NCBI GenBank assembly: GCA_021772935.1
Contig: JAJFLA010000008.1
Location: 124,001 to 188,000, forward strand
Origin: Gammaproteobacteria bacterium
GTDB lineage: Bacteria; Pseudomonadota; Gammaproteobacteria; Xanthomonadales; SZUA-36
DNA: 64,000 bases
Direction of reading: 5' to 3'
Part shown: positions 1 through 64,000 of the stretch, piece by piece
Layout: each line of letters begins with the position of its first letter
Numbering within the stretch: the first letter of the stretch is position 1
Position numbers and translations under genes: made by a program
Notes under the pieces: model-generated
What the model was told of the DNA's origin: nothing
What the model saw: only the letters and a program-made list of their open reading frames with translations
Databases searched by the model: none

Positions 1-1
1 T

Positions 2-1582
2 GAGCGCTACTCTGACTGGGCCTGGCCAGCGACGATATTTCTGGCCCCGGATACGACCCAGGTGCTGGCGGTGCGGGGTAACCGCGTACCGCGCAACTTT
101 ATTCCAATTCTCGAAGACCTGATTAAGAAACAGGTGGCCGGTGCCTTGGAGCCCGACCCGAAATCGCCCTATTCAGCACCACCTCAGCCACAGGAAACAG
201 AGCTGACGCTGATACGGGATTCCGTGCGAAAGCAGCTTGACCGGAGCTTAAATAAGCATTACGGCGGCTGGTCCTCCAACGGCATTGGTGGCGAGCAAAG
301 CGGCTCCCGCCTGCGGCACCTCTACCTACGCGCACATATGTACAACGACAATGATCTGTTGGCGACAGCCCTTAAGAGTTCTGCCGGGTACATAGCGAAT
401 CTCGACCCGGTCTGGGGTGGGGTTTACAGCCATAGTTTTCCAGCTGGCCTTGAGAACATCCCTGCCAAATTCGCCCGTATTCGGGCCATTCCTGAAAAAC
501 GCATCTCGGCCCAGTCTAACGCCATCGTAGGGTTTGCTATCGCGTACCAGCTGAACGGTGATGAGCGCTATGTGCAGGCTATGCGTCAGATGCACACGTT
601 CATGACAGATTGGTTCATGGCACCCGATGGGACATTTTATACCAACCAGCGGGCTGAGCCGCCAAATTTACCCGAAGGTATGGAAAGCGGCGATTATTGG
701 GCTCTCGCGACAGACCATGAACGGAGAAAATACGGTACACCGCCAATTGATCAAGCAGTCTATACGGACAAAAATGGCGAGGCTATTGCTGCTTATGTGC
801 GAGCCTGGGAGGCTTTTGGGGATGATGTGTATTTACAAGTTGCCGTCCGAGCTGCGAACACTCTCTTGCAAAAACGCAGCGATGCTGCTGGCTGGATTGT
901 GCAGGCAGCGGCTACCAGGGATATGAATGGTTATCAGCGTTTGCGGCCACTTGATGACAAGCCGCGACCATTTCTGAATGCACAGGCCTGGTTTGGACGC
1001 GGTCTGTTAGCCTTGTACCGCGCGACCGGTGACGCGCAGTGGTTGCAACAAGCAATTTCCGTAGGGGACGCCACCTTGCTGGCGTTGGAAGACAAGAAGC
1101 TGGGCGGTTTTTACGCCACCTCGGTAGATGAGACAGCGAGCATCATTGCCCCCCGCAAGTCTCTGGAAGCCAATGGTGCCGCTGCACAGTTTTTTTATGA
1201 TTTGTGGGTTTACAGCAAACAAGACCGTTTTGCCGCGGTGCCGGAACGCACTCTAAGGGCGGTGGCTCAACCTTCCATTATTCGGCGCGAAGGCAAAATC
1301 ACCGGTGAATTGGCCATGGCGCTTGAAAAAGTAACAGCATCGTATGTCGAGTTTTCTGTCGTTGGTGAGTCGACCTTACCTGCCGCACAGGCTTTGTACA
1401 AAGCGGGACAACAGGCCTATCACCCGCGCAAACTACTGCACTTTGAAGAGCCAGGCCGTTATCCTGCACGGAAAAACCCGGCAATGTATATCTGTAACCC
1501 CGACATGTGTTCGGTGCCCATTGAAGACCCGGCACAGGTCAACACACAAGCTGCGGCATTCAGAGGCCCGGCACAAGGGTAA
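2..1582 (+). CDS. YyaL/SPATA20-family thioredoxin-domain protein, 5' truncated
   Basis: The frame is open from the left edge of the window, so the true start lies upstream and the GTG at 62 is internal. The first visible residues (WPATIFLAPD) resemble the cis-proline end of a thioredoxin fold. The remaining roughly 490 residues form a Trp- and Gly-rich alpha/alpha-barrel type region (WGGVYSH, NAQAWFGRGLLALY, NGAAAQFFYDLW) and end in a two-Cys motif, CNPDMCSVPI. This arrangement is that of the YyaL (DUF255/SPATA20) family, whose biochemical role is unsettled. Only the N-terminal part of the thioredoxin domain is missing. The next gene is convergent and 64 bases away, with no clear terminator between them. 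Confidence 0.75.
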   Translation, partial: ERYSDWAWPATIFLAPDTTQVLAVRGNRVPRNFIPILEDLIKKQVAGALEPDPKSPYSAPPQPQETELTLIRDSVRKQLDRSLNKHYGGWSSNGIGGEQSGSRLRHLYLRAHMYNDNDLLATALKSSAGYIANLDPVWGGVYSHSFPAGLENIPAKFARIRAIPEKRISAQSNAIVGFAIAYQLNGDERYVQAMRQMHTFMTDWFMAPDGTFYTNQRAEPPNLPEGMESGDYWALATDHERRKYGTPPIDQAVYTDKNGEAIAAYVRAWEAFGDDVYLQVAVRAANTLLQKRSDAAGWIVQAAATRDMNGYQRLRPLDDKPRPFLNAQAWFGRGLLALYRATGDAQWLQQAISVGDATLLALEDKKLGGFYATSVDETASIIAPRKSLEANGAAAQFFYDLWVYSKQDRFAAVPERTLRAVAQPSIIRREGKITGELAMALEKVTASYVEFSVVGESTLPAAQALYKAGQQAYHPRKLLHFEEPGRYPARKNPAMYICNPDMCSVPIEDPAQVNTQAAAFRGPAQG

Positions 1583-1646
1583 AAAAGTGAATGTGACATG
1601 ATGTCGCGGGCGGTCGCACAGGGTATTTGACGCTGGCTAAGTCATT

Positions 1647-2921
1647 TCAAAGCTGCCCGTCACTCGCCGTTTTGTTAATTTCAGCCATCAGTGTCGAATC
1701 GTCATAGCGTTCAGGGTGAAAATACGGAGCGTAAGTGGGCAGTTCACCACCCATTATGCAATCTGCGCATAACTCACCTGCGCTACAGGCCGCCATGGTG
1801 CCATAACCCGACAAGGCAGATACGGTAAACAATCCCTCTTTTTGTAGTGGACCGATCAACGGTAAATTCTCAGGTGTACGCGTGTAATAGCCCGAGAACT
1901 GCACAATCGGGGTCGGTGGCTCATCAACATAGGGTTTCAGTGCTGGTATAAATCGGCTCGCACCACGCAAGGTAATATTGGGGAAGTCAAAATCATCCGT
2001 TGTTTCCCACCGGGGTTTTTCCGGTTTACGGTTATAGGCCCAACCCAGTTTGATGTTGCCGCTGCCCTCGGGTTTGATATGCAAACCGGCAGGGAATTCA
2101 TCCAGTAACCAGCCATACTCCGGGTTGTCTTTGATCAGCGTTGTTTCTTCATCACTCCACTGTAAAAATTGTGGGTCTGCAAAAATAGTAAAAGGCATAT
2201 TGCGTGGAATAATTTTGCATGGGTCGGGGATGATAAATTTGCGTTGTAGTATGGATTCTACTGGCAAGCTGATTCCAAGCATAGCGGCCATCTCGTCGAT
2301 GAATGGCCCGGGAGTCAGTACCAGGTTTTTTGTGTCCAGAGAGCGATGATCTGCATTCCCGGAAAGACCCAGTCTAAAGCCAGTAGATTGGTTTTCAATC
2401 GCATCTACACTGGCCTGGAGAACCTGGACGCCAGCCTTTTTAGCTTTCGAGATCAACAAGGAACCGAGCGCATGAACATCAATCGCGCCCGCCTGGCTGA
2501 TGTGCACCAGTTGTTGAATCGATTCATCAAGATAGGGTTGGGTAGAGCGTAATTGTTCACGATCTACTATACGACTCAGGCTCTCGGCATGGTCAGGACC
2601 GGCAAGATGGTCTGAAGGAAAGATATCCCGGTCAACGGACGCGCTGACAAAGTCATAACCCGAATAGTGCATTTCGAACACATTGTCGTTGTTATCAGCC
2701 AGGGTCTTCATCAAATCCAGACTGTGACGTGTTAATGCTGTCATACACGGTTGCGGCCAGTAGTCGCGAAAATTTTCGCCTGATTTGCTGGTGGTCAGTG
2801 ACATGGGCAGGTTTTTGTCAATCAGGACGATGTCTTGTTGACGATATTTGATTGCGAGGTAGTAGGCCGTAGCGATACCGGCAATACCGGCGCCGCAAAT
2901 TGCGATATGCACGTTTTTCAT
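1647..2921 (-). CDS. FAD-dependent oxidoreductase, DAO family
   Basis: This is a soluble flavoprotein of about 424 residues. It opens with the FAD-binding Rossmann motif GAGIAG at residues 10-15, followed by an acidic beta-2 end (VLIDKN). The C-terminal stretch TRTPENLPLIGPL and the nearby SGYGTMAACSAGEL are typical of D-amino-acid oxidase/sarcosine oxidase-like enzymes that oxidise secondary or primary amines. The substrate cannot be read from the sequence. I chose the ATG at 2921 because it places the Gly motif near the N terminus; an in-frame ATG at 2945 would add eight residues, and neither has a strong ribosome binding site. It is downstream of the ABC exporter operon on the same strand, 42 bases from it, and may be read through from it. 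Confidence 0.75.
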   Translation of the reverse strand: MKNVHIAICGAGIAGIATAYYLAIKYRQQDIVLIDKNLPMSLTTSKSGENFRDYWPQPCMTALTRHSLDLMKTLADNNDNVFEMHYSGYDFVSASVDRDIFPSDHLAGPDHAESLSRIVDREQLRSTQPYLDESIQQLVHISQAGAIDVHALGSLLISKAKKAGVQVLQASVDAIENQSTGFRLGLSGNADHRSLDTKNLVLTPGPFIDEMAAMLGISLPVESILQRKFIIPDPCKIIPRNMPFTIFADPQFLQWSDEETTLIKDNPEYGWLLDEFPAGLHIKPEGSGNIKLGWAYNRKPEKPRWETTDDFDFPNITLRGASRFIPALKPYVDEPPTPIVQFSGYYTRTPENLPLIGPLQKEGLFTVSALSGYGTMAACSAGELCADCIMGGELPTYAPYFHPERYDDSTLMAEINKTASDGQL

Positions 2922-2963
2922 GACGCAATAATGCAACGATGGCATGTCATATAAAAGGTTTTA

Positions 2964-4061
2964 TTAGTCCAGACGCTTACTGAAACGTACGACGGCCAGA
3001 AACATCAGCACAACACTGAAGCCACTCAATATCAGCAACTCACCGGAAAGCTCCTGCAGGCTCGCTCCTCGCAACATGACACCACGGATCAGACGCATGA
3101 AATGGGTTAATGGCAATACCTCTGCAATGACTTGAGCCGTTCGTGGCATACCTGCGAACGGAAACATGAACCCAGACATCAGGATGGATGGTAATAAAAT
3201 AAAGAAGGTCAACTGCATGGCCTGGAACTGTGTGCTGACCAGGGTCGATATCACCAGCCCCAGTGCCAGGTTGGCAACAATGAAGGCCAGTGTAACGGTG
3301 TAAGTATTGAGCAGACTGCCAACCATCGGCACCTGAAATAAAAAATGACCGAGTAGTAATACCAGGCTGACTTGCACCAGTCCGATCAAAACATAAGGTA
3401 ATATTTTCGCCAACATCAATTCCGGTGTTTTTAGCGGTGTTGTAATCAGCATCTCCAGGTTGCCACGCTCGCGCTCCCTGACTATCGCTATCGCGGTGAA
3501 CAGAATCATGGTGATGGTCAGAATGACACCGATCAAACCGGGTACCGTATTAACCGGTGAACGCCGTTCCGGGTTGAAATAAGTCCTTAGTTCCATCACC
3601 GGAGGGCGGTCATTATAGGGTGAGGTTCTGGCCTGCTGTGCCACCAATGCGAGTTGCGCCGCAGCGCTTTGCACCACGGTGTCAGAGCCATCCACTAATA
3701 GCTGCATTGCCGCGCGGTCAGCTTGTTGTAAACGACGATCAAAATCTGCTGGAATGAAGATTCCCACGCTGATCTTTCCCTGCCGAAGAAGCCTTTCCAA
3801 TTCCCCGGCACCACTGACCTGTGCAATCACATTAACGATTTGGGTTTGTGATATATCCATTACGATCTGACGCGATGCAGAGGTTCCTGATAGGTCAGCA
3901 ACGGCCGCGTCCAGATTGCGTACATCCATGTTGATGGCGTAGCCAAACATCAATAACTGGATAACGGGAATACCAACGATCATGCCAAAGGTCAGGCGAT
4001 CACGACGTAACTGCCTGATCTCTTTTTTGACAATAGCAAAGATTCGTTGGAATGATTTCAT
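2964..4061 (-). CDS. ABC-2 type exporter permease
   Basis: This inner-membrane permease has about 365 residues and one N-terminal membrane segment (FGMIVGIPVIQLLMFGYAI). A large periplasmic domain follows (about residues 50-180), and then five hydrophobic segments in the C-terminal half, with the conserved ERERGNLEMLITTP loop of the YhhJ/YbhS/YbhR group. The start chosen is the ATG at 4061, which overlaps the stop of the ATPase gene in an ATGA and has a GAGG ribosome binding site; an upstream in-frame ATG at 4130 would lie inside the ATPase gene. It should form the channel of a drug or lipid exporter with the two preceding genes. Only one permease is present, whereas Escherichia coli YbhFSR has two, so a homodimer is likely. 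Confidence 0.85.
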   Translation of the reverse strand: MKSFQRIFAIVKKEIRQLRRDRLTFGMIVGIPVIQLLMFGYAINMDVRNLDAAVADLSGTSASRQIVMDISQTQIVNVIAQVSGAGELERLLRQGKISVGIFIPADFDRRLQQADRAAMQLLVDGSDTVVQSAAAQLALVAQQARTSPYNDRPPVMELRTYFNPERRSPVNTVPGLIGVILTITMILFTAIAIVRERERGNLEMLITTPLKTPELMLAKILPYVLIGLVQVSLVLLLGHFLFQVPMVGSLLNTYTVTLAFIVANLALGLVISTLVSTQFQAMQLTFFILLPSILMSGFMFPFAGMPRTAQVIAEVLPLTHFMRLIRGVMLRGASLQELSGELLILSGFSVVLMFLAVVRFSKRLD

Positions 4062-4996
4062 CCTGGTTTTTTCCTCGAGCGTGTTGCTGCGACAAATACA
4101 TCCTCCAATCCTGGCTTGGTGATAGTACATTCCTTCAAGTTCAGCCCTTCACGGGCAATCACATCACGGATGGCCTTTTCGGGTGAGCCTTGATCATGTG
4201 CGACCATCACCCGCAGCACGTTGCCCACCTGAGCGGAGCTATGCACAAAATCCTGTTGTTCAAGCATTTTCCCAACCTGACGGGGGTGCTCAGATTCAAC
4301 AATGACAATATGGGCGTCGATGGCCTGTTGTAATTCTTCAGGGCTGCCTTCAGCCATCAATGTGCCTTTATCCAGTATCGCCAGGGCATGGCAGCGTTCT
4401 GCTTCATCCATGTAATGGGTAGACACAAGGATGGTGGTGCCTTCATCAACCAGGTCAAATAATGACTCCCAGAAAGAACGTCGGTTCTCCGGGTCAACTG
4501 CAGAGGTTGGTTCGTCCAGAAAAAGTAACTCCGGCTGATGTAAGGTGGAAGCAGCCAAGGCAAGGCGTTGCTTCTGACCTCCGCTGAGTGTGCCTGCTCT
4601 TTGCTTGAGCAAGCGGTTCAGCCCATAGCGCTCAATCGCAAGTCCGATCCTTTGCTGTTTAGTTTTTCGCTCAAGAGTGTAGATATCGGCCATGAATTGC
4701 AGGTTCTCGGATACTGTTAGGTCTTCAAACAAGGAGAATTTTTGCGTCATATATCCCACTTTCAGACGTAATGCCTCAGCTTCATCTGGAATGGAATAAC
4801 CGAGTACATTGATATCACCAGCGGTGGGCGTGAGCAGTCCGCATAACATACGTATGGCAGTGGTTTTTCCCGATCCATTCGGCCCCAGAAAACCATAAAT
4901 TTGGGAACGTGGGACTTCCAGATTCAGACCACATACCGCTCTGACTTTGCCAAAGGTCTTATCAAGCTGTCGTGCCTGTATCGCCAGTTCAGTCAT
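4058..4996 (-). CDS. ABC transporter ATP-binding protein (exporter)
   Basis: This is a cytoplasmic ATPase of about 312 residues. The Walker A is GPNGSGKTT at residues 38-46, the signature LSGGQ at about 137, and Walker B LLFLDEP at about 157, with the switch His in STHYMDEAERC. A C-terminal extension follows, with the motif PGLEDVFVA that is shared by ABC-2 exporter ATPases such as YbhF and CcmA-like proteins. The ATG at 4996 overlaps the end of the adaptor gene by eight bases (ATGACTGA), which decides this start over the ATG at 5038. It sits between adaptor and permease genes, with translational coupling on both sides. Confidence 0.88.
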   Translation of the reverse strand: MTELAIQARQLDKTFGKVRAVCGLNLEVPRSQIYGFLGPNGSGKTTAIRMLCGLLTPTAGDINVLGYSIPDEAEALRLKVGYMTQKFSLFEDLTVSENLQFMADIYTLERKTKQQRIGLAIERYGLNRLLKQRAGTLSGGQKQRLALAASTLHQPELLFLDEPTSAVDPENRRSFWESLFDLVDEGTTILVSTHYMDEAERCHALAILDKGTLMAEGSPEELQQAIDAHIVIVESEHPRQVGKMLEQQDFVHSSAQVGNVLRVMVAHDQGSPEKAIRDVIAREGLNLKECTITKPGLEDVFVAATRSRKKPG

Positions 4997-5954
4997 TGGC
5001 TGTAACTGAAGCAGGGAAATCCACTTCAAGTGGTACACCTGCGGGTAATGAAGCGGCAGCCGGAAGATCGACCTCTGCCAGGTAGCTCAGCCTTGAGCGG
5101 TCGTGCTCGGTCAATGCAAAAAAGGGTGTGAAGCTGGCATCCGTGGATACCCACCGTACCGTACCTGTGATCGAATGATTGTTGCCGTCAACACGTACGA
5201 CGAGCTTCGCACCTGGCAGCACTGAAGATCTTAACGGCTCAGGTACGTAAATACGTGCAAACGTTCTTGCGGAGTCGAGCATCACGCCGACAGTCGCACC
5301 GGCTTGCGGTCGTTCGCCTAATTGATAAAGACGTTTATCCAGCATGCCATCGACAGGTGCATAAATTTTCAGACGTGCGATATCCAGTTGTATCCGACTG
5401 ACACCTGCTTGTGCTACGCCAAGTGCTGCGATTGCTTGCTGTAGTTCTTCAACGGTTGTGCCGTTGCTTAGTCTGTCTAATGACTCACTCGCGGCCTGTT
5501 CAGCGGCCGTGGCGGTTTGCCAGCGTGTTTTCGCCAAATCCAGTGTCGACTGGTCAGAGAGGTCGCGTGCAAACACTTCTTCCGCGCGCACAAGGTTGGC
5601 TGCGGTGTTTTTAGCGGTAGCCTGGGTAGATGTTAATTGAGCACGGGCTTCCCGAATGAGTTCGGCTCGCGGACCGCGTTGCAACTCCGCCAGACGTGCG
5701 GCAACCTGGTCCCTGAGCGCAAGCTGTTGCGCGAGCACCTGTTCCAGTCTGGCAGGATCCTGTTCAAGAATCAGGTCACCTGTTTTAAGCATCTGACCAT
5801 CCTGGGCATGAATTGCAATGATGGCCTCATTACTCTCCACACTGATTTCAATTCGGTCACGCTCAAGTGTACCCACCATAAAGGTGTTATCGACTTTGTC
5901 GCAAGCGCTCAGCATTACCAAGAAGATAAATATCAACCAGGTTTCGTATTTCAT
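4989..5954 (-). CDS. HlyD-type membrane fusion lipoprotein of ABC exporter
   Basis: This is a periplasmic adaptor of 321 residues. The N terminus is a lipoprotein signal with lipobox LSAC (Cys18). A biotinyl-lipoyl-like half motif follows (AQDGQMLKTGDLILEQD), then a long helical hairpin (about residues 65-165, Ala/Gln/Glu rich), the second lipoyl half (IYAPVDGMLDKRL) and a beta-barrel. It is related to YbhG/YhiI, which link ABC-2 exporters to outer-membrane channels. No outer-membrane factor gene is present here, so TolC or a similar protein must be encoded elsewhere. Its start ATG overlaps the TetR stop (ATGA at 5951-5954). Confidence 0.85.
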   Translation of the reverse strand: MKYETWLIFIFLVMLSACDKVDNTFMVGTLERDRIEISVESNEAIIAIHAQDGQMLKTGDLILEQDPARLEQVLAQQLALRDQVAARLAELQRGPRAELIREARAQLTSTQATAKNTAANLVRAEEVFARDLSDQSTLDLAKTRWQTATAAEQAASESLDRLSNGTTVEELQQAIAALGVAQAGVSRIQLDIARLKIYAPVDGMLDKRLYQLGERPQAGATVGVMLDSARTFARIYVPEPLRSSVLPGAKLVVRVDGNNHSITGTVRWVSTDASFTPFFALTEHDRSRLSYLAEVDLPAAASLPAGVPLEVDFPASVTAND

Positions 5955-6595
5955 AATATCATTCCTCGCTTAAGCAACTCGGCGATCTGCTGTTTGAGTA
6001 TCTCGATCCCGTCATCATCAAAATTGACGCCAAGCACGGGCTCGGCCAGCGTGCGCGCAATAAATGGAAAAACACACATGCCGAGTATTAATAATGCTGA
6101 AATGGCTGGATCGGAACTCTTTCGTAAACGACCTGCTGATTGCTCCCTGCTGAGTAAAGCGGGTAGGGCACCACCAAGGTGCGGTGCTATGTTTTCGGTA
6201 AAGTATTGTTGCATTTCACCACCCGGTAACAATACCTCGCGGGTTAGCAGGTGAGGTATGTTGGGATGTCTCGCAGCCATCGAAAGCAGTAGCTCGGCAA
6301 TCACCTCCGGTGATGCTTCACGGCCATTTTTCATGGTGGCAATGGCTTGTACCATTGGCTGCAACGAACGCTCCATCACAGTTTGTAGCAATACTTTTTT
6401 ATTTCCAAAGTAATAATGTACCAATGCAGGGTTGACGCCCACCTGTTCGGCAATTCGCCGTATGGAGGTGGCGGCATAACCGTTGTCGGCGAAGAACCCT
6501 TCCGCTGTATCGAGTATTGCGGTCTTCAGATCCTGCTGATCGGCATCAACCGGCCGGCCTCGCGGGCGTTCTTTGGTCTGGGTATTTTGGTTCAT
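5951..6595 (-). CDS. TetR/AcrR-family repressor of the ABC exporter operon
   Basis: This DNA-binding repressor of 214 residues has an N-terminal helix-turn-helix (about residues 28-70; TSIRRIAEQVGVNPALVHYYFGNK), preceded by a basic GRPVDAD arm. A helical ligand-binding domain with a DUF1956-like C terminus follows, as in E. coli CecR (YbiH), which controls the ybhGFSR exporter. The gene is first in the operon and overlaps the adaptor gene. No ribosome binding site precedes the ATG, and the predicted -10 box ends just six bases before it, so the transcript may be leaderless. A perfect palindrome lies inside the promoter, so autoregulation is likely. The inducing compound is unknown. Confidence 0.88.
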   Translation of the reverse strand: MNQNTQTKERPRGRPVDADQQDLKTAILDTAEGFFADNGYAATSIRRIAEQVGVNPALVHYYFGNKKVLLQTVMERSLQPMVQAIATMKNGREASPEVIAELLLSMAARHPNIPHLLTREVLLPGGEMQQYFTENIAPHLGGALPALLSREQSAGRLRKSSDPAISALLILGMCVFPFIARTLAEPVLGVNFDDDGIEILKQQIAELLKRGMIL

Positions 6596-6601
6596 ATTCG
6601 A

Positions 6602-6630
6602 ATATTAATTAAACGGTTAATTAATTACAA
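6602..6630 (-). promoter_or_regulatory. Sigma70-type promoter of the tetR-exporter operon
   Basis: Read on the minus strand, a -35 box TTGTAA (6630-6625) and a -10 box TAATAT (6607-6602) are separated by exactly 17 bases. The predicted start point falls at or next to the first base of the tetR ATG (6595). This is a motif-based prediction, not a mapped site. Confidence 0.55.
6604..6625. promoter_or_regulatory. Palindromic operator for the TetR repressor
   Basis: This is a perfect inverted repeat, ATTAATTAA-ACGG-TTAATTAAT, with 9-base arms and a 4-base centre. It fills the spacer between the -35 and -10 boxes of the tetR promoter, where a bound dimer would exclude RNA polymerase. That its ligand is the adjacent TetR protein is inferred from position. 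Confidence 0.65.
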
Positions 6631-6684
6631 GTCTAAACTCCATTAAGCTGTGATTTTTGAACTGAATTTGTAAAACTAGCACTT

Positions 6685-6773
6685 ATGCAAAAGGCCAAGA
6701 AAAATGGGCTGAAGCGAACCTTGTGCGCTGCCCCGAGGATGGACTGGACCGACGGTCATTTTTCGTTAATACC
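6685..6773 (+). pseudogene. dusA: 5' fragment of dusA left by island integration
   Basis: An ATG at 6685 opens a frame whose residues LKRTLCAAPRMDWTDGH align with LSRKLSVAPMMDWTDRH of the intact dusA beginning near 12.9 kb, in the same strand and frame. Similarity stops after about 6770, and the frame runs on to a stop at 6861 without further likeness, overlapping the end of the cytidylyltransferase gene. I read it as the original chromosomal dusA start, cut off from the gene body when the island inserted. Substitutions at usually invariant positions (M to R, R to G) fit a non-functional remnant. Confidence 0.75.
6730..6768 (+). repeat. Left attachment-site repeat (dusA type)
   Basis: The 16-mer GATGGACTGGACCGAC at 6738-6753 is identical to 12967-12982 inside dusA. 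Adjacent blocks (GCCCCGA to the left, CATT and TCGTTA to the right) extend the similarity at the same spacing. The dusA codons for the MDWTD motif are a known integration target for a family of tyrosine integrases. Confidence 0.75.
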
Positions 6774-6810
6774 TGATCTTCTAAAACCAGGAGCTTGCTT
6801 CAGGCGGTAT

Positions 6811-7548
6811 TCAATTCAGGCTTGGAAATTCGCTTCGGTTCAATGCCTCATAGCGGCTTAAATCGCTCATGCTATCAACTTCAAACCAACGATCTTTAAT
6901 CGCAACCACCTTTATGAGTGCACTTTGTTGAAGCATTAGCCTCAGTAACCCAGTCATATCAAGCTGTCTTTGTGCTGGAATCGATAATGCGGACATAAAA
7001 CCAGTTATTTGATGCCAACCCATGGGTGTGATTTTCAATAAACCCATATATTGACCTTCTACACTTTCTACTGAGTGAGCAGGTGCCCCTATTTCCAGTA
7101 AGCGGCCATTGCTGGCTCGAAACGTTTCAGCATCATCCAGTGGGTGCTCAAATCTTAGTTGCCATAGTTCGAACCAGTTTGGATCGTAACTGATCACAAT
7201 ATCGCCGGTGGTTGCTCGCAGTGACCGAACCACGTCAGCGGAGTAAACGATATCGCTGTAGCTGACAACACAGGTTTCCTTTTCAAGCCACGATGATGCT
7301 GCCAACAAGGACGTCACCATGTTGCTATGTGCCCAGTCTGGATTAAAAAAATAGGTCAGATCATGCTTAAAACAATGGGACAGGAATCCGGTAACAATTG
7401 CAATGTCATCAATACCTGCTGCTCGTAATGCATGCAATTGCCATTGAATCAGAGGTGCCCCGTGCAGAATTGTGAAACATTTTGGTTGGTTTTCGGTGAG
7501 TTGGCCTAAGCGTTTGCCGCGGCCTGCGGCCAGAATGATACCTTTCAT
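6811..7548 (-). CDS. Nucleotidyltransferase, probable CTP:phosphoglutamine cytidylyltransferase (Cj1416-like)
   Basis: This 245-residue protein has the N-terminal nucleotidyltransferase signature ILAAGRGKRLGQLT followed by QPKCF. The motif WAHSNMVTSLL (about residues 84-94) is typical of LicC-like cytidylyltransferases, which form CDP-activated small molecules. The acidic metal site is probably in VVSYSDIVYS. On its own it would be annotated as a choline-phosphate or sugar-phosphate nucleotidyltransferase. Beside Cj1417- and Cj1418-like genes, in the same order as in Campylobacter jejuni, the best reading is transfer of CMP from CTP to L-glutamine phosphate. It is last in the operon, overlaps the preceding gene by ATGA, and its 3' end runs into the dusA remnant. 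Confidence 0.75.
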   Translation of the reverse strand: MKGIILAAGRGKRLGQLTENQPKCFTILHGAPLIQWQLHALRAAGIDDIAIVTGFLSHCFKHDLTYFFNPDWAHSNMVTSLLAASSWLEKETCVVSYSDIVYSADVVRSLRATTGDIVISYDPNWFELWQLRFEHPLDDAETFRASNGRLLEIGAPAHSVESVEGQYMGLLKITPMGWHQITGFMSALSIPAQRQLDMTGLLRLMLQQSALIKVVAIKDRWFEVDSMSDLSRYEALNRSEFPSLN

Positions 7549-8177
7549 ATAAAGCCCTCAAAAATAAACATCAGGGTTTCAATATGCTTGCTTCGCATTC
7601 TTTCCTCTCGTTCCGGGTGCCACATGACGCCATAAATGGGTAAAACATCATGCTGAATGGCCATAATCACATTATCCGTAGACTTCGCGATTGTTTCGAG
7701 AGGTGGTCGACTCAAGTAGCTGCCTAGTTGATGAAAAACCTGCACTGGTTTCAGGCTGCGGAAGAAATTGGTTATTTGCGCATCCCCAACGACCTTCAAT
7801 TGTTTTTTCACGCCAATATGGTCTGGTACGAGCTCAAGTGGTTGTTGAAAGTAATGTTGGATTAACTGCATGCCTCTACATACACCCAGAACAGGTTTTT
7901 GATGTTTGATAGCCCACTCAAGCATATAGCGCTCGACATCATCGCGTGCCGAACTGTCGCCACCAAATGCCACTAATGAATTTCCCCCTGTCAGCAACAA
8001 GCCATCGAAATGATCGTGTTCTAATAACGACTTTACACAGTGGAGATTATTACTGACCAGAATCGGTAGCAATTTGGCAGCCAGCATGAGGTCTACCCAA
8101 CGTTGATCCAGGGCGTCTCGCTGCTCAAGATGGCTAGAAATAAAATCAACACGCTGAGTAGTCAGTATTTTTTTCAT
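7545..8177 (-). CDS. Class I glutamine amidotransferase-like hydrolase, probable gamma-glutamyl-CDP-amidate hydrolase (Cj1417-like)
   Basis: This is a 210-residue peptidase C26/GATase1 domain with a full catalytic triad: Cys100 in GVCRGMQ, His187 and Glu189 in MWHPERE. The DGLLLTGG oxyanion loop is present near residue 60. There is no synthetase partner domain, so it acts as a free gamma-glutamyl hydrolase. In the Campylobacter pathway Cj1417 hydrolyses gamma-glutamyl-CDP-amidate to release CDP-phosphoramidate (cytidine diphosphoramidate) and glutamate, and this gene occupies the same position between the kinase and cytidylyltransferase genes. Both ends overlap neighbours by four bases. A general gamma-glutamyl-GABA hydrolase (PuuD-like) is the alternative by sequence alone. 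Confidence 0.78.
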   Translation of the reverse strand: MKKILTTQRVDFISSHLEQRDALDQRWVDLMLAAKLLPILVSNNLHCVKSLLEHDHFDGLLLTGGNSLVAFGGDSSARDDVERYMLEWAIKHQKPVLGVCRGMQLIQHYFQQPLELVPDHIGVKKQLKVVGDAQITNFFRSLKPVQVFHQLGSYLSRPPLETIAKSTDNVIMAIQHDVLPIYGVMWHPEREERMRSKHIETLMFIFEGFI

Positions 8178-10531
8178 TGTAATCGGTAAACGATTTTCTG
8201 TTCACAGTCGAGCGTTAACAATTTCGCTTTTGAACATTGATGAAATAAGGCCTCTCCAATGCCGATCACAGCAGGTAAACCTAACTCAGCGGCACGGATA
8301 GCCATATGAGAATTACAACCACCATAAAGGGTTATTAAACCCACAATGCGATGGGTGAATAACCAGTCATGCCCTGGATCAGCGTACGCCACGATTACTA
8401 TTTTCCCCGCTAATTGACCGGATAGCGCTCTTGAGTCCGGCAATAAATGCATAACCTGTGCTGTGACCCGTTTAAGTGTGATGAAATTAGGTTGTTGTGG
8501 TTGGATTTCGAAGCAATCAATATCGCTTGCCTGGGTGATAAGTGGCGGCAGAATGAGGGAGCGGGTTACGGTAAATTGATGTTGGGCTTTTGCCACTAGA
8601 TCCAATGCTGCGTCTGCGCTGGATAATCGGAGCATCTGATTGATTTTTAGAAACGCCGTGTCTTGCCTTTCAAGTTGATACTGTTGACCCAGTTTTTGAC
8701 ACAACAGAAGAATTTCACTTAAAGTCTGGCTGAATATAAATTTTGCTTTTTCCCGCCACTCAATTGCTTGCCTGATAAAACTTATGAACTCACTTGCTGT
8801 GAATTCGTACTCATGTTGCTTTAACAACACCTCTATTTGGGTTTCCTGTTTTTTGTTTAAAACAAACAAAGAACCCTTTTTACAATGAGGAATAGAATTC
8901 CAGCAAAAATAGTCATCTGGGATTTCGTCGTAACGCGGAGACAATAAATCATAGGTACCGGGGCGCATATGCCCATATTTTTGCAGAAAGTGGTTTCGGC
9001 TGCTTGTCTTGATAGCATGTATTAAGTCGCTACTCACTGTAGACAAAGACCGCATAAATAGAACTTGATTTTCAGCGGATAAAACGCCTCGGTTTACCAG
9101 AGATTGTAAAAAGTGCACGGCCAGAAAAGCGGTTCTGGCAAGACCCGCAAACGGACGGGTTCCATATTCCCGACATAGTGTGAGCAGGCTCCTGAGTTTA
9201 TTTTTTTCATCAAGCTGGCTGCTCATGATTTGCTTGTGAAGCACTGGAAGTTGCTGCACTTTTTGAATTTCGTGCAACCATAAACCCTGGTTTTTATCAA
9301 TAATTTTGCGTGTCAAATCAACCAGTGAGTTTTGCAGCAAATTACAATCATTTTTGGAAAAGCCATATTTTAATAAAGTCTGTAATGCCTGGTTCAGGCT
9401 AAAGTGATCCGAGGCCAGCACAACTTTGAACTCAACCTTATCATGCCATTGTGGATTGTTTTTTAATCGATGGAGATAAAACGTTACCAACCGAGTAGCC
9501 AGGTCATCGGGCAATTGCTTCGGAATAAAAGAGTTAAAGCTGGCCCTGATGTCAATATACGGCATACCGCAAACATCTAGCATCAAGGGAATACCACGTA
9601 CATCACGATAACCATAATCGAAACGTTGTTGTGCCCAGACTGTATCCGTCACCAACTGTTGATACAGCGAGTACGCTAGCGGTTTCGGCCGTAGCCCTAT
9701 GATTTCAGCAGGGTTCCAATCCGGCATAACACCCCACAAATTGTCTTGACCCAGGCACTGATGGCTTTTCTGACAGGCCTGCTTGAATCGTTGCTTCAAT
9801 TGTGTGAGTTCATGCTTTTGTTTAATAATGGTTACCGGCCTCTCTGCTGGTAATACCAATGGCCTCACCTGCAATAAAATAAGTTCATCATCAGAGGTGA
9901 CGATGAACTCCACATCGATAGCATCATTTTCAAACAGGTCTTCAAGTTCTTTGAGTAGGCTTAGCAGTTGTTTCTTCCAGCCACTCAAATCCGGCTCTGC
10001 TGATTTGGCGATATAGGTCAATTTCAGTCGTTGACCAAGACCTTGAGTCACAAAGTGACCAGAATTTGATTCATCATCATAATTAATGACGTAATAAGGG
10101 CTTGTTTGACCAGGTTCGTAACTGAATGCAACACCACTGAGCCGGATATGTCTAACCATGGGCTGTATCAAAACTTGATGGTCTGGATCGTCATCACCGT
10201 ATGATTTGATCAGCAATCGGACTGCCGCTTCGATCGCTTCAATTCCTTGCACATCTGCTATCGACAAAAATTGACCGGCCATTGAGTGTTGATGGTGATC
10301 TTCAGTCCGGGCGCTGCTACGCACAATGACGCTCTGGGAAAGCCATTCTGCTTGCAGTCCCAAATTCTCCCATTGCCCGTCTGCGTCAAACCAGGCTTTC
10401 AAATTGAAATGAAGTTGCGGTAACACCTTGGCAGAAAGCAATGTGCCTTGTAGCCTTTGTAGAGTTTCGGCTTTTCCTGAGAATTGAAGCTTAGCCATGA
10501 AAGGTTTTAACTTCGAAACCGAGCTACCCAT
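8174..10531 (-). CDS. PEP-synthase-like phosphotransferase, probable L-glutamine kinase (Cj1418-like)
   Basis: This 785-residue protein (774 if the ATG at 10498 is used, which starts at MAKLQFSGKAE and may be the better start) has three parts. At the N terminus is an ATP-grasp PPDK/PEP-synthase domain with VIVRSSARTED and SMAGQF, and DDELILLQVRP near residue 220. The middle, about 400 residues long, has no strong motif I recognise. At the C terminus is a swivelling phosphohistidine domain with GGCNSHMAI (His742 from the first ATG). The large PEP/pyruvate TIM barrel of true PEP synthases is absent, so PEP synthesis is unlikely. This is the layout of Campylobacter Cj1418, which phosphorylates the side-chain amide of L-glutamine, the first step of phosphoramidate synthesis. 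It overlaps the hydrolase gene by ATGA. Confidence 0.8.
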   Translation of the reverse strand: MGSSVSKLKPFMAKLQFSGKAETLQRLQGTLLSAKVLPQLHFNLKAWFDADGQWENLGLQAEWLSQSVIVRSSARTEDHHQHSMAGQFLSIADVQGIEAIEAAVRLLIKSYGDDDPDHQVLIQPMVRHIRLSGVAFSYEPGQTSPYYVINYDDESNSGHFVTQGLGQRLKLTYIAKSAEPDLSGWKKQLLSLLKELEDLFENDAIDVEFIVTSDDELILLQVRPLVLPAERPVTIIKQKHELTQLKQRFKQACQKSHQCLGQDNLWGVMPDWNPAEIIGLRPKPLAYSLYQQLVTDTVWAQQRFDYGYRDVRGIPLMLDVCGMPYIDIRASFNSFIPKQLPDDLATRLVTFYLHRLKNNPQWHDKVEFKVVLASDHFSLNQALQTLLKYGFSKNDCNLLQNSLVDLTRKIIDKNQGLWLHEIQKVQQLPVLHKQIMSSQLDEKNKLRSLLTLCREYGTRPFAGLARTAFLAVHFLQSLVNRGVLSAENQVLFMRSLSTVSSDLIHAIKTSSRNHFLQKYGHMRPGTYDLLSPRYDEIPDDYFCWNSIPHCKKGSLFVLNKKQETQIEVLLKQHEYEFTASEFISFIRQAIEWREKAKFIFSQTLSEILLLCQKLGQQYQLERQDTAFLKINQMLRLSSADAALDLVAKAQHQFTVTRSLILPPLITQASDIDCFEIQPQQPNFITLKRVTAQVMHLLPDSRALSGQLAGKIVIVAYADPGHDWLFTHRIVGLITLYGGCNSHMAIRAAELGLPAVIGIGEALFHQCSKAKLLTLDCEQKIVYRLQ

Positions 10532-11265
10532 GCTCGGCTTGTGTAAGGTGTTTCAATGGTTTTTGTCGGTTGACCATGAAGAATTTTGGCTATGTTCTGA
10601 GTGATATCAGCCAACTTTCCACCCGCCTGTCGTTGTAGGGTGGCATGTGAGTACCAGGCACCCAGTACGTCATCAATAGCTTGTGTTACCAGCATTGAGC
10701 TTTCGAAGTACTCTATCTGGGAAAACAAGCCACTTTGCTCTATAAACGCTCGCTGGTCCTGCCTTCTGAGACCATAATCATAGCTTGGGAGGTTTTCCTT
10801 AATACAGGCTTCAATACTTTGTTGTAATGGATTGTCCAGATCCCGATGATTCCAGATCGCCATAAACCAACCATTAGGTTTACAGATGCGCAGTGACTCT
10901 ATCAAGGCAGTTGTACGGTCAACGACATTAAAAGAAGAACCAAAACTGACCATGTCAAAGGTATTGCCAGGTAATAGGGAGTTCTCTGCAGTTGTATTTA
11001 CCCAAGTGATATTTTGATTATTAAGGGTACGTTGCAGACCAAGCTGATGCATGGCCAGGTTCGGTTCCAGCGCTTGTACACGTAAATGCCTCCTGGCTAA
11101 TAAAATTGTTAGATTGGCCGTACCCGCTCCCATATCACATACACGGTCATTTGATTGCAGGCCCGTGAAATCGATAATCTTGTCAATGATTGCTTGTGGA
11201 TAGTTTGGTCTTTTGTGATAGGAGCTTGCCAGTTGTGTGTAATCCCACACCATTGAGTCTTTCAT
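10507..11265 (-). CDS. Class I SAM-dependent methyltransferase of the phosphoramidate cluster
   Basis: This 252-residue protein has SAM-binding motif I (CDMGAGTANL, about residues 43-52), an acidic motif II end (ALEPN) and a post-I FDMVSFGSSFNVVD stretch, as in Methyltransf_11 proteins. The in-frame Met at residue 5 is an alternative start. It overlaps the kinase gene upstream by ATGA. In Campylobacter two methyltransferase-like genes (Cj1419, Cj1420) sit immediately upstream of Cj1418, the same relative position as here, and are thought to methylate the phosphoramidate oxygen. By analogy this enzyme would add the O-methyl group, before or after transfer. The substrate is inferred from context only. 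Confidence 0.7.
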   Translation of the reverse strand: MKDSMVWDYTQLASSYHKRPNYPQAIIDKIIDFTGLQSNDRVCDMGAGTANLTILLARRHLRVQALEPNLAMHQLGLQRTLNNQNITWVNTTAENSLLPGNTFDMVSFGSSFNVVDRTTALIESLRICKPNGWFMAIWNHRDLDNPLQQSIEACIKENLPSYDYGLRRQDQRAFIEQSGLFSQIEYFESSMLVTQAIDDVLGAWYSHATLQRQAGGKLADITQNIAKILHGQPTKTIETPYTSRAWVARFRS

Positions 11266-11765
11266 AGCGTCTTCAACAAAAGTTGTACTAATTCTTCAAC
11301 TGACTTGTCTCCGTTATTGGATAAGACAATGTCAGGCTTCTTAGGAAGCTCTGGATTCAAGTCACACCCAACTACATTTTTTATACGGTTATGTGCATAA
11401 TCGCTATACAAGTTATTTTGATCCCTTTTTTGTAATACTGAAAAAGAGACTTCAAGGTAAATCTCAATATAATTTGTGACATGTTTGCGATTCCATGCTC
11501 TCACGTCATCAAACATGGATATTGTTGCGCAGATAACATCGACGTTTTGGCTCGTGAGCAAATGACATAGCCGTGCATATTGCATCGCAAGTTGATGACG
11601 GTCATTCATTTGGTATTGCTCACCCGCGGCAAAAACTTTCCGCAAGGAACTACCATCCAGATAAACGAGACCAGGGGTATGAGGTTTAAGGGTCTCAAAA
11701 AGTAGATGTGCCAGACTGCTTTTCCCGGCGCCTGCAAGTCCGGTTATCCAGTAGAGCCGCCCCAT
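11262..11765 (-). CDS. APS-kinase-family enzyme, probable CDP-phosphoramidate 3'-kinase (Cj1415-like)
   Basis: This is a 167-residue P-loop kinase with Walker A GLAGAGKSS at residues 9-17, then LDGSSLR at 36-42 where adenylylsulfate kinases have LDGDNVR, and the CysC-like helix YARLCHLLTSQNVDVICATI. It would normally be annotated cysC. However, no sulfate assimilation gene (cysD, cysN, cysH) is nearby, and the Asp-Asn of the APS-binding loop is replaced by Ser-Ser. Campylobacter Cj1415 belongs to this family and phosphorylates the ribose 3'-OH of cytidine diphosphoramidate. The start overlaps the sulfotransferase-like stop by one base (TAATG). Confidence 0.72.
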   Translation of the reverse strand: MGRLYWITGLAGAGKSSLAHLLFETLKPHTPGLVYLDGSSLRKVFAAGEQYQMNDRHQLAMQYARLCHLLTSQNVDVICATISMFDDVRAWNRKHVTNYIEIYLEVSFSVLQKRDQNNLYSDYAHNRIKNVVGCDLNPELPKKPDIVLSNNGDKSVEELVQLLLKTL

Positions 11766-12748
11766 TAATCTAGCGAACCTCGAATGTAATGTCGACAGGA
11801 GTCCAGTTGTTGAAAAAACCTATCTTGTTTTTGTTGCTCCATGCTGTTTTGATCCTTTTCTGGATCAATAGCACTGATCAAATCGCTGATACGTTTGTCG
11901 CTGACTTGAGTTGGACTGGATTGTTCTCGCGCGTCAGCATAATTGGTGTAGCCCAACCATTGATAAATGGGATCAAAATCTGAGCCAATACAATCATGCA
12001 TCATGGGCGTATAACGTTGTTGATACTCAAAAGCCGTGCCGGTGTAGTTAAATCTTCTTTCCAATAGCCCGCGCTTTTCCAGCCGATCTTCAATGTTCTT
12101 GAGGACAGAAAAATCCGAATGGGCAAGTGCTCGATTAATCTGGTCCTCTCCAGCCTCAACGCTTATGAAATCGAGAACTTTTTTCAATGTTTGTTTGGCA
12201 TCAGCTTTATAGTCTTCAAAACGAATAACTAAATGATCATAATTGGAAAGATAATTTTTCCAGAGTTGGAGAAAAAGAAGTTGGTATTCACGGAAACTAA
12301 CAGGGTAATGAAAATAACGCGAATGTACAAAAGCCTCGAATGTTAAATTAAAAGCCGGATCATTGTGTTTGGCTCTACGCCAGTGTGAGTAAAGCGCATC
12401 TCGTGGATCACGCACAAATAATATCAATTGGCGTTTGTTCTCATAAGCTAGCGGCCATTGATGACGAAAACAAGCCGCGTGCTTAGGATTGAATTGATAT
12501 TCATGCAGGTATTGCAAAGCAGGTAGTGTTTGTTTCCATGGTAGCTGTCTGGCTGTGTATTGGTAATGGAATGGTGCCAGGCGCTGCCACTCATTTTTGG
12601 TTTCAATATCCCAGGGTTTCCAAACTGGAATATTCAACTCCAAAAAACAGTTTGCCAGCCATGCGACACCACAAGGTAGCTCCGGGGAGATAACATCAAA
12701 GGTAAAATCGGGGTAATCTATTGCACAGGCCGTTGGCATTGGTACCAT
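11765..12748 (-). CDS. Sulfotransferase-fold protein, candidate phosphoramidate transferase
   Basis: This 327-residue protein is the first gene of the operon. The 3'-phosphate-binding motif of PAPS-dependent sulfotransferases is clear (FVRDPRDALYSHW, residues 111-123, Arg113 and Ser121). The 5'-phosphosulfate loop is only partly kept: SPELPCGVAWL at 21-31 has the Pro, Gly and Trp-Leu of the usual YPKSGTTWL but not its Lys. A protein that recognises a 3'-phosphonucleotide with a changed 5' group would fit transfer of phosphoramidate from 3'-phospho-CDP-amidate made by the preceding enzymes. This is inference; ordinary sulfation is the alternative. AAAGG lies 11 bases upstream of the ATG at 12748. 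No signal peptide is seen, so it acts in the cytoplasm. Confidence 0.7.
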   Translation of the reverse strand: MVPMPTACAIDYPDFTFDVISPELPCGVAWLANCFLELNIPVWKPWDIETKNEWQRLAPFHYQYTARQLPWKQTLPALQYLHEYQFNPKHAACFRHQWPLAYENKRQLILFVRDPRDALYSHWRRAKHNDPAFNLTFEAFVHSRYFHYPVSFREYQLLFLQLWKNYLSNYDHLVIRFEDYKADAKQTLKKVLDFISVEAGEDQINRALAHSDFSVLKNIEDRLEKRGLLERRFNYTGTAFEYQQRYTPMMHDCIGSDFDPIYQWLGYTNYADAREQSSPTQVSDKRISDLISAIDPEKDQNSMEQQKQDRFFQQLDSCRHYIRGSLD

Positions 12749-12877
12749 AATTTATTGAACCTTTCCTATCCATAGAAGTTAATGGTCGATGCAACAAACA
12801 GACTATCATAAAGATGACAAACTGAACTGAATCTGAACGATCATGGTGATTGCTCAGAATAGGTCGAAAACGACATA

Positions 12878-13924
12878 TTGAAATTGATCAAAAAACCCTT
12901 AAAAACAACTGGCAATGTGGATAAATATCGAGACGTCTTAAGCAGGAAGTTGAGCGTTGCCCCGATGATGGACTGGACCGACCGACATTGTCGTTATTTC
13001 CATCGTTTGCTGGCACCGTCGGCCTTGTTATATACAGAAATGGTGACTACCGGTGCCATCATCCACGGCGATGCAGATCGTTTTCTTGCCTACAACCCGG
13101 AAGAACAACCGCTGGCCTTGCAACTGGGTGGTAGCGATCCCGAAGATCTGGCTGCTTGTGCCCGGATTGCTCAGCAACGTGGTTTTGCTGAAATAAATTT
13201 GAATGTTGGCTGCCCGTCGGACCGCGTTCAACGTGGTCGTTTTGGGGCTTGTCTGATGCTCGAACCAGAACTGGTCAGGGACTGCATGTTGGCCATGCTG
13301 GAGGCCGTCGATATTCCGGTGACGATCAAGACTCGCCTGGGTGTGGATGATCATTATAGTTACCAATATATGTCAGATTTTGTCGGTCGGGTGGCGGAGT
13401 CAGGTTGTTCGGTCTTTATCATGCATGCCCGCAAGGCGATGCTTGCTGGGCTAAGTCCGAAACAGAATCGTGATGTGCCACCGTTAAATCATGACTGGGT
13501 GTACCGCTTGAAACAGGCGTCGCCAGAGTTGGAGATTGTCATCAATGGAGGTATTGATTCGATTGAAGCAGTGAATAAGCACCTCGAACAGGTAGATGGT
13601 GTCATGCTGGGCCGAGCGGCCTATCATACGCCTTGGTTGCTAGCTGAGTGTCAGCAACAGCTTTTTGAGAAATCTGCCCCCAACCGACGCCAGGATATCA
13701 TCGAGCTAATGAGTGTTTACCTCGAACGCCAGGTTAGAAAGGGCACAGCAGTGAAGCATGTCAGTCGGCATTTACTTGGTCTGTTTCAGGGTTTGCCGGG
13801 TGCAAAGGCCTGGCGTCGCTACCTGAGTGAAAATGCATTCAAAGATGACAACAATATACAATTACTGCACCAGGGCGTGGCGGCAATGCAGGTCGTCGGT
13901 GGTGAAGCCGTCCAGGACCCTTAA
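12878..13924 (+). CDS. dusA: tRNA-dihydrouridine synthase A
   Basis: This FMN enzyme reduces U20/U20a in the tRNA D-loop. The APMMDWTDRH motif is at residues 28-37, the NADPH/FMN barrel motif LQLGGSDPEDLA at about 81-92, catalytic Cys112 in NVGCPSDRV, and TIKTRLG and NGGID follow in order. The length is about 348 residues, normal for DusA. There is no in-frame ATG before the conserved core: the candidates are TTG at 12878 and GTG at 12917, whereas the displaced fragment at 6685 keeps an ATG. The 5' end and promoter were therefore probably replaced on integration of the island, and expression may differ from the ancestral gene. The next gene follows 17 bases downstream. Confidence 0.92.
   Translation: MKLIKKPLKTTGNVDKYRDVLSRKLSVAPMMDWTDRHCRYFHRLLAPSALLYTEMVTTGAIIHGDADRFLAYNPEEQPLALQLGGSDPEDLAACARIAQQRGFAEINLNVGCPSDRVQRGRFGACLMLEPELVRDCMLAMLEAVDIPVTIKTRLGVDDHYSYQYMSDFVGRVAESGCSVFIMHARKAMLAGLSPKQNRDVPPLNHDWVYRLKQASPELEIVINGGIDSIEAVNKHLEQVDGVMLGRAAYHTPWLLAECQQQLFEKSAPNRRQDIIELMSVYLERQVRKGTAVKHVSRHLLGLFQGLPGAKAWRRYLSENAFKDDNNIQLLHQGVAAMQVVGGEAVQDP
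12959..12996 (+). repeat. Right attachment-site repeat inside dusA
   Basis: This is the partner of the 6730-6768 copy. The shared 16-mer is at 12967-12982 and encodes MDWTD of the intact DusA. The sequence to its left, including the present start region of dusA, was probably carried in by the island. Confidence 0.75.
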
Positions 13925-13941
13925 TTAAGAGGAACGCGATA

Positions 13942-14856
13942 GTGATCGTAAGTTGTGCCGAAGATTTCCTCGATGAACTCAACAATGGAGAGTTCCCAGC
14001 CGAAGGCCCAGCCTGCGCAAAGGCTGTTTTGATGGTGGAGCCGATGGAATTCACCATTAGCACAGAGTCGGCCAGCGATAACTATTATATGAATCTCGTA
14101 GATAAAGCAGATGCGCAGCGTGCCTTACTGCAAGCACGGGGCCTCGCTGATCTGATTACCGGGCAGGGCGTTGAAGTCGTTGTGTTCCCCGGTGATCCGG
14201 ATACGCCTGATGCCATATTCCCCAACAATGTATTCGCCACGACAAGTGATCACTTTATCATCGGCCACATGCTTCACCCGAGTCGGCAAAAAGAGGCAGG
14301 CCGGCAAGATATACAGAGTTATTTTCAAACGCGACCTTATACCAGGATTGACCTCAGCCAACGTGAGTGTATTGCAGAGTTGACCGGTACTCTCATTATC
14401 GATTCGGCACGGCACATTGGGTTTTGTGGCATGAGTGGGCGTGTAGACCCCGCCGGTCTGGAGGCCATGCACGATGCCTTCGGTCTGAAATTGGTGTTCT
14501 GTTTCGAACTGCAGCCTATCGAATACCACACTAATGTCATCATGATGGTGCTTGCCAGCCGTGCCTGTGTGATTTTTCCGGGTGCCTTTATTGATCCGGC
14601 GGTGCCTGACGCTATTGCAAAAGCATTTCCTGGTCGTACCCTTTTATTGAATGAAACGGAAAAGAATGCCTTTGCGGGAAATTGTATCGCCTTGACTGAT
14701 AAGGATCTGTTTATGAGCCAGACCGGGGTTGATGCCTTGAGAGTGTCCAGTCGTGCGGCTTTGGAGGCTTGGGGTTTCGTCATTCATAGCACTCAACTGG
14801 ACGAAATTGAAAAAGCTGGCGGTAGTTTACGCTGCATGGTGGCTGAAATTTTTTGA
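13942..14856 (+). CDS. CtlX-like citrulline/arginine-modifying hydrolase (amidinotransferase superfamily)
   Basis: This 304-residue protein of the guanidino-modifying (GME) superfamily has the motifs PDAIFPNNVFA, ELTGTLIID, EYHTNVIMM and KAGGSLRCM in order. They give the usual Asp/Glu, His and nucleophilic Cys (Cys298). The closest fit is CtlX, a citrulline-utilisation hydrolase; dimethylarginine dimethylaminohydrolase or arginine deiminase activity cannot be excluded. The start is a GTG, supported by AAGAGG eight bases upstream. It may be co-transcribed with dusA. Confidence 0.78.
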   Translation: MIVSCAEDFLDELNNGEFPAEGPACAKAVLMVEPMEFTISTESASDNYYMNLVDKADAQRALLQARGLADLITGQGVEVVVFPGDPDTPDAIFPNNVFATTSDHFIIGHMLHPSRQKEAGRQDIQSYFQTRPYTRIDLSQRECIAELTGTLIIDSARHIGFCGMSGRVDPAGLEAMHDAFGLKLVFCFELQPIEYHTNVIMMVLASRACVIFPGAFIDPAVPDAIAKAFPGRTLLLNETEKNAFAGNCIALTDKDLFMSQTGVDALRVSSRAALEAWGFVIHSTQLDEIEKAGGSLRCMVAEIF

Positions 14857-14918
14857 TCTAATAGTGTTGTTCAGGTGGAATTCATCTAATTGCGTTAGAA
14901 TTACTTATAAATTTACTG

Positions 14919-15194
14919 ATGAAACGGGAAAAACCCGGGATAGAAATGGGACGAAAACGATTACAAAATATATGCTTAACGCTATTGATATGGTTGTTGC
15001 CGATCACTGCTTTTGCAGTCAGCCTGGATCAAGCTGCGAAACAGGCAGCAAGGCGAAATAATGCCAAGGTATTGTCAGCAAAAACGGTTCAGCGTGGCAA
15101 TGCTCGAGTACACCATATCAAATTATTGACCAAAAAGGGTGTGGTTAAGACCGTCAGAGTTGCAGACAAAAGCAAGACTAAAAAGCGCAAATAA
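14919..15194 (+). CDS. Small secreted basic protein preceding phoPQ (PepSY-like)
   Basis: This 91-residue protein has an N-terminal signal sequence (hydrophobic LTLLIWLLPITAFA, cut probably after AFA). The mature part of about 55 residues is rich in Lys and Arg (KKGVVKTVRVADKSKTKKRK). The sequence SLDQAAKQAARRNNAKVLSAK resembles the PepSY fold found in small periplasmic proteins encoded beside PhoP/PhoQ-type systems. It lies nine bases before the response regulator gene, so it is probably co-transcribed and may modulate the sensor. Another ATG at 14946 would also keep the signal peptide. Confidence 0.65.
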   Translation: MKREKPGIEMGRKRLQNICLTLLIWLLPITAFAVSLDQAAKQAARRNNAKVLSAKTVQRGNARVHHIKLLTKKGVVKTVRVADKSKTKKRK

Positions 15195-15203
15195 GAGGTC
15201 TGA

Positions 15204-15887
15204 ATGCGGATATTATTAGTTGAAGATGATATCGGATTACAAACTTCACTTTCAGAAATTCTACGTGAGGCTGGGTATGCTGTTGATGTAACCGGCGATG
15301 GCGTAGAAGGTCTGTTTTTCGGTGAAGAGTATCCACTTGACCTGGCTATTATCGACCTGGGGCTGCCTGGGATGCCAGGGTTGGAACTGATCCGTAAACT
15401 ACGTCAGCAGGAACGCCAGTTCCCGATCCTGATTCTGACCGCACGCTCTGAATGGCAGGATAAAGTTGAAGGTCTTGAGTCAGGTGCGGATGACTACCTG
15501 ACCAAACCCTTTCACCCGGAAGAGCTCAAAGCCCGTGTTGGAGCCTTGTTACGACGTTCAGCCGGTCATGCGCAACCGTTGATCGAGCTGGGCTCATTGA
15601 CAATTGATCTGGTCAGTCAGCGGGTCCTTAACGGCGACCAGGAAATTGACCTGACAACCTACGAATACAAGGTGTTTGAATACCTGTTAATGCACCCGGA
15701 TGAAGTGGTAACCAAAACAGTGTTATCTGAGCATATTTATGAGGAAGATGCTGACCGCGACAGCAATGTGATAGAGGTGTTTGTTGGTCGTCTGCGCCGG
15801 AAAATTGATCCAAAAGGAGTGATGAACCCCATCGAAACACTACGTGGCAGGGGCTATCGTTTGAACAAACCGTCACCATCAGCCTGA
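15204..15887 (+). CDS. phoP: OmpR/PhoP-family response regulator
   Basis: This 227-residue protein has a receiver domain with Asp8-Asp9, phosphoacceptor Asp51 (IIDLGLPG) and Lys101 (LTKPF). A winged-helix DNA-binding domain follows from about 125 (LTTYEYKVFEYLLMHP, NVIEVFVGRLRRKI, RGRGYRL). The partner sensor gene starts 26 bases downstream. The symbol is given because the kinase carries the PhoQ-type H-box. In enterobacteria PhoP responds to low magnesium and cationic peptides; whether that holds here is unknown. Confidence 0.88.
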   Translation: MRILLVEDDIGLQTSLSEILREAGYAVDVTGDGVEGLFFGEEYPLDLAIIDLGLPGMPGLELIRKLRQQERQFPILILTARSEWQDKVEGLESGADDYLTKPFHPEELKARVGALLRRSAGHAQPLIELGSLTIDLVSQRVLNGDQEIDLTTYEYKVFEYLLMHPDEVVTKTVLSEHIYEEDADRDSNVIEVFVGRLRRKIDPKGVMNPIETLRGRGYRLNKPSPSA

Positions 15888-15913
15888 AAACCGACAGGCT
15901 GTAAACCAGTACT

Positions 15914-17281
15914 GTGAGCATCAAGGGTAACCTGCGAAAACCACTCTCCCTGCAATTGCGAATGGTTGTGCTGGCGGTCGTATTGTTGACTATATCACTC
16001 GGTCTTGTGGGTTTTGCCTTAGATGCTGCTTTTCACAAGAGCAGTGAGGCTGGCCTGCATGCACGTATGGAATCCCTCGTCTACCTGGTGTTGGCGGCGA
16101 CTGAAGTGGCTGCTGACGGTTCCGTTGTGGTTGACGATAATCCGGGGGACCCACGCCTGGATCAACCGGGTTCAGGGGTTTATGCCAGCGTGCACACCCA
16201 TGAGTATCGTTGGACCTCACCCTCATCACTGGGAGTTAACCTGCCACCACCACTTCAAGCCAAGGCAGGTGAAAGCAGTTTTATGATCCCGTCTGATGAG
16301 GTTGACTTTTATACCTTTCGATACGGTGTTAGTTGGGAGTTGCCGGAAGGTGAGTTGTTACCGGTCACTGTTACTATCTGCGTAGACCCAAAAGAATTAG
16401 AGCCAGAACAGAAGGCTTTCCGCACCGGCTTGTGGAGAAGTCTGGGTGCGACTGGTTTTATCCTGGTACTTGCACAAATGGTGTTGTTGACCCTTGGTTT
16501 GAGACCATTAATGTCCATTACTCAGGATATTTTTGGAATTGAATCCGGTAAACTTGAGCGCTTGGAAGGCAATTATCCAAAGGAACTGGAACCACTCAAA
16601 CGCAATCTCAATCATCTTCTGGACACTGAAAAAGCCAATCAGACCCGCTATCGGAATGCGTTGGATTCACTCGCACACAGCCTCAAAACGCCGCTTTCAG
16701 TTATCCGCTCCAGCCTGCCTGCAGATGCATCCCCCAAAACGGTTGTAATACAAAATGCAGTCACCGATATGCAACGATTGATCGCGACACGCTTGCAACG
16801 TGCTGCCGCCTCCACACGTCGTACAATGGCGCAGGCGGTGGATGTTAAAAGCCAGGTTGAGCGGCTGGTTCTGTCTTTGAAACGTGTGTATTCTCAGAAA
16901 TTGATAAGCATCAATGTCATGATTGAACCTGACTTGGTATTTTATGGTGAGCAACGTGATCTGTTGGAGTTGGCGGGTAACCTGCTCGACAACGCTTGCA
17001 AGTACGGTGGTCAACAGATTCGATTGTCTGCACAGACGCTGGATAACGAAGATCCACGTGCCGGTGTTAATTTATGTGTAGAGGATAACGGCCCCGGTAT
17101 TGCAGAACATGAGCGCGAGCAATTGCTCAAGCGTGGCGTGCGTGGTGATGAACGTGTCGAGGGCCATGGCCTAGGTCTGGCCATCGTGCTGGAAATTGTA
17201 AGTGCGTACAATGGTGAGATAACCATTAAACAAAGTGATCTGGGTGGCGCTCGTGTAAGTGTCTCTCTCAAGACACGTTAG
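15914..17281 (+). CDS. phoQ: PhoQ-like sensor histidine kinase
   Basis: This inner-membrane kinase has 455 residues and two membrane segments (about 16-38 and 178-196) around a periplasmic sensor of about 140 residues that contains acidic patches (DDNPGDPRLDQ, PSDEVDF). The HAMP-like linker leads to the H-box SLAHSLKTPLSV with His255, close to the PhoQ motif. The N, G1 and G2 boxes (GNLLDNACKYG, VEDNGPGI, GHGLGLAIV) are intact. The start is a GTG at 15914. It follows the response regulator and the small secreted protein in one operon. Confidence 0.87.
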   Translation: MSIKGNLRKPLSLQLRMVVLAVVLLTISLGLVGFALDAAFHKSSEAGLHARMESLVYLVLAATEVAADGSVVVDDNPGDPRLDQPGSGVYASVHTHEYRWTSPSSLGVNLPPPLQAKAGESSFMIPSDEVDFYTFRYGVSWELPEGELLPVTVTICVDPKELEPEQKAFRTGLWRSLGATGFILVLAQMVLLTLGLRPLMSITQDIFGIESGKLERLEGNYPKELEPLKRNLNHLLDTEKANQTRYRNALDSLAHSLKTPLSVIRSSLPADASPKTVVIQNAVTDMQRLIATRLQRAAASTRRTMAQAVDVKSQVERLVLSLKRVYSQKLISINVMIEPDLVFYGEQRDLLELAGNLLDNACKYGGQQIRLSAQTLDNEDPRAGVNLCVEDNGPGIAEHEREQLLKRGVRGDERVEGHGLGLAIVLEIVSAYNGEITIKQSDLGGARVSVSLKTR

Positions 17282-17309
17282 AGCCTGTTTACAGGCCTCA
17301 GGAGTCTTA

Positions 17310-18125
17310 ATGCAACAACTGCTCGAAATTATGCAACGCTTACGTGACCCTGAAAATGGCTGCCCATGGGATGTCGAGCAGGATTTTTCCAGCATTGCGC
17401 CGTATACCATCGAAGAAGCCTACGAAGTGGCCGATGCTATCGCCCGGGGTAACATGGCAGACTTGAAAGACGAGCTGGGTGATCTGTTATTCCAGGTAGT
17501 TTTTCATGCACAGATGGCCAGCGAGCAGGGCAGTTTTAATTTTAAAGAAGTACATCAGGCCGTGTGTGAAAAAATGTTACGGCGTCATCCACATGTATTT
17601 GCAAACCTGAAAATTAAAGATGCAGCACATCAAAAACAGGTTTGGGAGGATTACAAAGCGGAAGAAAGGAAACACAAAGGCGAACACAGTTTGATGGATG
17701 GTATCCCGGCTGGAATGGCAGAGTTACAACGATCCGTAAAACTGCAAAAACGTGCCGCTAAAGTTGGTTTTGACTGGCCTTGCGCTGGACCAGTGATGGA
17801 GAAGTTTGACGAGGAACTGGCGGAAATGCGTATGGCGATAGCCTCAGGTGATAAGGATGCGATGGAAGATGAGCTGGGAGACCTGTTTTTTGTTGCTACC
17901 AACCTGGCGCGGCAACTGGACATTGATCCAGGCACTGCACTCCGGCGCGGAAATGCCAAGTTTGAACGTCGATTTCGGGCCATGGAAGATGCTGTAGGTG
18001 GTCAGGATGGCCTGGAGTGTATGGGGCTCGAAGCAATGGAAGCATTGTGGCAGAAAATCAAACAAACAACAGATCAGGTAGACGCTAATAAGGCGTTCCA
18101 ACAGGGATTGGTAAAGCATGAATGA
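17310..18125 (+). CDS. mazG: Nucleoside triphosphate pyrophosphohydrolase MazG
   Basis: This 271-residue tandem all-alpha NTP pyrophosphatase cleaves NTPs to NMP and PPi, cleaning nucleotide pools and affecting ppGpp levels. Two MazG domains are seen: the first with LRDPENGCPWD, EEAYEVADAI and DELGDLLFQVVFHA, the second with KFDEELAEMR and DELGDLFFVATNLAR. An AGGAG six bases before the ATG at 17310 fixes the start; an upstream in-frame start at 17259 lies inside phoQ. The end overlaps rmuC by eight bases. Confidence 0.93.
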   Translation: MQQLLEIMQRLRDPENGCPWDVEQDFSSIAPYTIEEAYEVADAIARGNMADLKDELGDLLFQVVFHAQMASEQGSFNFKEVHQAVCEKMLRRHPHVFANLKIKDAAHQKQVWEDYKAEERKHKGEHSLMDGIPAGMAELQRSVKLQKRAAKVGFDWPCAGPVMEKFDEELAEMRMAIASGDKDAMEDELGDLFFVATNLARQLDIDPGTALRRGNAKFERRFRAMEDAVGGQDGLECMGLEAMEALWQKIKQTTDQVDANKAFQQGLVKHE

Positions 18126-19476
18126 ATGGCTGGCACAATTGGATATTAACAGTGTAGTTATTGGATTGATTACAGGGCTGATGGTTGGTGTTGTCGCCGT
18201 TGTTGTTGCGGCGAGAGCGTCCATACGAAAAGCTGTCGAGGCAGAAACGCAACGTTTACAACCCCTCAACGATACACTTGAGTCTGACTTAAATGCCCGT
18301 GAAGAAGAATTGGCTGAAACCCAGCGTGCACTGGCTATCAGTGAAACCCGTCTTGAGGAACAACAACAACATCACCAGAAAGAAAAAGCCTCGCTCGAAA
18401 CGGCTGAGAAACGACTCAGTGAATCATTTGAACGACTGGCCGGTAAGGTTTTTGACGAACGTTCACAGCGCTTCACCGAACTGAGTGAAAAACAGCTATC
18501 GGGTTTATTGAAACCACTGACAAAGGATCTCGAAACATTTCGCACGACGGTGGACAAAAACAGCCGGGAGGATATTCGCCAGCATGCTGCATTGCAGGAA
18601 AAGCTGAAGCAAATGGAAGGCCTCAACGAGCGTCTGCATAAGGAAGCCCAAAGCCTGACCAAGGCTTTGACGAGTGACGTCAAAGCCCAGGGTAACTGGG
18701 GCGAACAGCAACTTGAACGCCTGATGGAGCTGGCCGGGCTGGTTAAGGGTGAACACTACTACACGCAGGTCTCTACCATCGGCAATAGCGGCGAACGTCT
18801 GCAACCGGATTTTGTACTGAAGCTGCCTGAAAACCGCAGTATTATTCTCGACTCCAAAGTGTCGCTGACGGCCTGGACACGCTTCCAGTCAGAGAGCGAC
18901 GAGGCAGGTCGCGATGCACTATTGGCAGAACATGTAGGCTCGATTAAAACCCATATATCAGGTCTTGGTAAGAAGAATTACCCGGATGTTGAAGAGCTCA
19001 ATGCACTGGACTTTGTGCTCATGTTTGTACCGATCGAGTCTGCTCTGATTGCCGCGCTGCAAAGTGATCCAGGCTTGCCGGAGTACGCTCTGAAACATCG
19101 TGTTGCATTATTGTCACCTGCCAACTTTCTCGCCACGGTACGCACCGTGGCCTCTGTGTGGCGGGTGCACAAACAAAATACCAACGCCCAGGATATCGCC
19201 CGGCGTGCCGGTTTGCTTTACGACAAATTCGTTGGTTTTACCGAGAACATGAAAAGCGTTGGAATGCGTCTGGACCAGGCCCAAAAATCGTTTGATGATG
19301 CTTACAATCAACTCACCACCGGTGCCGGTAACCTCGTCGGCCAAACCGATAAGCTCAGCAAGCTGGGCGCCCGGCATGCCAAGCAGCTGGATGCGGGTCT
19401 GGTGGAAAAAGCTGTGGGCGAAACCTTAGAAGATGATAGTCACCTGCGACTGGTTAAAGAGGACGATAAGGATTAA
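18118..19476 (+). CDS. rmuC: DNA recombination protein RmuC
   Basis: This 452-residue protein has an N-terminal membrane anchor (VVIGLITGLMVGVVAVVVAA, residues 12-31), a long coiled coil (about 40-190, Glu/Lys/Gln rich) and a DUF195 nuclease-like domain (about 190-400) with GNWGEQQLERLMELAGL, DSKVSLTAW and LDFVLMFVPIE. RmuC limits inversions at short inverted repeats; the detailed activity is not settled. The start overlaps the mazG stop. Confidence 0.93.
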   Translation: MNEWLAQLDINSVVIGLITGLMVGVVAVVVAARASIRKAVEAETQRLQPLNDTLESDLNAREEELAETQRALAISETRLEEQQQHHQKEKASLETAEKRLSESFERLAGKVFDERSQRFTELSEKQLSGLLKPLTKDLETFRTTVDKNSREDIRQHAALQEKLKQMEGLNERLHKEAQSLTKALTSDVKAQGNWGEQQLERLMELAGLVKGEHYYTQVSTIGNSGERLQPDFVLKLPENRSIILDSKVSLTAWTRFQSESDEAGRDALLAEHVGSIKTHISGLGKKNYPDVEELNALDFVLMFVPIESALIAALQSDPGLPEYALKHRVALLSPANFLATVRTVASVWRVHKQNTNAQDIARRAGLLYDKFVGFTENMKSVGMRLDQAQKSFDDAYNQLTTGAGNLVGQTDKLSKLGARHAKQLDAGLVEKAVGETLEDDSHLRLVKEDDKD

Positions 19477-19539
19477 CTGGTAAAACATAGTAAGTACACC
19501 AGTTCAATATAGAGGTGAGGTTTGTCGAAGGCGGCGCGA

Positions 19540-19806
19540 TTAGCTCGCAGGTGGTTGAGTTTTTGTAGTGTTCTCAGCTTTTTTAACCCTGAGCTTACAG
19601 CCATCCACTACTTTTCCATTCAGTGATTTCATTGCTGCCTTAGCCTCACCAGGTTTGGGCATCTCAACAAAGCCAAAGCCCTTGGAGCCACCGGTGTTTT
19701 TATCCAGCACCAGGTGACAGGCCTGCACTCTGCCAAAAGCCTGGAACAGGACTTGAAGTTCAGGCTCGGTGGTTGTGCGTGCCAGGTTACGAATCAATAG
19801 TTTCAT
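19540..19806 (-). CDS. RRM-domain RNA-binding protein
   Basis: This 88-residue single RNA recognition motif has RNP2 LLIRNL at residues 3-8 and RNP1 KGFGFVEM at about 42-49, with the short basic tail usual for bacterial cold-induced RRM proteins. It would bind RNA in the cytoplasm. It is leftward, convergent with rmuC, with 63 bases between them. Confidence 0.88.
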   Translation of the reverse strand: MKLLIRNLARTTTEPELQVLFQAFGRVQACHLVLDKNTGGSKGFGFVEMPKPGEAKAAMKSLNGKVVDGCKLRVKKAENTTKTQPPAS

Positions 19807-19844
19807 AGGTGTCCATCTATAATCACAGTTGTTTGACCAGGCAG

Positions 19845-20285
19845 TTAATCAGTATCAGGGATTTCAACGCTGTGCTCGGTAGGTTGCGGTGTAATGGTCA
19901 TCACTTTTACCCCATCCGGGGATTCAAACCGGTGCCAAACCCCTTGGGGGATAACCAGTAATTGACCAGTGGCTAAGGTATTGTACTGCTCTTTGTCACC
20001 AGTAAGCAGAATCAATCGGGTGCTGCCTTCTAATACTTGCACAAACTCATCACCTCGTGGATGCCTTTCCCATTCGCTATTGCCTGAATAATGCGCAATG
20101 TATATTCCACCATCCCTGTAATCTGATAATAAGGCAAAAGCATCTTTTGCCTGCTCATCTGTTGTTTCTGGTGTTCTGTTATGCAGGCATTTAACTTTGG
20201 AAAATGCATCTTCAATCGTAATTGCTAGTGATTTTGACAATTTGGAAGTCCTTGGGGCTGTCTGAAATTTCTGCTTATCGGTCAA
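19845..20285 (-). CDS. Cupin-domain protein
   Basis: This 146-residue single cupin has a metal-binding motif 1 of HYSGNSEWERHPRGDEFVQVL type (Glu and His at about 70-80) and motif 2 VIPQGVWHRFESPDG at about 112-126. No substrate can be assigned; such proteins are often sugar or small-acid binding enzymes or sensors. It is leftward, 38 bases from the start of the RRM gene, and probably its own transcription unit. Confidence 0.75.
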   Translation of the reverse strand: MTDKQKFQTAPRTSKLSKSLAITIEDAFSKVKCLHNRTPETTDEQAKDAFALLSDYRDGGIYIAHYSGNSEWERHPRGDEFVQVLEGSTRLILLTGDKEQYNTLATGQLLVIPQGVWHRFESPDGVKVMTITPQPTEHSVEIPDTD

Positions 20286-20335
20286 TTTAAGCGTAATACG
20301 GCTTTGTTTTGGTGCTTTGATTTATGCGTCGATAT

Positions 20336-20671
20336 TCAAGCTTCAATCTCGTTTTGGAGCTGTTCCAGTTGATCCAGAACACGGATGAATTTAGTGCCAA
20401 ATTGCGTCACCTGATATTCAACCCTTGGTGGCACCTCGTTATACGAAACCCGTTTCAGGATGCCAAATTTTGTATTTTTGCGCAGACACTCGTTGAGTAC
20501 CTTGGTGGTCAGGCCTTCAACCTTGCGCACCATTTGCCCGGGTCGATTGATCCCATTCGTCAGCAACTGGTAGACGGTGAGTGACCATTTACAGCCATAA
20601 ATGGTCTCAACCATTCGTGCACTCCTTTCCGGTGCTGATTTTCTTGAAAATATTTTTTCCTGAGTTTTCAT
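20336..20671 (-). CDS. HxlR-family transcriptional regulator
   Basis: This 111-residue winged helix has the HxlR signature: CKWSLTVYQLLTNG, the recognition region LTTKVLNECLRKN, and the wing VPPRVEYQVTQFG. A Cys at about residue 27 is at the place used for aldehyde or redox sensing in some family members. It is divergent from the SDR gene, with 154 bases shared between the two starts. The arrangement suggests that it represses that oxidoreductase. Confidence 0.88.
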   Translation of the reverse strand: MKTQEKIFSRKSAPERSARMVETIYGCKWSLTVYQLLTNGINRPGQMVRKVEGLTTKVLNECLRKNTKFGILKRVSYNEVPPRVEYQVTQFGTKFIRVLDQLEQLQNEIEA

Positions 20672-20825
20672 TAATTTATACCAATAAGTACCTACCGCAC
20701 CGAATTGTGCTTACTTTTCAAAAGGCTACATAGTTATATAAGCTACGTCCACTGTTAAATAACCCGGTAGCCTCTTTATGAACTCATGCGTAGACCAGAG
20801 GCCCCCTAATTGTGGAGATAATCAG

Positions 20826-21593
20826 ATGGAAAACAAGACTCAAGGCCTGGCCCTTATAGTAGGCGGCTCCAGTGGAATCGGCCTGGCGACAGCCAAGCGC
20901 CTGACCAGTCGCGGTATTGACACTGTCATCATTGGTAATTCTGCAGCCAAGCTGGAGGCTGCGAAGAATGATCTGGCCGAAACTGGGCATATTGAAACGC
21001 TTCAAGCCAACCTGTATCTGGCCAAAGATGTTGAACGTGTCATTGAATTTGCGGCGGATCACAGTCGACAAATCAAATATATGGTCAATGCAGCGGGTTA
21101 TTTTAAGCCAACGCCATTTCTTGATCATTCTGACGAAGATTACGATATCTACGCGGACCTGAGCCGGGCGGGATTTTTTATATCCCAGGCAGTGGCCAGA
21201 AACATGGCGGCAAATGCTGGTGGTTCAATTGTACATATTGGCTCAATGTGGGCAAAACAGGCAGTGAAAGCCACGCCATCATCAGCTTATTCAATGGCTA
21301 AAGCTGGTTTGCATGCGTTAACACAACATATGGCAATGGAACTGGCCGACAATAATATTCGGGTTAATGCAGTATCACCTGCGGTTGTAAAAACCCCTAT
21401 ATACGAGTCCTTTATCAATCCAGATGAAATCGATGCAACACTAGCGACATTTGATGGGTTTCACCCCATTGGACGGATTGGCACTCCGGATGATGTTGCC
21501 AGCACTATTGACTTTCTGTTGAGCGATGAAGCCAGTTGGGTAACCGGGGCTGTCTGGGATGTGGACGGTGGTGTTATCGCTGGTCGTAACTAG
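20826..21593 (+). CDS. Short-chain dehydrogenase/reductase
   Basis: This 255-residue classical SDR has the cofactor motif GGSSGIG (residues 13-19), NAAG at about 92, catalytic Ser in IVHIGSMWA, and Tyr-x-x-x-Lys in YSMAKAG. The C-terminal motif [12 protein letters not shown] is typical of the family. GGAG lies nine bases before the ATG at 20826; an ATG at 20778 would add 16 residues without a ribosome binding site. The substrate is unknown; the divergent HxlR regulator suggests induction by an aldehyde or quinone-like compound. Confidence 0.9.
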
Positions 21594-21630
21594 CCCGCAT
21601 ATTTCAGGCCCCGCGGAGAGTCGTTATCCG

Positions 21631-22482
21631 TTAAGCTTTTTCACCTATTGTGACTCGTTCATGGCCTTGCAGGTCATGTAGGGTTTCAACATTGATAAAG
21701 CTGGCAGTGTGTAATATTTCACGGCAAGCGGGGCCTTGTTGCCAGCCGTGCTCAAACATCAGCCAACCACCTTCAAGCAGCATGGAAGGGGCTAGTTGGC
21801 TGATTTTTTTAATGGCACACAGGCCGTCACGCCCGGGGGTGAGTGCCGAGTGGGGTTCGAAGCGCAGGTCTCCCTGATTTAAGTGAGGGTCCTCGGCGTC
21901 GACATAAGGCGGGTTGCTGACCAGCAGATGGAATTTACCGCTCAATGGTTCATTCCATGAGCCCCAGTGGAAGCGGACCCGGCCGAGATCCAGCCGGTCG
22001 GCATTTTCCCGTGCAATCTCTATTGCAGCCTCGCTGATATCGGTGGCATGGATGTCACATTTTTTGCGTTCTGTTGCCAGTGCAAGCGCAACCGCCCCAC
22101 TACCGGTACCCAGATCCGCGATACGCCAGTCTGCTTCAGACGGGATTTTCTTAAGCGCTGCCTCTACCAGTAATTCTGTGTCTGACCTGGGAATCAGAAC
22201 AGCAGGACTGACTTTCAGCCGTAATGACCAGAATTCACTTGATTCAGTCAGGTAAGCAATGGGTTGTCCTAGTGCGCGTTGCTTAATTAGTTTCTTGAAA
22301 GTTTCTGCGCGTTTGTGGGGCAATTCCAGTTCCGGGTTTGCGTATAGGAATGAGCGACTGGATTCCAGCACATGTGTCATTAAAATTTCTGCATCAAACC
22401 GTGCAGAAGAACTATCAGCCAGCTTCTGACGTGCAGTTGTTAACAGGTTTTTTATGCTGTGTGCCACCGTTTGTCCGGTCAA
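21631..22482 (-). CDS. prmC: Release factor glutamine methyltransferase PrmC (HemK)
   Basis: This 283-residue enzyme methylates the Gln of the GGQ motif in release factors 1 and 2. It has an N-terminal helical domain, then IPRSDTELLVE, SAM motif I DLGTGSGAVALALA and the catalytic NPPYVD, all normal for PrmC. In most proteobacteria prmC follows prfA; here its ATG overlaps the stop of the RND pump gene by four bases and it is the last gene of that operon. Confidence 0.95.
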   Translation of the reverse strand: MTGQTVAHSIKNLLTTARQKLADSSSARFDAEILMTHVLESSRSFLYANPELELPHKRAETFKKLIKQRALGQPIAYLTESSEFWSLRLKVSPAVLIPRSDTELLVEAALKKIPSEADWRIADLGTGSGAVALALATERKKCDIHATDISEAAIEIARENADRLDLGRVRFHWGSWNEPLSGKFHLLVSNPPYVDAEDPHLNQGDLRFEPHSALTPGRDGLCAIKKISQLAPSMLLEGGWLMFEHGWQQGPACREILHTASFINVETLHDLQGHERVTIGEKA

Positions 22483-25400
22483 ATATCTTTTGTTCGTTGT
22501 GTAAGGTCCTGTCTTCTGTCTATTTCAAACTGCCTACCACTTTTGAAGCGTTGTGGCATCATATGTTGCCATGCTTCCGCCCACCATTTTTGGAAGTCAT
22601 TGAGTATCAGGTAAAGAGCAGGGATGAGGAATAAGGTGATGACCGTTGCAAACAGAATACCGAATGCCAGAGACGCGGCCATTGGTACAACCAGTTGTGC
22701 CTGCAAACTGGTTTCGAAAATTGCAATAGGTACCAAGCCAAGAAAAGTAGTCAACGAGGTCAGCAATATGGCGCGAAAACGGGATCTAGCCGCATTTTTT
22801 ACGGCTTGATCAATCGGTATGCCGGCAGCGCGCCCCCGATTGACGAAATCAACCAGGATCAGACTGTCGTTTACGACCACACCGGCAAGCGCGATGATGC
22901 CAAAGTAGCTTGTCATGCTGACCGGTATACCCAATATCAGGTGACCAACAAGTGCGCCGATGGTACCAAACGGAATCACTGACATGATAATCAGTGGCTG
23001 AGAGTAGGATTTAAGCGGTATGGCCATCAGTGCATAAATGAGAAATACGGCGAAGAGTCCACCTCGTATCAGGTCCTGCTGAATCTCGACTTGTTGTTGG
23101 CTTGCACCACTAAGTTTGGAGCGGACACCGGGGAAATGCGCCAGTACCTGCGGCAGTTCCTTGTTCATGATGTCATCCTGGATTTTTTTAGGCTCGTATT
23201 TTTCCTTGTCCACTTCGGCCGATACGCGTACCGCCCGTTCCCGGTCAAAGCGGCGGATAAAGGCTGGGCTCTCTGTCATCTCGACCTCGGCGACCGAATG
23301 AAAGGGTACCCGCCCGCCATTGGGTGTGCGGATTTTCATATTGTGGAGGTAGCCGACAGAGTCTCGCTCATCGCGTGGAAAACGCACCATCACTTTGACT
23401 TCATCCTGACCGCGCTGAATACGTTGCACCTCGGTGCCGTAGAAACCTGCTCGGACCTGGCTGGCAAGTTCCTGTAGCGTAATACCCAAAGCTTCGGCTT
23501 CCGCTTTCAGGTTCAGTTTGATTTCCGGTCTGCCGCGTTCATAGGTGTTGCGGATGTCGTAGAGCCCTTCATAGGTCTTCATTCTGCGGGTCAGTTCCTG
23601 CGATGCCCGCCCAACCTGTTCAATACTGGCGCCAATCAGCTGGATAGAGATTGCTGCACCACCACCGGGGCCGGTTGCGCCCGAAAACCCCAGTTGTTTA
23701 ACACCCGGAAGTTCACCGACGTTTTCGCGCCAGCGACGCAGCACTTCCGTTCCGGTAATGACAGCACGATCTTCTTTGACCAGTTCGGTGATGATCTGGC
23801 CACTGATATCGCCCTGGGCAAAAGAAAGCACGCTGGAAACCACCGCGCTTGATTCCACACCTTGTTCTTTACTGATTTCAGCATCCAGTTTCCACAAGCC
23901 ATCCTGCACACGTTGTATGGCCTCGTGAGTGCGTGCTGCTGGGGTGCCCTCGTTCATCAGAATATCGACCTGGAGAAAATCGGCCATGATGTCGGGGAAA
24001 AACACCTGGCGCAAAATGCCGCCAGCCAGCAGTCCGATGGACAGAATCAGCAAGGAGATAAATACAGACAGTGTTAAATAACGGCGTTTCAGACAGTTGC
24101 TCAGGAATGGAGCGTAGTGATTGTCAACAAAGGTATGCAGTCCTTCGCTGAAAAATCGTTGAAAGCGAATAAACCTGTTATGCGTATCTTCAGCGTAATG
24201 CTTAACCTTCATATGCGCCAGGTGGGCAGGCAGGATCAGCTTGGATTCAACGATTGAAAATACCAAGCACAGTGTTACGACCCAGCCAATTGAGGCAAAA
24301 AACTTACCCATGATGCCGCTGATCATCAATATCGGTATAAACGCGGCAATGGTTGTCAGTACGCCAAAGGTTGCGGGCATCGCCACTTTGAGTACGCCTT
24401 CAAGGATATTATCCACAGAATGACCCTTTGAACGCATATTGGTATATGCACTTTCACCGATGACGATGGCATCATCAACGACGATGCCCAACACCAGGAT
24501 GAAACCAAACAGACTGATCAGATTGACGGTGATATCGAAGGCTGGCATTAGAAAGAATGTACCTAAAAATGCCACGGGTAAACCCACCATTACCCAGAAC
24601 GCCAGTTTGATTCGCAGAAACAATGCCAATGACAGGAATACCAGTATGGCACCAATGACCAGGTTTTTGACCATCATATCGAGACGGCCCTTAAGGTAAT
24701 AAGTCACATCGGCCCAGGCGGAAAGACCAACACCCGATGGAATGGTCGCCTGCTTGTCCGCAACATAATCACGTACGGTTTGGGAAATCTCCAGTTCACT
24801 CTGATCGCCCACCGACAACACCTGGATAGTAAATGCTGGTTTGCCATTAAATTCAGAGAAACGGCCAGTATCCGCAAAGTCGTCTTTTATACTCGCGATG
24901 TCTTTAAGCAATACCCGTGATCCGTCAGCGTTGGTGCGTACCAGGATGTCCTCGAAGTCCAGCCCGGTATAAGCCTGTCCCTTGGTACGCACCTGGATAT
25001 CACCGGCTTCTGAGCGAATCGAGCCGGCAGGTAAATCGAGCGAGCCGCGGCGAATGGCCAGCGCCACTTCTGCCAGCGTCATGCTGTATTGTTCGAGTGT
25101 AAATTCGCTGACTTCAATACTGATTTCATATGGCCGGGAGCCGAAGAGCTCTGCACGGGTGATGCCGGGCAGGGCGACAATCTCATTTCTGACCTGTTTT
25201 GTGTACTCTTTTAGCGTGCGTTCGTCTACATCGCCATATACTGATACCAGCGTAACCTGCTGTTGGAAGCGGGTACGCGAAACGATCGGTTTTTCGGTGT
25301 TATCCGGAAAGGTTGAAATAGAGTCAACCCGGTTCTTGATCTCGTTCATGACATCCGGTACGTCATAACCGGCGCTGACTTCAATCTGGACCGAACCACT

Positions 25401-25685
25401 ACCCCTGCGTCCGCTGGAAACAATCTCCTGGATACCTTCGATGTCCTGGATAGACTCCTCAATTTTTACCAGGATACCCTCTTCTACATCTTCCGGGCTG
25501 GCCCCTAAAAATGGCATGACGACGGTGATAAAGTTGGTTTCAATGGGCGGTTGGGATTCTTTCTTGATGGTGGCGACTGAATAGAGTCCGCCCGCTAGTA
25601 AAATAATCATTAACAGGTTGGCCGCAACCGCGTTTCTGGCAAACCACTCGATAATGCCGTGGTACCAGCCGAGATGGGTGTTCAT
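22479..25685 (-). CDS. RND efflux permease (HAE1-like)
   Basis: This inner-membrane proton-driven pump has 1068 residues and twelve membrane segments in two halves (first at about residues 15-33). The two large periplasmic loops contain docking and porter regions. Segment 4 holds the paired Asp of the proton path (GIVVDDAIVIGE, about 405-416), and the second half has GVVVNDSLILVDF. It is shorter at the C terminus than some AcrB proteins but complete. It is coupled to the adaptor gene (4-base overlap) and to prmC. Drugs or solvents are likely substrates; specificity cannot be read. Confidence 0.93.
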   Translation of the reverse strand: MNTHLGWYHGIIEWFARNAVAANLLMIILLAGGLYSVATIKKESQPPIETNFITVVMPFLGASPEDVEEGILVKIEESIQDIEGIQEIVSSGRRGSGSVQIEVSAGYDVPDVMNEIKNRVDSISTFPDNTEKPIVSRTRFQQQVTLVSVYGDVDERTLKEYTKQVRNEIVALPGITRAELFGSRPYEISIEVSEFTLEQYSMTLAEVALAIRRGSLDLPAGSIRSEAGDIQVRTKGQAYTGLDFEDILVRTNADGSRVLLKDIASIKDDFADTGRFSEFNGKPAFTIQVLSVGDQSELEISQTVRDYVADKQATIPSGVGLSAWADVTYYLKGRLDMMVKNLVIGAILVFLSLALFLRIKLAFWVMVGLPVAFLGTFFLMPAFDITVNLISLFGFILVLGIVVDDAIVIGESAYTNMRSKGHSVDNILEGVLKVAMPATFGVLTTIAAFIPILMISGIMGKFFASIGWVVTLCLVFSIVESKLILPAHLAHMKVKHYAEDTHNRFIRFQRFFSEGLHTFVDNHYAPFLSNCLKRRYLTLSVFISLLILSIGLLAGGILRQVFFPDIMADFLQVDILMNEGTPAARTHEAIQRVQDGLWKLDAEISKEQGVESSAVVSSVLSFAQGDISGQIITELVKEDRAVITGTEVLRRWRENVGELPGVKQLGFSGATGPGGGAAISIQLIGASIEQVGRASQELTRRMKTYEGLYDIRNTYERGRPEIKLNLKAEAEALGITLQELASQVRAGFYGTEVQRIQRGQDEVKVMVRFPRDERDSVGYLHNMKIRTPNGGRVPFHSVAEVEMTESPAFIRRFDRERAVRVSAEVDKEKYEPKKIQDDIMNKELPQVLAHFPGVRSKLSGASQQQVEIQQDLIRGGLFAVFLIYALMAIPLKSYSQPLIIMSVIPFGTIGALVGHLILGIPVSMTSYFGIIALAGVVVNDSLILVDFVNRGRAAGIPIDQAVKNAARSRFRAILLTSLTTFLGLVPIAIFETSLQAQLVVPMAASLAFGILFATVITLFLIPALYLILNDFQKWWAEAWQHMMPQRFKSGRQFEIDRRQDLTQRTKDI

Positions 25686-26896
25686 GGTTCGTTCTTATCC
25701 ATGACCGTTGTCGAGCTGGTGTTTTCACGGCCCCTAATGGCCAGTTTGGTACCTGGCACCGGCGCATCCAGTGTTGTAATGACCACCAGCATGCCAGCGG
25801 CGATACCCTGGCTAAGGTAGACCTGCCTGGGCTCTGCCCGTGCTACGGTCACTGGCAGAATTTCAAGCTCATCGTCGGCGTTTGCAATCAGAACCGTATT
25901 GTCAGGACGCAAAACAAAACGTGGCAGCACCACCACATTATCGGCAGGCAAGCCCTGGATTTCAGCATTTACGAAAGTCCCTATCTTGAGTTCCTGCTGG
26001 TGGCTTTGCCCCAGCATGCCGTAGGGGTCAATAATTTGCGCAACGGCAAAAACAACCCGGCTGGTTTCATCGACCACACCCTCAGTGCGGATAATACGAG
26101 CCTGCCACTGCTTGTTTCCACCCGCTTTTTCCGAGCTCAGGGTAACGGCTGGGAAGGATTTGTCTTTATTTTTTGCCTCGGTTTCAGATGGCAATTCCAG
26201 GTAGTTCAAATCGTTGTAAGTCAGCGGTAAACGAACCTCGGCCGTATCAATGGCAAAAGTCACACCGAGGCGAGTACCGGGCGTGACATATTGGCCGATA
26301 TCCGCTGCTTTTTGCCTGACCAGGCCATCGTAGGGAACCGTAATTCGGGTTCGTTCCAGGTCACGGCGGGCCTTTTGCACATCGGCCTCGGCAGCGCTGA
26401 CATTGGCCCTGGCATCCGCCATCTGTGGTTTGCGTAAACCAAGATCAGAAGGTTGACCCTTTTTGCCCATATTCTTCCAGTCTTTCAACGCTTGTTCTGA
26501 GCGTGCGGTTTCATCTGCCAGTTTCGCCTTTCTCGAAGCCAGCGCAGCTTCAGCGCGTTTCAAGCCAGCCTGATAGTCACTGGGGTCGATTTGCAGCAGC
26601 ACCTCACCCTGGTGGAAAAAGCCACCGGCGACAAATTCCGGTGCGACCGACACGATTTTTCCAGATACTTCAGAAACCAGCGTGGTTTCGGTGCGTGGTC
26701 TGACGGTGCCTTGTGAAGTAACAAGGAAGTTCAGCGAAGTGACCTCGGCTTTGATGGTGTCTACCAGTATCGCTTTTTCGGTCTCAGGTTTGCGTTCGGC
26801 ATCTTTAGACTTTTGATACACCACCAATGTGACAACCACCAGGGTTGACATGATGATCAGAATCAACGGAAGCATAAACTTGAAAAACTTCTTCAT
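25682..26896 (-). CDS. RND efflux periplasmic adaptor subunit
   Basis: This 404-residue membrane fusion protein is anchored by an uncleaved N-terminal helix (FMLPLILIIMSTLVVVTLVVY), not a lipobox. Lipoyl halves (VAPEFVAGGFFHQGEVLLQID and ITVPYDGLVRQKAAD) surround a helical hairpin at about 105-170. A beta-barrel and membrane-proximal domain follow. It is first gene of the RND operon, divergent from map across 237 bases that must hold both promoters. No outer-membrane channel gene is adjacent. Confidence 0.9.
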   Translation of the reverse strand: MKKFFKFMLPLILIIMSTLVVVTLVVYQKSKDAERKPETEKAILVDTIKAEVTSLNFLVTSQGTVRPRTETTLVSEVSGKIVSVAPEFVAGGFFHQGEVLLQIDPSDYQAGLKRAEAALASRKAKLADETARSEQALKDWKNMGKKGQPSDLGLRKPQMADARANVSAAEADVQKARRDLERTRITVPYDGLVRQKAADIGQYVTPGTRLGVTFAIDTAEVRLPLTYNDLNYLELPSETEAKNKDKSFPAVTLSSEKAGGNKQWQARIIRTEGVVDETSRVVFAVAQIIDPYGMLGQSHQQELKIGTFVNAEIQGLPADNVVVLPRFVLRPDNTVLIANADDELEILPVTVARAEPRQVYLSQGIAAGMLVVITTLDAPVPGTKLAIRGRENTSSTTVMDKNEP

Positions 26897-27133
26897 TCCG
26901 GAAAAAACTCCTTGTGACCCGTTAATCGGGCAGGCTATCAGAACATGACCGCCAATTATCCTCGTTGATCATGGTCAAGTCATGGGGCATTAGTTGGGAT
27001 TTTGTCGTCAAAGACAACTATATTTCGATGGATAACAACCACAACGACTGTTTCAGAATGTACAATGTGACCCGCTTCTTCGACCGCAAACAATCTTTGT
27101 CGGGAGAATTAAATTTATAGTGGAACAAAATAA

Positions 27134-27901
27134 ATGGGAATAGTGTTAAAAACACCTGAAGAAATCGAAGCCATGCGGGTTGCGGGCCAACTGGCGGGAG
27201 AGGTCCTGAGAATGATCCGTGAACACGTACGTGTTGGTGTGACGACCGGCGAGCTGGATGCGATCTGTCATGCCTATATCACCGAAGAACAACAGGCCAT
27301 TCCGGCACCATTGAATTACCGGGGCTATCCAAAATCAATTTGTACATCCATCAACCAGGTGGTTTGCCATGGTATTCCGGGTGACAAAAAGCTTAAGAAT
27401 GGTGACATTCTCAATATTGATATTACCGTGATTAAAGACGGCTGGCATGGTGATACTTCAAAAATGTTCCTGCTTGGTGAGCCCAGCGTACGTGCGCGCC
27501 AACTATGTGAGATAGCACGTCAGGCGATGGTTACCGGTATCGAAAAGGTCAAACCGGGTTTACGTCTGGGTGATGTCGGCCACGCCATCCAGCGCTATGC
27601 CGAGGGGCAGGGTTGCTCAGTCGTACGTGATTACTGTGGACACGGTATTGGCAAGGTATTCCATGAAGACCCGCAAGTGTTGCATTATGGCCGCCCAGGT
27701 GTGGGTGAGGTGTTAATACCCGGTATGGTGTTTACTATCGAACCCATGATCAATGTCGGTAGAAAGGAAACTCGTCTGCTGGGTGATGGCTGGACCGTAC
27801 ACACCAAAGACCGCAGCCTGTCAGCACAGTGGGAACACACACTGGCCGTGACTGAAGACGGTTACGACGTATTGACGCAATTGCCGGGCGATGAACTTTA
27901 A
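27134..27901 (+). CDS. map: Type I methionine aminopeptidase
   Basis: This 255-residue enzyme removes N-terminal Met from nascent proteins. The metal ligands are visible in order: Asp in NIDITV, Asp in DTSKMF, His in DYCGHGIG, Glu in FTIEPMI and Glu in SAQWEHTLAVT. The length is normal for MetAP type Ia. The map-glnD order is conserved in gammaproteobacteria, and glnD follows 27 bases downstream. Confidence 0.96.
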   Translation: MGIVLKTPEEIEAMRVAGQLAGEVLRMIREHVRVGVTTGELDAICHAYITEEQQAIPAPLNYRGYPKSICTSINQVVCHGIPGDKKLKNGDILNIDITVIKDGWHGDTSKMFLLGEPSVRARQLCEIARQAMVTGIEKVKPGLRLGDVGHAIQRYAEGQGCSVVRDYCGHGIGKVFHEDPQVLHYGRPGVGEVLIPGMVFTIEPMINVGRKETRLLGDGWTVHTKDRSLSAQWEHTLAVTEDGYDVLTQLPGDEL

Positions 27902-27930
27902 GCCCATATTTATGAACTTTAAACCCATAT
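27891..27930 (+). repeat. Short tandem duplication across the map stop and glnD start
   Basis: Two 19-base copies, ATGAACTTTAAGCCCATAT at 27891-27909 and ATGAACTTTAAACCCATAT at 27912-27930, differ at one base with a period of 21. The first contains the map stop codon; the ATG used for glnD begins at the last two bases of the second. Confidence 0.9.
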
Positions 27931-30619
27931 GAAAGTACGGCTACGGGGCCGCCTGTCCAGACCAGCAGCTGCTGAGGGTTGTCTGGACCCGAATACACTT
28001 GCCAGCCATACAGGTGTCCAGACTCAGGAACAACTCATCCAGTCACTCAAGATTGCTTTAGTAGAAGCGGATGAGTGTTTGGCAGAAAAATTCCGCAAAA
28101 AAGAAGATGTAAACCAATTGGTCAAGGCCCGTGCCTGGGTGGTTGATCAATTGGTTCTGCATGCATGGGATAGCCTGATCCCTGTCGATGAAAACCTCTC
28201 ACTGGTGGCCGTAGGCGGTTTTGGTCGTGGAGAACTGCACCCACACTCAGATGTAGACCTGCTGATTCTGTTGGCGGAACCAGCCCTGGGAGAGGCGTCA
28301 CGTACCGCAATAGAAGCCTTTGTCACACTGCTTTGGGATGCCGGTTTTTATCTGGGACACAGTGTGCGGACCGTGGCGGCCTGTGTTGCGGAAGCAAAAA
28401 AGAATATCGCCACGGCCACCAGCCTGATGGAAAGTCGTTTACTCAGTGGCCAGACACAGATGCTGGCAGAGATGCTGGATGCTACCGCTGCTGATCAGGT
28501 TTGGTCAGCGGCAGAATTTTTTGATGCCAAGTTTGAAGAACAAATCAAGCGGCACGAGCAATATCACGGTACTGCTTATAACCTTGAGCCCAATATCAAA
28601 GAAAGTCCGGGTGGTTTACGCGATATTCAAATGATCGGCTGGGTTGCAAAAAGGCACTTTAATACACAGTCTTTGCATACACTTGTTGAGCGTGGATTTC
28701 TGACCGAGTCCGAACTTCAGGATTTAAAAGACGGCAGGACGTTCCTTTGGGAAATCCGTTTTGCCCTACACCTGTTTGCTGGCCGTGGTGAAGATCGTTT
28801 GTTATTTGAGTTTCAACGACAAATTGCCGAGCATTTTTTAGGGCTTGAAAAACAGCAGCAATCCAATGCTGGTGTTGAGCAATTCATGCAGCGATATTAC
28901 CGCACTGTGATGCAAATCGAACGTCTCAATGAGATGTTGCTGCAATTATTTAGTGAAGAGTTGCTACCACATCAATCAGAGCCTTCTCAAGACATGGGAG
29001 CGGACTTTCGTGTGACCCACGGTTTTCTTGAGGTCTCCGATGACGGCTTGTTTGAGCGTCGACCGGTTGCAATGATGGAGCTATTTGTTTTACTGGCAGA
29101 ACATGAACAGTTACTGGGAGTGCGGGCATCCACCATCCGCTTAATCCGTGATAGCTTGCACCTCATTGATGAAACATTTCGAGCTGATCAAAAGGCCATG
29201 CAATACTTTTTTGAGTTATTTTGCCAGACCAGTGGTGTATATACACAGTTACAACGCATGAATCGTTACGGAATTCTGGCGGCTTTTATCCCGGCATTTG
29301 CCAATATCGTTGGCCGCATGCAATTTGATCTTTTCCATGTCTATACCGTGGATCAGCACATTCTGTTTATGGTCAGAAACCTGCGCAGGTTTGCCCATGG
29401 AAAATACCATTCAGAATTTGCACATGCCGCAGATATTTTCCAGCAAATTGATCACCCTGAAATTTTATACCTGGCGGCTTTATTCCACGATATAGCCAAG
29501 GGCAGACAAGGTGATCATTCCACGCTGGGCGCGGAGGACGCGCTGGCCTTTTGCAAGCAGTTGCCAATGCGTAATGAACACCGGCAGCGTGTGGCCTGGC
29601 TGGTGGAGCAACATCTGGTGATGTCACAGACCGCCCAGCGGCGAGATATTGCTGATCCAGAAACCATCCACAGGTTTTGCGAAGTTGTTGGTAACCAGAC
29701 ACGCCTGGATTACCTCTACCTGGTTACGATTGCTGATATTGCTGCCACTAGTTCCAAATTGTGGAACAACTGGAAAGACAGTTTGTTGTGGGAGCTGTAT
29801 TCCATTACATCCACCGCACTGGCCGAAGGTAGCTCAAATATATTTGACCGCAGGCAGCGGATTGAAGAATCCAGATCCGAAGTAGGTAAATCATTGCTGC
29901 AGAAAGGTTTAGACCTTGAAGCCATCAATGCTTTGTGTGACAGCCTGCCGCAAAACATATTCCTGAGCTTTTCCAATGATCAGCTGGAATGGGCGGTATC
30001 GATGCTACTAAAAATGAGGTCAACCAGCTTAGTACTGGTAGCTATACGTGAGGTCGAAGATACGGGTGTCAGCGAATTGCTGGTTCATGTACCGGATTAC
30101 GATGGCCTGTTCTCTGCAGTTACAACGGTCATTGATGAAATTGGACTGGATGTGTTGTCAGCGCGTGTCGGTGCGACTGTCTCGGGAAAGAGTATTGACC
30201 TGTTTCAATTGATGGACCAGCATGCGCGGCCGTTGAACGCCGTCGATAGTGAGCGACTGGAAGTTCGCTTGCGTGAGGTACTGGAAAAAGCCAATGTACC
30301 GGGGCCGGTAGTGCGCAGATTGCCGCGTCGATTACGCCCGTTCAAGAGCAGTGCACGGATTCGATTCTCGGCTGCACACGGTGGTGAGAAGACCTTAATG
30401 GACCTGGAGTGTTCTGACCGGCCGGGACTGTTATCTAATATTTCTGCCGCCATATTGGCTTGTGGCGTTCGCATACATGATGCAAGAATTGCTACGATGG
30501 GTGACCGTGTAGAGGATGCCTTTATTCTCAGCGACACGCAAAATGCCCCGTTAAGCCGTCAGTTAAGAACTGAATTATTACAATCCTTAAATGAAACTTT
30601 AGAGACCAGTCAAGTTTAA
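27929..30619 (+). CDS. glnD: Bifunctional PII uridylyltransferase/uridylyl-removing enzyme
   Basis: This 896-residue sensor of glutamine adds UMP to PII protein and removes it. The nucleotidyltransferase motif GGFGRGELHPHSDVDLLIL is at about 96-114, the HD hydrolase motif LFHDIAKGRQGDHS at about 515-530, and two ACT domains lie at the C terminus (the last with DLECSDRPGLLSNISAAIL). The length is usual for GlnD. The start lies in a short tandem duplication; no strong ribosome binding site is seen. Confidence 0.95.
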   Translation: MKVRLRGRLSRPAAAEGCLDPNTLASHTGVQTQEQLIQSLKIALVEADECLAEKFRKKEDVNQLVKARAWVVDQLVLHAWDSLIPVDENLSLVAVGGFGRGELHPHSDVDLLILLAEPALGEASRTAIEAFVTLLWDAGFYLGHSVRTVAACVAEAKKNIATATSLMESRLLSGQTQMLAEMLDATAADQVWSAAEFFDAKFEEQIKRHEQYHGTAYNLEPNIKESPGGLRDIQMIGWVAKRHFNTQSLHTLVERGFLTESELQDLKDGRTFLWEIRFALHLFAGRGEDRLLFEFQRQIAEHFLGLEKQQQSNAGVEQFMQRYYRTVMQIERLNEMLLQLFSEELLPHQSEPSQDMGADFRVTHGFLEVSDDGLFERRPVAMMELFVLLAEHEQLLGVRASTIRLIRDSLHLIDETFRADQKAMQYFFELFCQTSGVYTQLQRMNRYGILAAFIPAFANIVGRMQFDLFHVYTVDQHILFMVRNLRRFAHGKYHSEFAHAADIFQQIDHPEILYLAALFHDIAKGRQGDHSTLGAEDALAFCKQLPMRNEHRQRVAWLVEQHLVMSQTAQRRDIADPETIHRFCEVVGNQTRLDYLYLVTIADIAATSSKLWNNWKDSLLWELYSITSTALAEGSSNIFDRRQRIEESRSEVGKSLLQKGLDLEAINALCDSLPQNIFLSFSNDQLEWAVSMLLKMRSTSLVLVAIREVEDTGVSELLVHVPDYDGLFSAVTTVIDEIGLDVLSARVGATVSGKSIDLFQLMDQHARPLNAVDSERLEVRLREVLEKANVPGPVVRRLPRRLRPFKSSARIRFSAAHGGEKTLMDLECSDRPGLLSNISAAILACGVRIHDARIATMGDRVEDAFILSDTQNAPLSRQLRTELLQSLNETLETSQV

Positions 30620-30642
30620 CCATGGCCAACTGCTGTTGCTTC

Positions 30643-30711
30643 AGGCCGGGGTCAGACTCGATGCCGGGGTTACGCTCAGACCTGGGTCACGCTCAGGCCG
30701 GGGTCAGACTC
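30643..30711 (+). repeat. Degenerate 16-18-base tandem repeats next to REPIN copy 1
   Basis: Four imperfect units of the type GCCGGGGTCAGACTC run from about 30645 to 30711, the last being the left arm of the adjacent palindromic element. They look like serial copies of the element's left end. Confidence 0.6.
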
Positions 30712-30769
30712 AAATGCGTTGATGGTGGTCGGAAAGGTGATGGGGTCTGTCGCATTTGAATCTGACCCC
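30700..30769. repeat. REPIN-like palindromic element, copy 1
   Basis: This 70-base element has the left arm GGGGTCAGACTCAAATGCG, and the right arm CGCATTTGAATCTGACCCC is its reverse complement at 18 of 19 positions. The internal 32 bases (GATGGTGGTCGGAAAGGTGA and neighbours) recur in the other two copies. The design is that of non-autonomous repeats moved by REP-associated tyrosine transposases; no such transposase is in the window. Confidence 0.8.
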
Positions 30770-30849
30770 TGATGGTTTCTGCAATCAACATGTCCTTCTA
30801 GCCTGGGCTAGGGTTGAAGTCCTTTAAAAAGGGCCGTTCATACCGGTGC

Positions 30850-32235
30850 TCAAACACCTGCTGATTGACGCGTGATTCGATACCGGGCGAAGGCATATGT
30901 GGCAAATAGTGAAACCGGCAGGGCAACCAGGCTTAGAGCACCGAGGCGGGTTATCATGTCGGGTGCAACCACGCTGGGGTCGCTCTGCAGGGGAAATCGG
31001 ATCAAATCGATACCCACACCAGCAAACAAGTGTCCTGCTGCCGAACCCAGTTTTCTGGAAAACGAAACCGCAGCAAATAGAAGACCCTGTTGGTTTCGAC
31101 CGGTGCGCTGAAAATGATCAGCGGCGACGTCGGCCATCATTGAGCCCGACGAAGCAAAAGCGACGCCAGCCACCAAGCCGAAACAAAGCAGCAGTGTCAA
31201 GATGATTCCGAATAGCAATGGAACCCCGTTCTCTGGCATCAGCCCCATCATTCGCGCTACAACCCCAACGCTACCCAGTGCGCTCGCGATCAAGGCAGAA
31301 GCAACCAGGCTGGGCCGCTTATCCACACGGATATGAAGAAAGCCGGAGATTGCCACGCCAATGACAAAACCCAGGCCCAGGGGCACCAGCAGGTACGATA
31401 TCTGCTCGCTCGTGAAAGCCCAGAAGAAAACGTTGACGTGGGTGCCGAGAGTGCTGGTAATCGAAAGGGCAATAGAGAAAAGTGAAAATCCGACCACCAG
31501 GGAGCGAAAGGACGGGTTCTGCCAGGCCGTGACAAACGACTGATAAGTGGTGGCGAGCGACAAGGGTTCGGGGTGTTCCGGTGGCGCGGGCAGGCGAGGG
31601 ATCTCCTTTCGTGTGCCCCAGGCCGAGTACCAGATTGTCAGGCACATGAAGAGGGCGCTGAACACCGCGAAGGATGGGTAACCGGCAGGGTTCAAGAGGC
31701 CGTTGGAGTAGCTATCACTGGCTGGAAAGAAATAATAGACACCAAAACCAATCACGCCCAGAGAGCCAACCATCCCCGCCAGGGTTCTCCACTGCACCAC
31801 TGATGTGCGTTCATCGTAGTCGTCACTGAGCTCGGCACCCAGGGCCATATGGGGAACGTGATAGAGGGTCAACGCCGCGCGTACGAGTACCGCGAAGATC
31901 AACAGCCAGAGAAAAAGCCCTGTCTGGCCGAGTCCTTGCGGTGGGAAAAAGAGCATTAGCCACGCAATACCCAAGGGCAGGGCTGAGGCATACATAAATG
32001 GGTGCCGACGGCCAAGACGGGACCTCCAGTTGTCTGACAGGTGACCAATGACCGGGTCTGTTATTGCATCAAAGACCAGTGCAACAGCGATGGCGGCGCC
32101 CGCAAGTGATCCCTGCAGACCCAATACCTGGGTAAAGTAGAAGAATACGATGATGTCAAAGCCACGCGACTTGATGCCCTCGGCAACCTGGCCGACACCG
32201 TAGGCAAATTTGGTCGATATGCTAAGGATCTTCAC
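30850..32235 (-). CDS. MFS transporter, GPH (MelB-like) cation symporter family
   Basis: This is a roughly 461-residue inner-membrane transporter with about twelve hydrophobic segments. The N-terminal FAYGVGQVAEGIKSRGFDIIV and the motif DPVIGHLSDNWRSRLGRRHPF (about residues 55-75) mark the glycoside-pentoside-hexuronide:cation symporter group. The start is taken as the GTG at 32235, which overlaps the preceding gene by 14 bases; an ATG at 32310 would overlap it by 89. G+C content looks higher than in glnD and dapD. Together with the next gene it interrupts the glnD-dapD neighbourhood. The substrate is unknown. Confidence 0.8.
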   Translation of the reverse strand: MKILSISTKFAYGVGQVAEGIKSRGFDIIVFFYFTQVLGLQGSLAGAAIAVALVFDAITDPVIGHLSDNWRSRLGRRHPFMYASALPLGIAWLMLFFPPQGLGQTGLFLWLLIFAVLVRAALTLYHVPHMALGAELSDDYDERTSVVQWRTLAGMVGSLGVIGFGVYYFFPASDSYSNGLLNPAGYPSFAVFSALFMCLTIWYSAWGTRKEIPRLPAPPEHPEPLSLATTYQSFVTAWQNPSFRSLVVGFSLFSIALSITSTLGTHVNVFFWAFTSEQISYLLVPLGLGFVIGVAISGFLHIRVDKRPSLVASALIASALGSVGVVARMMGLMPENGVPLLFGIILTLLLCFGLVAGVAFASSGSMMADVAADHFQRTGRNQQGLLFAAVSFSRKLGSAAGHLFAGVGIDLIRFPLQSDPSVVAPDMITRLGALSLVALPVSLFATYAFARYRITRQSAGV

Positions 32236-33433
32236 GGGGTGGGTTTCCGGGTGGCACTTTTGCGGACCGTTGGAGCCGACCCTCATTTGCCAGAAAAGTG
32301 GTAATCGCATCGGCTGCCCGAACCGAAGAGGGTGTGTCGGTTAGGTCAAACGCCTCCGCGAAGGCGCGTTCCTGTTCTGGCCGGTAGCGCTGGGGATCCG
32401 ACCGAATCCTGGCGAGGGCGGCGGGCAGGTCGTTGACCGACTCCAACACTTCGCCAGTAGACCAGAAGCAAAAGTTATCATTATTCCGCCAATTTGCCTT
32501 ACTGGGATTGAAGAAAACGCATGGTCTGGGTTCAATGAGAAACTCGTAAACCAGGCTGCTGACATCACCAAGATAGATATCGGCAGCACGCGTATAGGTC
32601 ATATCTATTGAGGCAATGCTACCAGGGTCAACCAGGATGTTGGGTGCGTGCCGGAGCGCATCAGGAATAGGTGGGGTGCGCCGTGGCAGGCTACCTTCGG
32701 TGCAGACGTGCCAGCTGCGCCGGTACATAAGTACGTGTGGCGCGAAAATAAGGTTGTAGTCGGGGTTGTTTACAAAATAGTCCAGGATAGCCCCTCCCCA
32801 GCCATACCATGACGAGAACTTTGGATTAAAATGAGGGGCGTAAAGCACCGTAGGCCGGTCATTGGAGAACACTCTTGGTCGAGGTGTGTTACGGATACAG
32901 TCGAACTTTACATATCCGGCGATAGCGTACCGATCAGGATCGACCATTCCCTCAGACAACATACGTGCCTCATACTTGCGGCCGGGCAGGAGGTGGAAAT
33001 CAAATCCGGCGACACCCTGATAGCCACCAGCCCGGTCACCGGCGCCATGAAACGTGTTGATCATCAGAGGGCACCTGGCACCGAGAAAGCGCTTGAGTAT
33101 GAGGCTGGGTTTATCAGGGACCACCAGTACGTCCAGTGAACGAAACAGGGCGCGGTGGCGCCACAAAACTCCGAGCCGTTTGACGAGTAGTGCATGACCG
33201 GTCAGTTTGTCGAACAAACTGGCGCTGGCGGGTGGTTCTGCCAGCCTGATTTCACAGGATGCATCAGGGTAATCTGCGGCAATTCCTGCAATTGCATCTG
33301 CCTCCACTGTGGTGGTGCTGATGATAACAACAGAGAGTTCGGGGTTCCGGCGTGCCAGTTCAAATGCGATAGGGACACAGTGCATGACTTGATGAGCGGC
33401 GTCGTGGTTTAGCAAAAAGCCAATGCGGACCAT
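32222..33433 (-). CDS. CDP-glycerol glycerophosphotransferase-like protein (GT-B fold)
   Basis: This 403-residue cytoplasmic protein has a Rossmann-type N terminus (IGFLLNHDAAHQVMHCVPIAFELA), then NTFHGAGDRAGGY, RPTVLYAPHFNP (about 195-206), and ADIYLGDVSSLVYEFLIEPRPCVFFN near 300-325. The last two are the hallmarks of the TagF/TagB-like glycerophosphotransferase family and related GT-B enzymes. A role in making or transferring a phosphopolyol or sugar in the envelope is likely, but the donor and acceptor are unknown. It is coupled to the transporter gene downstream and lies between two REPIN-like repeat loci. Confidence 0.72.
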   Translation of the reverse strand: MVRIGFLLNHDAAHQVMHCVPIAFELARRNPELSVVIISTTTVEADAIAGIAADYPDASCEIRLAEPPASASLFDKLTGHALLVKRLGVLWRHRALFRSLDVLVVPDKPSLILKRFLGARCPLMINTFHGAGDRAGGYQGVAGFDFHLLPGRKYEARMLSEGMVDPDRYAIAGYVKFDCIRNTPRPRVFSNDRPTVLYAPHFNPKFSSWYGWGGAILDYFVNNPDYNLIFAPHVLMYRRSWHVCTEGSLPRRTPPIPDALRHAPNILVDPGSIASIDMTYTRAADIYLGDVSSLVYEFLIEPRPCVFFNPSKANWRNNDNFCFWSTGEVLESVNDLPAALARIRSDPQRYRPEQERAFAEAFDLTDTPSSVRAADAITTFLANEGRLQRSAKVPPGNPPREDP

Positions 33434-33550
33434 GGTGTTTTATCCCGGGTAGAAAAAATCGAGCACACAGTGCAGATGCCGGTTTCATTATCAGGCAAAC
33501 ATCACTGTTTTGGTACAGTAATGATACAACGGGCGACTGGTGCAAGGGCC

Positions 33551-33620
33551 GGGGTTAGACTCAAATGTGTTGATGGTGGTCGGAAAAGTGATGGGGTCTG
33601 TCGCATTTGAATCTGACCCC
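33551..33620. repeat. REPIN-like palindromic element, copy 2
   Basis: This copy has left arm GGGGTTAGACTCAAATGTG and right arm CGCATTTGAATCTGACCCC, with the same length and interior as copy 1. The left arm has two substitutions relative to copy 1. Confidence 0.8.
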
Positions 33621-33772
33621 TGATGGTTCAGGTATCAACTTCAAAGCATCACTTGGCGCTTATATTATGTTTGCAAACGGTGAAATACATGCAAAAATTG
33701 ATGAAAACTATGCCCCATAGGTTTTTATGGGAGAACGCTAGGCTGGCATTGATGAATCTAAGAACAAGGGCT

Positions 33773-33841
33773 GGGGTCAGACTCAAATGCGTAGAGGTGG
33801 TTGGAAAGGTGATGGGGTTTGTCGCATTTGAATCTGACCCC
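33773..33841. repeat. REPIN-like palindromic element, copy 3
   Basis: This copy has left arm GGGGTCAGACTCAAATGCG and right arm CGCATTTGAATCTGACCCC, with a 31-base interior one base shorter than the others. It ends 55 bases before the dapD start. Confidence 0.8.
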
Positions 33842-33896
33842 TGATGATTAAAAGATTAACTTCAACACTAACAATTTGTCAGGACGTAGGTGCGCA

Positions 33897-34745
33897 ATGA
33901 AGCAAACAAGTAACAACCAAGACCACCGCAGGCTTATCGAGGCAGCGTTTGAAGAACGTAAAACCATTACCCCGGAGTCTGCTGGAGCGGCGTTGGTTGT
34001 GGCCATTGAAGCTTCGATTTCTGGTCTGGAGCAGGGTGCTTTACGGGTTGCTGAAGTGGGTAAGCATGGATGGCAAGTTAATGAATGGCTAAAAAAAGCG
34101 GTGCTATTATATTTTCGCATCCGTCACAATGAGGTTATCGATGGTTCGGCGTCCCGGTACTTTGACAAGGTTCCATTGCGTTGGACGCCAGCTTCAACTG
34201 AGGACATCAGTGCCTGCGGCGCTCGAATCGTTCCGCCAGCGACAGTCCGGCGAGGTGCCTTTATCGGACATGACGCGGTGCTGATGCCGTCTTATGTCAA
34301 TATCGGGGCATATGTAGGTGAGGGCAGTATGGTTGATACCTGGGCAACGGTGGGCTCCTGTGCACAAATCGGTGCGCATGTTCATCTGTCCGGTGGTGTG
34401 GGTATCGGTGGTGTGCTCGAGCCACTACAGGCGACACCGACTATTATCGAGGACGGCTGTTTTATCGGCGCACGTTCAGAAGTCGTCGAAGGTGTGATCA
34501 TTGGCAAGGGCAGTGTGCTGTCGATGGGCGTATATATTGGCAAGAGCACACGCATATACGACCGTGAAAGTGGTGAGATCATGTATGGACGAGTTCCGGC
34601 TGGCTCAGTTGTCGTGCCCGGCAGCCTGCCAGCTAAAGACGGTAGTTACGCATTGTACGCAGCCATCATCGTTAAGCGTGTTGATGAAAAAACACGCTCA
34701 AAAACCAGTGTCAATGAACTGCTAAGAGCGAGCATCGACGCCTGA
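33897..34745 (+). CDS. dapD: Tetrahydrodipicolinate N-succinyltransferase
   Basis: This 282-residue trimeric left-handed beta-helix enzyme of lysine/diaminopimelate synthesis transfers succinyl from succinyl-CoA to tetrahydrodipicolinate. Hexapeptide repeats run from about residue 105 to 250 ([40 protein letters not shown]). FDKVPLRW precedes them, as is usual. The ATG at 33897 is preceded by a GTAGG-type site; a TTG at 33876 would add seven residues. It leads the dapD-yffB-dapE cluster. Confidence 0.95.
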
Positions 34746-34746
34746 T

Positions 34747-35082
34747 ATGTTGACGGTATACGGAATTAAACAGTGTGACACCTGCCGTAAGGCACTTAAG
34801 TGGTTGTTAGCGCAAGGCATTGAACATCAATTTCATGATTTTCGAAACGATGGTCTGCCCACAGGCCTGTTGCAAAGCTGGCTGGACTCAGCATTTGCTG
34901 GCAGGCTGGTCAACCGTCGCAGTACCACTTGGCGACAACTGACTGATGAGCAACGTCAACTTGAAGGTGATGCACTGCTGGAATTGCTGCAACAGCACCC
35001 GACACTGATAAAACGTCCGGTGTTTGTCAGCGATGACATCATCGCTGTTGGTTTCAAGCCAGAAGAGCTCACGGGGCTATAG
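34747..35082 (+). CDS. yffB: ArsC/Spx-family reductase YffB
   Basis: This 111-residue thioredoxin-fold protein of the ArsC family has CDTC at residues 10-13 and the KRPVFV motif (about 89-94). In many gammaproteobacteria it sits beside dapE, as here, though its cellular function is unclear. It begins one base after the dapD stop and ends three bases before dapE, so the three genes form one operon. Confidence 0.9.
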   Translation: MLTVYGIKQCDTCRKALKWLLAQGIEHQFHDFRNDGLPTGLLQSWLDSAFAGRLVNRRSTTWRQLTDEQRQLEGDALLELLQQHPTLIKRPVFVSDDIIAVGFKPEELTGL

Positions 35083-35085
35083 TTT

Positions 35086-36231
35086 ATGAGTGCTACGCTG
35101 GAATTGACCTGTGCTTTGATCGAACGGGCTTCGTTGACCCCCGATGATGCCGGTTGCCAGCGTTTGCTGGCCGAGAGGCTCGAAGTGCAGGGTTTTGAAG
35201 TCGAATGGTTCCAGTTTGGTGAAGTCAGCAACGTCATTTTTACCCATGGCCAGGCCCATAACCAGGCTGAGCCTTCGTTGTGGTTTTTGGGTCATACCGA
35301 TGTGGTTCCACCCGGACCACTGGAGGACTGGACTTCAGCACCATTCAAAGCCGAAGTCAGGAATAGCATTTTGTATGGTCGTGGCGCTGCTGATATGAAG
35401 GGTGCAGTGGCAGCCATGGTGACCGCAGCTGAATCATTTGTTCACGAGCAACCCGACCATAACGGACAAGTTGGTATCTTGCTGACCAGCGATGAAGAAG
35501 GCGTCGCCGTTGATGGTGTCAGGCGGGTTGCACAAATACTCGGACAGAGAAACGGCGCACCCCAATACTGCCTGGTGGGTGAACCCAGTAGCCGGGAGCA
35601 ATTAGGCGACACGGTGCGCATCGGTCGGCGCGGTTCAATCCAGGCCCGTTTAAAAGTTCATGGTGTCCAGGGTCACAGTGCTTTTCCGGATGCCCTGGAT
35701 AATCCAATTCACCATCTCGCTACCTTTATCAGTGCATTGACCGTTCTACAGTGGGACCAGGGTGATGAGAGTTTTCCACCAACACATTGCCAGGTGACCA
35801 ATATTCATGCTGGCACGGGTGCTGAAAATGTGACACCTGGTCATGCCGAAGCCTGGTTCAATATCCGCAATGCACCGGCTTCACCTGCAGAAGTCATCAA
35901 GTCCAGTCTCGAAGACCTTCTGAAGCAAAATGGTATTCTGCGATATGAGTTGGGCTGGCGGGTCTCCGGTGAACCTTTTCGCTCAGAGGCTGGTGACTTA
36001 CGTATTGCGGTGGTTGAAGCTGTTCAGGCTGAGTTGGGTATCGAGCCCGAATTAAACACCGGTGGTGGGACATCTGATGGTCGGTTTATCGCTCCGCTTG
36101 GAACAGAAGTACTTGAATTCGGACTGCTCAATGAGAGTATCCATAAGGTGGACGAACACACTCCCACGGATGATTTGGAGGCCTTGTCCCGGGTTTACAA
36201 ACGGCTCATGGCCGATCTTTTAACAAGCTGA
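35086..36231 (+). CDS. dapE: Succinyl-diaminopimelate desuccinylase
   Basis: This 381-residue M20-family dizinc hydrolase releases succinate from N-succinyl-LL-diaminopimelate. Zinc-site motifs: GHTDVVPPG (about 69-77), GRGAADMKGA with the bridging Asp, SDEEG with the catalytic Glu, and GEPSS. The dimerisation domain lies between about 180 and 295, and the C terminus has FGLLNESIHKVDEH with the last His ligand. It is complete. Confidence 0.95.
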   Translation: MSATLELTCALIERASLTPDDAGCQRLLAERLEVQGFEVEWFQFGEVSNVIFTHGQAHNQAEPSLWFLGHTDVVPPGPLEDWTSAPFKAEVRNSILYGRGAADMKGAVAAMVTAAESFVHEQPDHNGQVGILLTSDEEGVAVDGVRRVAQILGQRNGAPQYCLVGEPSSREQLGDTVRIGRRGSIQARLKVHGVQGHSAFPDALDNPIHHLATFISALTVLQWDQGDESFPPTHCQVTNIHAGTGAENVTPGHAEAWFNIRNAPASPAEVIKSSLEDLLKQNGILRYELGWRVSGEPFRSEAGDLRIAVVEAVQAELGIEPELNTGGGTSDGRFIAPLGTEVLEFGLLNESIHKVDEHTPTDDLEALSRVYKRLMADLLTS

Positions 36232-36279
36232 TGCCAAAAAAAACACTCTCAATTAAAACCCTCTTACGAGCTGTCATGA

Positions 36280-36660
36280 TTACCAGCAGCCAGTCAGGCT
36301 GCCGGTATATGTTCTTTGGCCCGTCTGAGTTAAAGTCATGGTCCCGCAACCATCTTCATCCTGACGCGCTGTCGGTGTAGCCCGTATGGTATAAGTCGTA
36401 GCAGTGACAGTAGCCGGAAAAGTGTAGGTATAGAAATCCGTGTCAGCTGGCAAGGCAGCGGTAACATAACTATTTGGATTTGACTGCGTATAAATGCGTT
36501 CCGCGCTTCCCGCAAATTCAATTAAATCTGCCTGGGCATCGGCGCGCCTGGTTTTCCGGATACTATCTTGATAGCTCGGTAAAGCAAGCACGACGAGCAC
36601 CGTCATAATCACGATAACAATCAAAAGCTCAATAAGAGTAAAGCCAAAATTTTTCATCAT
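36280..36660 (-). CDS. pilE: Type IV pilin PilE
   Basis: This 126-residue pilin has a short leader (MMKNF) and the prepilin peptidase motif GFTLIELLIV with Glu5. The N-terminal helix is hydrophobic, and a C-terminal Cys pair (about residues 105 and 125) closes the D-region loop, as in PilE-type minor pilins. It is the last gene of the minor pilin operon, 18 bases after pilY1. Confidence 0.9.
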   Translation of the reverse strand: MMKNFGFTLIELLIVIVIMTVLVVLALPSYQDSIRKTRRADAQADLIEFAGSAERIYTQSNPNSYVTAALPADTDFYTYTFPATVTATTYTIRATPTARQDEDGCGTMTLTQTGQRTYTGSLTGCW

Positions 36661-36678
36661 ATTACTTCAACATATTAA

Positions 36679-39600
36679 TTAGTTAAGCATGTCTCGCCAG
36701 GATTGACGACCAGAAGTACCGGTTGACAGTTCTTCTTCAGGTGAACCTGTATTCGGATCGATAGAGCCAGCGTGACCACCATCACTTGAGGAAATAATTG
36801 TAGTAATTTCTGTTCCATCTCTGAATCGTTGGTGTATGGTCTTTGTGCCATCCTCATTTTCGGTTTCAGTTTTAATATATTCTGAACCATCACTATACGT
36901 TGTGGTGGTGGTGGTGACAGAACCATCGACGGTGACAACGACACTGATAATCGCCAGCCCAGCTCCAAAAATACCATCTTTAGGGTCAGCTGAACCCGGC
37001 GCAGCTACTTCAGCAGAATCTTTGGATTCAAAATCTTCCGGTGCGTCTGCTACCCAGCCGTTATCGCCATAGCAGAAATCATTTGGATGGTGCCAGAAGC
37101 TGGTGTACTCAACCAGAACGAAGGTAGTGAAGTCAGCCTGTTTGACTCGCCAGCCATAAGTTACATCAGGTCCGTTAAGCTCTAATGCTGAGCTTGGTGT
37201 AGTGGGTTTAATAATTTGTATTGTTAAAGCGCCATCAAACCGCTCACCATTTGGCCCTATCAAACCTTTCGATTTATCATTCACCATTGTGCCGTCGGCA
37301 TTTACTTTATTAACACAGCCGGTCTGAGTTGGTATCAGGCCAGCACGAAGTGAGCCGCCATCCCCCCACCAGTCCTTGGATTTGAATGCATCTATCGGTA
37401 AATTATAAATAAGGGTGCCAATAGTGTTCCGGCTATAAATGGGTAAGCTGTTTAACAGTGTTACAGCGTTGGTTTCACTTGCCAGGTTGCCATATTCCTT
37501 CACATTTACATAATCTACTCCACCAACAGACAGTTTGGCTGCCGGATTCAGGTACTGATTCATCACTAAAATTTTGAACTCTGTTGTCGGGTCGCCAATA
37601 GCATTGGACAGGTTAAAATCAGGAACACTTGCATTGAGCATGTTCACGCCAGTTACATCATATTTGTCATCATATTCATGCTCGTGTTTAACCTTGGCGT
37701 AATCACCCGCAATACCCAGTGAGAAGGTGCTACAAGTGATATCGAAATAATTTAATTTTTTCCCACAAGAACTGTTTTCAGTATAATCCGTCATTAGCTC
37801 ATAACCTTCATCAAAGCCATTACTGGCGGTGCAGTAATTAGGCGATAACTCATCCAGTTCCTTTTCAACATCCTTCTTTTTGGCGCAGATATTTGAGCGA
37901 GTTTGGTCATCACCTGTAGATACTGGTTCACGATCATAGTAGTAGATGTCAAAATCAAAATGACCACCCGATACGCCAGGGTCTTCAGGTTCGACAGCAA
38001 CACCATCGCTTACCGGTAAATCAGGATGAAAAGCATACAGAGTAGTGGTTAGCCCGAAGGCGTTGACCAGGCGTGGTTGAGAAAAAACACCGTTTCCCAG
38101 GAATTTGGCAACAGGGATATTATTATTGGCTGCCAAATCTGAATCATTAAAAAAGCCATCTTCATTTAAGTCAAATATAGGTCCCAGCGGCGAGCCACCG
38201 GTATTAAATACCAGTTCATGAAGCCAATTCTCACCCGTACTAGTGGTCGGATTTGTAGCTAAAAAATAGAAACGACCATTATTGAAAAATGGCTTTTCAC
38301 CCACAACACGCTCTCCCGGCCTTAGGCTCACTTTCCAGCCTTTGTGGTGCCCAGCACCTGCCGACCAATCGATCAAATTGTTCGTTACTGTACGAACACC
38401 AATGAGCCCAAAATTGGATGTGGTTAGTGTTTGAGTTAGAAGTTGATTATTTGCAGCTGGCGCCCCATCCCAGATCCCATATACATGATGGTTGCTGGTG
38501 TCACCCTTATCGCCTGATGTGAGTATACGGCCTGTGGCAAAAGCGATCATTTGGCCACCAAGGGGATGTGGTCGCACGACTGGCGCAGTGGTTATTGCCT
38601 GCGCGGGGGATGTGACCAGAAGCAGGCTGGATGTGTTGCTGCTCAGATCAAATTTCCAGAAATTTCCATCAATATCGCCCGCATAGGCGTAATCAGGTTT
38701 TGCATCGCCATCAGTGTCAAACAGCGCGGGCGATGATAAACCGTTGGGGCTAGCTACAGAGCCCGACCCAGTATCGATGGCACTTATGAGTGCGCCCGTT
38801 ATGGCATTGATTACATATAAAACAGCATGTCCATTACCAGAATTCACGTAACCGTTACCGATGATAACTGCGGCAGTACCATTGGCAAGCTTTGTTAAAA
38901 GAGGCGTGCCATAGGTGTGACCCAAATTACTAAAGGAGCCTGTTGCAGTTATTTCCCACAATACCTTGCTTGCTACTGCTGACTCATTTGCGGCCGTAGG
39001 TGTTGTAATATCAAGTGCGAACAAGCCCGTTCCTCCTGCCCCCAAACCACCGATCAGAACGGTTTTCTGGTTACCAGAAATATCCATATTGGCGATACTT
39101 ATCGGCCCATCAACAAAATGCGTGTGGACGTAAGGTTTGTCTGCAAGTCTGCTTAGCTTTGGTATAAGCATTGAGGGGATGTAAGCGAAGTTCTCTACGC
39201 CGGTATTGGCATTAAAGGAATGCAACATTCCATCATTGGAACCAACATACAGGGTTTGATTTGTACCATCATCCCAATAATGTATGGTCGAGTGCAAAAT
39301 GTCTGCGAGGACTGACTCCCGCTTGCGTAATGACATCGCATTGGGTTCTTCATTACTTCGGTCTCCCCTTACAAAGTTCATGATTGCTTCAGAGCCGAGG
39401 GCCGTTTTTTCTGCGTCAGTTAAGCTCGCCCAGCGGAAAGCTCCACCGGTGGTGGCAATTTTCCGGTCTGTACTAAAATTCATGCTATCCAGTAATGAAG
39501 CAGCAGTAGTGAGTGTCGGGTCTGCGTTGTCCCAGGGCCCGGTGGTCTGAATTCTTGCAGTACTATTTACATCGTTGGCAAGTACGTTGCCGGCCCATGT

Positions 39601-39789
39601 GTCTTTACGATAGTCAAGCTGATAGAAAGCTTCCGTACCTGAGGCAACATCAAAAAAAGTGATGACAGGCCGTGATACCCAGCCCGTTGGCTGTGAGCCA
39701 GGTGTGAATATAGGAGCTGCTAAAGTCAAATTTGCTGTAAGCAATAACAAGCCACCAATGAGTAGGTTTTGTTTAGTAGTGCTTTGCAT
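36679..39789 (-). CDS. pilY1: PilY1/PilC-family pilus tip protein with C-terminal extension
   Basis: This secreted protein has 1036 residues and a signal peptide cut near LTLAA (residue 25). The PilC beta-propeller region starts early (LADILHSTIHY, YVGSNDGMLHSFN at about 181-193) and includes the calcium-type loop DTDGDAKPDYAYAGDIDGN (358-376) and another Ca-like loop DLNEDGFFNDSD at about 540-551. The N-terminal von Willebrand A domain of Pseudomonas PilY1 is absent. Instead about 450 residues follow the propeller, with several Cys and a Thr/Glu-rich tail of unknown role. It probably promotes pilus assembly and adhesion at the tip with the minor pilins encoded just upstream. Confidence 0.85.
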   Translation of the reverse strand: MQSTTKQNLLIGGLLLLTANLTLAAPIFTPGSQPTGWVSRPVITFFDVASGTEAFYQLDYRKDTWAGNVLANDVNSTARIQTTGPWDNADPTLTTAASLLDSMNFSTDRKIATTGGAFRWASLTDAEKTALGSEAIMNFVRGDRSNEEPNAMSLRKRESVLADILHSTIHYWDDGTNQTLYVGSNDGMLHSFNANTGVENFAYIPSMLIPKLSRLADKPYVHTHFVDGPISIANMDISGNQKTVLIGGLGAGGTGLFALDITTPTAANESAVASKVLWEITATGSFSNLGHTYGTPLLTKLANGTAAVIIGNGYVNSGNGHAVLYVINAITGALISAIDTGSGSVASPNGLSSPALFDTDGDAKPDYAYAGDIDGNFWKFDLSSNTSSLLLVTSPAQAITTAPVVRPHPLGGQMIAFATGRILTSGDKGDTSNHHVYGIWDGAPAANNQLLTQTLTTSNFGLIGVRTVTNNLIDWSAGAGHHKGWKVSLRPGERVVGEKPFFNNGRFYFLATNPTTSTGENWLHELVFNTGGSPLGPIFDLNEDGFFNDSDLAANNNIPVAKFLGNGVFSQPRLVNAFGLTTTLYAFHPDLPVSDGVAVEPEDPGVSGGHFDFDIYYYDREPVSTGDDQTRSNICAKKKDVEKELDELSPNYCTASNGFDEGYELMTDYTENSSCGKKLNYFDITCSTFSLGIAGDYAKVKHEHEYDDKYDVTGVNMLNASVPDFNLSNAIGDPTTEFKILVMNQYLNPAAKLSVGGVDYVNVKEYGNLASETNAVTLLNSLPIYSRNTIGTLIYNLPIDAFKSKDWWGDGGSLRAGLIPTQTGCVNKVNADGTMVNDKSKGLIGPNGERFDGALTIQIIKPTTPSSALELNGPDVTYGWRVKQADFTTFVLVEYTSFWHHPNDFCYGDNGWVADAPEDFESKDSAEVAAPGSADPKDGIFGAGLAIISVVVTVDGSVTTTTTTYSDGSEYIKTETENEDGTKTIHQRFRDGTEITTIISSSDGGHAGSIDPNTGSPEEELSTGTSGRQSWRDMLN

Positions 39790-39828
39790 GATTCTAATCC
39801 CCTAGATGTTTTACAAATCTCGTATTGG

Positions 39829-40407
39829 TCAGTGCGAAAACGATAAGGCGTGCAGCCGATAAGTCGATTGCAGTTGAACAAGGCTGTTACTATCTCCGCC
39901 CCAGGCACGGGCAGTAATACGAAATGTGGCGTAAAGCCTGCTTGAATCTACACTTGGATCAGTGCGAATTAATTCGATAATATATTCTGGTTCACGGGTT
40001 ATGGTACTGATACCTGTGCCAGCGAGTATCGCTGTGCCGCTTACAGATGGGAATATCTCTGACTGTAGTGGGCTGGTATCGCTGCATAAACCATATACAC
40101 AAACAGGTGTGTCCGTACTTCGAAATGGTGCGCCAGATAGCTTTAATGGATGAAATGGGTTGTCATCAAGTACGCCATTACCACCCAAATCAATCGTATC
40201 AGTGTCAATTCGAATGAATGCTTCGGCCTGCCGTAAAGCGCTTTCAGCCGCTTGAAAGGCGATATTACTATTTTGCAGGTTACCCGCCATTCTTTCTTCC
40301 AATGCCGTTACCTGTAGCGCACTTATCATAATAATGGTCAGGAGTAATAACATGATGAGGCCAACGATCAATACGACGCCAGATTGCTGTTTGTTATACC
40401 GCGTCAT
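39829..40407 (-). CDS. pilX: Minor pilin assembly protein PilX
   Basis: This protein of about 192 residues has the N-terminal class III signal QQSGVVLIVGLIMLLLL. As in other PilX/GspK-like proteins, the Glu5 of ordinary pilins is missing. The segment ALEERMAGNLQNSNIAFQAAESALRQAE is the PilX signature. The start at 40407 has GGGAG seven bases upstream; longer in-frame starts (40413, 40488) either crowd this site or fall inside pilW. Confidence 0.85.
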   Translation of the reverse strand: MTRYNKQQSGVVLIVGLIMLLLLTIIMISALQVTALEERMAGNLQNSNIAFQAAESALRQAEAFIRIDTDTIDLGGNGVLDDNPFHPLKLSGAPFRSTDTPVCVYGLCSDTSPLQSEIFPSVSGTAILAGTGISTITREPEYIIELIRTDPSVDSSRLYATFRITARAWGGDSNSLVQLQSTYRLHALSFSH

Positions 40408-40426
40408 AGTCATGCTCCCATTCGTC

Positions 40427-41074
40427 TTAAGGTAGCCGGTTTCGTAATGTGATCGTTGAGGTGAAGCTTCGAGTGATTCTTCCCCCACCCGCCGTCAGGT
40501 TTGTCTCCAGGGTGCGGGCGACCAATGTAAATCTAATGCTGATAGCCTGCGCCATATCAGTGATGCTTGCCGCGTCAACGTAATAGTTTGGAACATTATC
40601 GTCATCAGTGTCTTCGCCAAATAAAACTTGCAAGTTTTCAATGCCTTCAACCAGTTCCTGGCTTACGCCATCGACACTTCTGAAAAGAGCTGGGCTTCCG
40701 GTAGAGCCGGTCTGAATCGAATATATGGTTGTCACATTTACAACTGCGGCATCGCAGGCATTGGATTGCCACAAGATGGTGAAGGTATCAGAGGCGTTTA
40801 GTCCGCTATTGTTTACAGCAGACACTGCGTCATCGAGTCCGGGCGCGGTTACACAAGTGTGATAATCCGCCATTCGCATATCCCTTGATATAAATGACAC
40901 GGCAAACCTGGCATTCTCTTGCATTCGCGACATGTTTTCGTTCATGCGGAAACTTTGTTTTGAGTTGACAAACAGACTTATCATGGCCGCAGCAATAAAA
41001 ATGCCGAGTGCGATAGCAATCATTAACTCGATAAGAGATAAGCCTTTCTGCGATTTCGATGCACGGCTGATCAT
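40427..41074 (-). CDS. pilW: Minor pilin PilW
   Basis: This 215-residue prepilin-like protein has cleavage motif GLSLIELMIAIALG after a basic leader, then NMSRMQENARFAVSFISRDMRMA, the typical PilW segment. The globular domain is rich in Thr and Ser. It overlaps pilV by four bases and belongs to the tip complex that primes pilus assembly. Confidence 0.88.
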   Translation of the reverse strand: MISRASKSQKGLSLIELMIAIALGIFIAAAMISLFVNSKQSFRMNENMSRMQENARFAVSFISRDMRMADYHTCVTAPGLDDAVSAVNNSGLNASDTFTILWQSNACDAAVVNVTTIYSIQTGSTGSPALFRSVDGVSQELVEGIENLQVLFGEDTDDDNVPNYYVDAASITDMAQAISIRFTLVARTLETNLTAGGGRITRSFTSTITLRNRLP

Positions 41075-41574
41075 GGCTGAAAGCTCAATTGGAAATTGGG
41101 ATCGGCACTATCGACACTGCCATCCCGGTTTTCATCCCAGCTTAGGTCAATAGTATAAATATCGCCCAAAACCACTATCGTGCCGGTCGTATTTGGCATG
41201 GCGATTGTCAGGGCTGCATTCCATTCAAATAAATCATTCTGTGCCATTTGAGCTGGTGTGCATCCACTTGTGTTTTTGCATCCTGCCGATGCGCCCGCGA
41301 CTTTGGCTTGCGCGAGGGTCATGAAGCTGCTTAGGTAGTTATTGATAGCACTGGTGTTGGCACGCATTCTATCTGCGATATCATAGGCCAGTACCGTCGC
41401 TTGACTACGATGGTAAGCAGCTTGATTGTTTCTCAGTCCTGCCGCCTGCATGCTTGCCAAGCCTAATAACCCAACTGTCGTCATAGCAACAGTGATCAAG
41501 ATCTCTATCAGGCTAAACCCTGATTGCCGGGTAGTTTGGGAGTCGATGTTATGGTGTCTGATCATGATGGGCAT
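41071..41574 (-). CDS. pilV: Minor pilin PilV
   Basis: This 167-residue protein has cleavage motif GFSLIEILIT preceded by a leader of about 18 residues, and the PilV segment LGLASMQAAGLRNNQAAYHRSQA. The two Cys at about 100-107 may form a small disulfide. It overlaps fimT by 13 bases and pilW by four. Confidence 0.88.
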   Translation of the reverse strand: MPIMIRHHNIDSQTTRQSGFSLIEILITVAMTTVGLLGLASMQAAGLRNNQAAYHRSQATVLAYDIADRMRANTSAINNYLSSFMTLAQAKVAGASAGCKNTSGCTPAQMAQNDLFEWNAALTIAMPNTTGTIVVLGDIYTIDLSWDENRDGSVDSADPNFQLSFQP

Positions 41575-42092
41575 ACCAGGTCTGGATCACCGTCTACGCC
41601 AAGTCGGGGGCGACCTGACGGTCCAATTACAAGCGACTTGGCACTTGCAGCTCCCCTGAGGTCACAGAGTGTGAAAACTCCGTTTAAACCACTGATCGCA
41701 ATACCATTATTGGCATAAATAACACGTGTTTGGTTGAATGTCAGAGTGTTACTTCCAGCTATGACGCCTTGTACACGTAAAATTTCCTCGCCATCAACAG
41801 CACCATCAAAGTTGCTATCAACGAAAACGATCCAACCATTCTGCCAGTTGCCTGTACAGCTGGAACCATTACTGCTCTGGCATATTGTTATATTGTTATT
41901 GCGTTTTACTGCTTCACTTCGGGCAAGACTGAGTGAGGTTTGTAGCGTGTTAATTTGTGTTGCCATCCTGGTGTTTTGTATGGCTACCGTGAAACTTGGT
42001 ACTGAGACCGCAATCAGAATGCCAGCAATAGATATCGTCACGATCAGCTCGATAAGTGTTAATCCACTGGTTCGTATGTGAGTCTTAGTCAT
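41562..42092 (-). CDS. fimT: Minor pilin FimT (GspH-like)
   Basis: This 176-residue protein is the first gene of the minor pilin operon. Its cleavage motif GLTLIELIVTISI is followed by LQTSLSLARSEAVKRNNNITICQS and WQNGWIVFVDSN, the hallmarks of GspH/FimT proteins. The sequence before it, up to the sigma factor gene, is unassigned and should contain the operon promoter. Confidence 0.9.
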   Translation of the reverse strand: MTKTHIRTSGLTLIELIVTISIAGILIAVSVPSFTVAIQNTRMATQINTLQTSLSLARSEAVKRNNNITICQSSNGSSCTGNWQNGWIVFVDSNFDGAVDGEEILRVQGVIAGSNTLTFNQTRVIYANNGIAISGLNGVFTLCDLRGAASAKSLVIGPSGRPRLGVDGDPDLVCPS

Positions 42093-42694
42093 TTTTCAGC
42101 ACTCTATTATTATTCACTTCTAACGATATACACCCCCACTGGTATAGCCAGGATAAGAACCCTGATAGTGGGTGCCGAAGCGAATTGTGTTGTGTGAGTT
42201 GGTGTTTCGAGGGTGAATGAGAGCGTATGACTGGTCCGTAGGGACCCTGATCGACGATGCCAAATCCCTTTGGGAGATCCAAATTGTATCTCTGTAATTC
42301 TGTTGAATTACGAATGTCCATATATGATACCTGGTGCTCACAATAACTGCTTTTCGTTGAAGCTTCGGATTTCCTATCCTCAGCATTCCAACCATGTATC
42401 TCTGACCACTGTGAGCTTACCAGAAAAACGCGTGAATAGAAGGGGTTACAATACCGTTTGTCGGAAATAGTCTACCGTTCACAGAGGTTTTGGTTCAAAA
42501 TTCAATTTTTAATGAATATCCAGGAAAGGTGCAGGGCTGATATGAAACTTACACAAGGCTATTTCGCGTACCGAGCTACTTTTATATGTCACCGATAGAG
42601 CTAATGAAACTGGTGAGCTTCTGGGAATATTGCCTTTGTCCCTCAATAGGCTATAGACTTGATTAACAAAAATTTCAAAGTGATGGGGTAAATA
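42093..42694. other. Intergenic region between fimT and the sigma factor gene
   Basis: This 602-base region lies between divergent operons. Short open frames exist on the minus strand (42085-42321 and 42120-42395), but they overlap one another, match nothing I recognise and lack a clear ribosome binding site. A small hairpin, GGTCC-GTAG-GGACC, occurs near 42235. Promoters for the pilin operon and the sigma factor gene must lie here, and a decayed gene or small RNA is possible but not shown. Confidence 0.5.
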
Positions 42695-43201
42695 ATGGCG
42701 CAAGACATACACGTATTGTTTCCTGAAATCTACGAAGACTTAAAGCGCCTAGCCCGTGTTCAGAGGAGCCGTATTTACGGCAAGAAAAATTTGGGCACCA
42801 AAAGTATTGTGCATGAAGCCTATTTGAATTTAATAAAAAACAATACTGAAGTGAAAAGCAAAAATGAATTGTTCTATCTCACTTCTGTGGTTATGCGTAA
42901 CATCATCATAGACAACGCAAGGGCCTGGAACGCAAAAAAAAGAGGTTCATTTAGCAATGAAATATCACTGGACCAGATCGACTTGATCTCTGCCACCAGG
43001 AGCTCTGAAATTTTAGCGCTGGACGAAGCCCTGACCGACCTCGGAAAAGATGACAAGAGACTGGCAGACAATGTCACCTGTCGTTTTTTTGGTGGCTTGA
43101 CCCTGAAAGAAACATCAAAGGCTCTTAACCTTTCACTGGCGACTGTTAAGCGGGACTGGATACTGGCCAGATCCATACTGGTTCAAAAATTGGCAATATG
43201 A
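42695..43201 (+). CDS. ECF sigma factor, kinase-linked (TIGR02999/ECF43-like)
   Basis: This is a 168-residue sigma factor. Region 2 spans about residues 5-75, with TKSIVHEAYLNLI where ordinary ECF factors have an acidic AEDLVQEVFLRLW-like sequence: the acidic residues just before it are replaced by LGTKS (33-37). Region 4 is at about 110-165, with LTLKETSKALNLSLATVKRDW. No anti-sigma gene is adjacent. The stop overlaps the start of a Ser/Thr kinase gene by four bases. ECF factors of this group in Vibrio depend on threonine phosphorylation in region 2.2 by the neighbouring kinase; Thr35 or Ser37 are the candidates here. GGGG lies eight bases before the ATG. Confidence 0.85.
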   Translation: MAQDIHVLFPEIYEDLKRLARVQRSRIYGKKNLGTKSIVHEAYLNLIKNNTEVKSKNELFYLTSVVMRNIIIDNARAWNAKKRGSFSNEISLDQIDLISATRSSEILALDEALTDLGKDDKRLADNVTCRFFGGLTLKETSKALNLSLATVKRDWILARSILVQKLAI

Positions 43202-45906
43202 CTCCAGAACGGCAAAAAAAGGGACAGAAAATATTTCTTCAAGCCATTGAAAAGAAGAAACAACAAAGACCTGACTATATTCAGAAAACCTGTCTTGATG
43301 ATCCGCAACTACTTGCCTATGTTCAGGATCTGTTGGCAGCAAAAAAAAAATCAGGTGTTTATTTTTCAAATCTGAAAGATTCAGTTTTCCCCTTGAATGA
43401 AATAGAAGAGCATTGCTTCCGCGATTTTCAGGTAGGCCAATATCAGATTTCAAATCTGCTCAAACAAGGTGGTATGGGCAGTATCTTTCTGGCACACCGG
43501 GCCGACGGTGAGTTTGAAAGAGAAGTCATCATAAAGATGATACCTATCGATTTGGATTTTGATCAAAATCAAGTCAGATTTGCCCATGAAAAGGAAATAC
43601 TCGCCGGTTTGATCCACCCGAATATCGTCCAGCTATACGACTCAGGTGTAACCGCAGAAGGACAGTCTTATTTTGTTATGGAGTTGATTAAAGGTAACAA
43701 TATAATACAGTATTGTAACCAACAAAAACTCACTATTAAACAAAGACTTAAATTGTTTGTAGTGATACTTGGCGCAGTACAGTATGCCCATCAGCATTTG
43801 GTGATTCACGGCGATATCAAACCTTCAAATATCATGGTTACTGTAGATGGTCAGGTTAAGTTGCTGGATTTCGGAATCGCAACGCTGGTTCACCAGGAAG
43901 GCCAAAAACCTGAAGCGTATTCAATTGAATATCAGACACCGGAACATGCAAATAAAAGAAGGATCATAACGACCACTGACATTCATCAACTGGGCCAGTT
44001 ATTGTTTGAAATGATATCTGGCACTGAGCCCAGACTGGCAAGGCAAAAGGATTTCAGCTTTCCTCTGCTGCCTGGGCAATTAGCATCGATCCAACAAAAC
44101 TCACCGGAAAGTTTCAATGCTTTACTTAAAAACACAAGCAGCAATAAAACACAATTAAAGTGGTGTTTTAATTCTGCCCTTTACCACATTATCCATAAGG
44201 CATTGAGCCCGGAACCGGGAGATCGTTACGACACGGCCCAGGCTTTTGCCGATGATCTTATAAAATTTGAAAATGGCTATTGTGTTGAGGCACATCCAGG
44301 TAGTCGCGCTTATCGGTTTCAGAGATACCTATACCGGCACCGACTCATGGTTTTTTTAGTCAGTACACTCACCGCCGTATTGGCTGGCTTTACCCTGATG
44401 ACAGCATTACACAACACCGAGTTATCAATCGAAAGAGACAAAGCTGTAACCATTAAAAATTTGCTGGTAGATGTCTTTAGTGTGGCAGATCCCAACAAGA
44501 CACCCGGTCAGGAGCTTACCGCCACTGAAGTGTTGGATACCGGGCTGCAGAGAATCAGGGAAAGGTTCAATGAGCCGACAGAAATTGAAGCTGACCTGTT
44601 GGAAGAAATTGCTCACACCTACCAAAATTTGGGGAACTACACTCAAGCAGCCACGATATTGGAAGATGCCTATCAAATAAGACAATCAATTCAGTCGGAC
44701 GAACAGTTTGTGCTTGCAGGAAGCATGATGCTGTTGGGTGAGAATGAACGGTTGTTGGCTCACTTTGACGATGCAGAGTCATGGCTTGATCAATCACTGG
44801 ATATTTTCGAGCAGGAAAGCGCCACATATTTGGCAGAGATCGCAACGGTTAAAGGCAAGTTAAGCCGGGTTAAAGTCTCAAAAGGTGAATTGGCTGATGC
44901 TGAAAAGATGGCATTAGACGCTACCGAAACACAAAAAGTACTCTATGGCGAAGACCACATTAAGTATGCGCAAAGCCTGAATGATTTGAGTGCTGTTTAT
45001 TTCAGGCAGGGAAAATATAAGCAAGTTGCAGATATTTTATTAATAACAAAAAACGTCAGGGAAAAATTGTGGCAGGAAAAGCCATTACCGATTCTCGATA
45101 AAGATTATGCCACTAATATCAACAACATTGGTTTGGCCTATTATTTGCAGGGAAACCTGACTGACGGTGAGCGCTATTTCCGTCAGGCTATTGACCTCAG
45201 GGAGCAGATTTTTGCTAAGCCGCATCCAGAGCAGGCGCAGTCGTTAACCAACCTGGGCTTGTTGTTAAACGACGCCGGAAGTCCTGATCATGCATTACCA
45301 TATTTAGAACAGGCTTTGACAGTAAGACAGCTCACACTGGAAACGGGACACCCCAGAATCAACGATGCCTGGAATAACCTGGCCATGATCTATCATGAGA
45401 ATTCAGAGTTTTCCAAGGCTGCCGAAATATATCAATCAATCCTTGGCAGTGTCATACAGACGCGGGGAGAAGCGCATCCGCAAACAGCATCTTTGTACAC
45501 CAATATGGCCAATACTCTATTGGAGTTAAATGAATTTCAGAAAGCTTATGACTATTTAAAAAAATCACTCGATTCCCGGCTCAAAACACTACCCGAAGAC
45601 CATTTATATTTATCTTACAGTTACATTGGACTCGGTCGTGCCCAGGTGGCTTTGGGCGATATTCCACACGGCAAAGACCTGATCTTAAAAGGACTATCTA
45701 TACGTGAACAGAAATTGCCGGCTGACCATTGGTTGATAGGAGAGGCATACTATGCCCACGCAATGGTTGCTTTTATCCAGGGTCAAGCTGATTTGGAAAT
45801 GACACAGAATGCCTGTGCCATCCTCAAAGAGAAAAAGGGGGAGTCCAATTACCTGACCCAAAAGTGCTTAGCACTACTGGATCAGATAACTGACAAGCCA
45901 TTATAA
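43198..45906 (+). CDS. Transmembrane Ser/Thr protein kinase with TPR sensor domain
   Basis: This 902-residue protein has a short N-terminal helical region (1-75), then a Hanks-type kinase domain (about 80-360). The Gly loop is KQGGMGS at 89-95, the ATP Lys is probably Lys113, the catalytic loop HGDIKPSN at 204-211 has Asp206, and DFG is at 224-226. A membrane helix follows (MVFLVSTLTAVLAGFTLMTA, about 382-401), and then a C-terminal region of about 500 residues made of tetratricopeptide repeats (LNDLSAVYFRQGKYKQVADI, NNIGLAYYLQGNLTDGERYF). The topology suggests kinase inside and TPR outside. Given the coupled sigma factor gene, that factor is its probable substrate. The stop is convergent, 18 bases from the next gene. 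Confidence 0.88.
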   Translation: MTPERQKKGQKIFLQAIEKKKQQRPDYIQKTCLDDPQLLAYVQDLLAAKKKSGVYFSNLKDSVFPLNEIEEHCFRDFQVGQYQISNLLKQGGMGSIFLAHRADGEFEREVIIKMIPIDLDFDQNQVRFAHEKEILAGLIHPNIVQLYDSGVTAEGQSYFVMELIKGNNIIQYCNQQKLTIKQRLKLFVVILGAVQYAHQHLVIHGDIKPSNIMVTVDGQVKLLDFGIATLVHQEGQKPEAYSIEYQTPEHANKRRIITTTDIHQLGQLLFEMISGTEPRLARQKDFSFPLLPGQLASIQQNSPESFNALLKNTSSNKTQLKWCFNSALYHIIHKALSPEPGDRYDTAQAFADDLIKFENGYCVEAHPGSRAYRFQRYLYRHRLMVFLVSTLTAVLAGFTLMTALHNTELSIERDKAVTIKNLLVDVFSVADPNKTPGQELTATEVLDTGLQRIRERFNEPTEIEADLLEEIAHTYQNLGNYTQAATILEDAYQIRQSIQSDEQFVLAGSMMLLGENERLLAHFDDAESWLDQSLDIFEQESATYLAEIATVKGKLSRVKVSKGELADAEKMALDATETQKVLYGEDHIKYAQSLNDLSAVYFRQGKYKQVADILLITKNVREKLWQEKPLPILDKDYATNINNIGLAYYLQGNLTDGERYFRQAIDLREQIFAKPHPEQAQSLTNLGLLLNDAGSPDHALPYLEQALTVRQLTLETGHPRINDAWNNLAMIYHENSEFSKAAEIYQSILGSVIQTRGEAHPQTASLYTNMANTLLELNEFQKAYDYLKKSLDSRLKTLPEDHLYLSYSYIGLGRAQVALGDIPHGKDLILKGLSIREQKLPADHWLIGEAYYAHAMVAFIQGQADLEMTQNACAILKEKKGESNYLTQKCLALLDQITDKPL

Positions 45907-45924
45907 AACCATATAAAGCCGTAA

Positions 45925-48900
45925 TTATTCTGGTGCGGTTATCGTCCACACATGATTGCTTGAACCACTGAATCCACGTGAGTACTCCCCATCGTTGATG
46001 TCCATGGTAAGCGCGGTGTTTTTACCCATTTTTCGAATTAGTCTAAGTTCAATGACGTTAGCACCGCCCTTCAGCGTGGCATTGTGGCAGGTGGAACCAC
46101 CCTCCGGGTTGGTTATGCTGCCGATAGCGGTGCCGTTGACCAACAGACTGAAGTGGTCGTCCAGTATGCTGTTTGAATCGGTCACACATATTGCAACATT
46201 GCGACTGGAGACATGACCCGTGCCTTCTTCTTCGGTTTCAACATCGGTCAAATCACCGCCATCAGATTCATCGGGACCGGCAACCGTTGTATTTGATTCA
46301 CAGGCGGTGTCGGCAGAGTTCGGACTAAATCCATCTTTACATTTACAGGCCGCCAAACCGGTAGATATATCTAAATAAGCTTCACCTCCAAGACCCATTG
46401 AACTGCAATCATGATCTGCGACTGCCGCAGCCTCAGAGCTCATACAACTACCTTTGCTTGTTGATATGGTCAAGCCGGAATCGATGCACTTACACACCAC
46501 ACCACCAATAAAGTCATCGTATATGGCAGTGGTGCCCTTTAACGCCGAGCAATCCGTTGAAGCCACCGCTTCATCTTCACTGTAGGCACAGGTTTTGAGC
46601 GTAGACGACCATTTTTTGCTACCCACACATTCACAGCCCCAGCTGTTTTTTTCACTATCGAAATGGGGGGCGCTGCCTGGATAGGACGTACAATCCACAT
46701 CACTTGAAGACAAGCCAGCAAGGCTGATACATCGTTTCTGAGTATCTGACCATTCAAGTGCTCCGGGGCATTCACACTGCTTATTCACATAGGTTGTGCC
46801 TGGATAATCAGCACACTCTGCGCTTACCAGCGCAGCTTTGCATTGATTATGCTCGTCAAATTCATAACCGCTGATGCACTCACACATTGCTTTGCCAGTC
46901 GCACCATCCCATACAGCTTTTGCTTTCCCATAGGCTGAACAATTGGCGTTGGCTAGCGCATCTTCTCGCTCACTGGCACAGCGTTTTAATGTATCGGACC
47001 AATCAGTATCGCCTTCGCAGACACAACCTGCTGATAGCGTTTCTTCACTCCATACCGCCTTGGTACCCGGATAAGCGCTACAGTCGGCAGTTGAAACATC
47101 ACCGCTGCTACTAGGTGCTAAACAGGCATCTCCCATCCAGTGCTCATCGCTATTTTTCTGGTCTGGATTGTAATCATCCGGGCAATTATCTTCGACATTG
47201 AGTTTGCCATCATTATCAATATCGGTATCACAGACATTACCAATACCATCTGAATCCTTATCCAATTGATCAGAATTTTTTATTATTTCACAGTTGTCTG
47301 TGGCATTCTCAATACCATCACCATCTTTATCAGTATCACAGGCATCTCCAATACCATCCTTGTCGAGATCATCCTGTGATGGGTTGGAAAGGAGTGGGCA
47401 GTTATCCTCTATGTCAACAAAACTATCACTGTCGCTGTTGTTATCACAGGCATCCCCTTTACCATCGCCGTCAATATCTTCCTGCTCATAATTTTTCACC
47501 GTCGGGCAATTGTCCTGAAAATCAAGGATCAGATCATTGTCATAATCTGTATCACAAACGTCTCCAATCTTGTCCTTATCAGTATCCAGTTGATTTTTAT
47601 TGGCGACCGCAGGGCAGTTATCTGTGGCATCCGGAATAGAGTCGTTATCACTGTCCTGCATACCGCTGTCTTCATCTGAACCAAAATGATTGCAGCCATA
47701 TAGGTTGCCTTTATAAGGGCTTAAAACATAGGCTCTCAATTGAGCCTCACCCCAGGTCATACCCGAGCCCACCAACTCATATTTAGGTTTTCCAGCATAT
47801 TTGGTGCTATCACACTCAGCCGTTAATATATTGAAGCATTCTGGTGGGTCACCAAATGATTTGTAGCGCCAAACACAATATGGACCTCCCGAACCAGCTT
47901 CCACTACTGCTGGCGGTCTTATACCTGAGCCCGAACTGGCATCCAGACCCGGTGGTAATATCGAAATAGTGACTGGGATTTTGACTCTTTCCCCGGCATG
48001 CTTAACTATGATCGTCATAATTGTCAGGGTTTCGGGCACTGGAATTCTGGTTCTAATTATTAATAAAAACTCGTTGTAGGGAGATTTGGGTGATTCGGTC
48101 TGGTGATCAAAGGTTACATCCAATAGTTCTTTATCGTATTCAACTTTTAATTCAACCTTCTCATGCTCTACATATGCATTATGTACCCGCACATAACAGG
48201 TTTCCGGGTACAGTACATCGTTCGGCGACAGCTCAAATGAATCACCGCAGGTAAATTCAACACTAAAATCAGCTAAAACTTCCGGTATTTCATTATCTGG
48301 TACGTCACAATGCTCTTTCCATTCCTTACTGTTTTTATCTAATTCTGCGCATTTTTTCCTGGCTATAATTTCGTCATAAACAGGTGGCTTTTTTTCATCC
48401 TTTTTTGTTTCTTTCTTGCCGGGTAATGGCGGTTTTGTTTCTTTCTCTTTTTTATCGTCACCTGAAAAATTAAATGCAATTGATTCGGATTTATGGTTTC
48501 TGGGTAAAGCACTGTCTTCCAGTTTGAAAACTACCAGGCCTGCATCTGCGGCTTTATCAAAACTAAAGTTAATTCGATGTATTCCTGTTGAATTTATTTT
48601 TACATCAACCAACTTGCCCTTACTATTTCTATATTGAAGATTAAACGGCGGCTTGCCTTTTCTTATTGATAATTCCACTGTTTCTGTCGAACCAGCGCTG
48701 ACCCAGCGAGTTAGGTTACCTAATATGTAAAAATCTATTGGCACTGCAAGGTCTTTAGCGAGTTCAAGCTGTAATTCGCGTAGCAATTTTGTCAGTCGCT
48801 TACGTTCTGCTATCAAACTATCCTGTTGTGCTTGCAAACCCTTTAAAACACCATCCTTGCCAGTCAGCACCCTGTGTCGGTAATGCCCTTGATCATCAAT

Positions 48901-49317
48901 ATATTGACTCCATATCTTTGATTTTTCTTCACCAATATCCAGATTTGTTCGCCGCTCCAGGCCTAGCCTTCGCCAATCACTTCTACTATTTGGATAACCG
49001 AGGCTTTCTTTTCTCCATTTCTGATAGGCTTCTTCCTTCTTCAGATCAACTTTTGCCAAATCTTCATTCAATTGCTGATGTCGACCCAGGATTTTAAATA
49101 GCCCTATCAGTTGTCGATCTGCTACGTTTGTTACTTTTTTCTTTAGATGCGTATCAATTTTGCCACCGAGTTTCCATAAATCACTTTTATTCTTTTGCAG
49201 CGCTTGCAGGACGATATCAATCCTTGCTTCCAGCGAAGCATCTGCGTGCACTATTGGTATATAAAATGCCAAACAAAGCCAGTTTAAAATTATGCAACTC
49301 AGTAAATATTTTTTCAT
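45925..49317 (-). CDS. Large secreted protein with thrombospondin type 3 and Cys-rich repeats
   Basis: This 1130-residue protein has a signal peptide (LLSCIILNWLCLAFYIPIVHA). In order come a charged helical region (about 25-200); a beta-rich region with a Lys/Glu/Pro linker (about 200-350); another domain (350-540); five to six thrombospondin type 3 calcium-binding repeats of the form DxDxDxxxDxxDNCP (about 550-735); six Cys-rich units of about 36-40 residues with a C-x(14-20)-C-x-C-x(8-14)-C pattern (about 744-1010); and a C-terminal beta-sandwich-like domain of about 90 residues with one Cys pair. It is probably a surface or periplasmic calcium-stabilised rod. No family for the whole protein is known to me. 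It is last in the lpoB operon, 17 bases after the preceding gene. Confidence 0.8.
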   Translation of the reverse strand: MKKYLLSCIILNWLCLAFYIPIVHADASLEARIDIVLQALQKNKSDLWKLGGKIDTHLKKKVTNVADRQLIGLFKILGRHQQLNEDLAKVDLKKEEAYQKWRKESLGYPNSRSDWRRLGLERRTNLDIGEEKSKIWSQYIDDQGHYRHRVLTGKDGVLKGLQAQQDSLIAERKRLTKLLRELQLELAKDLAVPIDFYILGNLTRWVSAGSTETVELSIRKGKPPFNLQYRNSKGKLVDVKINSTGIHRINFSFDKAADAGLVVFKLEDSALPRNHKSESIAFNFSGDDKKEKETKPPLPGKKETKKDEKKPPVYDEIIARKKCAELDKNSKEWKEHCDVPDNEIPEVLADFSVEFTCGDSFELSPNDVLYPETCYVRVHNAYVEHEKVELKVEYDKELLDVTFDHQTESPKSPYNEFLLIIRTRIPVPETLTIMTIIVKHAGERVKIPVTISILPPGLDASSGSGIRPPAVVEAGSGGPYCVWRYKSFGDPPECFNILTAECDSTKYAGKPKYELVGSGMTWGEAQLRAYVLSPYKGNLYGCNHFGSDEDSGMQDSDNDSIPDATDNCPAVANKNQLDTDKDKIGDVCDTDYDNDLILDFQDNCPTVKNYEQEDIDGDGKGDACDNNSDSDSFVDIEDNCPLLSNPSQDDLDKDGIGDACDTDKDGDGIENATDNCEIIKNSDQLDKDSDGIGNVCDTDIDNDGKLNVEDNCPDDYNPDQKNSDEHWMGDACLAPSSSGDVSTADCSAYPGTKAVWSEETLSAGCVCEGDTDWSDTLKRCASEREDALANANCSAYGKAKAVWDGATGKAMCECISGYEFDEHNQCKAALVSAECADYPGTTYVNKQCECPGALEWSDTQKRCISLAGLSSSDVDCTSYPGSAPHFDSEKNSWGCECVGSKKWSSTLKTCAYSEDEAVASTDCSALKGTTAIYDDFIGGVVCKCIDSGLTISTSKGSCMSSEAAAVADHDCSSMGLGGEAYLDISTGLAACKCKDGFSPNSADTACESNTTVAGPDESDGGDLTDVETEEEGTGHVSSRNVAICVTDSNSILDDHFSLLVNGTAIGSITNPEGGSTCHNATLKGGANVIELRLIRKMGKNTALTMDINDGEYSRGFSGSSNHVWTITAPE

Positions 49318-49334
49318 AAGAAAAACCTGAAAAT

Positions 49335-50243
49335 TTAGCCTTTAGGGGGAAGAACCCGTTTTTTCTTTCTTACCGGAGCCTTGGGGTCGGGGTTGCCAGG
49401 TAATTGGTTGATGTTCCCGGAGACTTTGCTGAAAGGTCTGGACAGTACCTTGGGTAATAACTGGTCTGCTATTTCATAGCCCGCATCAGCATGGAATAAC
49501 AGCACGGTTTGCTGCTTCTCGTAACCATTACTACCCGCCACCCATTTCTCATCAATTTTGTAGTATTCGGAACCTTGTCCAGTGTGTTGGGACAGGGTCT
49601 CAAATGTGTCCATACGGGTGACGTTAACCTGTACTTTATCGACCTTGGTACCCAGTACATCAACAAAACCTGCATCGATTATTTCTATCAGGATATCTAC
49701 ATTTGCGAGGACTGCATCGGCCTCCACTTCACGTAAATCTGTGCTTCTGTCGATGTTGCCGGACAGCTCATTCTTTCTCTGTGCCTGACGTAAGATGGAA
49801 TCATAATTAAGCATCCCGATGTTTGCGGCCTGCAGGTAATCACTAAAGCCCTTATAAAATGCCTCCATGCCAGGGCTTATATTGATATTGATCGCTTTTC
49901 GGTCTTCAGTCATACGATATGTGTCGCGTGTATCTTTAGCCTGATTTCGGCCTTGATAAGCACGATTCATGGTACTTATCGTGTCCCTTGTATCAGCCTG
50001 CCATTCAGAAAGATCATTACCCAGGCTGCGACCGAGCAAAATTAGAATTCTCGGACTACCTGCCTGCTGGTATTGCCTGTTGATACTTGTACTCACTGGT
50101 TGGGGGTACTGATTACTGACAGCTTGCCGGGCTGACAGACTATCTTCAGCCGGGGTTTCTTCGATCACTTCCGGCATATCATTACGATACTGTGCCTGAG
50201 CGAGAGAAGTGCATAACATCAACACTACAACTACAAATTTCAT
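49335..50243 (-). CDS. Secreted protein of unknown function in the lpoB operon (possibly CsgG/LpoB-like)
   Basis: This 302-residue protein has a signal peptide cut near AQAQ (residue 18). The body has a beta start (PRILILLGRSLG), a helical middle and the segment ADAVLANVDILIEIIDAGFVDV, followed by VNVTRMDTFETLSQ. The order (strand, helix, amphipathic ADxLIEI strand, then a strand turning a corner) recalls the CsgG/LpoB fold, but no decisive motif is present. The C-terminal tail is Lys/Pro rich (KAPVRKKKRVLPPKG). It overlaps ycfL by four bases. Confidence 0.65.
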   Translation of the reverse strand: MKFVVVVLMLCTSLAQAQYRNDMPEVIEETPAEDSLSARQAVSNQYPQPVSTSINRQYQQAGSPRILILLGRSLGNDLSEWQADTRDTISTMNRAYQGRNQAKDTRDTYRMTEDRKAININISPGMEAFYKGFSDYLQAANIGMLNYDSILRQAQRKNELSGNIDRSTDLREVEADAVLANVDILIEIIDAGFVDVLGTKVDKVQVNVTRMDTFETLSQHTGQGSEYYKIDEKWVAGSNGYEKQQTVLLFHADAGYEIADQLLPKVLSRPFSKVSGNINQLPGNPDPKAPVRKKKRVLPPKG

Positions 50244-50716
50244 AACTGCTCTCTTAGTTCGATCAAAAAGGAATCTGGCATAGGCTGAAGGATAGAAGAT
50301 TCCTGATAGTTACCGATTGAACGGGCTGACAGGTGCATTCTTTTCCATTGTGTCACCGGTTCTGCCAACACTTGGTTGCGGTCAAGGTATTGGGTTCTCG
50401 CCTGTAAAATAATGGGGTAATCAGTGCAGTTAACGATACGAGCGTACACATTTAACTGCTCACTCTGAGTGCGCATGGCTTTTACATCCTGCACTACAAC
50501 ACGGCGTAATAAAGCTGTATCGGTAATACTGACTGTCGATAAGGCGATGGGGTGCATGCTACCGATAATGGCGGGTACCAACTGACCATACCCTCGCGGG
50601 GCTGAACCATAGGGTGCATTCTTGAAATCACAGGAAACAAAGGTCACAGGAGGCGCCTGTTGGCTTGCACATGCTGATATTGAAATAATAATGATTAAGA
50701 TGATGAGATTTTTCAT
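50240..50716 (-). CDS. ycfL: YcfL-like lipoprotein
   Basis: This 158-residue outer-membrane lipoprotein has lipobox ISAC (Cys16). The domain that follows has DVKAMRTQSEQLNVYARIVNCTDYPI and RTQYLDRNQVL, typical of the YcfL/DUF1425 family, in which a beta-sandwich is encoded next to lpoB in E. coli. It is located between the COG3014-like gene and an unknown gene in the same operon, 14 bases after the former. Confidence 0.78.
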   Translation of the reverse strand: MKNLIILIIIISISACASQQAPPVTFVSCDFKNAPYGSAPRGYGQLVPAIIGSMHPIALSTVSITDTALLRRVVVQDVKAMRTQSEQLNVYARIVNCTDYPIILQARTQYLDRNQVLAEPVTQWKRMHLSARSIGNYQESSILQPMPDSFLIELREQL

Positions 50717-50730
50717 GTTGTATCCACCTT

Positions 50731-51990
50731 TTATTGATTGATGTGTCTTAATGCCAGTGGTTGATATTTGTCATTCATAACAACAAGGTCGCAGGAGCGG
50801 TTGGGATCAAGGCTGTTTTCAACTCTGTTAAGAAGTTGAGAGGTTTGATTTCTTGGGTTTTGCTGGAGGAAATCAGTAAATTGAAATTTTGCAGATTTAG
50901 AACCTAAGTTGGTTTTATCAACTGTAGCGGTATAAATGAAGGCCGGTAGATTATCCCAATAGCGGATATCGGCCTCTGCTCTTGTCGCTTTGGAAATACC
51001 TTTTGAAACCAGTCCAAAAACAGCCATTACCGCACCAGCTTTACCCAGGTTTTGGTTGTTACTGGCTTGAGCAGCATTCATCAAACCACTGCCGGTAGAA
51101 GTTAATGCATTTCCCAGTGCATCAGTATTTTCCTTGAATTGAGCCTTGCCGTTATTAATCACATCAATGGTTCTGCCACCCCTCGTGGCCGCCTGCCAAT
51201 GCAGGTTTTCAGCGATTACAAAGTGCACTTCTTTTCGATTGAGCTTCAAGCGTGGTTTGGTGATGTTTCTGACTGATTCAATTGCTGAACTATCGAAAGC
51301 CAGTAGCTCATTGTTTTCACCTAATCTGAATTTTAACGGGCTACTACCGGAAGTGACTAGAACCAACACATTCTCCTTGCTTTGGGGCTTGCTTAAAGTG
51401 TCATTCAGCTTTATTGCCTCGCGAAAATAATCTTCTGCCTGAGACGCATTGCCATTACATCTAGAGGCCCACCCGGCAATATAAAAATGACTGGCAAAAT
51501 CCTGTTCGTAGGTCTCATGCTCGGCCAGTGAATCCTGCAATAAACCACCCAGCATGCTGGCTCTGGCATTCTCGTAATCGTCTTGCTGAAGATAGATCAA
51601 ACCACGATAGAAATAGGCCATGGCGCGTTCATAGGGTTCACCCTTAAAATCTTTGGTGGATTCCTGTTTGAATTTGGAACGTGCTTTTTCAGCAGTTTTG
51701 TTATTGGCATAAATGGTTTCAATTTTTCCAATGGCACGGTCAAACAGCCAGCCAGAAAGTTCGAAATCACCATTCTCAAACGCGTATAAGCCGATACGCA
51801 TTTCATTCAATACAGAGTTTCTTTGTCCCTGCTTCAAATATACGTCGAAATAGGGTCTGTAAGCAGCCGGTTTGCCTTGCATAAACCGGTCCAGTTCAGT
51901 GGTTTTGACCTTGCCTTCATTGGCGTGTTTTGGTGCTGAACCACAGGCAACCAATAATCCAATCATGCCCATTAAAATAATTAATTTCAT
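50731..51990 (-). CDS. COG3014-like TPR lipoprotein
   Basis: This protein of about 419 residues has lipobox LVAC and a mature domain of helical repeats (AMAYFYRGLIYLQQDDYENARA, SHFYIAGWASRCNGNASQAEDYFREA at about 120-205). A beta-rich half follows (VLVLVTSGSSPLKFRL onwards). Proteins of this family occur beside lpoB and ycfL in marine gammaproteobacteria. The ATG at 51990 is favoured because it sits just before the signal peptide; an ATG at 52008 would add six residues and overlap the lpoB stop. Confidence 0.75.
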   Translation of the reverse strand: MKLIILMGMIGLLVACGSAPKHANEGKVKTTELDRFMQGKPAAYRPYFDVYLKQGQRNSVLNEMRIGLYAFENGDFELSGWLFDRAIGKIETIYANNKTAEKARSKFKQESTKDFKGEPYERAMAYFYRGLIYLQQDDYENARASMLGGLLQDSLAEHETYEQDFASHFYIAGWASRCNGNASQAEDYFREAIKLNDTLSKPQSKENVLVLVTSGSSPLKFRLGENNELLAFDSSAIESVRNITKPRLKLNRKEVHFVIAENLHWQAATRGGRTIDVINNGKAQFKENTDALGNALTSTGSGLMNAAQASNNQNLGKAGAVMAVFGLVSKGISKATRAEADIRYWDNLPAFIYTATVDKTNLGSKSAKFQFTDFLQQNPRNQTSQLLNRVENSLDPNRSCDLVVMNDKYQPLALRHINQ

Positions 51991-52007
51991 GTTCTTTACC
52001 CCACACA

Positions 52008-52652
52008 TTATCGGTAGACCGCGTCATCTTGGGCGAATTTTGAAAACTCAAAATCATCCGCCCAAACGATGGTTCCATACTCCAGATCCACTAATTCAAA
52101 AGTGATCTGTGAATAACGTTGAATGGCGCCGGTGTTACGATCTCTGGCGTCGAGCGATTTGATGTTGCCGGTCAAACGATAGTCACCGCCTGCAGTCGCC
52201 TTGGTTAAGCCGGAAGTACCCTGGTCAACAACCCCACCCCGTTTCAGTTGCCTTTCCTGGTCAATCATTCCAATCGATTGGCGGGCGACAAACATCATTC
52301 GGCCTTGCGATGCGCGTATTAAACCTGTTCTTAAACGATCAACTATCAGGTTCTTATTGATGGCCTGAGAGCTTTGGTTCTCAAAATATTTCGCATCCAT
52401 GATGATTCTCGGTGGCTTGCTTTTGTTGTTCAAAATGCCACTGGAAATAATGCTGCGCATCATCTGTTCAGTCATCGACATGATGTCCTGTGATTCAACA
52501 CCTACACCACTGACGATCCCTCGGGAGCCCGGATCAACATAGGTTGTTGGTCTGCCAGCGACGTTATCAATGGGTCGATAGTTGCCACCACCACCACAGC
52601 CTGAGACAATGCCGAGAAGGAAAATGGAAACAATAATTCTGCTGATTCGCAC
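52008..52652 (-). CDS. lpoB: Penicillin-binding protein activator LpoB
   Basis: This 214-residue outer-membrane lipoprotein has lipobox VSGC (Cys19) and a Gly-rich linker, then the LpoB/CsgG-like domain with SQDIMSMTEQMMRSII, PRIIMDAKYFENQSSQ, LIVDRLRTGLI and YRLTGNIKSLD, ending in VDLEYGTIVWADDFEFSK. In E. coli LpoB stimulates PBP1B from the outer membrane. It is first of a five-gene leftward operon that ends with the large thrombospondin-repeat protein. Confidence 0.87.
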   Translation of the reverse strand: MRISRIIVSIFLLGIVSGCGGGGNYRPIDNVAGRPTTYVDPGSRGIVSGVGVESQDIMSMTEQMMRSIISSGILNNKSKPPRIIMDAKYFENQSSQAINKNLIVDRLRTGLIRASQGRMMFVARQSIGMIDQERQLKRGGVVDQGTSGLTKATAGGDYRLTGNIKSLDARDRNTGAIQRYSQITFELVDLEYGTIVWADDFEFSKFAQDDAVYR

Positions 52653-52821
52653 CGTTATTCTCCGAATTTATTAGTTTGAAACTATAAATTCGTATTTCGC
52701 CCTCAAAAAGGCTCATGAAGTTTGAGTTTATTCAACAAATTGATAAAACATGTTTCAAAAGGCGAGCCTTAATACGGTAAAAATGCCCGGGAAATATCTT
52801 TTGCTATGCAAACAAATGAGA

Positions 52822-52846
52822 CGGACGACTTTAAATCAGTTGTCCG
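52822..52846. repeat. Inverted repeat upstream of clpB
   Basis: Arms CGGACGACT (52822-52830) and AGTTGTCCG (52838-52846) pair at all nine positions if one G-U pair is allowed, with a 7-base AT-rich loop. No T-run follows on either strand, so it is not a standard terminator; an operator or leader hairpin is possible. Confidence 0.6.
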
Positions 52847-52908
52847 CTAATATGCTGTAAACAAAAAGAAATAACTTATATTGGGGTGGTCTGGGTCAAT
52901 TCCAAACC

Positions 52909-52937
52909 CTTGTTTTTTGTCAACGTCGACCGCAAAT
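52909..52937 (+). promoter_or_regulatory. Candidate sigma32-like promoter of clpB (weak)
   Basis: CTTGTTT (52909-52915) followed 14 bases later by CCGCAAAT (52930-52937) partly fits the heat-shock consensus CTTGAAA / CCCCATNT. The -10 match is imperfect; it is proposed because ClpB is normally a heat-shock protein. Confidence 0.25.
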
Positions 52938-52992
52938 GTTCTCTATCTGAGTCCGTCTTTGTGCGGCACCAATTTATTCAGAGGTAGCAACG

Positions 52993-55560
52993 ATGCGAAT
53001 GGACAAACTAACCAGTAAGTTCCAGTTGGCACTGGCAGATGCGCAGAGTCTTGCAGTCGGGCTGGATCATCAATTAATCGAGCCGGATCATGTCATGGTT
53101 GCGTTACTGGACCAGGAAGGGGGCTCTATTCGTCACCTGTTGACCAAGGCTGGCATCAAGGTCAATGCACTGCGTTCACAACTTGGCGAACGGCTGGATG
53201 CTTTACCCAGGGTTTCCGGTGCAGCGGGGGAGGTCAATCTTTCCAATGACACCATCAAAATATTGACTATCACCGATAAACTGGCGCAAAAGCGCGATGA
53301 CCAATACATCGCCAGTGAACTGTTTGTACTCGCCGCCATGGACCTTAAAGGCCCACTTGCCGATATATTGAAACAGGCTGGAGCCAACCGTGAGGCGATA
53401 GAAAAAGCCGTCGATGAGATACGTGGTGGAGAACAGGTTAATGACCCCAATGCCGAGGAATCCCGACAGGCGTTAGAGAAATACACCATCGACCTGACCG
53501 AAAGAGCTGAGCAATCAAAACTGGACCCGGTCATCGGCAGGGACGAAGAAATCCGTCGCTGCATCCAGGTGTTGCAGCGCAGGACCAAGAATAATCCGGT
53601 TTTGATGGGTGAGCCTGGTGTTGGTAAAACTGCCATCGTTGAAGGCATGGCGCAACGGATAGTTAACGGCGAAGTACCCGAAGGGCTGAAAAACAAGCGT
53701 GTGCTGTCACTGGATATGGGTGCGTTGATCGCCGGTGCAAAATTCAGAGGTGAGTTTGAAGAACGTCTGAAGGCCTTATTAAATGACCTCAGTAAACAGG
53801 AAGGCAATGTGATCCTGTTCATCGATGAAATTCACACCATCGTCGGTGCTGGTAAAGCCGAAGGCTCCATGGATGCTGGCAATATGCTTAAGCCTGCATT
53901 GGCGCGTGGTGAACTGCACTGTATTGGTGCGACCACATTGGACGAATATCGCCAGTACATGGAAAAAGATGCTGCGTTGGAGCGCAGGTTCCAGAAAGTG
54001 TTTGTTGGCGAACCTTCAGTGGAAGACACCATTGCCATCTTGCGTGGTTTGCAGGAACGTTATGAAGTTCACCACGGTGTTGATATCTCTGATCCAGCAC
54101 TGGTTGCAGCAGCTACTTTATCGCATCGTTATATCAGCGACCGGCAACTGCCGGACAAAGCCATTGACCTGATGGATGAAGCGGCCTCACGTATCCGCAT
54201 GGAGATCGATTCCAAACCGGAGAAACTGGATCGTCTTGAACGACGTCTGATTCAACAGAAAATTCAGCGTGAAGCACTGAAAAAAGAAAAGGATAGTGCC
54301 TCCATTCAGCGTCTGGCCGATCTGGAAGAGACCATCGAGGTTCTGGAGCGTGAGTTTTCTGATCTCGAAGAAATATGGAAATCAGAAAAGGCGGCCGTGC
54401 AGGGCACAACCCATATCAAGGAAGAACTGGAGCGTAGCCGTGCGGAGCTGGAAACAGCTCATCGGGCTGGCGACCTGGCACGCATGTCAGAATTACAATA
54501 CGGGCGTATTCCAGAACTGGAAGCAGCGTTAAAGCAAGCTGAGATAGGAGAACAATCAGAATTCACCTTGCTGCGAACCAGTGTCACCGAGGATGAAATT
54601 GCAGAAGTGGTGTCACGCTGGACCGGTATTCCAGTGTCACGCATGCTCCAAGGTGAGCGGGACAAACTACTGCACATGGAATCGGCATTACATCGGCGGG
54701 TCATTGGTCAGGAAGAAGCGGTTAAAGCGGTTGCCGATGCCATACGCCGTTCACGCGCGGGTTTGTCGGATGCCAATCGTCCAATCGGTTCATTTCTGTT
54801 TCTTGGCCCAACCGGTGTTGGTAAAACCGAGCTTTGCAAAGCTTTGGCAGAGTTCATGTTTGACACCGAAGAGGCCATGGTGCGTATCGACATGTCAGAA
54901 TTCATGGAAAAGCATTCCGTGGCCCGCTTGATCGGCGCACCACCGGGCTATGTTGGTTATGAAGAGGGTGGTTATCTGACCGAGGCCGTTCGACGCAGAC
55001 CATACGCTGTGATCCTGCTGGATGAAGTAGAAAAAGCTCACCCGGACGTGTTCAATATTTTATTGCAGGTGTTGGATGACGGTCGTTTGACCGATGGCCA
55101 TGGTCGCACGGTAGATTTCCGCAATAGCGTGATTGTGATGACATCCAATCTGGGTTCTGGTCGGATTCAGAATCTGGCAAGTGAAGATTATGAAGTCATG
55201 AAGTCAGCGGTTATGGAGGTTGTCGGCCAGCATTTCCGACCTGAGTTTATCAATCGTGTGGATGACCTGGTGGTATTCCATCCGCTTGATCAGGCACAAA
55301 TACGTTTGATTGCCGGTATACAGCTGGGCATGTTGAGACAACGTCTCGAAAGTACTGGTCTGGAAATGGAGGTCAGCGACGAAGCTTTGGATATTCTGGC
55401 CGTGGCTGGTTTCGACCCGGTCTATGGTGCAAGGCCTCTAAAGCGGGCTATTCAGCAGAAAATCGAGAACCCGTTGGCGCAGAAAATCCTGGCCGGTGAT
55501 TTTTCATCCGGTGAAACGGTGAATATCGATGTTGAGGATGGAGCATTCCGTTTTACCTAA
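52993..55560 (+). CDS. clpB: ATP-dependent disaggregase ClpB
   Basis: This 855-residue hexameric AAA+ chaperone resolubilises aggregates with DnaK. It has an N domain (1-145), a first ATPase module with GEPGVGKTA (about 206-214) and FIDEIHT, a coiled-coil middle domain (about 405-525, Glu/Lys rich) and a second module with GPTGVGKTE (about 604) and LLDEVEKAH. The ClpP-binding IGF/L loop is absent, as expected for ClpB. GAGG precedes the ATG at 52993; a second ATG two codons later matches the usual MDKLTSKFQ start. It is convergent with proA, 14 bases away. Confidence 0.97.
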
Positions 55561-55574
55561 TAAGGAGTGTTCTG

Positions 55575-56837
55575 TTACACCCGGATTTGCCCCGATCCTC
55601 GAACGACCCATTTATAGCTGGTCAATTCAGGCAAAGCCATCGGGCCGCGGGCGTGCAGTTTCTGGGTACTAATTCCGATTTCTGCACCCATACCGAACTG
55701 GCCGCCGTCAGTGAAGGCGGTAGAGGTATTGGCATAGACCGCGGCAGCATCAACCTTGTTGAGAAACTGTTCGATGACCTGAGGGTCCTCAGCGACGATC
55801 GCTTCGGAATGTTTCGAGCCAAAATTATGAATGTGCTCAAGGGCATCAGGCAGACCTGAAACCGTCTTGATAGACATTCTCAACGACAGAAACTCTGTGC
55901 CGAAATGCTCTGTTTTTGCCGGAAACAGCTTGCCAGCATAACAACCATTAAGCACCTCGAAAGCGGCTTCATCGGCAAATACTTCGACCTCGTGTTGCTC
56001 TCCAAGTGTTCGCATCAATTCCAGCAATTCCGGTAATAGATCACGATGTATGATTAGTGTATCGAGTGCATTGCATACACTGGGACGACGAACTTTGGCG
56101 TTGGTGATGATGGATTTTGCCTTTGCCACATCGGCACTGGTGTCAACGTAGGTATGAACGATACCTGCACCGGTCTCGATCACTGGCACGCGCGCATTTT
56201 CACGGACGAAATCAATCAGTCCTTTGGACCCGCGTGGGATGGCGAGATCTATACTTTCGGTCGCTTGCAGAATTCTGCTCAGGTAATCACGCTGTGGTGG
56301 CGCGAGGAATACGACAGCGGGATCGATATCGTGTTCACGTAAAACCTGGTGCATCATGTTGACCACCACCTGGTTGGTGTCGTCTGCGTCACTGCTACCT
56401 TTCAGCACACAGGCATTGAGGGTTTTGAGGCATAGCGCAAAGACATCAAAAGTCACATTTGGCCTTGATTCGAAAATAACTGCGACAACACCCATTGGTA
56501 CGCGGACCTTGCTCAGCTCAAGACCATTATCCAATTGCTTTTTTTCAAGGACTTCACCCACGGGCGATGGCAAGGCAGCGACACAACGCAAGTCGTGTGC
56601 AATGTCTGCAAGTCGTTGTGGGTTGAGTAGCAGACGGTCGTATTTAGGATCTGATTCCGGCATCCGGGAAAGATCGCTCCGGTTTGCTTGCAAGATTTCC
56701 TTTTGTGTCGCAATCGTACGATCAGCCAACGATACGAGTACGCTCCGGATTACCTGGTCGTCACAATGAGCCAGCTCACGTGCAGCCAGGCGTGTCTGTA
56801 TCAGGCCGTGTTCCAAGTAGTGTAATTGCTCGCTCAT
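55575..56837 (-). CDS. proA: Gamma-glutamyl phosphate reductase
   Basis: This 420-residue NADPH-dependent enzyme is the second step of proline synthesis. VPMGVVAVIFESRPNVT (about 115-131) is the ProA signature, the catalytic Cys is in VRRPSVCNALDTLI (about 255), and the C-terminal ADGGQF-type region reads FTDGGQFGMGAEIGISTQKLHARGP. It begins four bases after the proB stop. Confidence 0.95.
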   Translation of the reverse strand: MSEQLHYLEHGLIQTRLAARELAHCDDQVIRSVLVSLADRTIATQKEILQANRSDLSRMPESDPKYDRLLLNPQRLADIAHDLRCVAALPSPVGEVLEKKQLDNGLELSKVRVPMGVVAVIFESRPNVTFDVFALCLKTLNACVLKGSSDADDTNQVVVNMMHQVLREHDIDPAVVFLAPPQRDYLSRILQATESIDLAIPRGSKGLIDFVRENARVPVIETGAGIVHTYVDTSADVAKAKSIITNAKVRRPSVCNALDTLIIHRDLLPELLELMRTLGEQHEVEVFADEAAFEVLNGCYAGKLFPAKTEHFGTEFLSLRMSIKTVSGLPDALEHIHNFGSKHSEAIVAEDPQVIEQFLNKVDAAAVYANTSTAFTDGGQFGMGAEIGISTQKLHARGPMALPELTSYKWVVRGSGQIRV

Positions 56838-56841
56838 ATTT

Positions 56842-57921
56842 TTAGCCTAACAGGTAAAGGTAATCATAGTGCACCAGGGGTTTTTGACCGCGCAGACCGA
56901 TCAATCGGGATGCTTCTTTGTGATCATAGCGCGCTTGCCCGCAACCCAATACCTTGCCGGAGTGGTTGAGGATCAGGATGACATCACCGCGATCGAAATG
57001 GCCAGCCACGGCTTCGATTCCGACGGGTAGCAAGCTGGCCAGGTGATTGCAGTCCAGCAGGGCATCTTCTGCGCCCTTGTTGACCGTGACCGAACCGGTT
57101 GCGTGATCATCCGCACTTGCGAGCCATCTCTTGGCTGGTGATACGTCACCAATCGCCGGGAAGTGTGTACCTACTTGATGATCACCAATAATTTTTTTTA
57201 TTATCTGTGAATCGGTTCCGTCGGCAATGACCACTTCGGTGCCGAGCCTGGCCACTTTGCGTGCAATCGCCAGTTTGTTGTGCATGCCGCCGCGGCCCAA
57301 TGCGGAGGCGCCGCGCAAGACGATATCTTCAAGCTGATAACGATCATCGTCCCAGACCTTTATACATTGTGTTGCGGCATCATCCGGGTCACCGTCATAA
57401 ACACCGGCTACCGTACTCAGCAAACACAGAAGTTCTGCGTTGACCATTCCAGCCAGCAAGCCTGCAAGTTCATCATTATCGGTAAACATCAATTCGGTGA
57501 CCGAAACCACGTCATTTTCATTAACGATGGGAATGATACCGGCGGTCAGTAAGGCCTCGATACAACCGCGCATATTCAGATAGTGTCGACGTGTCTGGAA
57601 GTCACTCTTGGTGGCCAGCACCTGTGCGACCGTCAAGCTGTGTTGTTCAAACAGTTCGCGATAGGTTTCCATCAAACGAACCTGACCGGTCGCTGCCATG
57701 ACCTGTTTTCGTGCGACCGGACTGCTAATCCGTTGCAGGCACTCATCGGCAAGACCACTGCCTGCCGCGACCGCACCGGATGAAACCAACAACACCTGCC
57801 AGCCTTCGGTATGCAGGCTACTGAGCTGCTTGACCAGGTTCGACAGTATCTCCTGGTTCAGTGCGCCATACGGGTCACAAAGAACCTGACTGCCTATTTT
57901 TACGACGATTCGTTTAGCCAT
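56842..57921 (-). CDS. proB: Glutamate 5-kinase
   Basis: This 359-residue protein has an N-terminal amino-acid kinase domain (VVKIGSQVL, VSSGAVAAG, IIPIVNENDVVS) and a C-terminal PUA domain from about 275. It forms gamma-glutamyl phosphate, the committed and usually proline-inhibited step of proline synthesis. The PUA domain is a little short compared with the E. coli protein. It is first of the proB-proA pair, 21 bases after the peptidase gene. Confidence 0.95.
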   Translation of the reverse strand: MAKRIVVKIGSQVLCDPYGALNQEILSNLVKQLSSLHTEGWQVLLVSSGAVAAGSGLADECLQRISSPVARKQVMAATGQVRLMETYRELFEQHSLTVAQVLATKSDFQTRRHYLNMRGCIEALLTAGIIPIVNENDVVSVTELMFTDNDELAGLLAGMVNAELLCLLSTVAGVYDGDPDDAATQCIKVWDDDRYQLEDIVLRGASALGRGGMHNKLAIARKVARLGTEVVIADGTDSQIIKKIIGDHQVGTHFPAIGDVSPAKRWLASADDHATGSVTVNKGAEDALLDCNHLASLLPVGIEAVAGHFDRGDVILILNHSGKVLGCGQARYDHKEASRLIGLRGQKPLVHYDYLYLLG

Positions 57922-57942
57922 GGAAATCAGCCGGTGGCCTGA

Positions 57943-59628
57943 TTACAGACCGAGCACTTCCTTGCCTTGCTGGTACACGATATCAACTGGAATACTGAGC
58001 GCATCCAGTCGGTTCAGGTCGGTTTGCAGCTGTGCGCTGACATTGCCCATTTGTGCAACAAAGGCAGCGACCTTGTCGTAATCACCATTGCCCTGCAAAA
58101 CCAGCAGGTCGTTGCTCAAAGCTTTAACGGCGAATTCAAAGTCGGCCACATTGACACGGTATTTACCGCTTATCGGGTCACGTGAAAAGGCTCCCGCTTC
58201 GCTGAAATAGTTAAACCGAATCATGTTGGCGCGGCCATGTGCACTACTGGCACCAAAACGAACTGAACGGAAGATTCCAGCGAGGAAAGTAACATAATTA
58301 TCCATCAGTTCGCCTTCGCTGATTTCGCCCATTTCCCGCAGCTTTTGCACCATGTACAAACCAAGGATATCCGCCTTGCCTTCTTCAAGCGCTGATGCAT
58401 GTTCTTTCAGTGCCTGACGCACTGTACCGGTCCCATCCAGCGTGGTTTTAACACCGAGACCATGGGCTACTTCATGGAACATGGTGTTGCCAAAAAAGGC
58501 ATCAAAGGTGATGTGCTGGCGCTGGTCTTCGGCAATCAATTCAGTGGAAAGCGGCATCAGGATCTGGTTGAACTTGGCCAGCATGGAGTTTTTGATCTGC
58601 AGTCGGCGTGTACCCTTCGCCATTTGCACTTCTTCATCATTGGGCAGGTTGATAGCAATAGTTTTTGCGCCAGAATTACAATCACCTGCACAATAGACGA
58701 GGTCGTAGGCATTCAAATCGGCATCCGAGCCAGGCATTTCCGCCTTGTAGGCGTCATCCACTGGTAATCCACGTTGCAACTCAGGCATGTATTTGGCAAA
58801 ACGTGCCAACCGTTCGCTCCAGCTCTGGTCCTTGATAAGAACGAATGTTTCAAATGCGGCACGGTATCCATACAGGGCGTCCTGATAGGTTTCGATGGGA
58901 CCGATGACCAATTCAATTGGGTTGTTTTTCATTTCCATCCAGGCCATGTCAGAGGCCTGGTAGTCGTCAGTTTTCAAGGCCTCGGCGCGCATCTTCAGGT
59001 AAGCGGCAAACTCCTGATCTTCTGCTAACGCCGAAGCCCGTATGAGTAGTTCAGCTATGTCGTTGATCTGTGATTTGAAAGCGATCCTGTAAGGTATCAA
59101 TATCAGCCCACCATCCAAGCCCCTTGCCACCACTGAGTATTGTTCGTCTTTGCCTTCCTGAGGCCAGGCTTCAAATTCTGCCTTACTCATATCCTGAGGG
59201 TAAAAGCGCGCACCAGGTGGGCGTGGGCCATGACTTTCAATGAAGGGTTGATCAGCGGCCAGGCGATCCCACGGCCCGTAATTGTAAAAAGCGAAACGCC
59301 TGACCTTGGGATCAGCAATGGTATTTAGTAATCCGTCTTTGTCACCCCAAACTTGTTGCCAGAAAATATCGTCGGTGATTTTTCCCGCATCAATTAACAG
59401 GCTGATCATCTGTTTCTGTTTATCGTTTAAGTGATTGAGGTCGGCTGTCAGGCCAACTTCAGCGTAAATATCAAGCCGCGATGGTTTTTCAGTGTCAGTC
59501 GAGGTCGTCACCGGCGTGTCCGCGGGTGCTTCTTTGGCGGCTGTAACAACCGTCACTTGATGGTCTTTCTCACATGCTGAAAGCAGGATTACCAGCAGGA
59601 TTGCAGAAACAAATAACTTGGTTTTCAT
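57943..59628 (-). CDS. M49-like zinc metallopeptidase lipoprotein
   Basis: This lipoprotein of about 561 residues has lipobox LSAC after a hydrophobic signal (FVSAILLVILLSAC). The zinc motif FHEVAHGLG lies near residue 384 (HExxH) and the third ligand region EEGKADILG near 415, the arrangement of M49 dipeptidyl-peptidase III-like proteins, although many classical DPP III enzymes have a six-residue HExxxH. Upstream motifs PWDRLA and RPPGARFYPQDM also fit the bacterial M49-like group. The ATG at 59628 directly before the signal peptide is chosen over 59754. It faces the cell envelope and probably cleaves small peptides. It may be co-transcribed with proB. Confidence 0.75.
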   Translation of the reverse strand: MKTKLFVSAILLVILLSACEKDHQVTVVTAAKEAPADTPVTTSTDTEKPSRLDIYAEVGLTADLNHLNDKQKQMISLLIDAGKITDDIFWQQVWGDKDGLLNTIADPKVRRFAFYNYGPWDRLAADQPFIESHGPRPPGARFYPQDMSKAEFEAWPQEGKDEQYSVVARGLDGGLILIPYRIAFKSQINDIAELLIRASALAEDQEFAAYLKMRAEALKTDDYQASDMAWMEMKNNPIELVIGPIETYQDALYGYRAAFETFVLIKDQSWSERLARFAKYMPELQRGLPVDDAYKAEMPGSDADLNAYDLVYCAGDCNSGAKTIAINLPNDEEVQMAKGTRRLQIKNSMLAKFNQILMPLSTELIAEDQRQHITFDAFFGNTMFHEVAHGLGVKTTLDGTGTVRQALKEHASALEEGKADILGLYMVQKLREMGEISEGELMDNYVTFLAGIFRSVRFGASSAHGRANMIRFNYFSEAGAFSRDPISGKYRVNVADFEFAVKALSNDLLVLQGNGDYDKVAAFVAQMGNVSAQLQTDLNRLDALSIPVDIVYQQGKEVLGL

Positions 59629-59866
59629 GAGTGTTTCTTTCTGTATTGAAGTCGGGTAAGCACTATACCAAACAGCGATGACTTTTTGGGCTATCAGGAT
59701 CAATTTACACAGAAAGGTAGAAGCAGTCGCCATGGCTGTGATTTGTCGCTGCAAGCTGTAAAAAGGACTTAACCATCCCCATCTTATGCCCTCAAGAGTC
59801 GTCAGCGTTTATAATTGCGAGCCCTGTACTTGTCTGCAGGTTGTGTGAAGAATGGAGGTAATGCTA

Positions 59867-60214
59867 GTGCCGATTTATGAATACCGTTGCGAATCATGTG
59901 CGCATGAGTTGGAAAAACTACAAAAAATGAATGAAAGCATGCTGCTTGATTGCCCGGAATGTGATCAACCGGCACTGAAGCGACTGGTTTCTGCTGCTGC
60001 TTTTCGTTTAAAAGGCAGTGGTTGGTATGAGACCGATTTCAAAAAGGACAACAAGCGGAATTTGGCGGAGGTTTCCGGCAAAGATGCTTCTGAGAAAAAG
60101 TCTTCAGGTGACAATGGCAAGGAAACCAAGAAACCGTCTTCCGAAACCAGCAAAAAAAACCCAGAGGCAAAACCTACAGCGAAACCAGCCGCCAAGGAAT
60201 CAAAACATGCGTAG
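59867..60214 (+). CDS. FmdB-family zinc ribbon protein
   Basis: This protein of about 115 residues has the N-terminal zinc ribbon [10 protein letters not shown] ... CPECDQP with four Cys in two CxxC pairs, then [22 protein letters not shown], the conserved FmdB (TIGR02605) end. A low-complexity Lys/Ser/Glu/Ala tail of about 60 residues follows. The GTG at 59867 is preferred over ATGs at 59852 and 59861, because GGAGG lies eight bases before it and the protein then begins at the family start MPIYEYRC. It precedes aspS and overlaps it by eight bases, a common gammaproteobacterial pair. Confidence 0.88.
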
Positions 60215-61973
60215 TCATTTATGTGGTGAAATCAATGAAACACTGGCTGGACAGTCCGTCACACTGTGTGGCTGGGTTGATCGTCGACGTGATCTTGGTG
60301 GTTTGATATTTATCGGTCTGAGGGACACTGCCGGCATTGTCCAGATCGTAGTCGAACCCGACTCTGCGGCTTTTGCTGATGCTGAGCGTCTTCGCAATGA
60401 ATATTGCGTACGTATCAAAGGCAGCGTGCGTATGCGGCCTGAAAGCCAGTGGAACGAATCAATGACCACCGGCAAAGTTGAGCTGGTTGCAGATGAAGTT
60501 GAACTACTCAATGCGTCGGCGCCTATTCCTTTATTGATGACCGATGAAGACGGTGAAGAGGTGCGTTTACGCTACCGCTACCTGGATTTGCGCAGACCCC
60601 GTATGCAACACAATATGCGTATACGCGCGAAGCTTAACCAGTCCATCCACAAACATTTGGATGGCCATGGGTTTTCAGAGTTTGAGACACCCATTCTGAC
60701 CAAGGCAACGCCAGAAGGAGCCCGCGATTACCTGGTGGCCAGTCGGGTGCAGGCAGGACAGTTTTATGCCTTGCCGCAGTCACCCCAGCTTTTCAAGCAA
60801 TTATTGATGATGGCCGGTATGGATCGTTACTACCAGATTGCCCGTTGCTTCCGTGATGAAGATTTGCGGGCTGATCGCCAACCCGAGTTTACCCAGCTGG
60901 ACATGGAAATGTCTTTTGTGGATGAAGCCGGTGTACAGGCGGCTGCTGAGGATCTCGTACGTGCCGTTTTCAATGATGTTCTGGATGTTGAATTGCCAGC
61001 GCCTTTCCCGCGAATGACATGGTCTGAGGCAATGGAAAAATTTGGCTCTGATAAGCCGGATCTGCGCTACCCGATGTGTCTGCATAATGTCGACGAGCAT
61101 GTCAGCCATATTGATTTTCGCGTTTTTGCGGGACCGGCTAATAATGAGGAGCAACGGGTTGCGGCACTGAGAGTGCCGGGTGGCGCAAAATTCTCGCGTA
61201 AGCAGATCGATGAATATACAGCCTTTGTGGCGCGTTATGGCGCCAGGGGCCTGGCCTGGATCAAGGTTAATGACGTGGAGGCCGGTCTGGAAGGGCTGCA
61301 ATCACCGGTTGCCAAATTCCTGGACGACAAGGCCTGGAAGGGTATCGCTACACAAACCGGTGTCGAAACTGGCGATTTGCTCTTTTTTGGTGCGGGCGAC
61401 TGGCTGCAAACCAGTACCTTTATGGGTCATTTGCTGATCCGCTGCGGTGAAGACCTGGCGTTGGCAAATGACGGCTGGGCACCCTTATGGGTGACGGATT
61501 TCCCGATGTTTGAATGGGATGAAGAAAGTGGTCGACATACGGCCATGCATCACCCATTTACAGCTCCGCAGTCTGATTCCGCAGATGAACTGCAAGCAAA
61601 TCCAATGCATGCCTTGTCCAGGGGTTATGACATTGTACTCAATGGCGCCGAAATCGGAGGCGGTTCAATCCGTATTCACAAATCTGAAATGCAACAGGCA
61701 GTTTTCAACTTGCTGGGCATCAGTAAGGATGAGGCACAGGCTAAATTTGGCTTCCTGCTTGAAGCACTCAAGTACGGTTGCCCACCGCATGGTGGTATTG
61801 CATTTGGGCTGGATCGAGTCGCTGCACTGATGGCAGGGGAGGCATCCATCCGTGATGTGATCGCCTTCCCGAAAACCACGACTGCCCAGTGCCCATTGAC
61901 CGAAGCGCCGTCGGCCATTGCTCAGAGTCAGCTGGATGAATTGCATATCGGTGTCATCAAAAAAACTGAATGA
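60207..61973 (+). CDS. aspS: Aspartate--tRNA ligase
   Basis: This 588-residue class II synthetase has an OB-fold anticodon domain (1-105), motif 1 region [30 protein letters not shown], motif 2 [24 protein letters not shown], a bacterial GAD insertion (about 290-400) and motif 3 [13 protein letters not shown]. The start at 60207 ([10 protein letters not shown]) is the conserved one. The stop overlaps rarD in ATGA. Confidence 0.97.
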
Positions 61974-62884
61974 CGGCTTTGCAAGAACAAAAGCTGGACC
62001 GCACGGGTATTATCGCGGCGCTGTCCGCTTTTTCATTCTGGGGATTGGTGCCTGTTTATTACAAAGGCTTGCAGTCTGTAGATGCGTGGGAGGTGCTCGC
62101 GCACAGGGTACTCTGGTCGGTTCCGCTTTTATTAATATTTCTGGCAGTACGTGACGGTAAGGTTTTCTGGAAAAAGCTGCGGTTACCAAAGGCCAGTATT
62201 GCCTGGCTGGTCTTATCGGGTTTGACAATCTCGCTCAACTGGCTGGTTTTTGTATGGGCGGTTGCACAAAACCATGTACTGGATACCAGCCTGGGTTATT
62301 TTGGAACGCCTGTGGTCAATGTTTTACTGGGTTACCTGTTCCTGAAAGAACGATTGCCTAAGCTGCAGGTGTTTGCAGTGGTGGTGGCCGCTGCAGGAAC
62401 ATTTTACCTCGCCTGGTACCTCGGCAGACCCCCCTGGATTGCGATCACACTGGCAGTATCTTTTGGTTTCTATGGTTTGCTGCGTAAACGTCTGAGTGTG
62501 GGCCCCATGCTGGGTTTACTGTGGGAAACCGGGCTGATGCTGGTGCCCGCGCTGGTATATTTATTGTGGTTGTCTCTACAGCCCTTGAAAGCAGGTCAGC
62601 AATTTTTAAACGTCTCCATCAGCATTGATCTGTTGTTGGTGGGCTCGGCACTTACCACTGTGTTGCCTTTGATCTGGTTCAACATGGCAGCTCAGAAACT
62701 ACCGCTCAGCATCCTGGGGTTTTTTCAGTACCTCGCGCCGAGCATCAGTTTCATGTTGGCGGTTTTTCTGTATGGCGAGCAATTTACTACCGGTCACGCG
62801 GTGGCGTTTGCTTGTATCTGGGTCGCATTGGCATTGGTTTCAATCGAACCTTTCCGTCGCGCAAGGAGACGTTTGCGTGCTTAA
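61970..62884 (+). CDS. rarD: EamA-family permease RarD
   Basis: This 304-residue inner-membrane protein of the drug/metabolite transporter superfamily has about ten hydrophobic segments. The RarD signatures [29 protein letters not shown] and [25 protein letters not shown] (about 95-120) are clear. E. coli RarD is linked to chloramphenicol sensitivity, but the substrate is unknown. It is translationally coupled to aspS. Confidence 0.9.
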
Positions 62885-62899
62885 CCGGCACAAAAGGTA

Positions 62900-63547
62900 A
62901 TGCGAACCGGTCCGGATACTGCCCGCTCCAGTATTGTACTGGTGCATGGCTTGTGGAACCGTGGTTGGTCGATGGCTGCTATGGCCAGGCGTCTACGAGC
63001 CCGGGGTCACCATGTTGTGGTTTTTAGTTATCCCACCCGGAATGATTGCCTGGATGGTCATGCGGATGGGCTACATGCCTTGATCAAGGACACCAGGGCT
63101 GAAGTACTACATCTGGTTGGCCACAGTATGGGTGGCCTGGTTATCCTCAATATGCTCAGCAGGTTTGATGATTTGCCACCCGGGCGGATTGTCCTGATGG
63201 GGACACCCATCAAAGGCAGTGGTGCTGTCAAAAGACTGGAAAAGTTGCCGGGCCAGAAACTACTGTTTGGAAAAGCCAGGGATAACCTGATGCAAGGGTT
63301 CCAGCACACGCCCACCGAGCATGAAACCGGCATGATTCGTGGCACACGCGCACTGGGGCTCGGTCGTATCACCGGCCGACATAGCGAACCCGGTGACGGC
63401 AGCGTCAGTGTTAGTGAGACAGAGCTTGATGGCCTGAAAGACAGTGTTAATCTGGTGGTATCGCATTCAGAAATGTTGGTCTCGGCGCAAGTCGTGGACC
63501 AGGTCGAGCAGTTTCTGATGCACGGTATGTTCAAAAAGGATAGTTGA
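62900..63547 (+). CDS. Alpha/beta hydrolase
   Basis: This 215-residue lipase/esterase-like hydrolase has the HG oxyanion motif VLVHGLWNRGW, nucleophile elbow GHSMGG (Ser about 75), an acid probably in GDGSVSV and the His in SHSEML near residue 195. It is small and lacks a signal peptide. The cap domain is minimal, resembling YpfH/PGAP1-like lipases. It is 15 bases downstream of rarD. Confidence 0.82.
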   Translation: MRTGPDTARSSIVLVHGLWNRGWSMAAMARRLRARGHHVVVFSYPTRNDCLDGHADGLHALIKDTRAEVLHLVGHSMGGLVILNMLSRFDDLPPGRIVLMGTPIKGSGAVKRLEKLPGQKLLFGKARDNLMQGFQHTPTEHETGMIRGTRALGLGRITGRHSEPGDGSVSVSETELDGLKDSVNLVVSHSEMLVSAQVVDQVEQFLMHGMFKKDS

Positions 63548-63663
63548 AAGCCTGTCGGGTTTGCTTGCTCCGCGCCTAAAAGCCCCTTTTTTGCCCCCGG
63601 ATTGGCAGGGTTTCGTGATAAAATTCTCAAAATTCCATTTCTGATTAATAAGGTACGGTCTTT

Positions 63664-64000
63664 ATGGCAGGTCATTCAAAGTGGGCGAATATCCAGCACC
63701 GCAAAAAAGCGGTTGACGCCAAACGTGGCAAGATATTCACGCAAATCAACAGAGTGCTAACCGTAGCAGCGCGCGAGGGTGGCGGTGATCCCGATTCCAA
63801 CCCGGCATTGCGTCTCGCAATTGAGAAGGCGAATGCGGTCAATATGCCGAAAGATAATATTGAGCGGGCAATCAAAAAGGCCACCGGTGATCTCGATGGC
63901 GTGACTTACGAAGAGCTTAAATATGAAGGCTACGCCCCGGGCGGTGTTGCGGTCATGGTGGAATGCCTGACCGATAACCGTAACCGGACGGTGGCTGAAG
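63664..64000 (+). CDS. yebC: YebC/PmpR-family protein, 3' truncated by window end
   Basis: The first 112 residues of a protein usually about 245 long are present. [16 protein letters not shown] is the invariant start, followed by [26 protein letters not shown] and [14 protein letters not shown]. The family includes DNA-binding regulators and ribosome-associated factors that help translate proline stretches. In gammaproteobacteria yebC commonly follows aspS and precedes ruvCAB. Confidence 0.96.

Follow-up and report, generated by a model that had tools for sequence, protein, structure and literature searches.

What might a compact run of six genes in a gammaproteobacterium be for, if its predicted products resemble the enzymes that make the methyl phosphoramidate (MeOPN) donor of Campylobacter jejuni? 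The modification was described as Campylobacter-only in 2019 (PMC6429109), a review of 2022 regarded the glutamine kinase of the pathway as specific to C. jejuni (PMC9561416), and a survey of phosphoramidates covers Campylobacter only (PMC3907429); that survey cites phosphoramidate on the LPS of Xanthomonas and Shewanella without genes. A paper on the Legionella longbeachae capsule mentions phosphoramidate for C. jejuni only. The literature surveyed contains no explanation of methyl phosphoramidate transfer or of the 3'-phosphate of the donor. The six genes lie at positions 6811-12748 of the analyzed stretch of 64,000 nucleotides, referred to here as the window. Judged by its sequence, the cluster would quite probably be a self-contained phosphoramidate cassette, which combines a donor pathway with transfer by a sulfotransferase homologue and was acquired as cargo of a dusA-type island.

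Gene cluster and dusA island

All six reading frames are intact, located on the minus strand, and overlapping or nearly touching, in agreement with an earlier sequence-only reading of this DNA. The junctions measure -1, -4, -4, and -4 nt, with the remaining one, between the methyltransferase and glutamine kinase genes, being -25 nt from the first ATG or approximately +8 nt from an internal ATG at about 10498. In the order of transcription, the genes encode a sulfotransferase-superfamily protein (ST; 11765-12748, 327 amino acids), an APS-kinase homologue (APSK; 11262-11765, 167 amino acids), a SAM methyltransferase (MTase; 10507-11265, 252 amino acids), an L-glutamine kinase homologue (GlnK; 8174-10531, 785 amino acids), a free class I amidotransferase (GATase; 7545-8177, 210 amino acids), and a cytidylyltransferase (CTase; 6811-7548, 245 amino acids). 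The corresponding Pfam domains are Sulfotransfer_1 (PF00685, 1.8e-13) in ST, APS_kinase, Methyltransf_11 (PF08241), GATase/Peptidase_C26 in GATase, and NTP_transf_3 (PF12804, 1.2e-18) in CTase. Five of these protein types had been listed in the earlier reading and are present; the sixth gene, left unnamed there, encodes the divergent sulfotransferase homologue, a likely transferase. Searches for RNA elements and for tRNAs found none, and scans for promoters and terminators returned signals at chance level.

According to its sequence, the cluster forms the cargo of a genomic island of the dusA type, about 6.2 kb long and without an integrase, so that the "compact island" of the earlier reading is to be taken literally, as an insertion, flanked by att-like repeats, in the tRNA-modification gene dusA. 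Islands specific for dusA bring along a new 5' end of that gene, while the old end marks the outer boundary of the element (PMC4482086). In the window, dusA (12878-13924, plus strand) is a resident host gene whose new 5' end comes from the island; its first approximately 20 residues are new, the alignment with most congeners starts only near residue 20, and its N-terminus differs from that of the congener G491. The displaced original 5' end, the outer island boundary, is found at 6685-6765 (plus strand, ATG at 6685, translation MQKAKKNGLKRTLCAAPRMDWTDGH) and aligns with the TetR-dusA junction of G491. The direct repeats at 6721-6760 and, inside dusA, at 12950-12989 (both plus strand) are 88% identical over 40 nt (35/40, versus a shuffled maximum of 23/40); two copies occur in the genome itself and one in each of six congeners. 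An open reading frame for a dusA-associated integrase is not present between the two repeats. The island has a GC content of 43.8%, compared to 48.9% in the remainder of the window. In the congener G441, the cluster is on one contig and dusA on another. A second low-GC stretch, at 42000-53000 of the window, encodes a sigma-factor-like protein, a TPR protein kinase, and a large secreted protein that contains repeats.

Putative donor enzymes and their distribution

The donor steps proposed here are modelled on the published biochemistry of Cj1415-1418, which yield 3'-phospho-CDP-amidate (PMC11800397). GlnK (Cj1418-like) would phosphorylate the amide nitrogen of L-glutamine; CTase, as a putative CTP:phosphoglutamine cytidylyltransferase (Cj1416-like), would join the phosphoglutamine to CMP to give gamma-glutamyl-CDP-amidate, from which GATase, the candidate hydrolase (Cj1417-like), would strip glutamate. 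The resulting CDP-amidate would be phosphorylated at its 3'-OH by APSK as CDP-amidate 3'-kinase (Cj1415-like), leading to 3'-phospho-CDP-amidate, a chemical analogue of PAPS. MTase may act as phosphoramidate O-methyltransferase. We infer every reaction of this scheme, as well as the use of 3'-phospho-CDP-amidate by ST, the methylation by MTase, and the acceptor.

For GlnK, the assignment is based on a match to NF004508/PRK05849 (870.7 bits, 8.1e-262, cut-off 501; NCBIfam), a family that would include Cj1418, and by profile the protein is far from PEP synthases. As stated in the sequence-only reading, it resembles a PEP synthase without the C-terminal PEP barrel, consisting of PPDK_N and PEP-utilizers domains only, and carries the motif GGCNSHMAI; the phospho-His-type His742 and many residues of the ATP domain are invariant in nine aligned sequences. 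The GlnK gene of congener G441 (L123:7183-9512) is divided into two overlapping frames by a frameshift or a sequencing error. The top NCBIfam family for GATase is NF045546 (gamma-glutamyl-CDP-amidate hydrolase), with 98.6 bits (4.8e-28), which is below the cut-off of 250 and twice the score of the runner-up family at 48.3; it is matched by 16/16 cluster GATases, and the catalytic triad Cys100/His187/Glu189 is invariant across 16 sequences. CTase, for which there is no specific family model, has as its nearest solved structure 1jyk, a CTP:phosphocholine cytidylyltransferase of the LicC type.

APSK matches NF004041/PRK05541 above cut-off (174 bits; NCBIfam). Its 82 cluster relatives share the pattern S-[ML]-F..V..WNR in place of the SP[FY] of canonical enzymes; the canonical CysN/C of the same genome differs from this subfamily. 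At the KGFTG site, cluster APSKs mostly have V, with F found in 2/3 canonical sequences. In APS-kinase structures this Phe stacks on adenine, and its loss in the cluster enzymes would fit a base other than adenine. The window copy itself has Ser at codon 39 (11649-11651), where 82/82 cluster relatives have Asp, and additionally carries K117N; due to both exchanges, this copy may be impaired. In G441, Asp39 is kept. True PEP synthases and CysC enzymes, which the earlier reading had held to speak against its proposal, did not emerge as the relatives by profile; these identities and that of a choline-phosphate cytidylyltransferase were rejected on the basis of the NCBIfam profiles and the APSK subfamily pattern. 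The cluster probably works like the Cj1415-1418 pathway, while equating it with that pathway would rely on profile matches, one of which (GATase) is below cut-off. The earlier reading had gone further, in that the set corresponding to Cj1415-1420 was said to make an O-methyl donor; Cj1415-1418 are indeed matched by family, but this role is not established for MTase, since Cj1419/1420 have no assigned function (PMC11800397).

The prediction that the pathway is more widespread than Campylobacter is borne out by at least 546 GlnK-encoding stretches in species genomes. The best 80 of these belong to Pseudomonas, Aeromonas, Azospirillum, Clostridia, Acidobacteria, Verrucomicrobia, and others; GlnK occurs in many phyla and is not Campylobacter-specific. 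It is present in 10/369 gammaproteobacteria sampled and in 14/200 genomes of the same order. A phage or plasmid origin was rejected, given that GlnK is found in only 14 plasmids, one viral contig, and one phage record (unannotated, faecal). Among 101 GlnK loci, GlnK, GATase, and CTase occur together in 95 and APSK in 84, with relatives of CTase found in 97 and of MTase in 71; the order APSK-MTase-GlnK-GATase-CTase recurs in many unrelated loci. All six genes are found together in the window genome, in six other genomes of the order (G441, G367, G386, G389, G457, and, as two divergent groups, G374), and in the Magnetospirillum MAG L105; except in G441, their order is reshuffled relative to the window. 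In G482 they are split over two places, and in G511 the cluster is fragmentary. The linkage in 95 and 84 of the 101 loci and the recurrence in reshuffled order show that the association is not due to chance.

A divergent sulfotransferase homologue as candidate transferase

The final step, which is the transfer of the phosphoramidate from 3'-phospho-CDP-amidate onto the acceptor, would be catalyzed by ST, combining an altered 5' donor loop with an intact 3'-phosphate site. Its PF00685 match begins only at profile position 88, the N-terminal part being unrecognised, while five sulfotransferases of other type from the same genome match from positions 1-4. The donor loop lacks Lys/Arg in 14/14 members of the ST family and mostly reads S-x-E-[LM]-P-[CSA]-G (P-[CF]-S-G in two members from L106), whereas the ordinary sulfotransferases inspected possess such a residue (PKSGNTW, AKSGRTW, FPKCGRTW, FPRSGSTW). 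The 3'-phosphate-binding motif RDPRD..S is retained. Foldseek matches of the predicted model, which is of low confidence (mean pLDDT 58.8), are PAP-bound sulfotransferases. In a class-wide profile search, family members scored 388-442 bits and all others at most 93. An ST-type gene adjoins the cluster in at least eight further genomes. Order-wide, ten of the 200 genomes contain a strong ST (>90 bits), and 9/10 of these have GlnK, compared to 14/200 overall (hypergeometric 1.7e-11, ignoring relatedness; as the genomes are related, the value overstates independence). The tenth, without a GlnK match, has CTase-APSK-ST at a contig end. The window genome contains an orphan second ST (G000:C44:96109-97008, equal to L152:8095-9009), 66% identical and situated between unrelated genes, which perhaps serves a second acceptor.

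Apart from the genes of the cluster, the family found most often beside GlnK, in 29 loci, is a second, separate sulfotransferase-like one, exemplified by L029:8320-10020, L034:8332-9975, and L047:7233-8384, which are candidate relatives of Cj1421/1422. Its first three members have no Pfam match, 13/18 members match Sulfotransfer_3, and the first 16 structural matches of a predicted model are sulfotransferases. A sulfotransferase-like neighbour occurs in 43/84 loci with APSK versus 3/17 without (p=0.01). Sulfotransferase relatives adjacent to GlnK in very different bacteria would, therefore, occupy the expected place of the phosphoramidate transferase. A formyl-transferase-like neighbour of GlnK is present in ten loci (L030:7887-8609 and nine others).

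GlnK, CTase, and GATase might make a phosphoramidate, with APSK and ST being carried along as an ordinary PAPS sulfation pair, since both are homologous to sulfation enzymes. This is improbable, given that a canonical CysN/C is encoded in the genome already, that SP[FY] is missing from the cluster APSKs, most of which are also without the aromatic residue of KGFTG, and that ST lacks the donor-site Lys/Arg kept by the ordinary sulfotransferases inspected and stays with the GlnK clusters through reshuffling. Re-use of the APS-kinase/sulfotransferase pair for phosphoramidate would be the best reading of these sequences. That the window cluster is decaying cargo no longer yielding a product is unlikely, although somewhat less so; the D39S exchange in APSK, the diverged left repeat of an island devoid of integrase, and the split GlnK of the congener G441 would be in accordance with decay, against which stand six open, closely packed frames.

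A more serious contender, quite possible albeit not favoured, is a Campylobacter-like modification of capsule or LPS, with the same chemistry, a polysaccharide acceptor, and the glycan genes elsewhere in the genome. Known phosphoramidates are located on capsule or LPS, including the LPS of Xanthomonas and Shewanella as cited in PMC3907429, and some other GlnK loci adjoin flagellin genes. However, ST-type six-gene clusters from several families are without obvious glycan genes in the stretches inspected, and an orphan ST is encoded elsewhere in the window genome. In the window, no capsule gene cluster is evident by eye among the open reading frames of the first 22 kb, in line with the earlier reading; the other six-gene clusters are flanked, also by eye, by peptidase, GAPDH, efflux, recN, or sensor-kinase genes. 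Because most of the clusters have no glycan genes in the stretches inspected, the acceptor would likely be a metabolite or else a widespread component of the envelope; the earlier reading, too, had predicted a target not yet described. In four Pseudomonas loci (L072, L076, L078, L095), the GlnK cluster directly follows flgK and flagellin genes, which suggests phosphoramidate on flagellar glycans there.

Summarizing, the evidence leans towards the recruitment of sulfotransferase-fold enzymes as 3'-phospho-CDP-amidate phosphoramidyl transferases, which would be widespread, partly located on mobile islands, and directed at non-capsule acceptors. A transferase of this type, if true, would explain the 3'-phosphate of the donor and would represent a testable enzyme class. 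Due to the occurrence of GlnK in many phyla, modifications of the phosphorus-nitrogen type may be frequent and have escaped notice in NMR and mass spectra. In Campylobacter, MeOPN is a phage receptor, and a mobile phosphoramidate cassette could play a similar role elsewhere.

Comparison with known systems

With the C. jejuni MeOPN donor pathway (Cj1415-Cj1418), the window cluster shares the same four enzyme families, as judged by profile; the C. jejuni gene order methyltransferase-1418-1417-1416 is also the order in the window. In contrast to the C. jejuni locus, which is embedded in a capsule gene cluster, the window cluster is a stand-alone island without an adjoining capsule cluster and includes a sulfotransferase-type gene in its operon. 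The dusA-specific islands (PMC4482086, PMC8409611) have in common with the island in the window that they insert into the 5' region of dusA, with imperfect direct repeats and both new and displaced 5' ends, whereas the island in the window is only about 6.2 kb in size and devoid of the dusA-associated integrase. With PAPS-dependent sulfotransferases (PF00685), ST shares the family, as assigned by profile and Foldseek, and the RDPRD..S motif, but differs from them by a 5'-phosphosulfate loop without Lys/Arg and an N-terminal part outside PF00685. The MeOPN transferases Cj1421/Cj1422 would catalyze the same step as proposed for ST, namely phosphoramidate transfer; with 592-603 amino acids (PMC13317227), they differ in size from ST, with its 327 amino acids, and are close in length to that part of the second sulfotransferase-like family which comprises 550-650 amino acids.

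Follow-up and report, generated by a model that had tools for sequence, protein, structure and literature searches.

The closest described pathway is the MeOPN pathway of Campylobacter jejuni, in which Cj1415-Cj1418 convert glutamine, ATP, and CTP to CDP-phosphoramidate 3'-phosphate (PMC11800397). O-methyl phosphoramidate is found on C. jejuni capsules, and one donor pathway serves two transferases, Cj1421 and Cj1422 (PMC3907429). The homologues of these transferases in C. jejuni 81-176 have 592 and 603 amino acids (PMC13317227), and a paper of June 2026 calls the enzymatic details of methyl phosphoramidate capsule decoration 'currently unclear' (PMC13276843). No NCBIfam model names the cassette proteins. 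In the open-licence literature, to which the search was confined, we found no paper linking sulfotransferases with this phosphoramidate pathway, so priority is uncertain.

The cytosolic sulfotransferases (SULT, Sulfotransfer_1) are the other known system to be compared. Ordinary sulfotransferases have a 5'-phosphosulfate loop of the PKSGTTWL type, which contains a Lys. The protein described here shares with SULTs the fold, the RDPxDxxxS motif, a candidate catalytic His, and the 3'-phosphonucleotide logic, but it lacks the loop Lys and is tied to a CDP-phosphoramidate cassette instead of PAPS genes. Its donor base and transferred group are likely to differ from those of SULTs.

The window operon and its sulfotransferase-fold protein

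The window, which is the whole stretch of 64,000 nucleotides that was analysed, contains an operon of six genes with the same four donor-making enzymes as the C. jejuni pathway (PMC11800397). The order is sulfotransferase-fold protein, APS-kinase-like kinase, methyltransferase, glutamine kinase, glutamine-amidotransferase-type hydrolase, and cytidylyltransferase, and the successive overlaps between the genes are 1, 4, 25, 4, and 4 nt (Table 1). All four Cj1415-Cj1418-type enzymes are in one operon, with the hydrolase below its curated cut-off (98.6 bits on NF045546, cut-off 250). The name of the glutamine kinase goes back to biochemical work on C. jejuni (cited in PMC11800397), and its score is well above the family cut-off. 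Catalytic motifs are kept in the kinase, amidohydrolase, and cytidylyltransferase homologues. These features agree with the first-pass annotation, in which the accompanying pathway was predicted to end in 3'-phospho-CDP-phosphoramidate. The methyltransferase belongs to most cassettes across phyla and may be the enzyme that O-methylates the phosphoramidate. Among the neighbour genes adjoining the operon, no obvious polysaccharide gene was seen.

Table 1. Positions of the operon genes and active-site motifs in the window, and of two cassettes from other loci
Feature	Position	Strand	Basis
Lys-less sulfotransferase-fold protein, proposed to transfer a phosphoramidoyl (or O-methyl-phosphoramidoyl) group	11765..12748	-	Pfam Sulfotransfer_1, fold matches, cassette linkage
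SPELPCGVAWL (S21 to L31), in place of the Lys-containing 5'-phosphosulfate loop of PKSGTTWL type	12656..12688	-	Alignments
His96, aligned with the catalytic His of SULTs; candidate base	12461..12463	-	Inferred by alignment; H in 19/19
RDPRDALYS (R113-S121), 3'-phosphate-binding motif	12386..12412	-	Invariant R, D, P, D, S in 19/19
APS-kinase-family protein, Cj1415-like, predicted CDP-phosphoramidate 3'-kinase	11262..11765	-	Pfam APS_kinase; identity to cassette kinases
SAM-dependent methyltransferase, candidate phosphoramidate O-methyltransferase	10507..11265	-	Pfam Methyltransf_11; recurrent in cassettes of many phyla
Glutamine kinase (Cj1418-like)	8174..10531	-	NCBIfam NF004508, 870.7 bits vs cut-off 501
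Gamma-glutamyl-CDP-amidate hydrolase-like (Cj1417-like)	7545..8177	-	NF045546 E=4.8e-28; GVCRG and WHPE motifs
Cytidylyltransferase (Cj1416-like)	6811..7548	-	Pfam NTP_transf_3; LAAGRGKRLG motif; recurrent in cassettes
Kinase-less cassettes with CDP-type transferases	L124:6914-12003; L155:4954-9553		

The first gene of the operon has an ATG start and encodes 327 amino acids, compared with about 600 for transferases of the Cj1421/Cj1422 type, a comparison made by published description, which states no fold. The protein matched Pfam Sulfotransfer_1 (E=1.8e-13, 50.9 bits, cut-off 22), and its sequence matches in the PDB are SULTs (best E=1.6e-5). The top matches of its predicted fold are all sulfotransferases (Foldseek E=3.6e-7; VIA Z 14.0, rmsd 4.2, 218 aligned residues), with a model of low confidence (pLDDT 60).

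When the loop YPKSGNTWL of an ordinary sulfotransferase was aligned onto ELPCGVAWL of the window protein, Lys was replaced by Pro, Ser by Cys, and Thr by Ala. The alignment of the subfamily has 19 members, in some of which identity to the window protein falls to about 25-34%. At the Lys position 18 of them have Pro and one has Ala, so that the Lys or Arg of PAPS enzymes is absent from every member. The Arg and Ser by which PAPS-dependent sulfotransferases bind the 3'-phosphate are present in all 19 (R113 and S121), and S21, G27, H96, D114, P115, D117, and R125 are also invariant. In the window protein the 3'-phosphate motif extends to VRDPRDALYS. The open reading frame, the Pfam match, and the alignments bear out the earlier observation that the protein keeps this motif and lacks the loop Lys. 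The C-terminal RKG motif, usually part of the 3'-phosphate site, is incompletely kept in the alignment, a feature absent from the first-pass annotation. Because Pro or Ala is found in all 19 members while the active-site residues are invariant, the loss of Lys is not a chance substitution. A Lys-less loop kept in an active site that is otherwise conserved would point to a change of donor more than to decay; the loss could also mean that transferase activity has been lost.

Linkage of the Lys-less subfamily to the phosphoramidate cassette

A subfamily profile was built from four members (the window protein, its own paralogue, the protein of locus L156, and one from A. lipoferum), and 398 genomes of the order were searched with it blind. 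Members scoring above 130 bits were found in 16 genomes besides the window genome, and the next scores were 63 bits or less. The linkage to the cassette is strict across families. As far as the contigs reach, each of the 15 newly fetched members directly adjoins cassette genes, scored as kinase, methyltransferase, cytidylyltransferase, hydrolase, or glutamine-kinase genes. Counting those of the window, 10 genera and 5 families are represented; the loci are phylogenetically related, and these counts are not independent events. The members from L156 (the sixteenth genome), the window, and A. lipoferum likewise adjoin a cassette, so the co-occurrence with Cj1415/Cj1418-like genes that the first-pass annotation had proposed as a check was found at all of these loci. 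As controls, three of three weaker-scoring ordinary sulfotransferases were not beside a cassette.

Clustering of the neighbours at the subfamily loci gave exactly six conserved gene families and no seventh; the other, smaller clusters seem to be antisense or alternative-frame readings of these cassette genes. Five of the six families have roles in donor synthesis or methylation, and the sulfotransferase alone is left for transfer.

Searches of other samples gave the same neighbours. In a sample of the phylum, matches above 64 bits were confined to the window genome, G495 (the genome of L156), and G522. The latter two also carry the cassette, with the match beside it (chance about 0.001 for those two); the G522 sulfotransferase scores 88 bits and has the loop SPYAPCG. 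In 7.3 Gb of plasmids, the best match to the window protein was the A. lipoferum cassette protein, and viral contigs contained no relative of it. A first sample of the class (273 genomes) had no homologue at E<=1e-10 except the window genome's own paralogue; the profile search later found members.

This paralogue (L012:9592-10509, on contig 44 of the window genome), missing from the first-pass annotation, is the only member found outside a cassette. It stands alone, is 66% identical to the window sulfotransferase, and shares the Lys-less loop. In C. jejuni one donor pathway serves both Cj1421 and Cj1422 (PMC3907429). The same may hold for the window genome, and the paralogue perhaps serves a second acceptor specificity. 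In a cassette of the same genus (L196:11683-14015), the glutamine kinase is split into two overlapping ORFs, by a frameshift or an assembly error.

The idea that the subfamily genomes lack PAPS was rejected. Each of the 17 subfamily genomes encodes APS kinase together with CysD or Sat, and PAPS is probably available in every one of them, so gene content does not decide which donor is used. The CysD and ATP-sulfurylase matches lie elsewhere in these genomes and never at the subfamily locus. The expectation that the subfamily would occur without cysDN therefore failed at the level of the genome and held at the level of the locus; a position mainly beside sulfate-activation genes, which would have spoken against the proposed function, was seen at no fetched locus.

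Candidate function and alternative explanations

The best explanation of the cassette linkage is the one given in the first-pass annotation, a sulfotransferase scaffold acting as a phosphoramidate transferase. We consider it likely, from the fold, the motifs, the operon, and the cassette linkage, that the window protein is a phosphoramidoyl transferase fed by operon-made 3'-phospho-CDP-phosphoramidate. The donor would be synthesized by glutamine kinase, cytidylyltransferase, the hydrolase releasing CDP-NH2, and the 3'-kinase, in this order. The sulfotransferase-fold protein would grip the presumed donor by its 3'-phosphate, as sulfotransferases do PAPS, and the phosphoramidoyl group would pass to an acceptor hydroxyl with His96 as the putative base, leaving 3'-phospho-CMP. 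Before or after transfer, the methyltransferase would probably form O-methyl phosphoramidate. We propose that this pathway has a 3'-phosphate because its transferase goes back to a recruited sulfotransferase scaffold.

If so, the window protein would fill the vacant final step of a known pathway and be a concrete, purifiable candidate for the transferase. The presence of an APS-kinase-family 3'-kinase in a phosphoramidate pathway would be explained, and the sulfotransferase fold would extend from sulfuryl to phosphoramidoyl transfer. Moreover, many cassette-adjacent proteins annotated as sulfotransferase or APS kinase may be misnamed.

The order of the steps might differ, with 3'-phospho-CDP-(O-methyl)phosphoramidate made first and only O-methyl phosphoramidate transferred. 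This variant of the main explanation is possible, and we give it somewhat less than an even chance. A methyltransferase is found in almost every cassette with the Lys-less subfamily, the capsules of C. jejuni carry the methylated group (PMC3907429), and a less charged group might make the Lys dispensable. However, methylation after transfer fits equally well, and several cassettes (L022, L056, L151) have a sulfotransferase-fold gene and no recognised methyltransferase.

The lost Lys could also point to a degenerate sulfotransferase or a binding protein without catalytic activity, which would sense or channel 3'-phospho-CDP-phosphoramidate while a gene elsewhere carries out the transfer, as acceptor genes and possible other transferases lie outside the operon. 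We regard this as improbable, since the candidate catalytic His, the 3'-phosphate motif, and the loop Gly are invariant in 19 members, which argues for a conserved activity, and since other sulfotransferase-fold families that retain the basic residue appear to have been recruited in parallel. About as improbable is an ordinary PAPS-dependent sulfotransferase sulfating the same glycan or metabolite that bears the phosphoramidate: the Pfam family, the sulfate-activation enzymes of the genomes, and the location of some cassettes within surface-polysaccharide loci (e.g. L013) are in its favour, but the phosphosulfate-loop Lys is missing throughout the subfamily, every fetched member is linked to the phosphoramidate cassette and never to sulfate-activation genes, and this reading would leave no transferase among the conserved genes and the dependence on the cassette 3'-kinase unexplained.

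Sulfotransferase-fold proteins and 3'-kinases in the wider cassettes

A glutamine-kinase scan gave 80 cassettes from many phyla, which together with L013 make 81 loci. All ORFs were searched, since picking by length hid the L013 sulfotransferase beneath an antisense ORF. An HMM trained solely on non-cassette sulfotransferases had matches in 34 of the 81 loci. None of these matches lay more than 3.7 kb from the glutamine kinase, although many loci reach 10 kb to either side. An iterated HMM found a sulfotransferase-fold gene in 53 of 81 and had no matches among reversed-sequence decoys; its E-values are inflated by self-inclusion, and the claim rests on the non-cassette HMM, Pfam, and the decoys. 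Pfam supported 16 of 20 iterated-HMM proteins, some of them weakly, and the four without any match are the weakest members. A second set was drawn from 14 further genomes of the phylum and comprised 15 loci, nine of which had a sulfotransferase-fold gene. The exact gene order of the window recurs in, for example, a Planctomycete, Catenovulum, a Rhodocyclaceae bacterium, and Aeromonas, where the sulfotransferase assignments in Aeromonas and one Catenovulum are weak (no Pfam match).

No sulfotransferase-fold gene was recognised in 28 of the 81 cassettes, 22 of which have a 3'-kinase. By Pfam, the longest unlabelled neighbours in these cassettes are methyltransferases, glycosyltransferases, flagellar and housekeeping proteins, Glyphos_transf, and a few unknowns. 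In Pseudomonas (L068:6169-9918, and similarly L074, L075, and L092), a cassette without a recognised sulfotransferase follows the flgK and flagellin genes, which points to flagellin glycan modification through another transferase.

Loss of the Lys was rejected as a general trait of cassette sulfotransferases, as the other cassette-linked families retain Arg or Lys in the loop. Therefore, Lys loss is neither required for phosphoramidate transfer nor proof of it. One of these families is large and Sulfotransfer_3-like (e.g. L057:7550-9235), with a confident model (pLDDT 87, pTM 0.89) in which residues of about 150-486 match sulfotransferases (Z 14.5, rmsd 4.6, 251 aligned). Residues 20-126 of the L057 protein form an N-terminal Rossmann-like domain that matches PerB-type and Rex-type domains. 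Like the window protein, the Sulfotransfer_3-type proteins have the sulfotransferase fold, adjoin the cassette, and have an invariant 3'-phosphate Arg, to which two invariant His are added. Unlike it, they are larger, have the extra N-terminal domain, and retain the loop Arg in several members, and the two groups have only remote similarity.

On balance we favour the view that the sulfotransferase fold was recruited several times across many phyla for the phosphoramidoyl-transferase step, with the 3'-phosphate added by a Cj1415-type kinase as the handle and with the Lys-less subfamily as one donor-dependent lineage. If the fold was recruited repeatedly, it would also explain the transfer step of the Campylobacter capsule modification.

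The distribution of the 3'-kinase bears on this handle. Among loci with flanks of at least 2.5 kb, a sulfotransferase-fold gene was found in 44 of 62 with the 3'-kinase vs none of four without it (P=0.010; small numbers). Across whole genomes, identity to the window kinase is 35-45% for cassette-type kinases and 27-33% for the CysC type; by this criterion G673, G696, G320, G350, G333, and G303 have neither a cassette-type kinase nor a cassette sulfotransferase. The exception is G355, which has sulfotransferase-fold genes and in which only a CysC-like kinase was found. In Acidobacteria-type loci (L018, L034, L044, and L049 among them), a single protein of about 970 amino acids carries the Cj1415-like kinase fused ahead of the glutamine kinase, at its N-terminal end.

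Two kinase-less cassettes encode CDP-type transferases (Table 1). The A. vitis cassette has a gene of the CDP-alcohol phosphatidyltransferase family, and the L155 cassette has an ORF that, by reading the sequence, is LicD-like. These cassettes suggest a second route in which CDP-phosphoramidate may be used directly. On a plasmid of Vibrio alfacsensis, a cassette (L121:3455-9355) has opposite-strand cysD and cysN genes as its neighbours. This cassette has no recognised sulfotransferase or 3'-kinase, and it contains a gene of the CDP-glycerol glycerophosphotransferase family.
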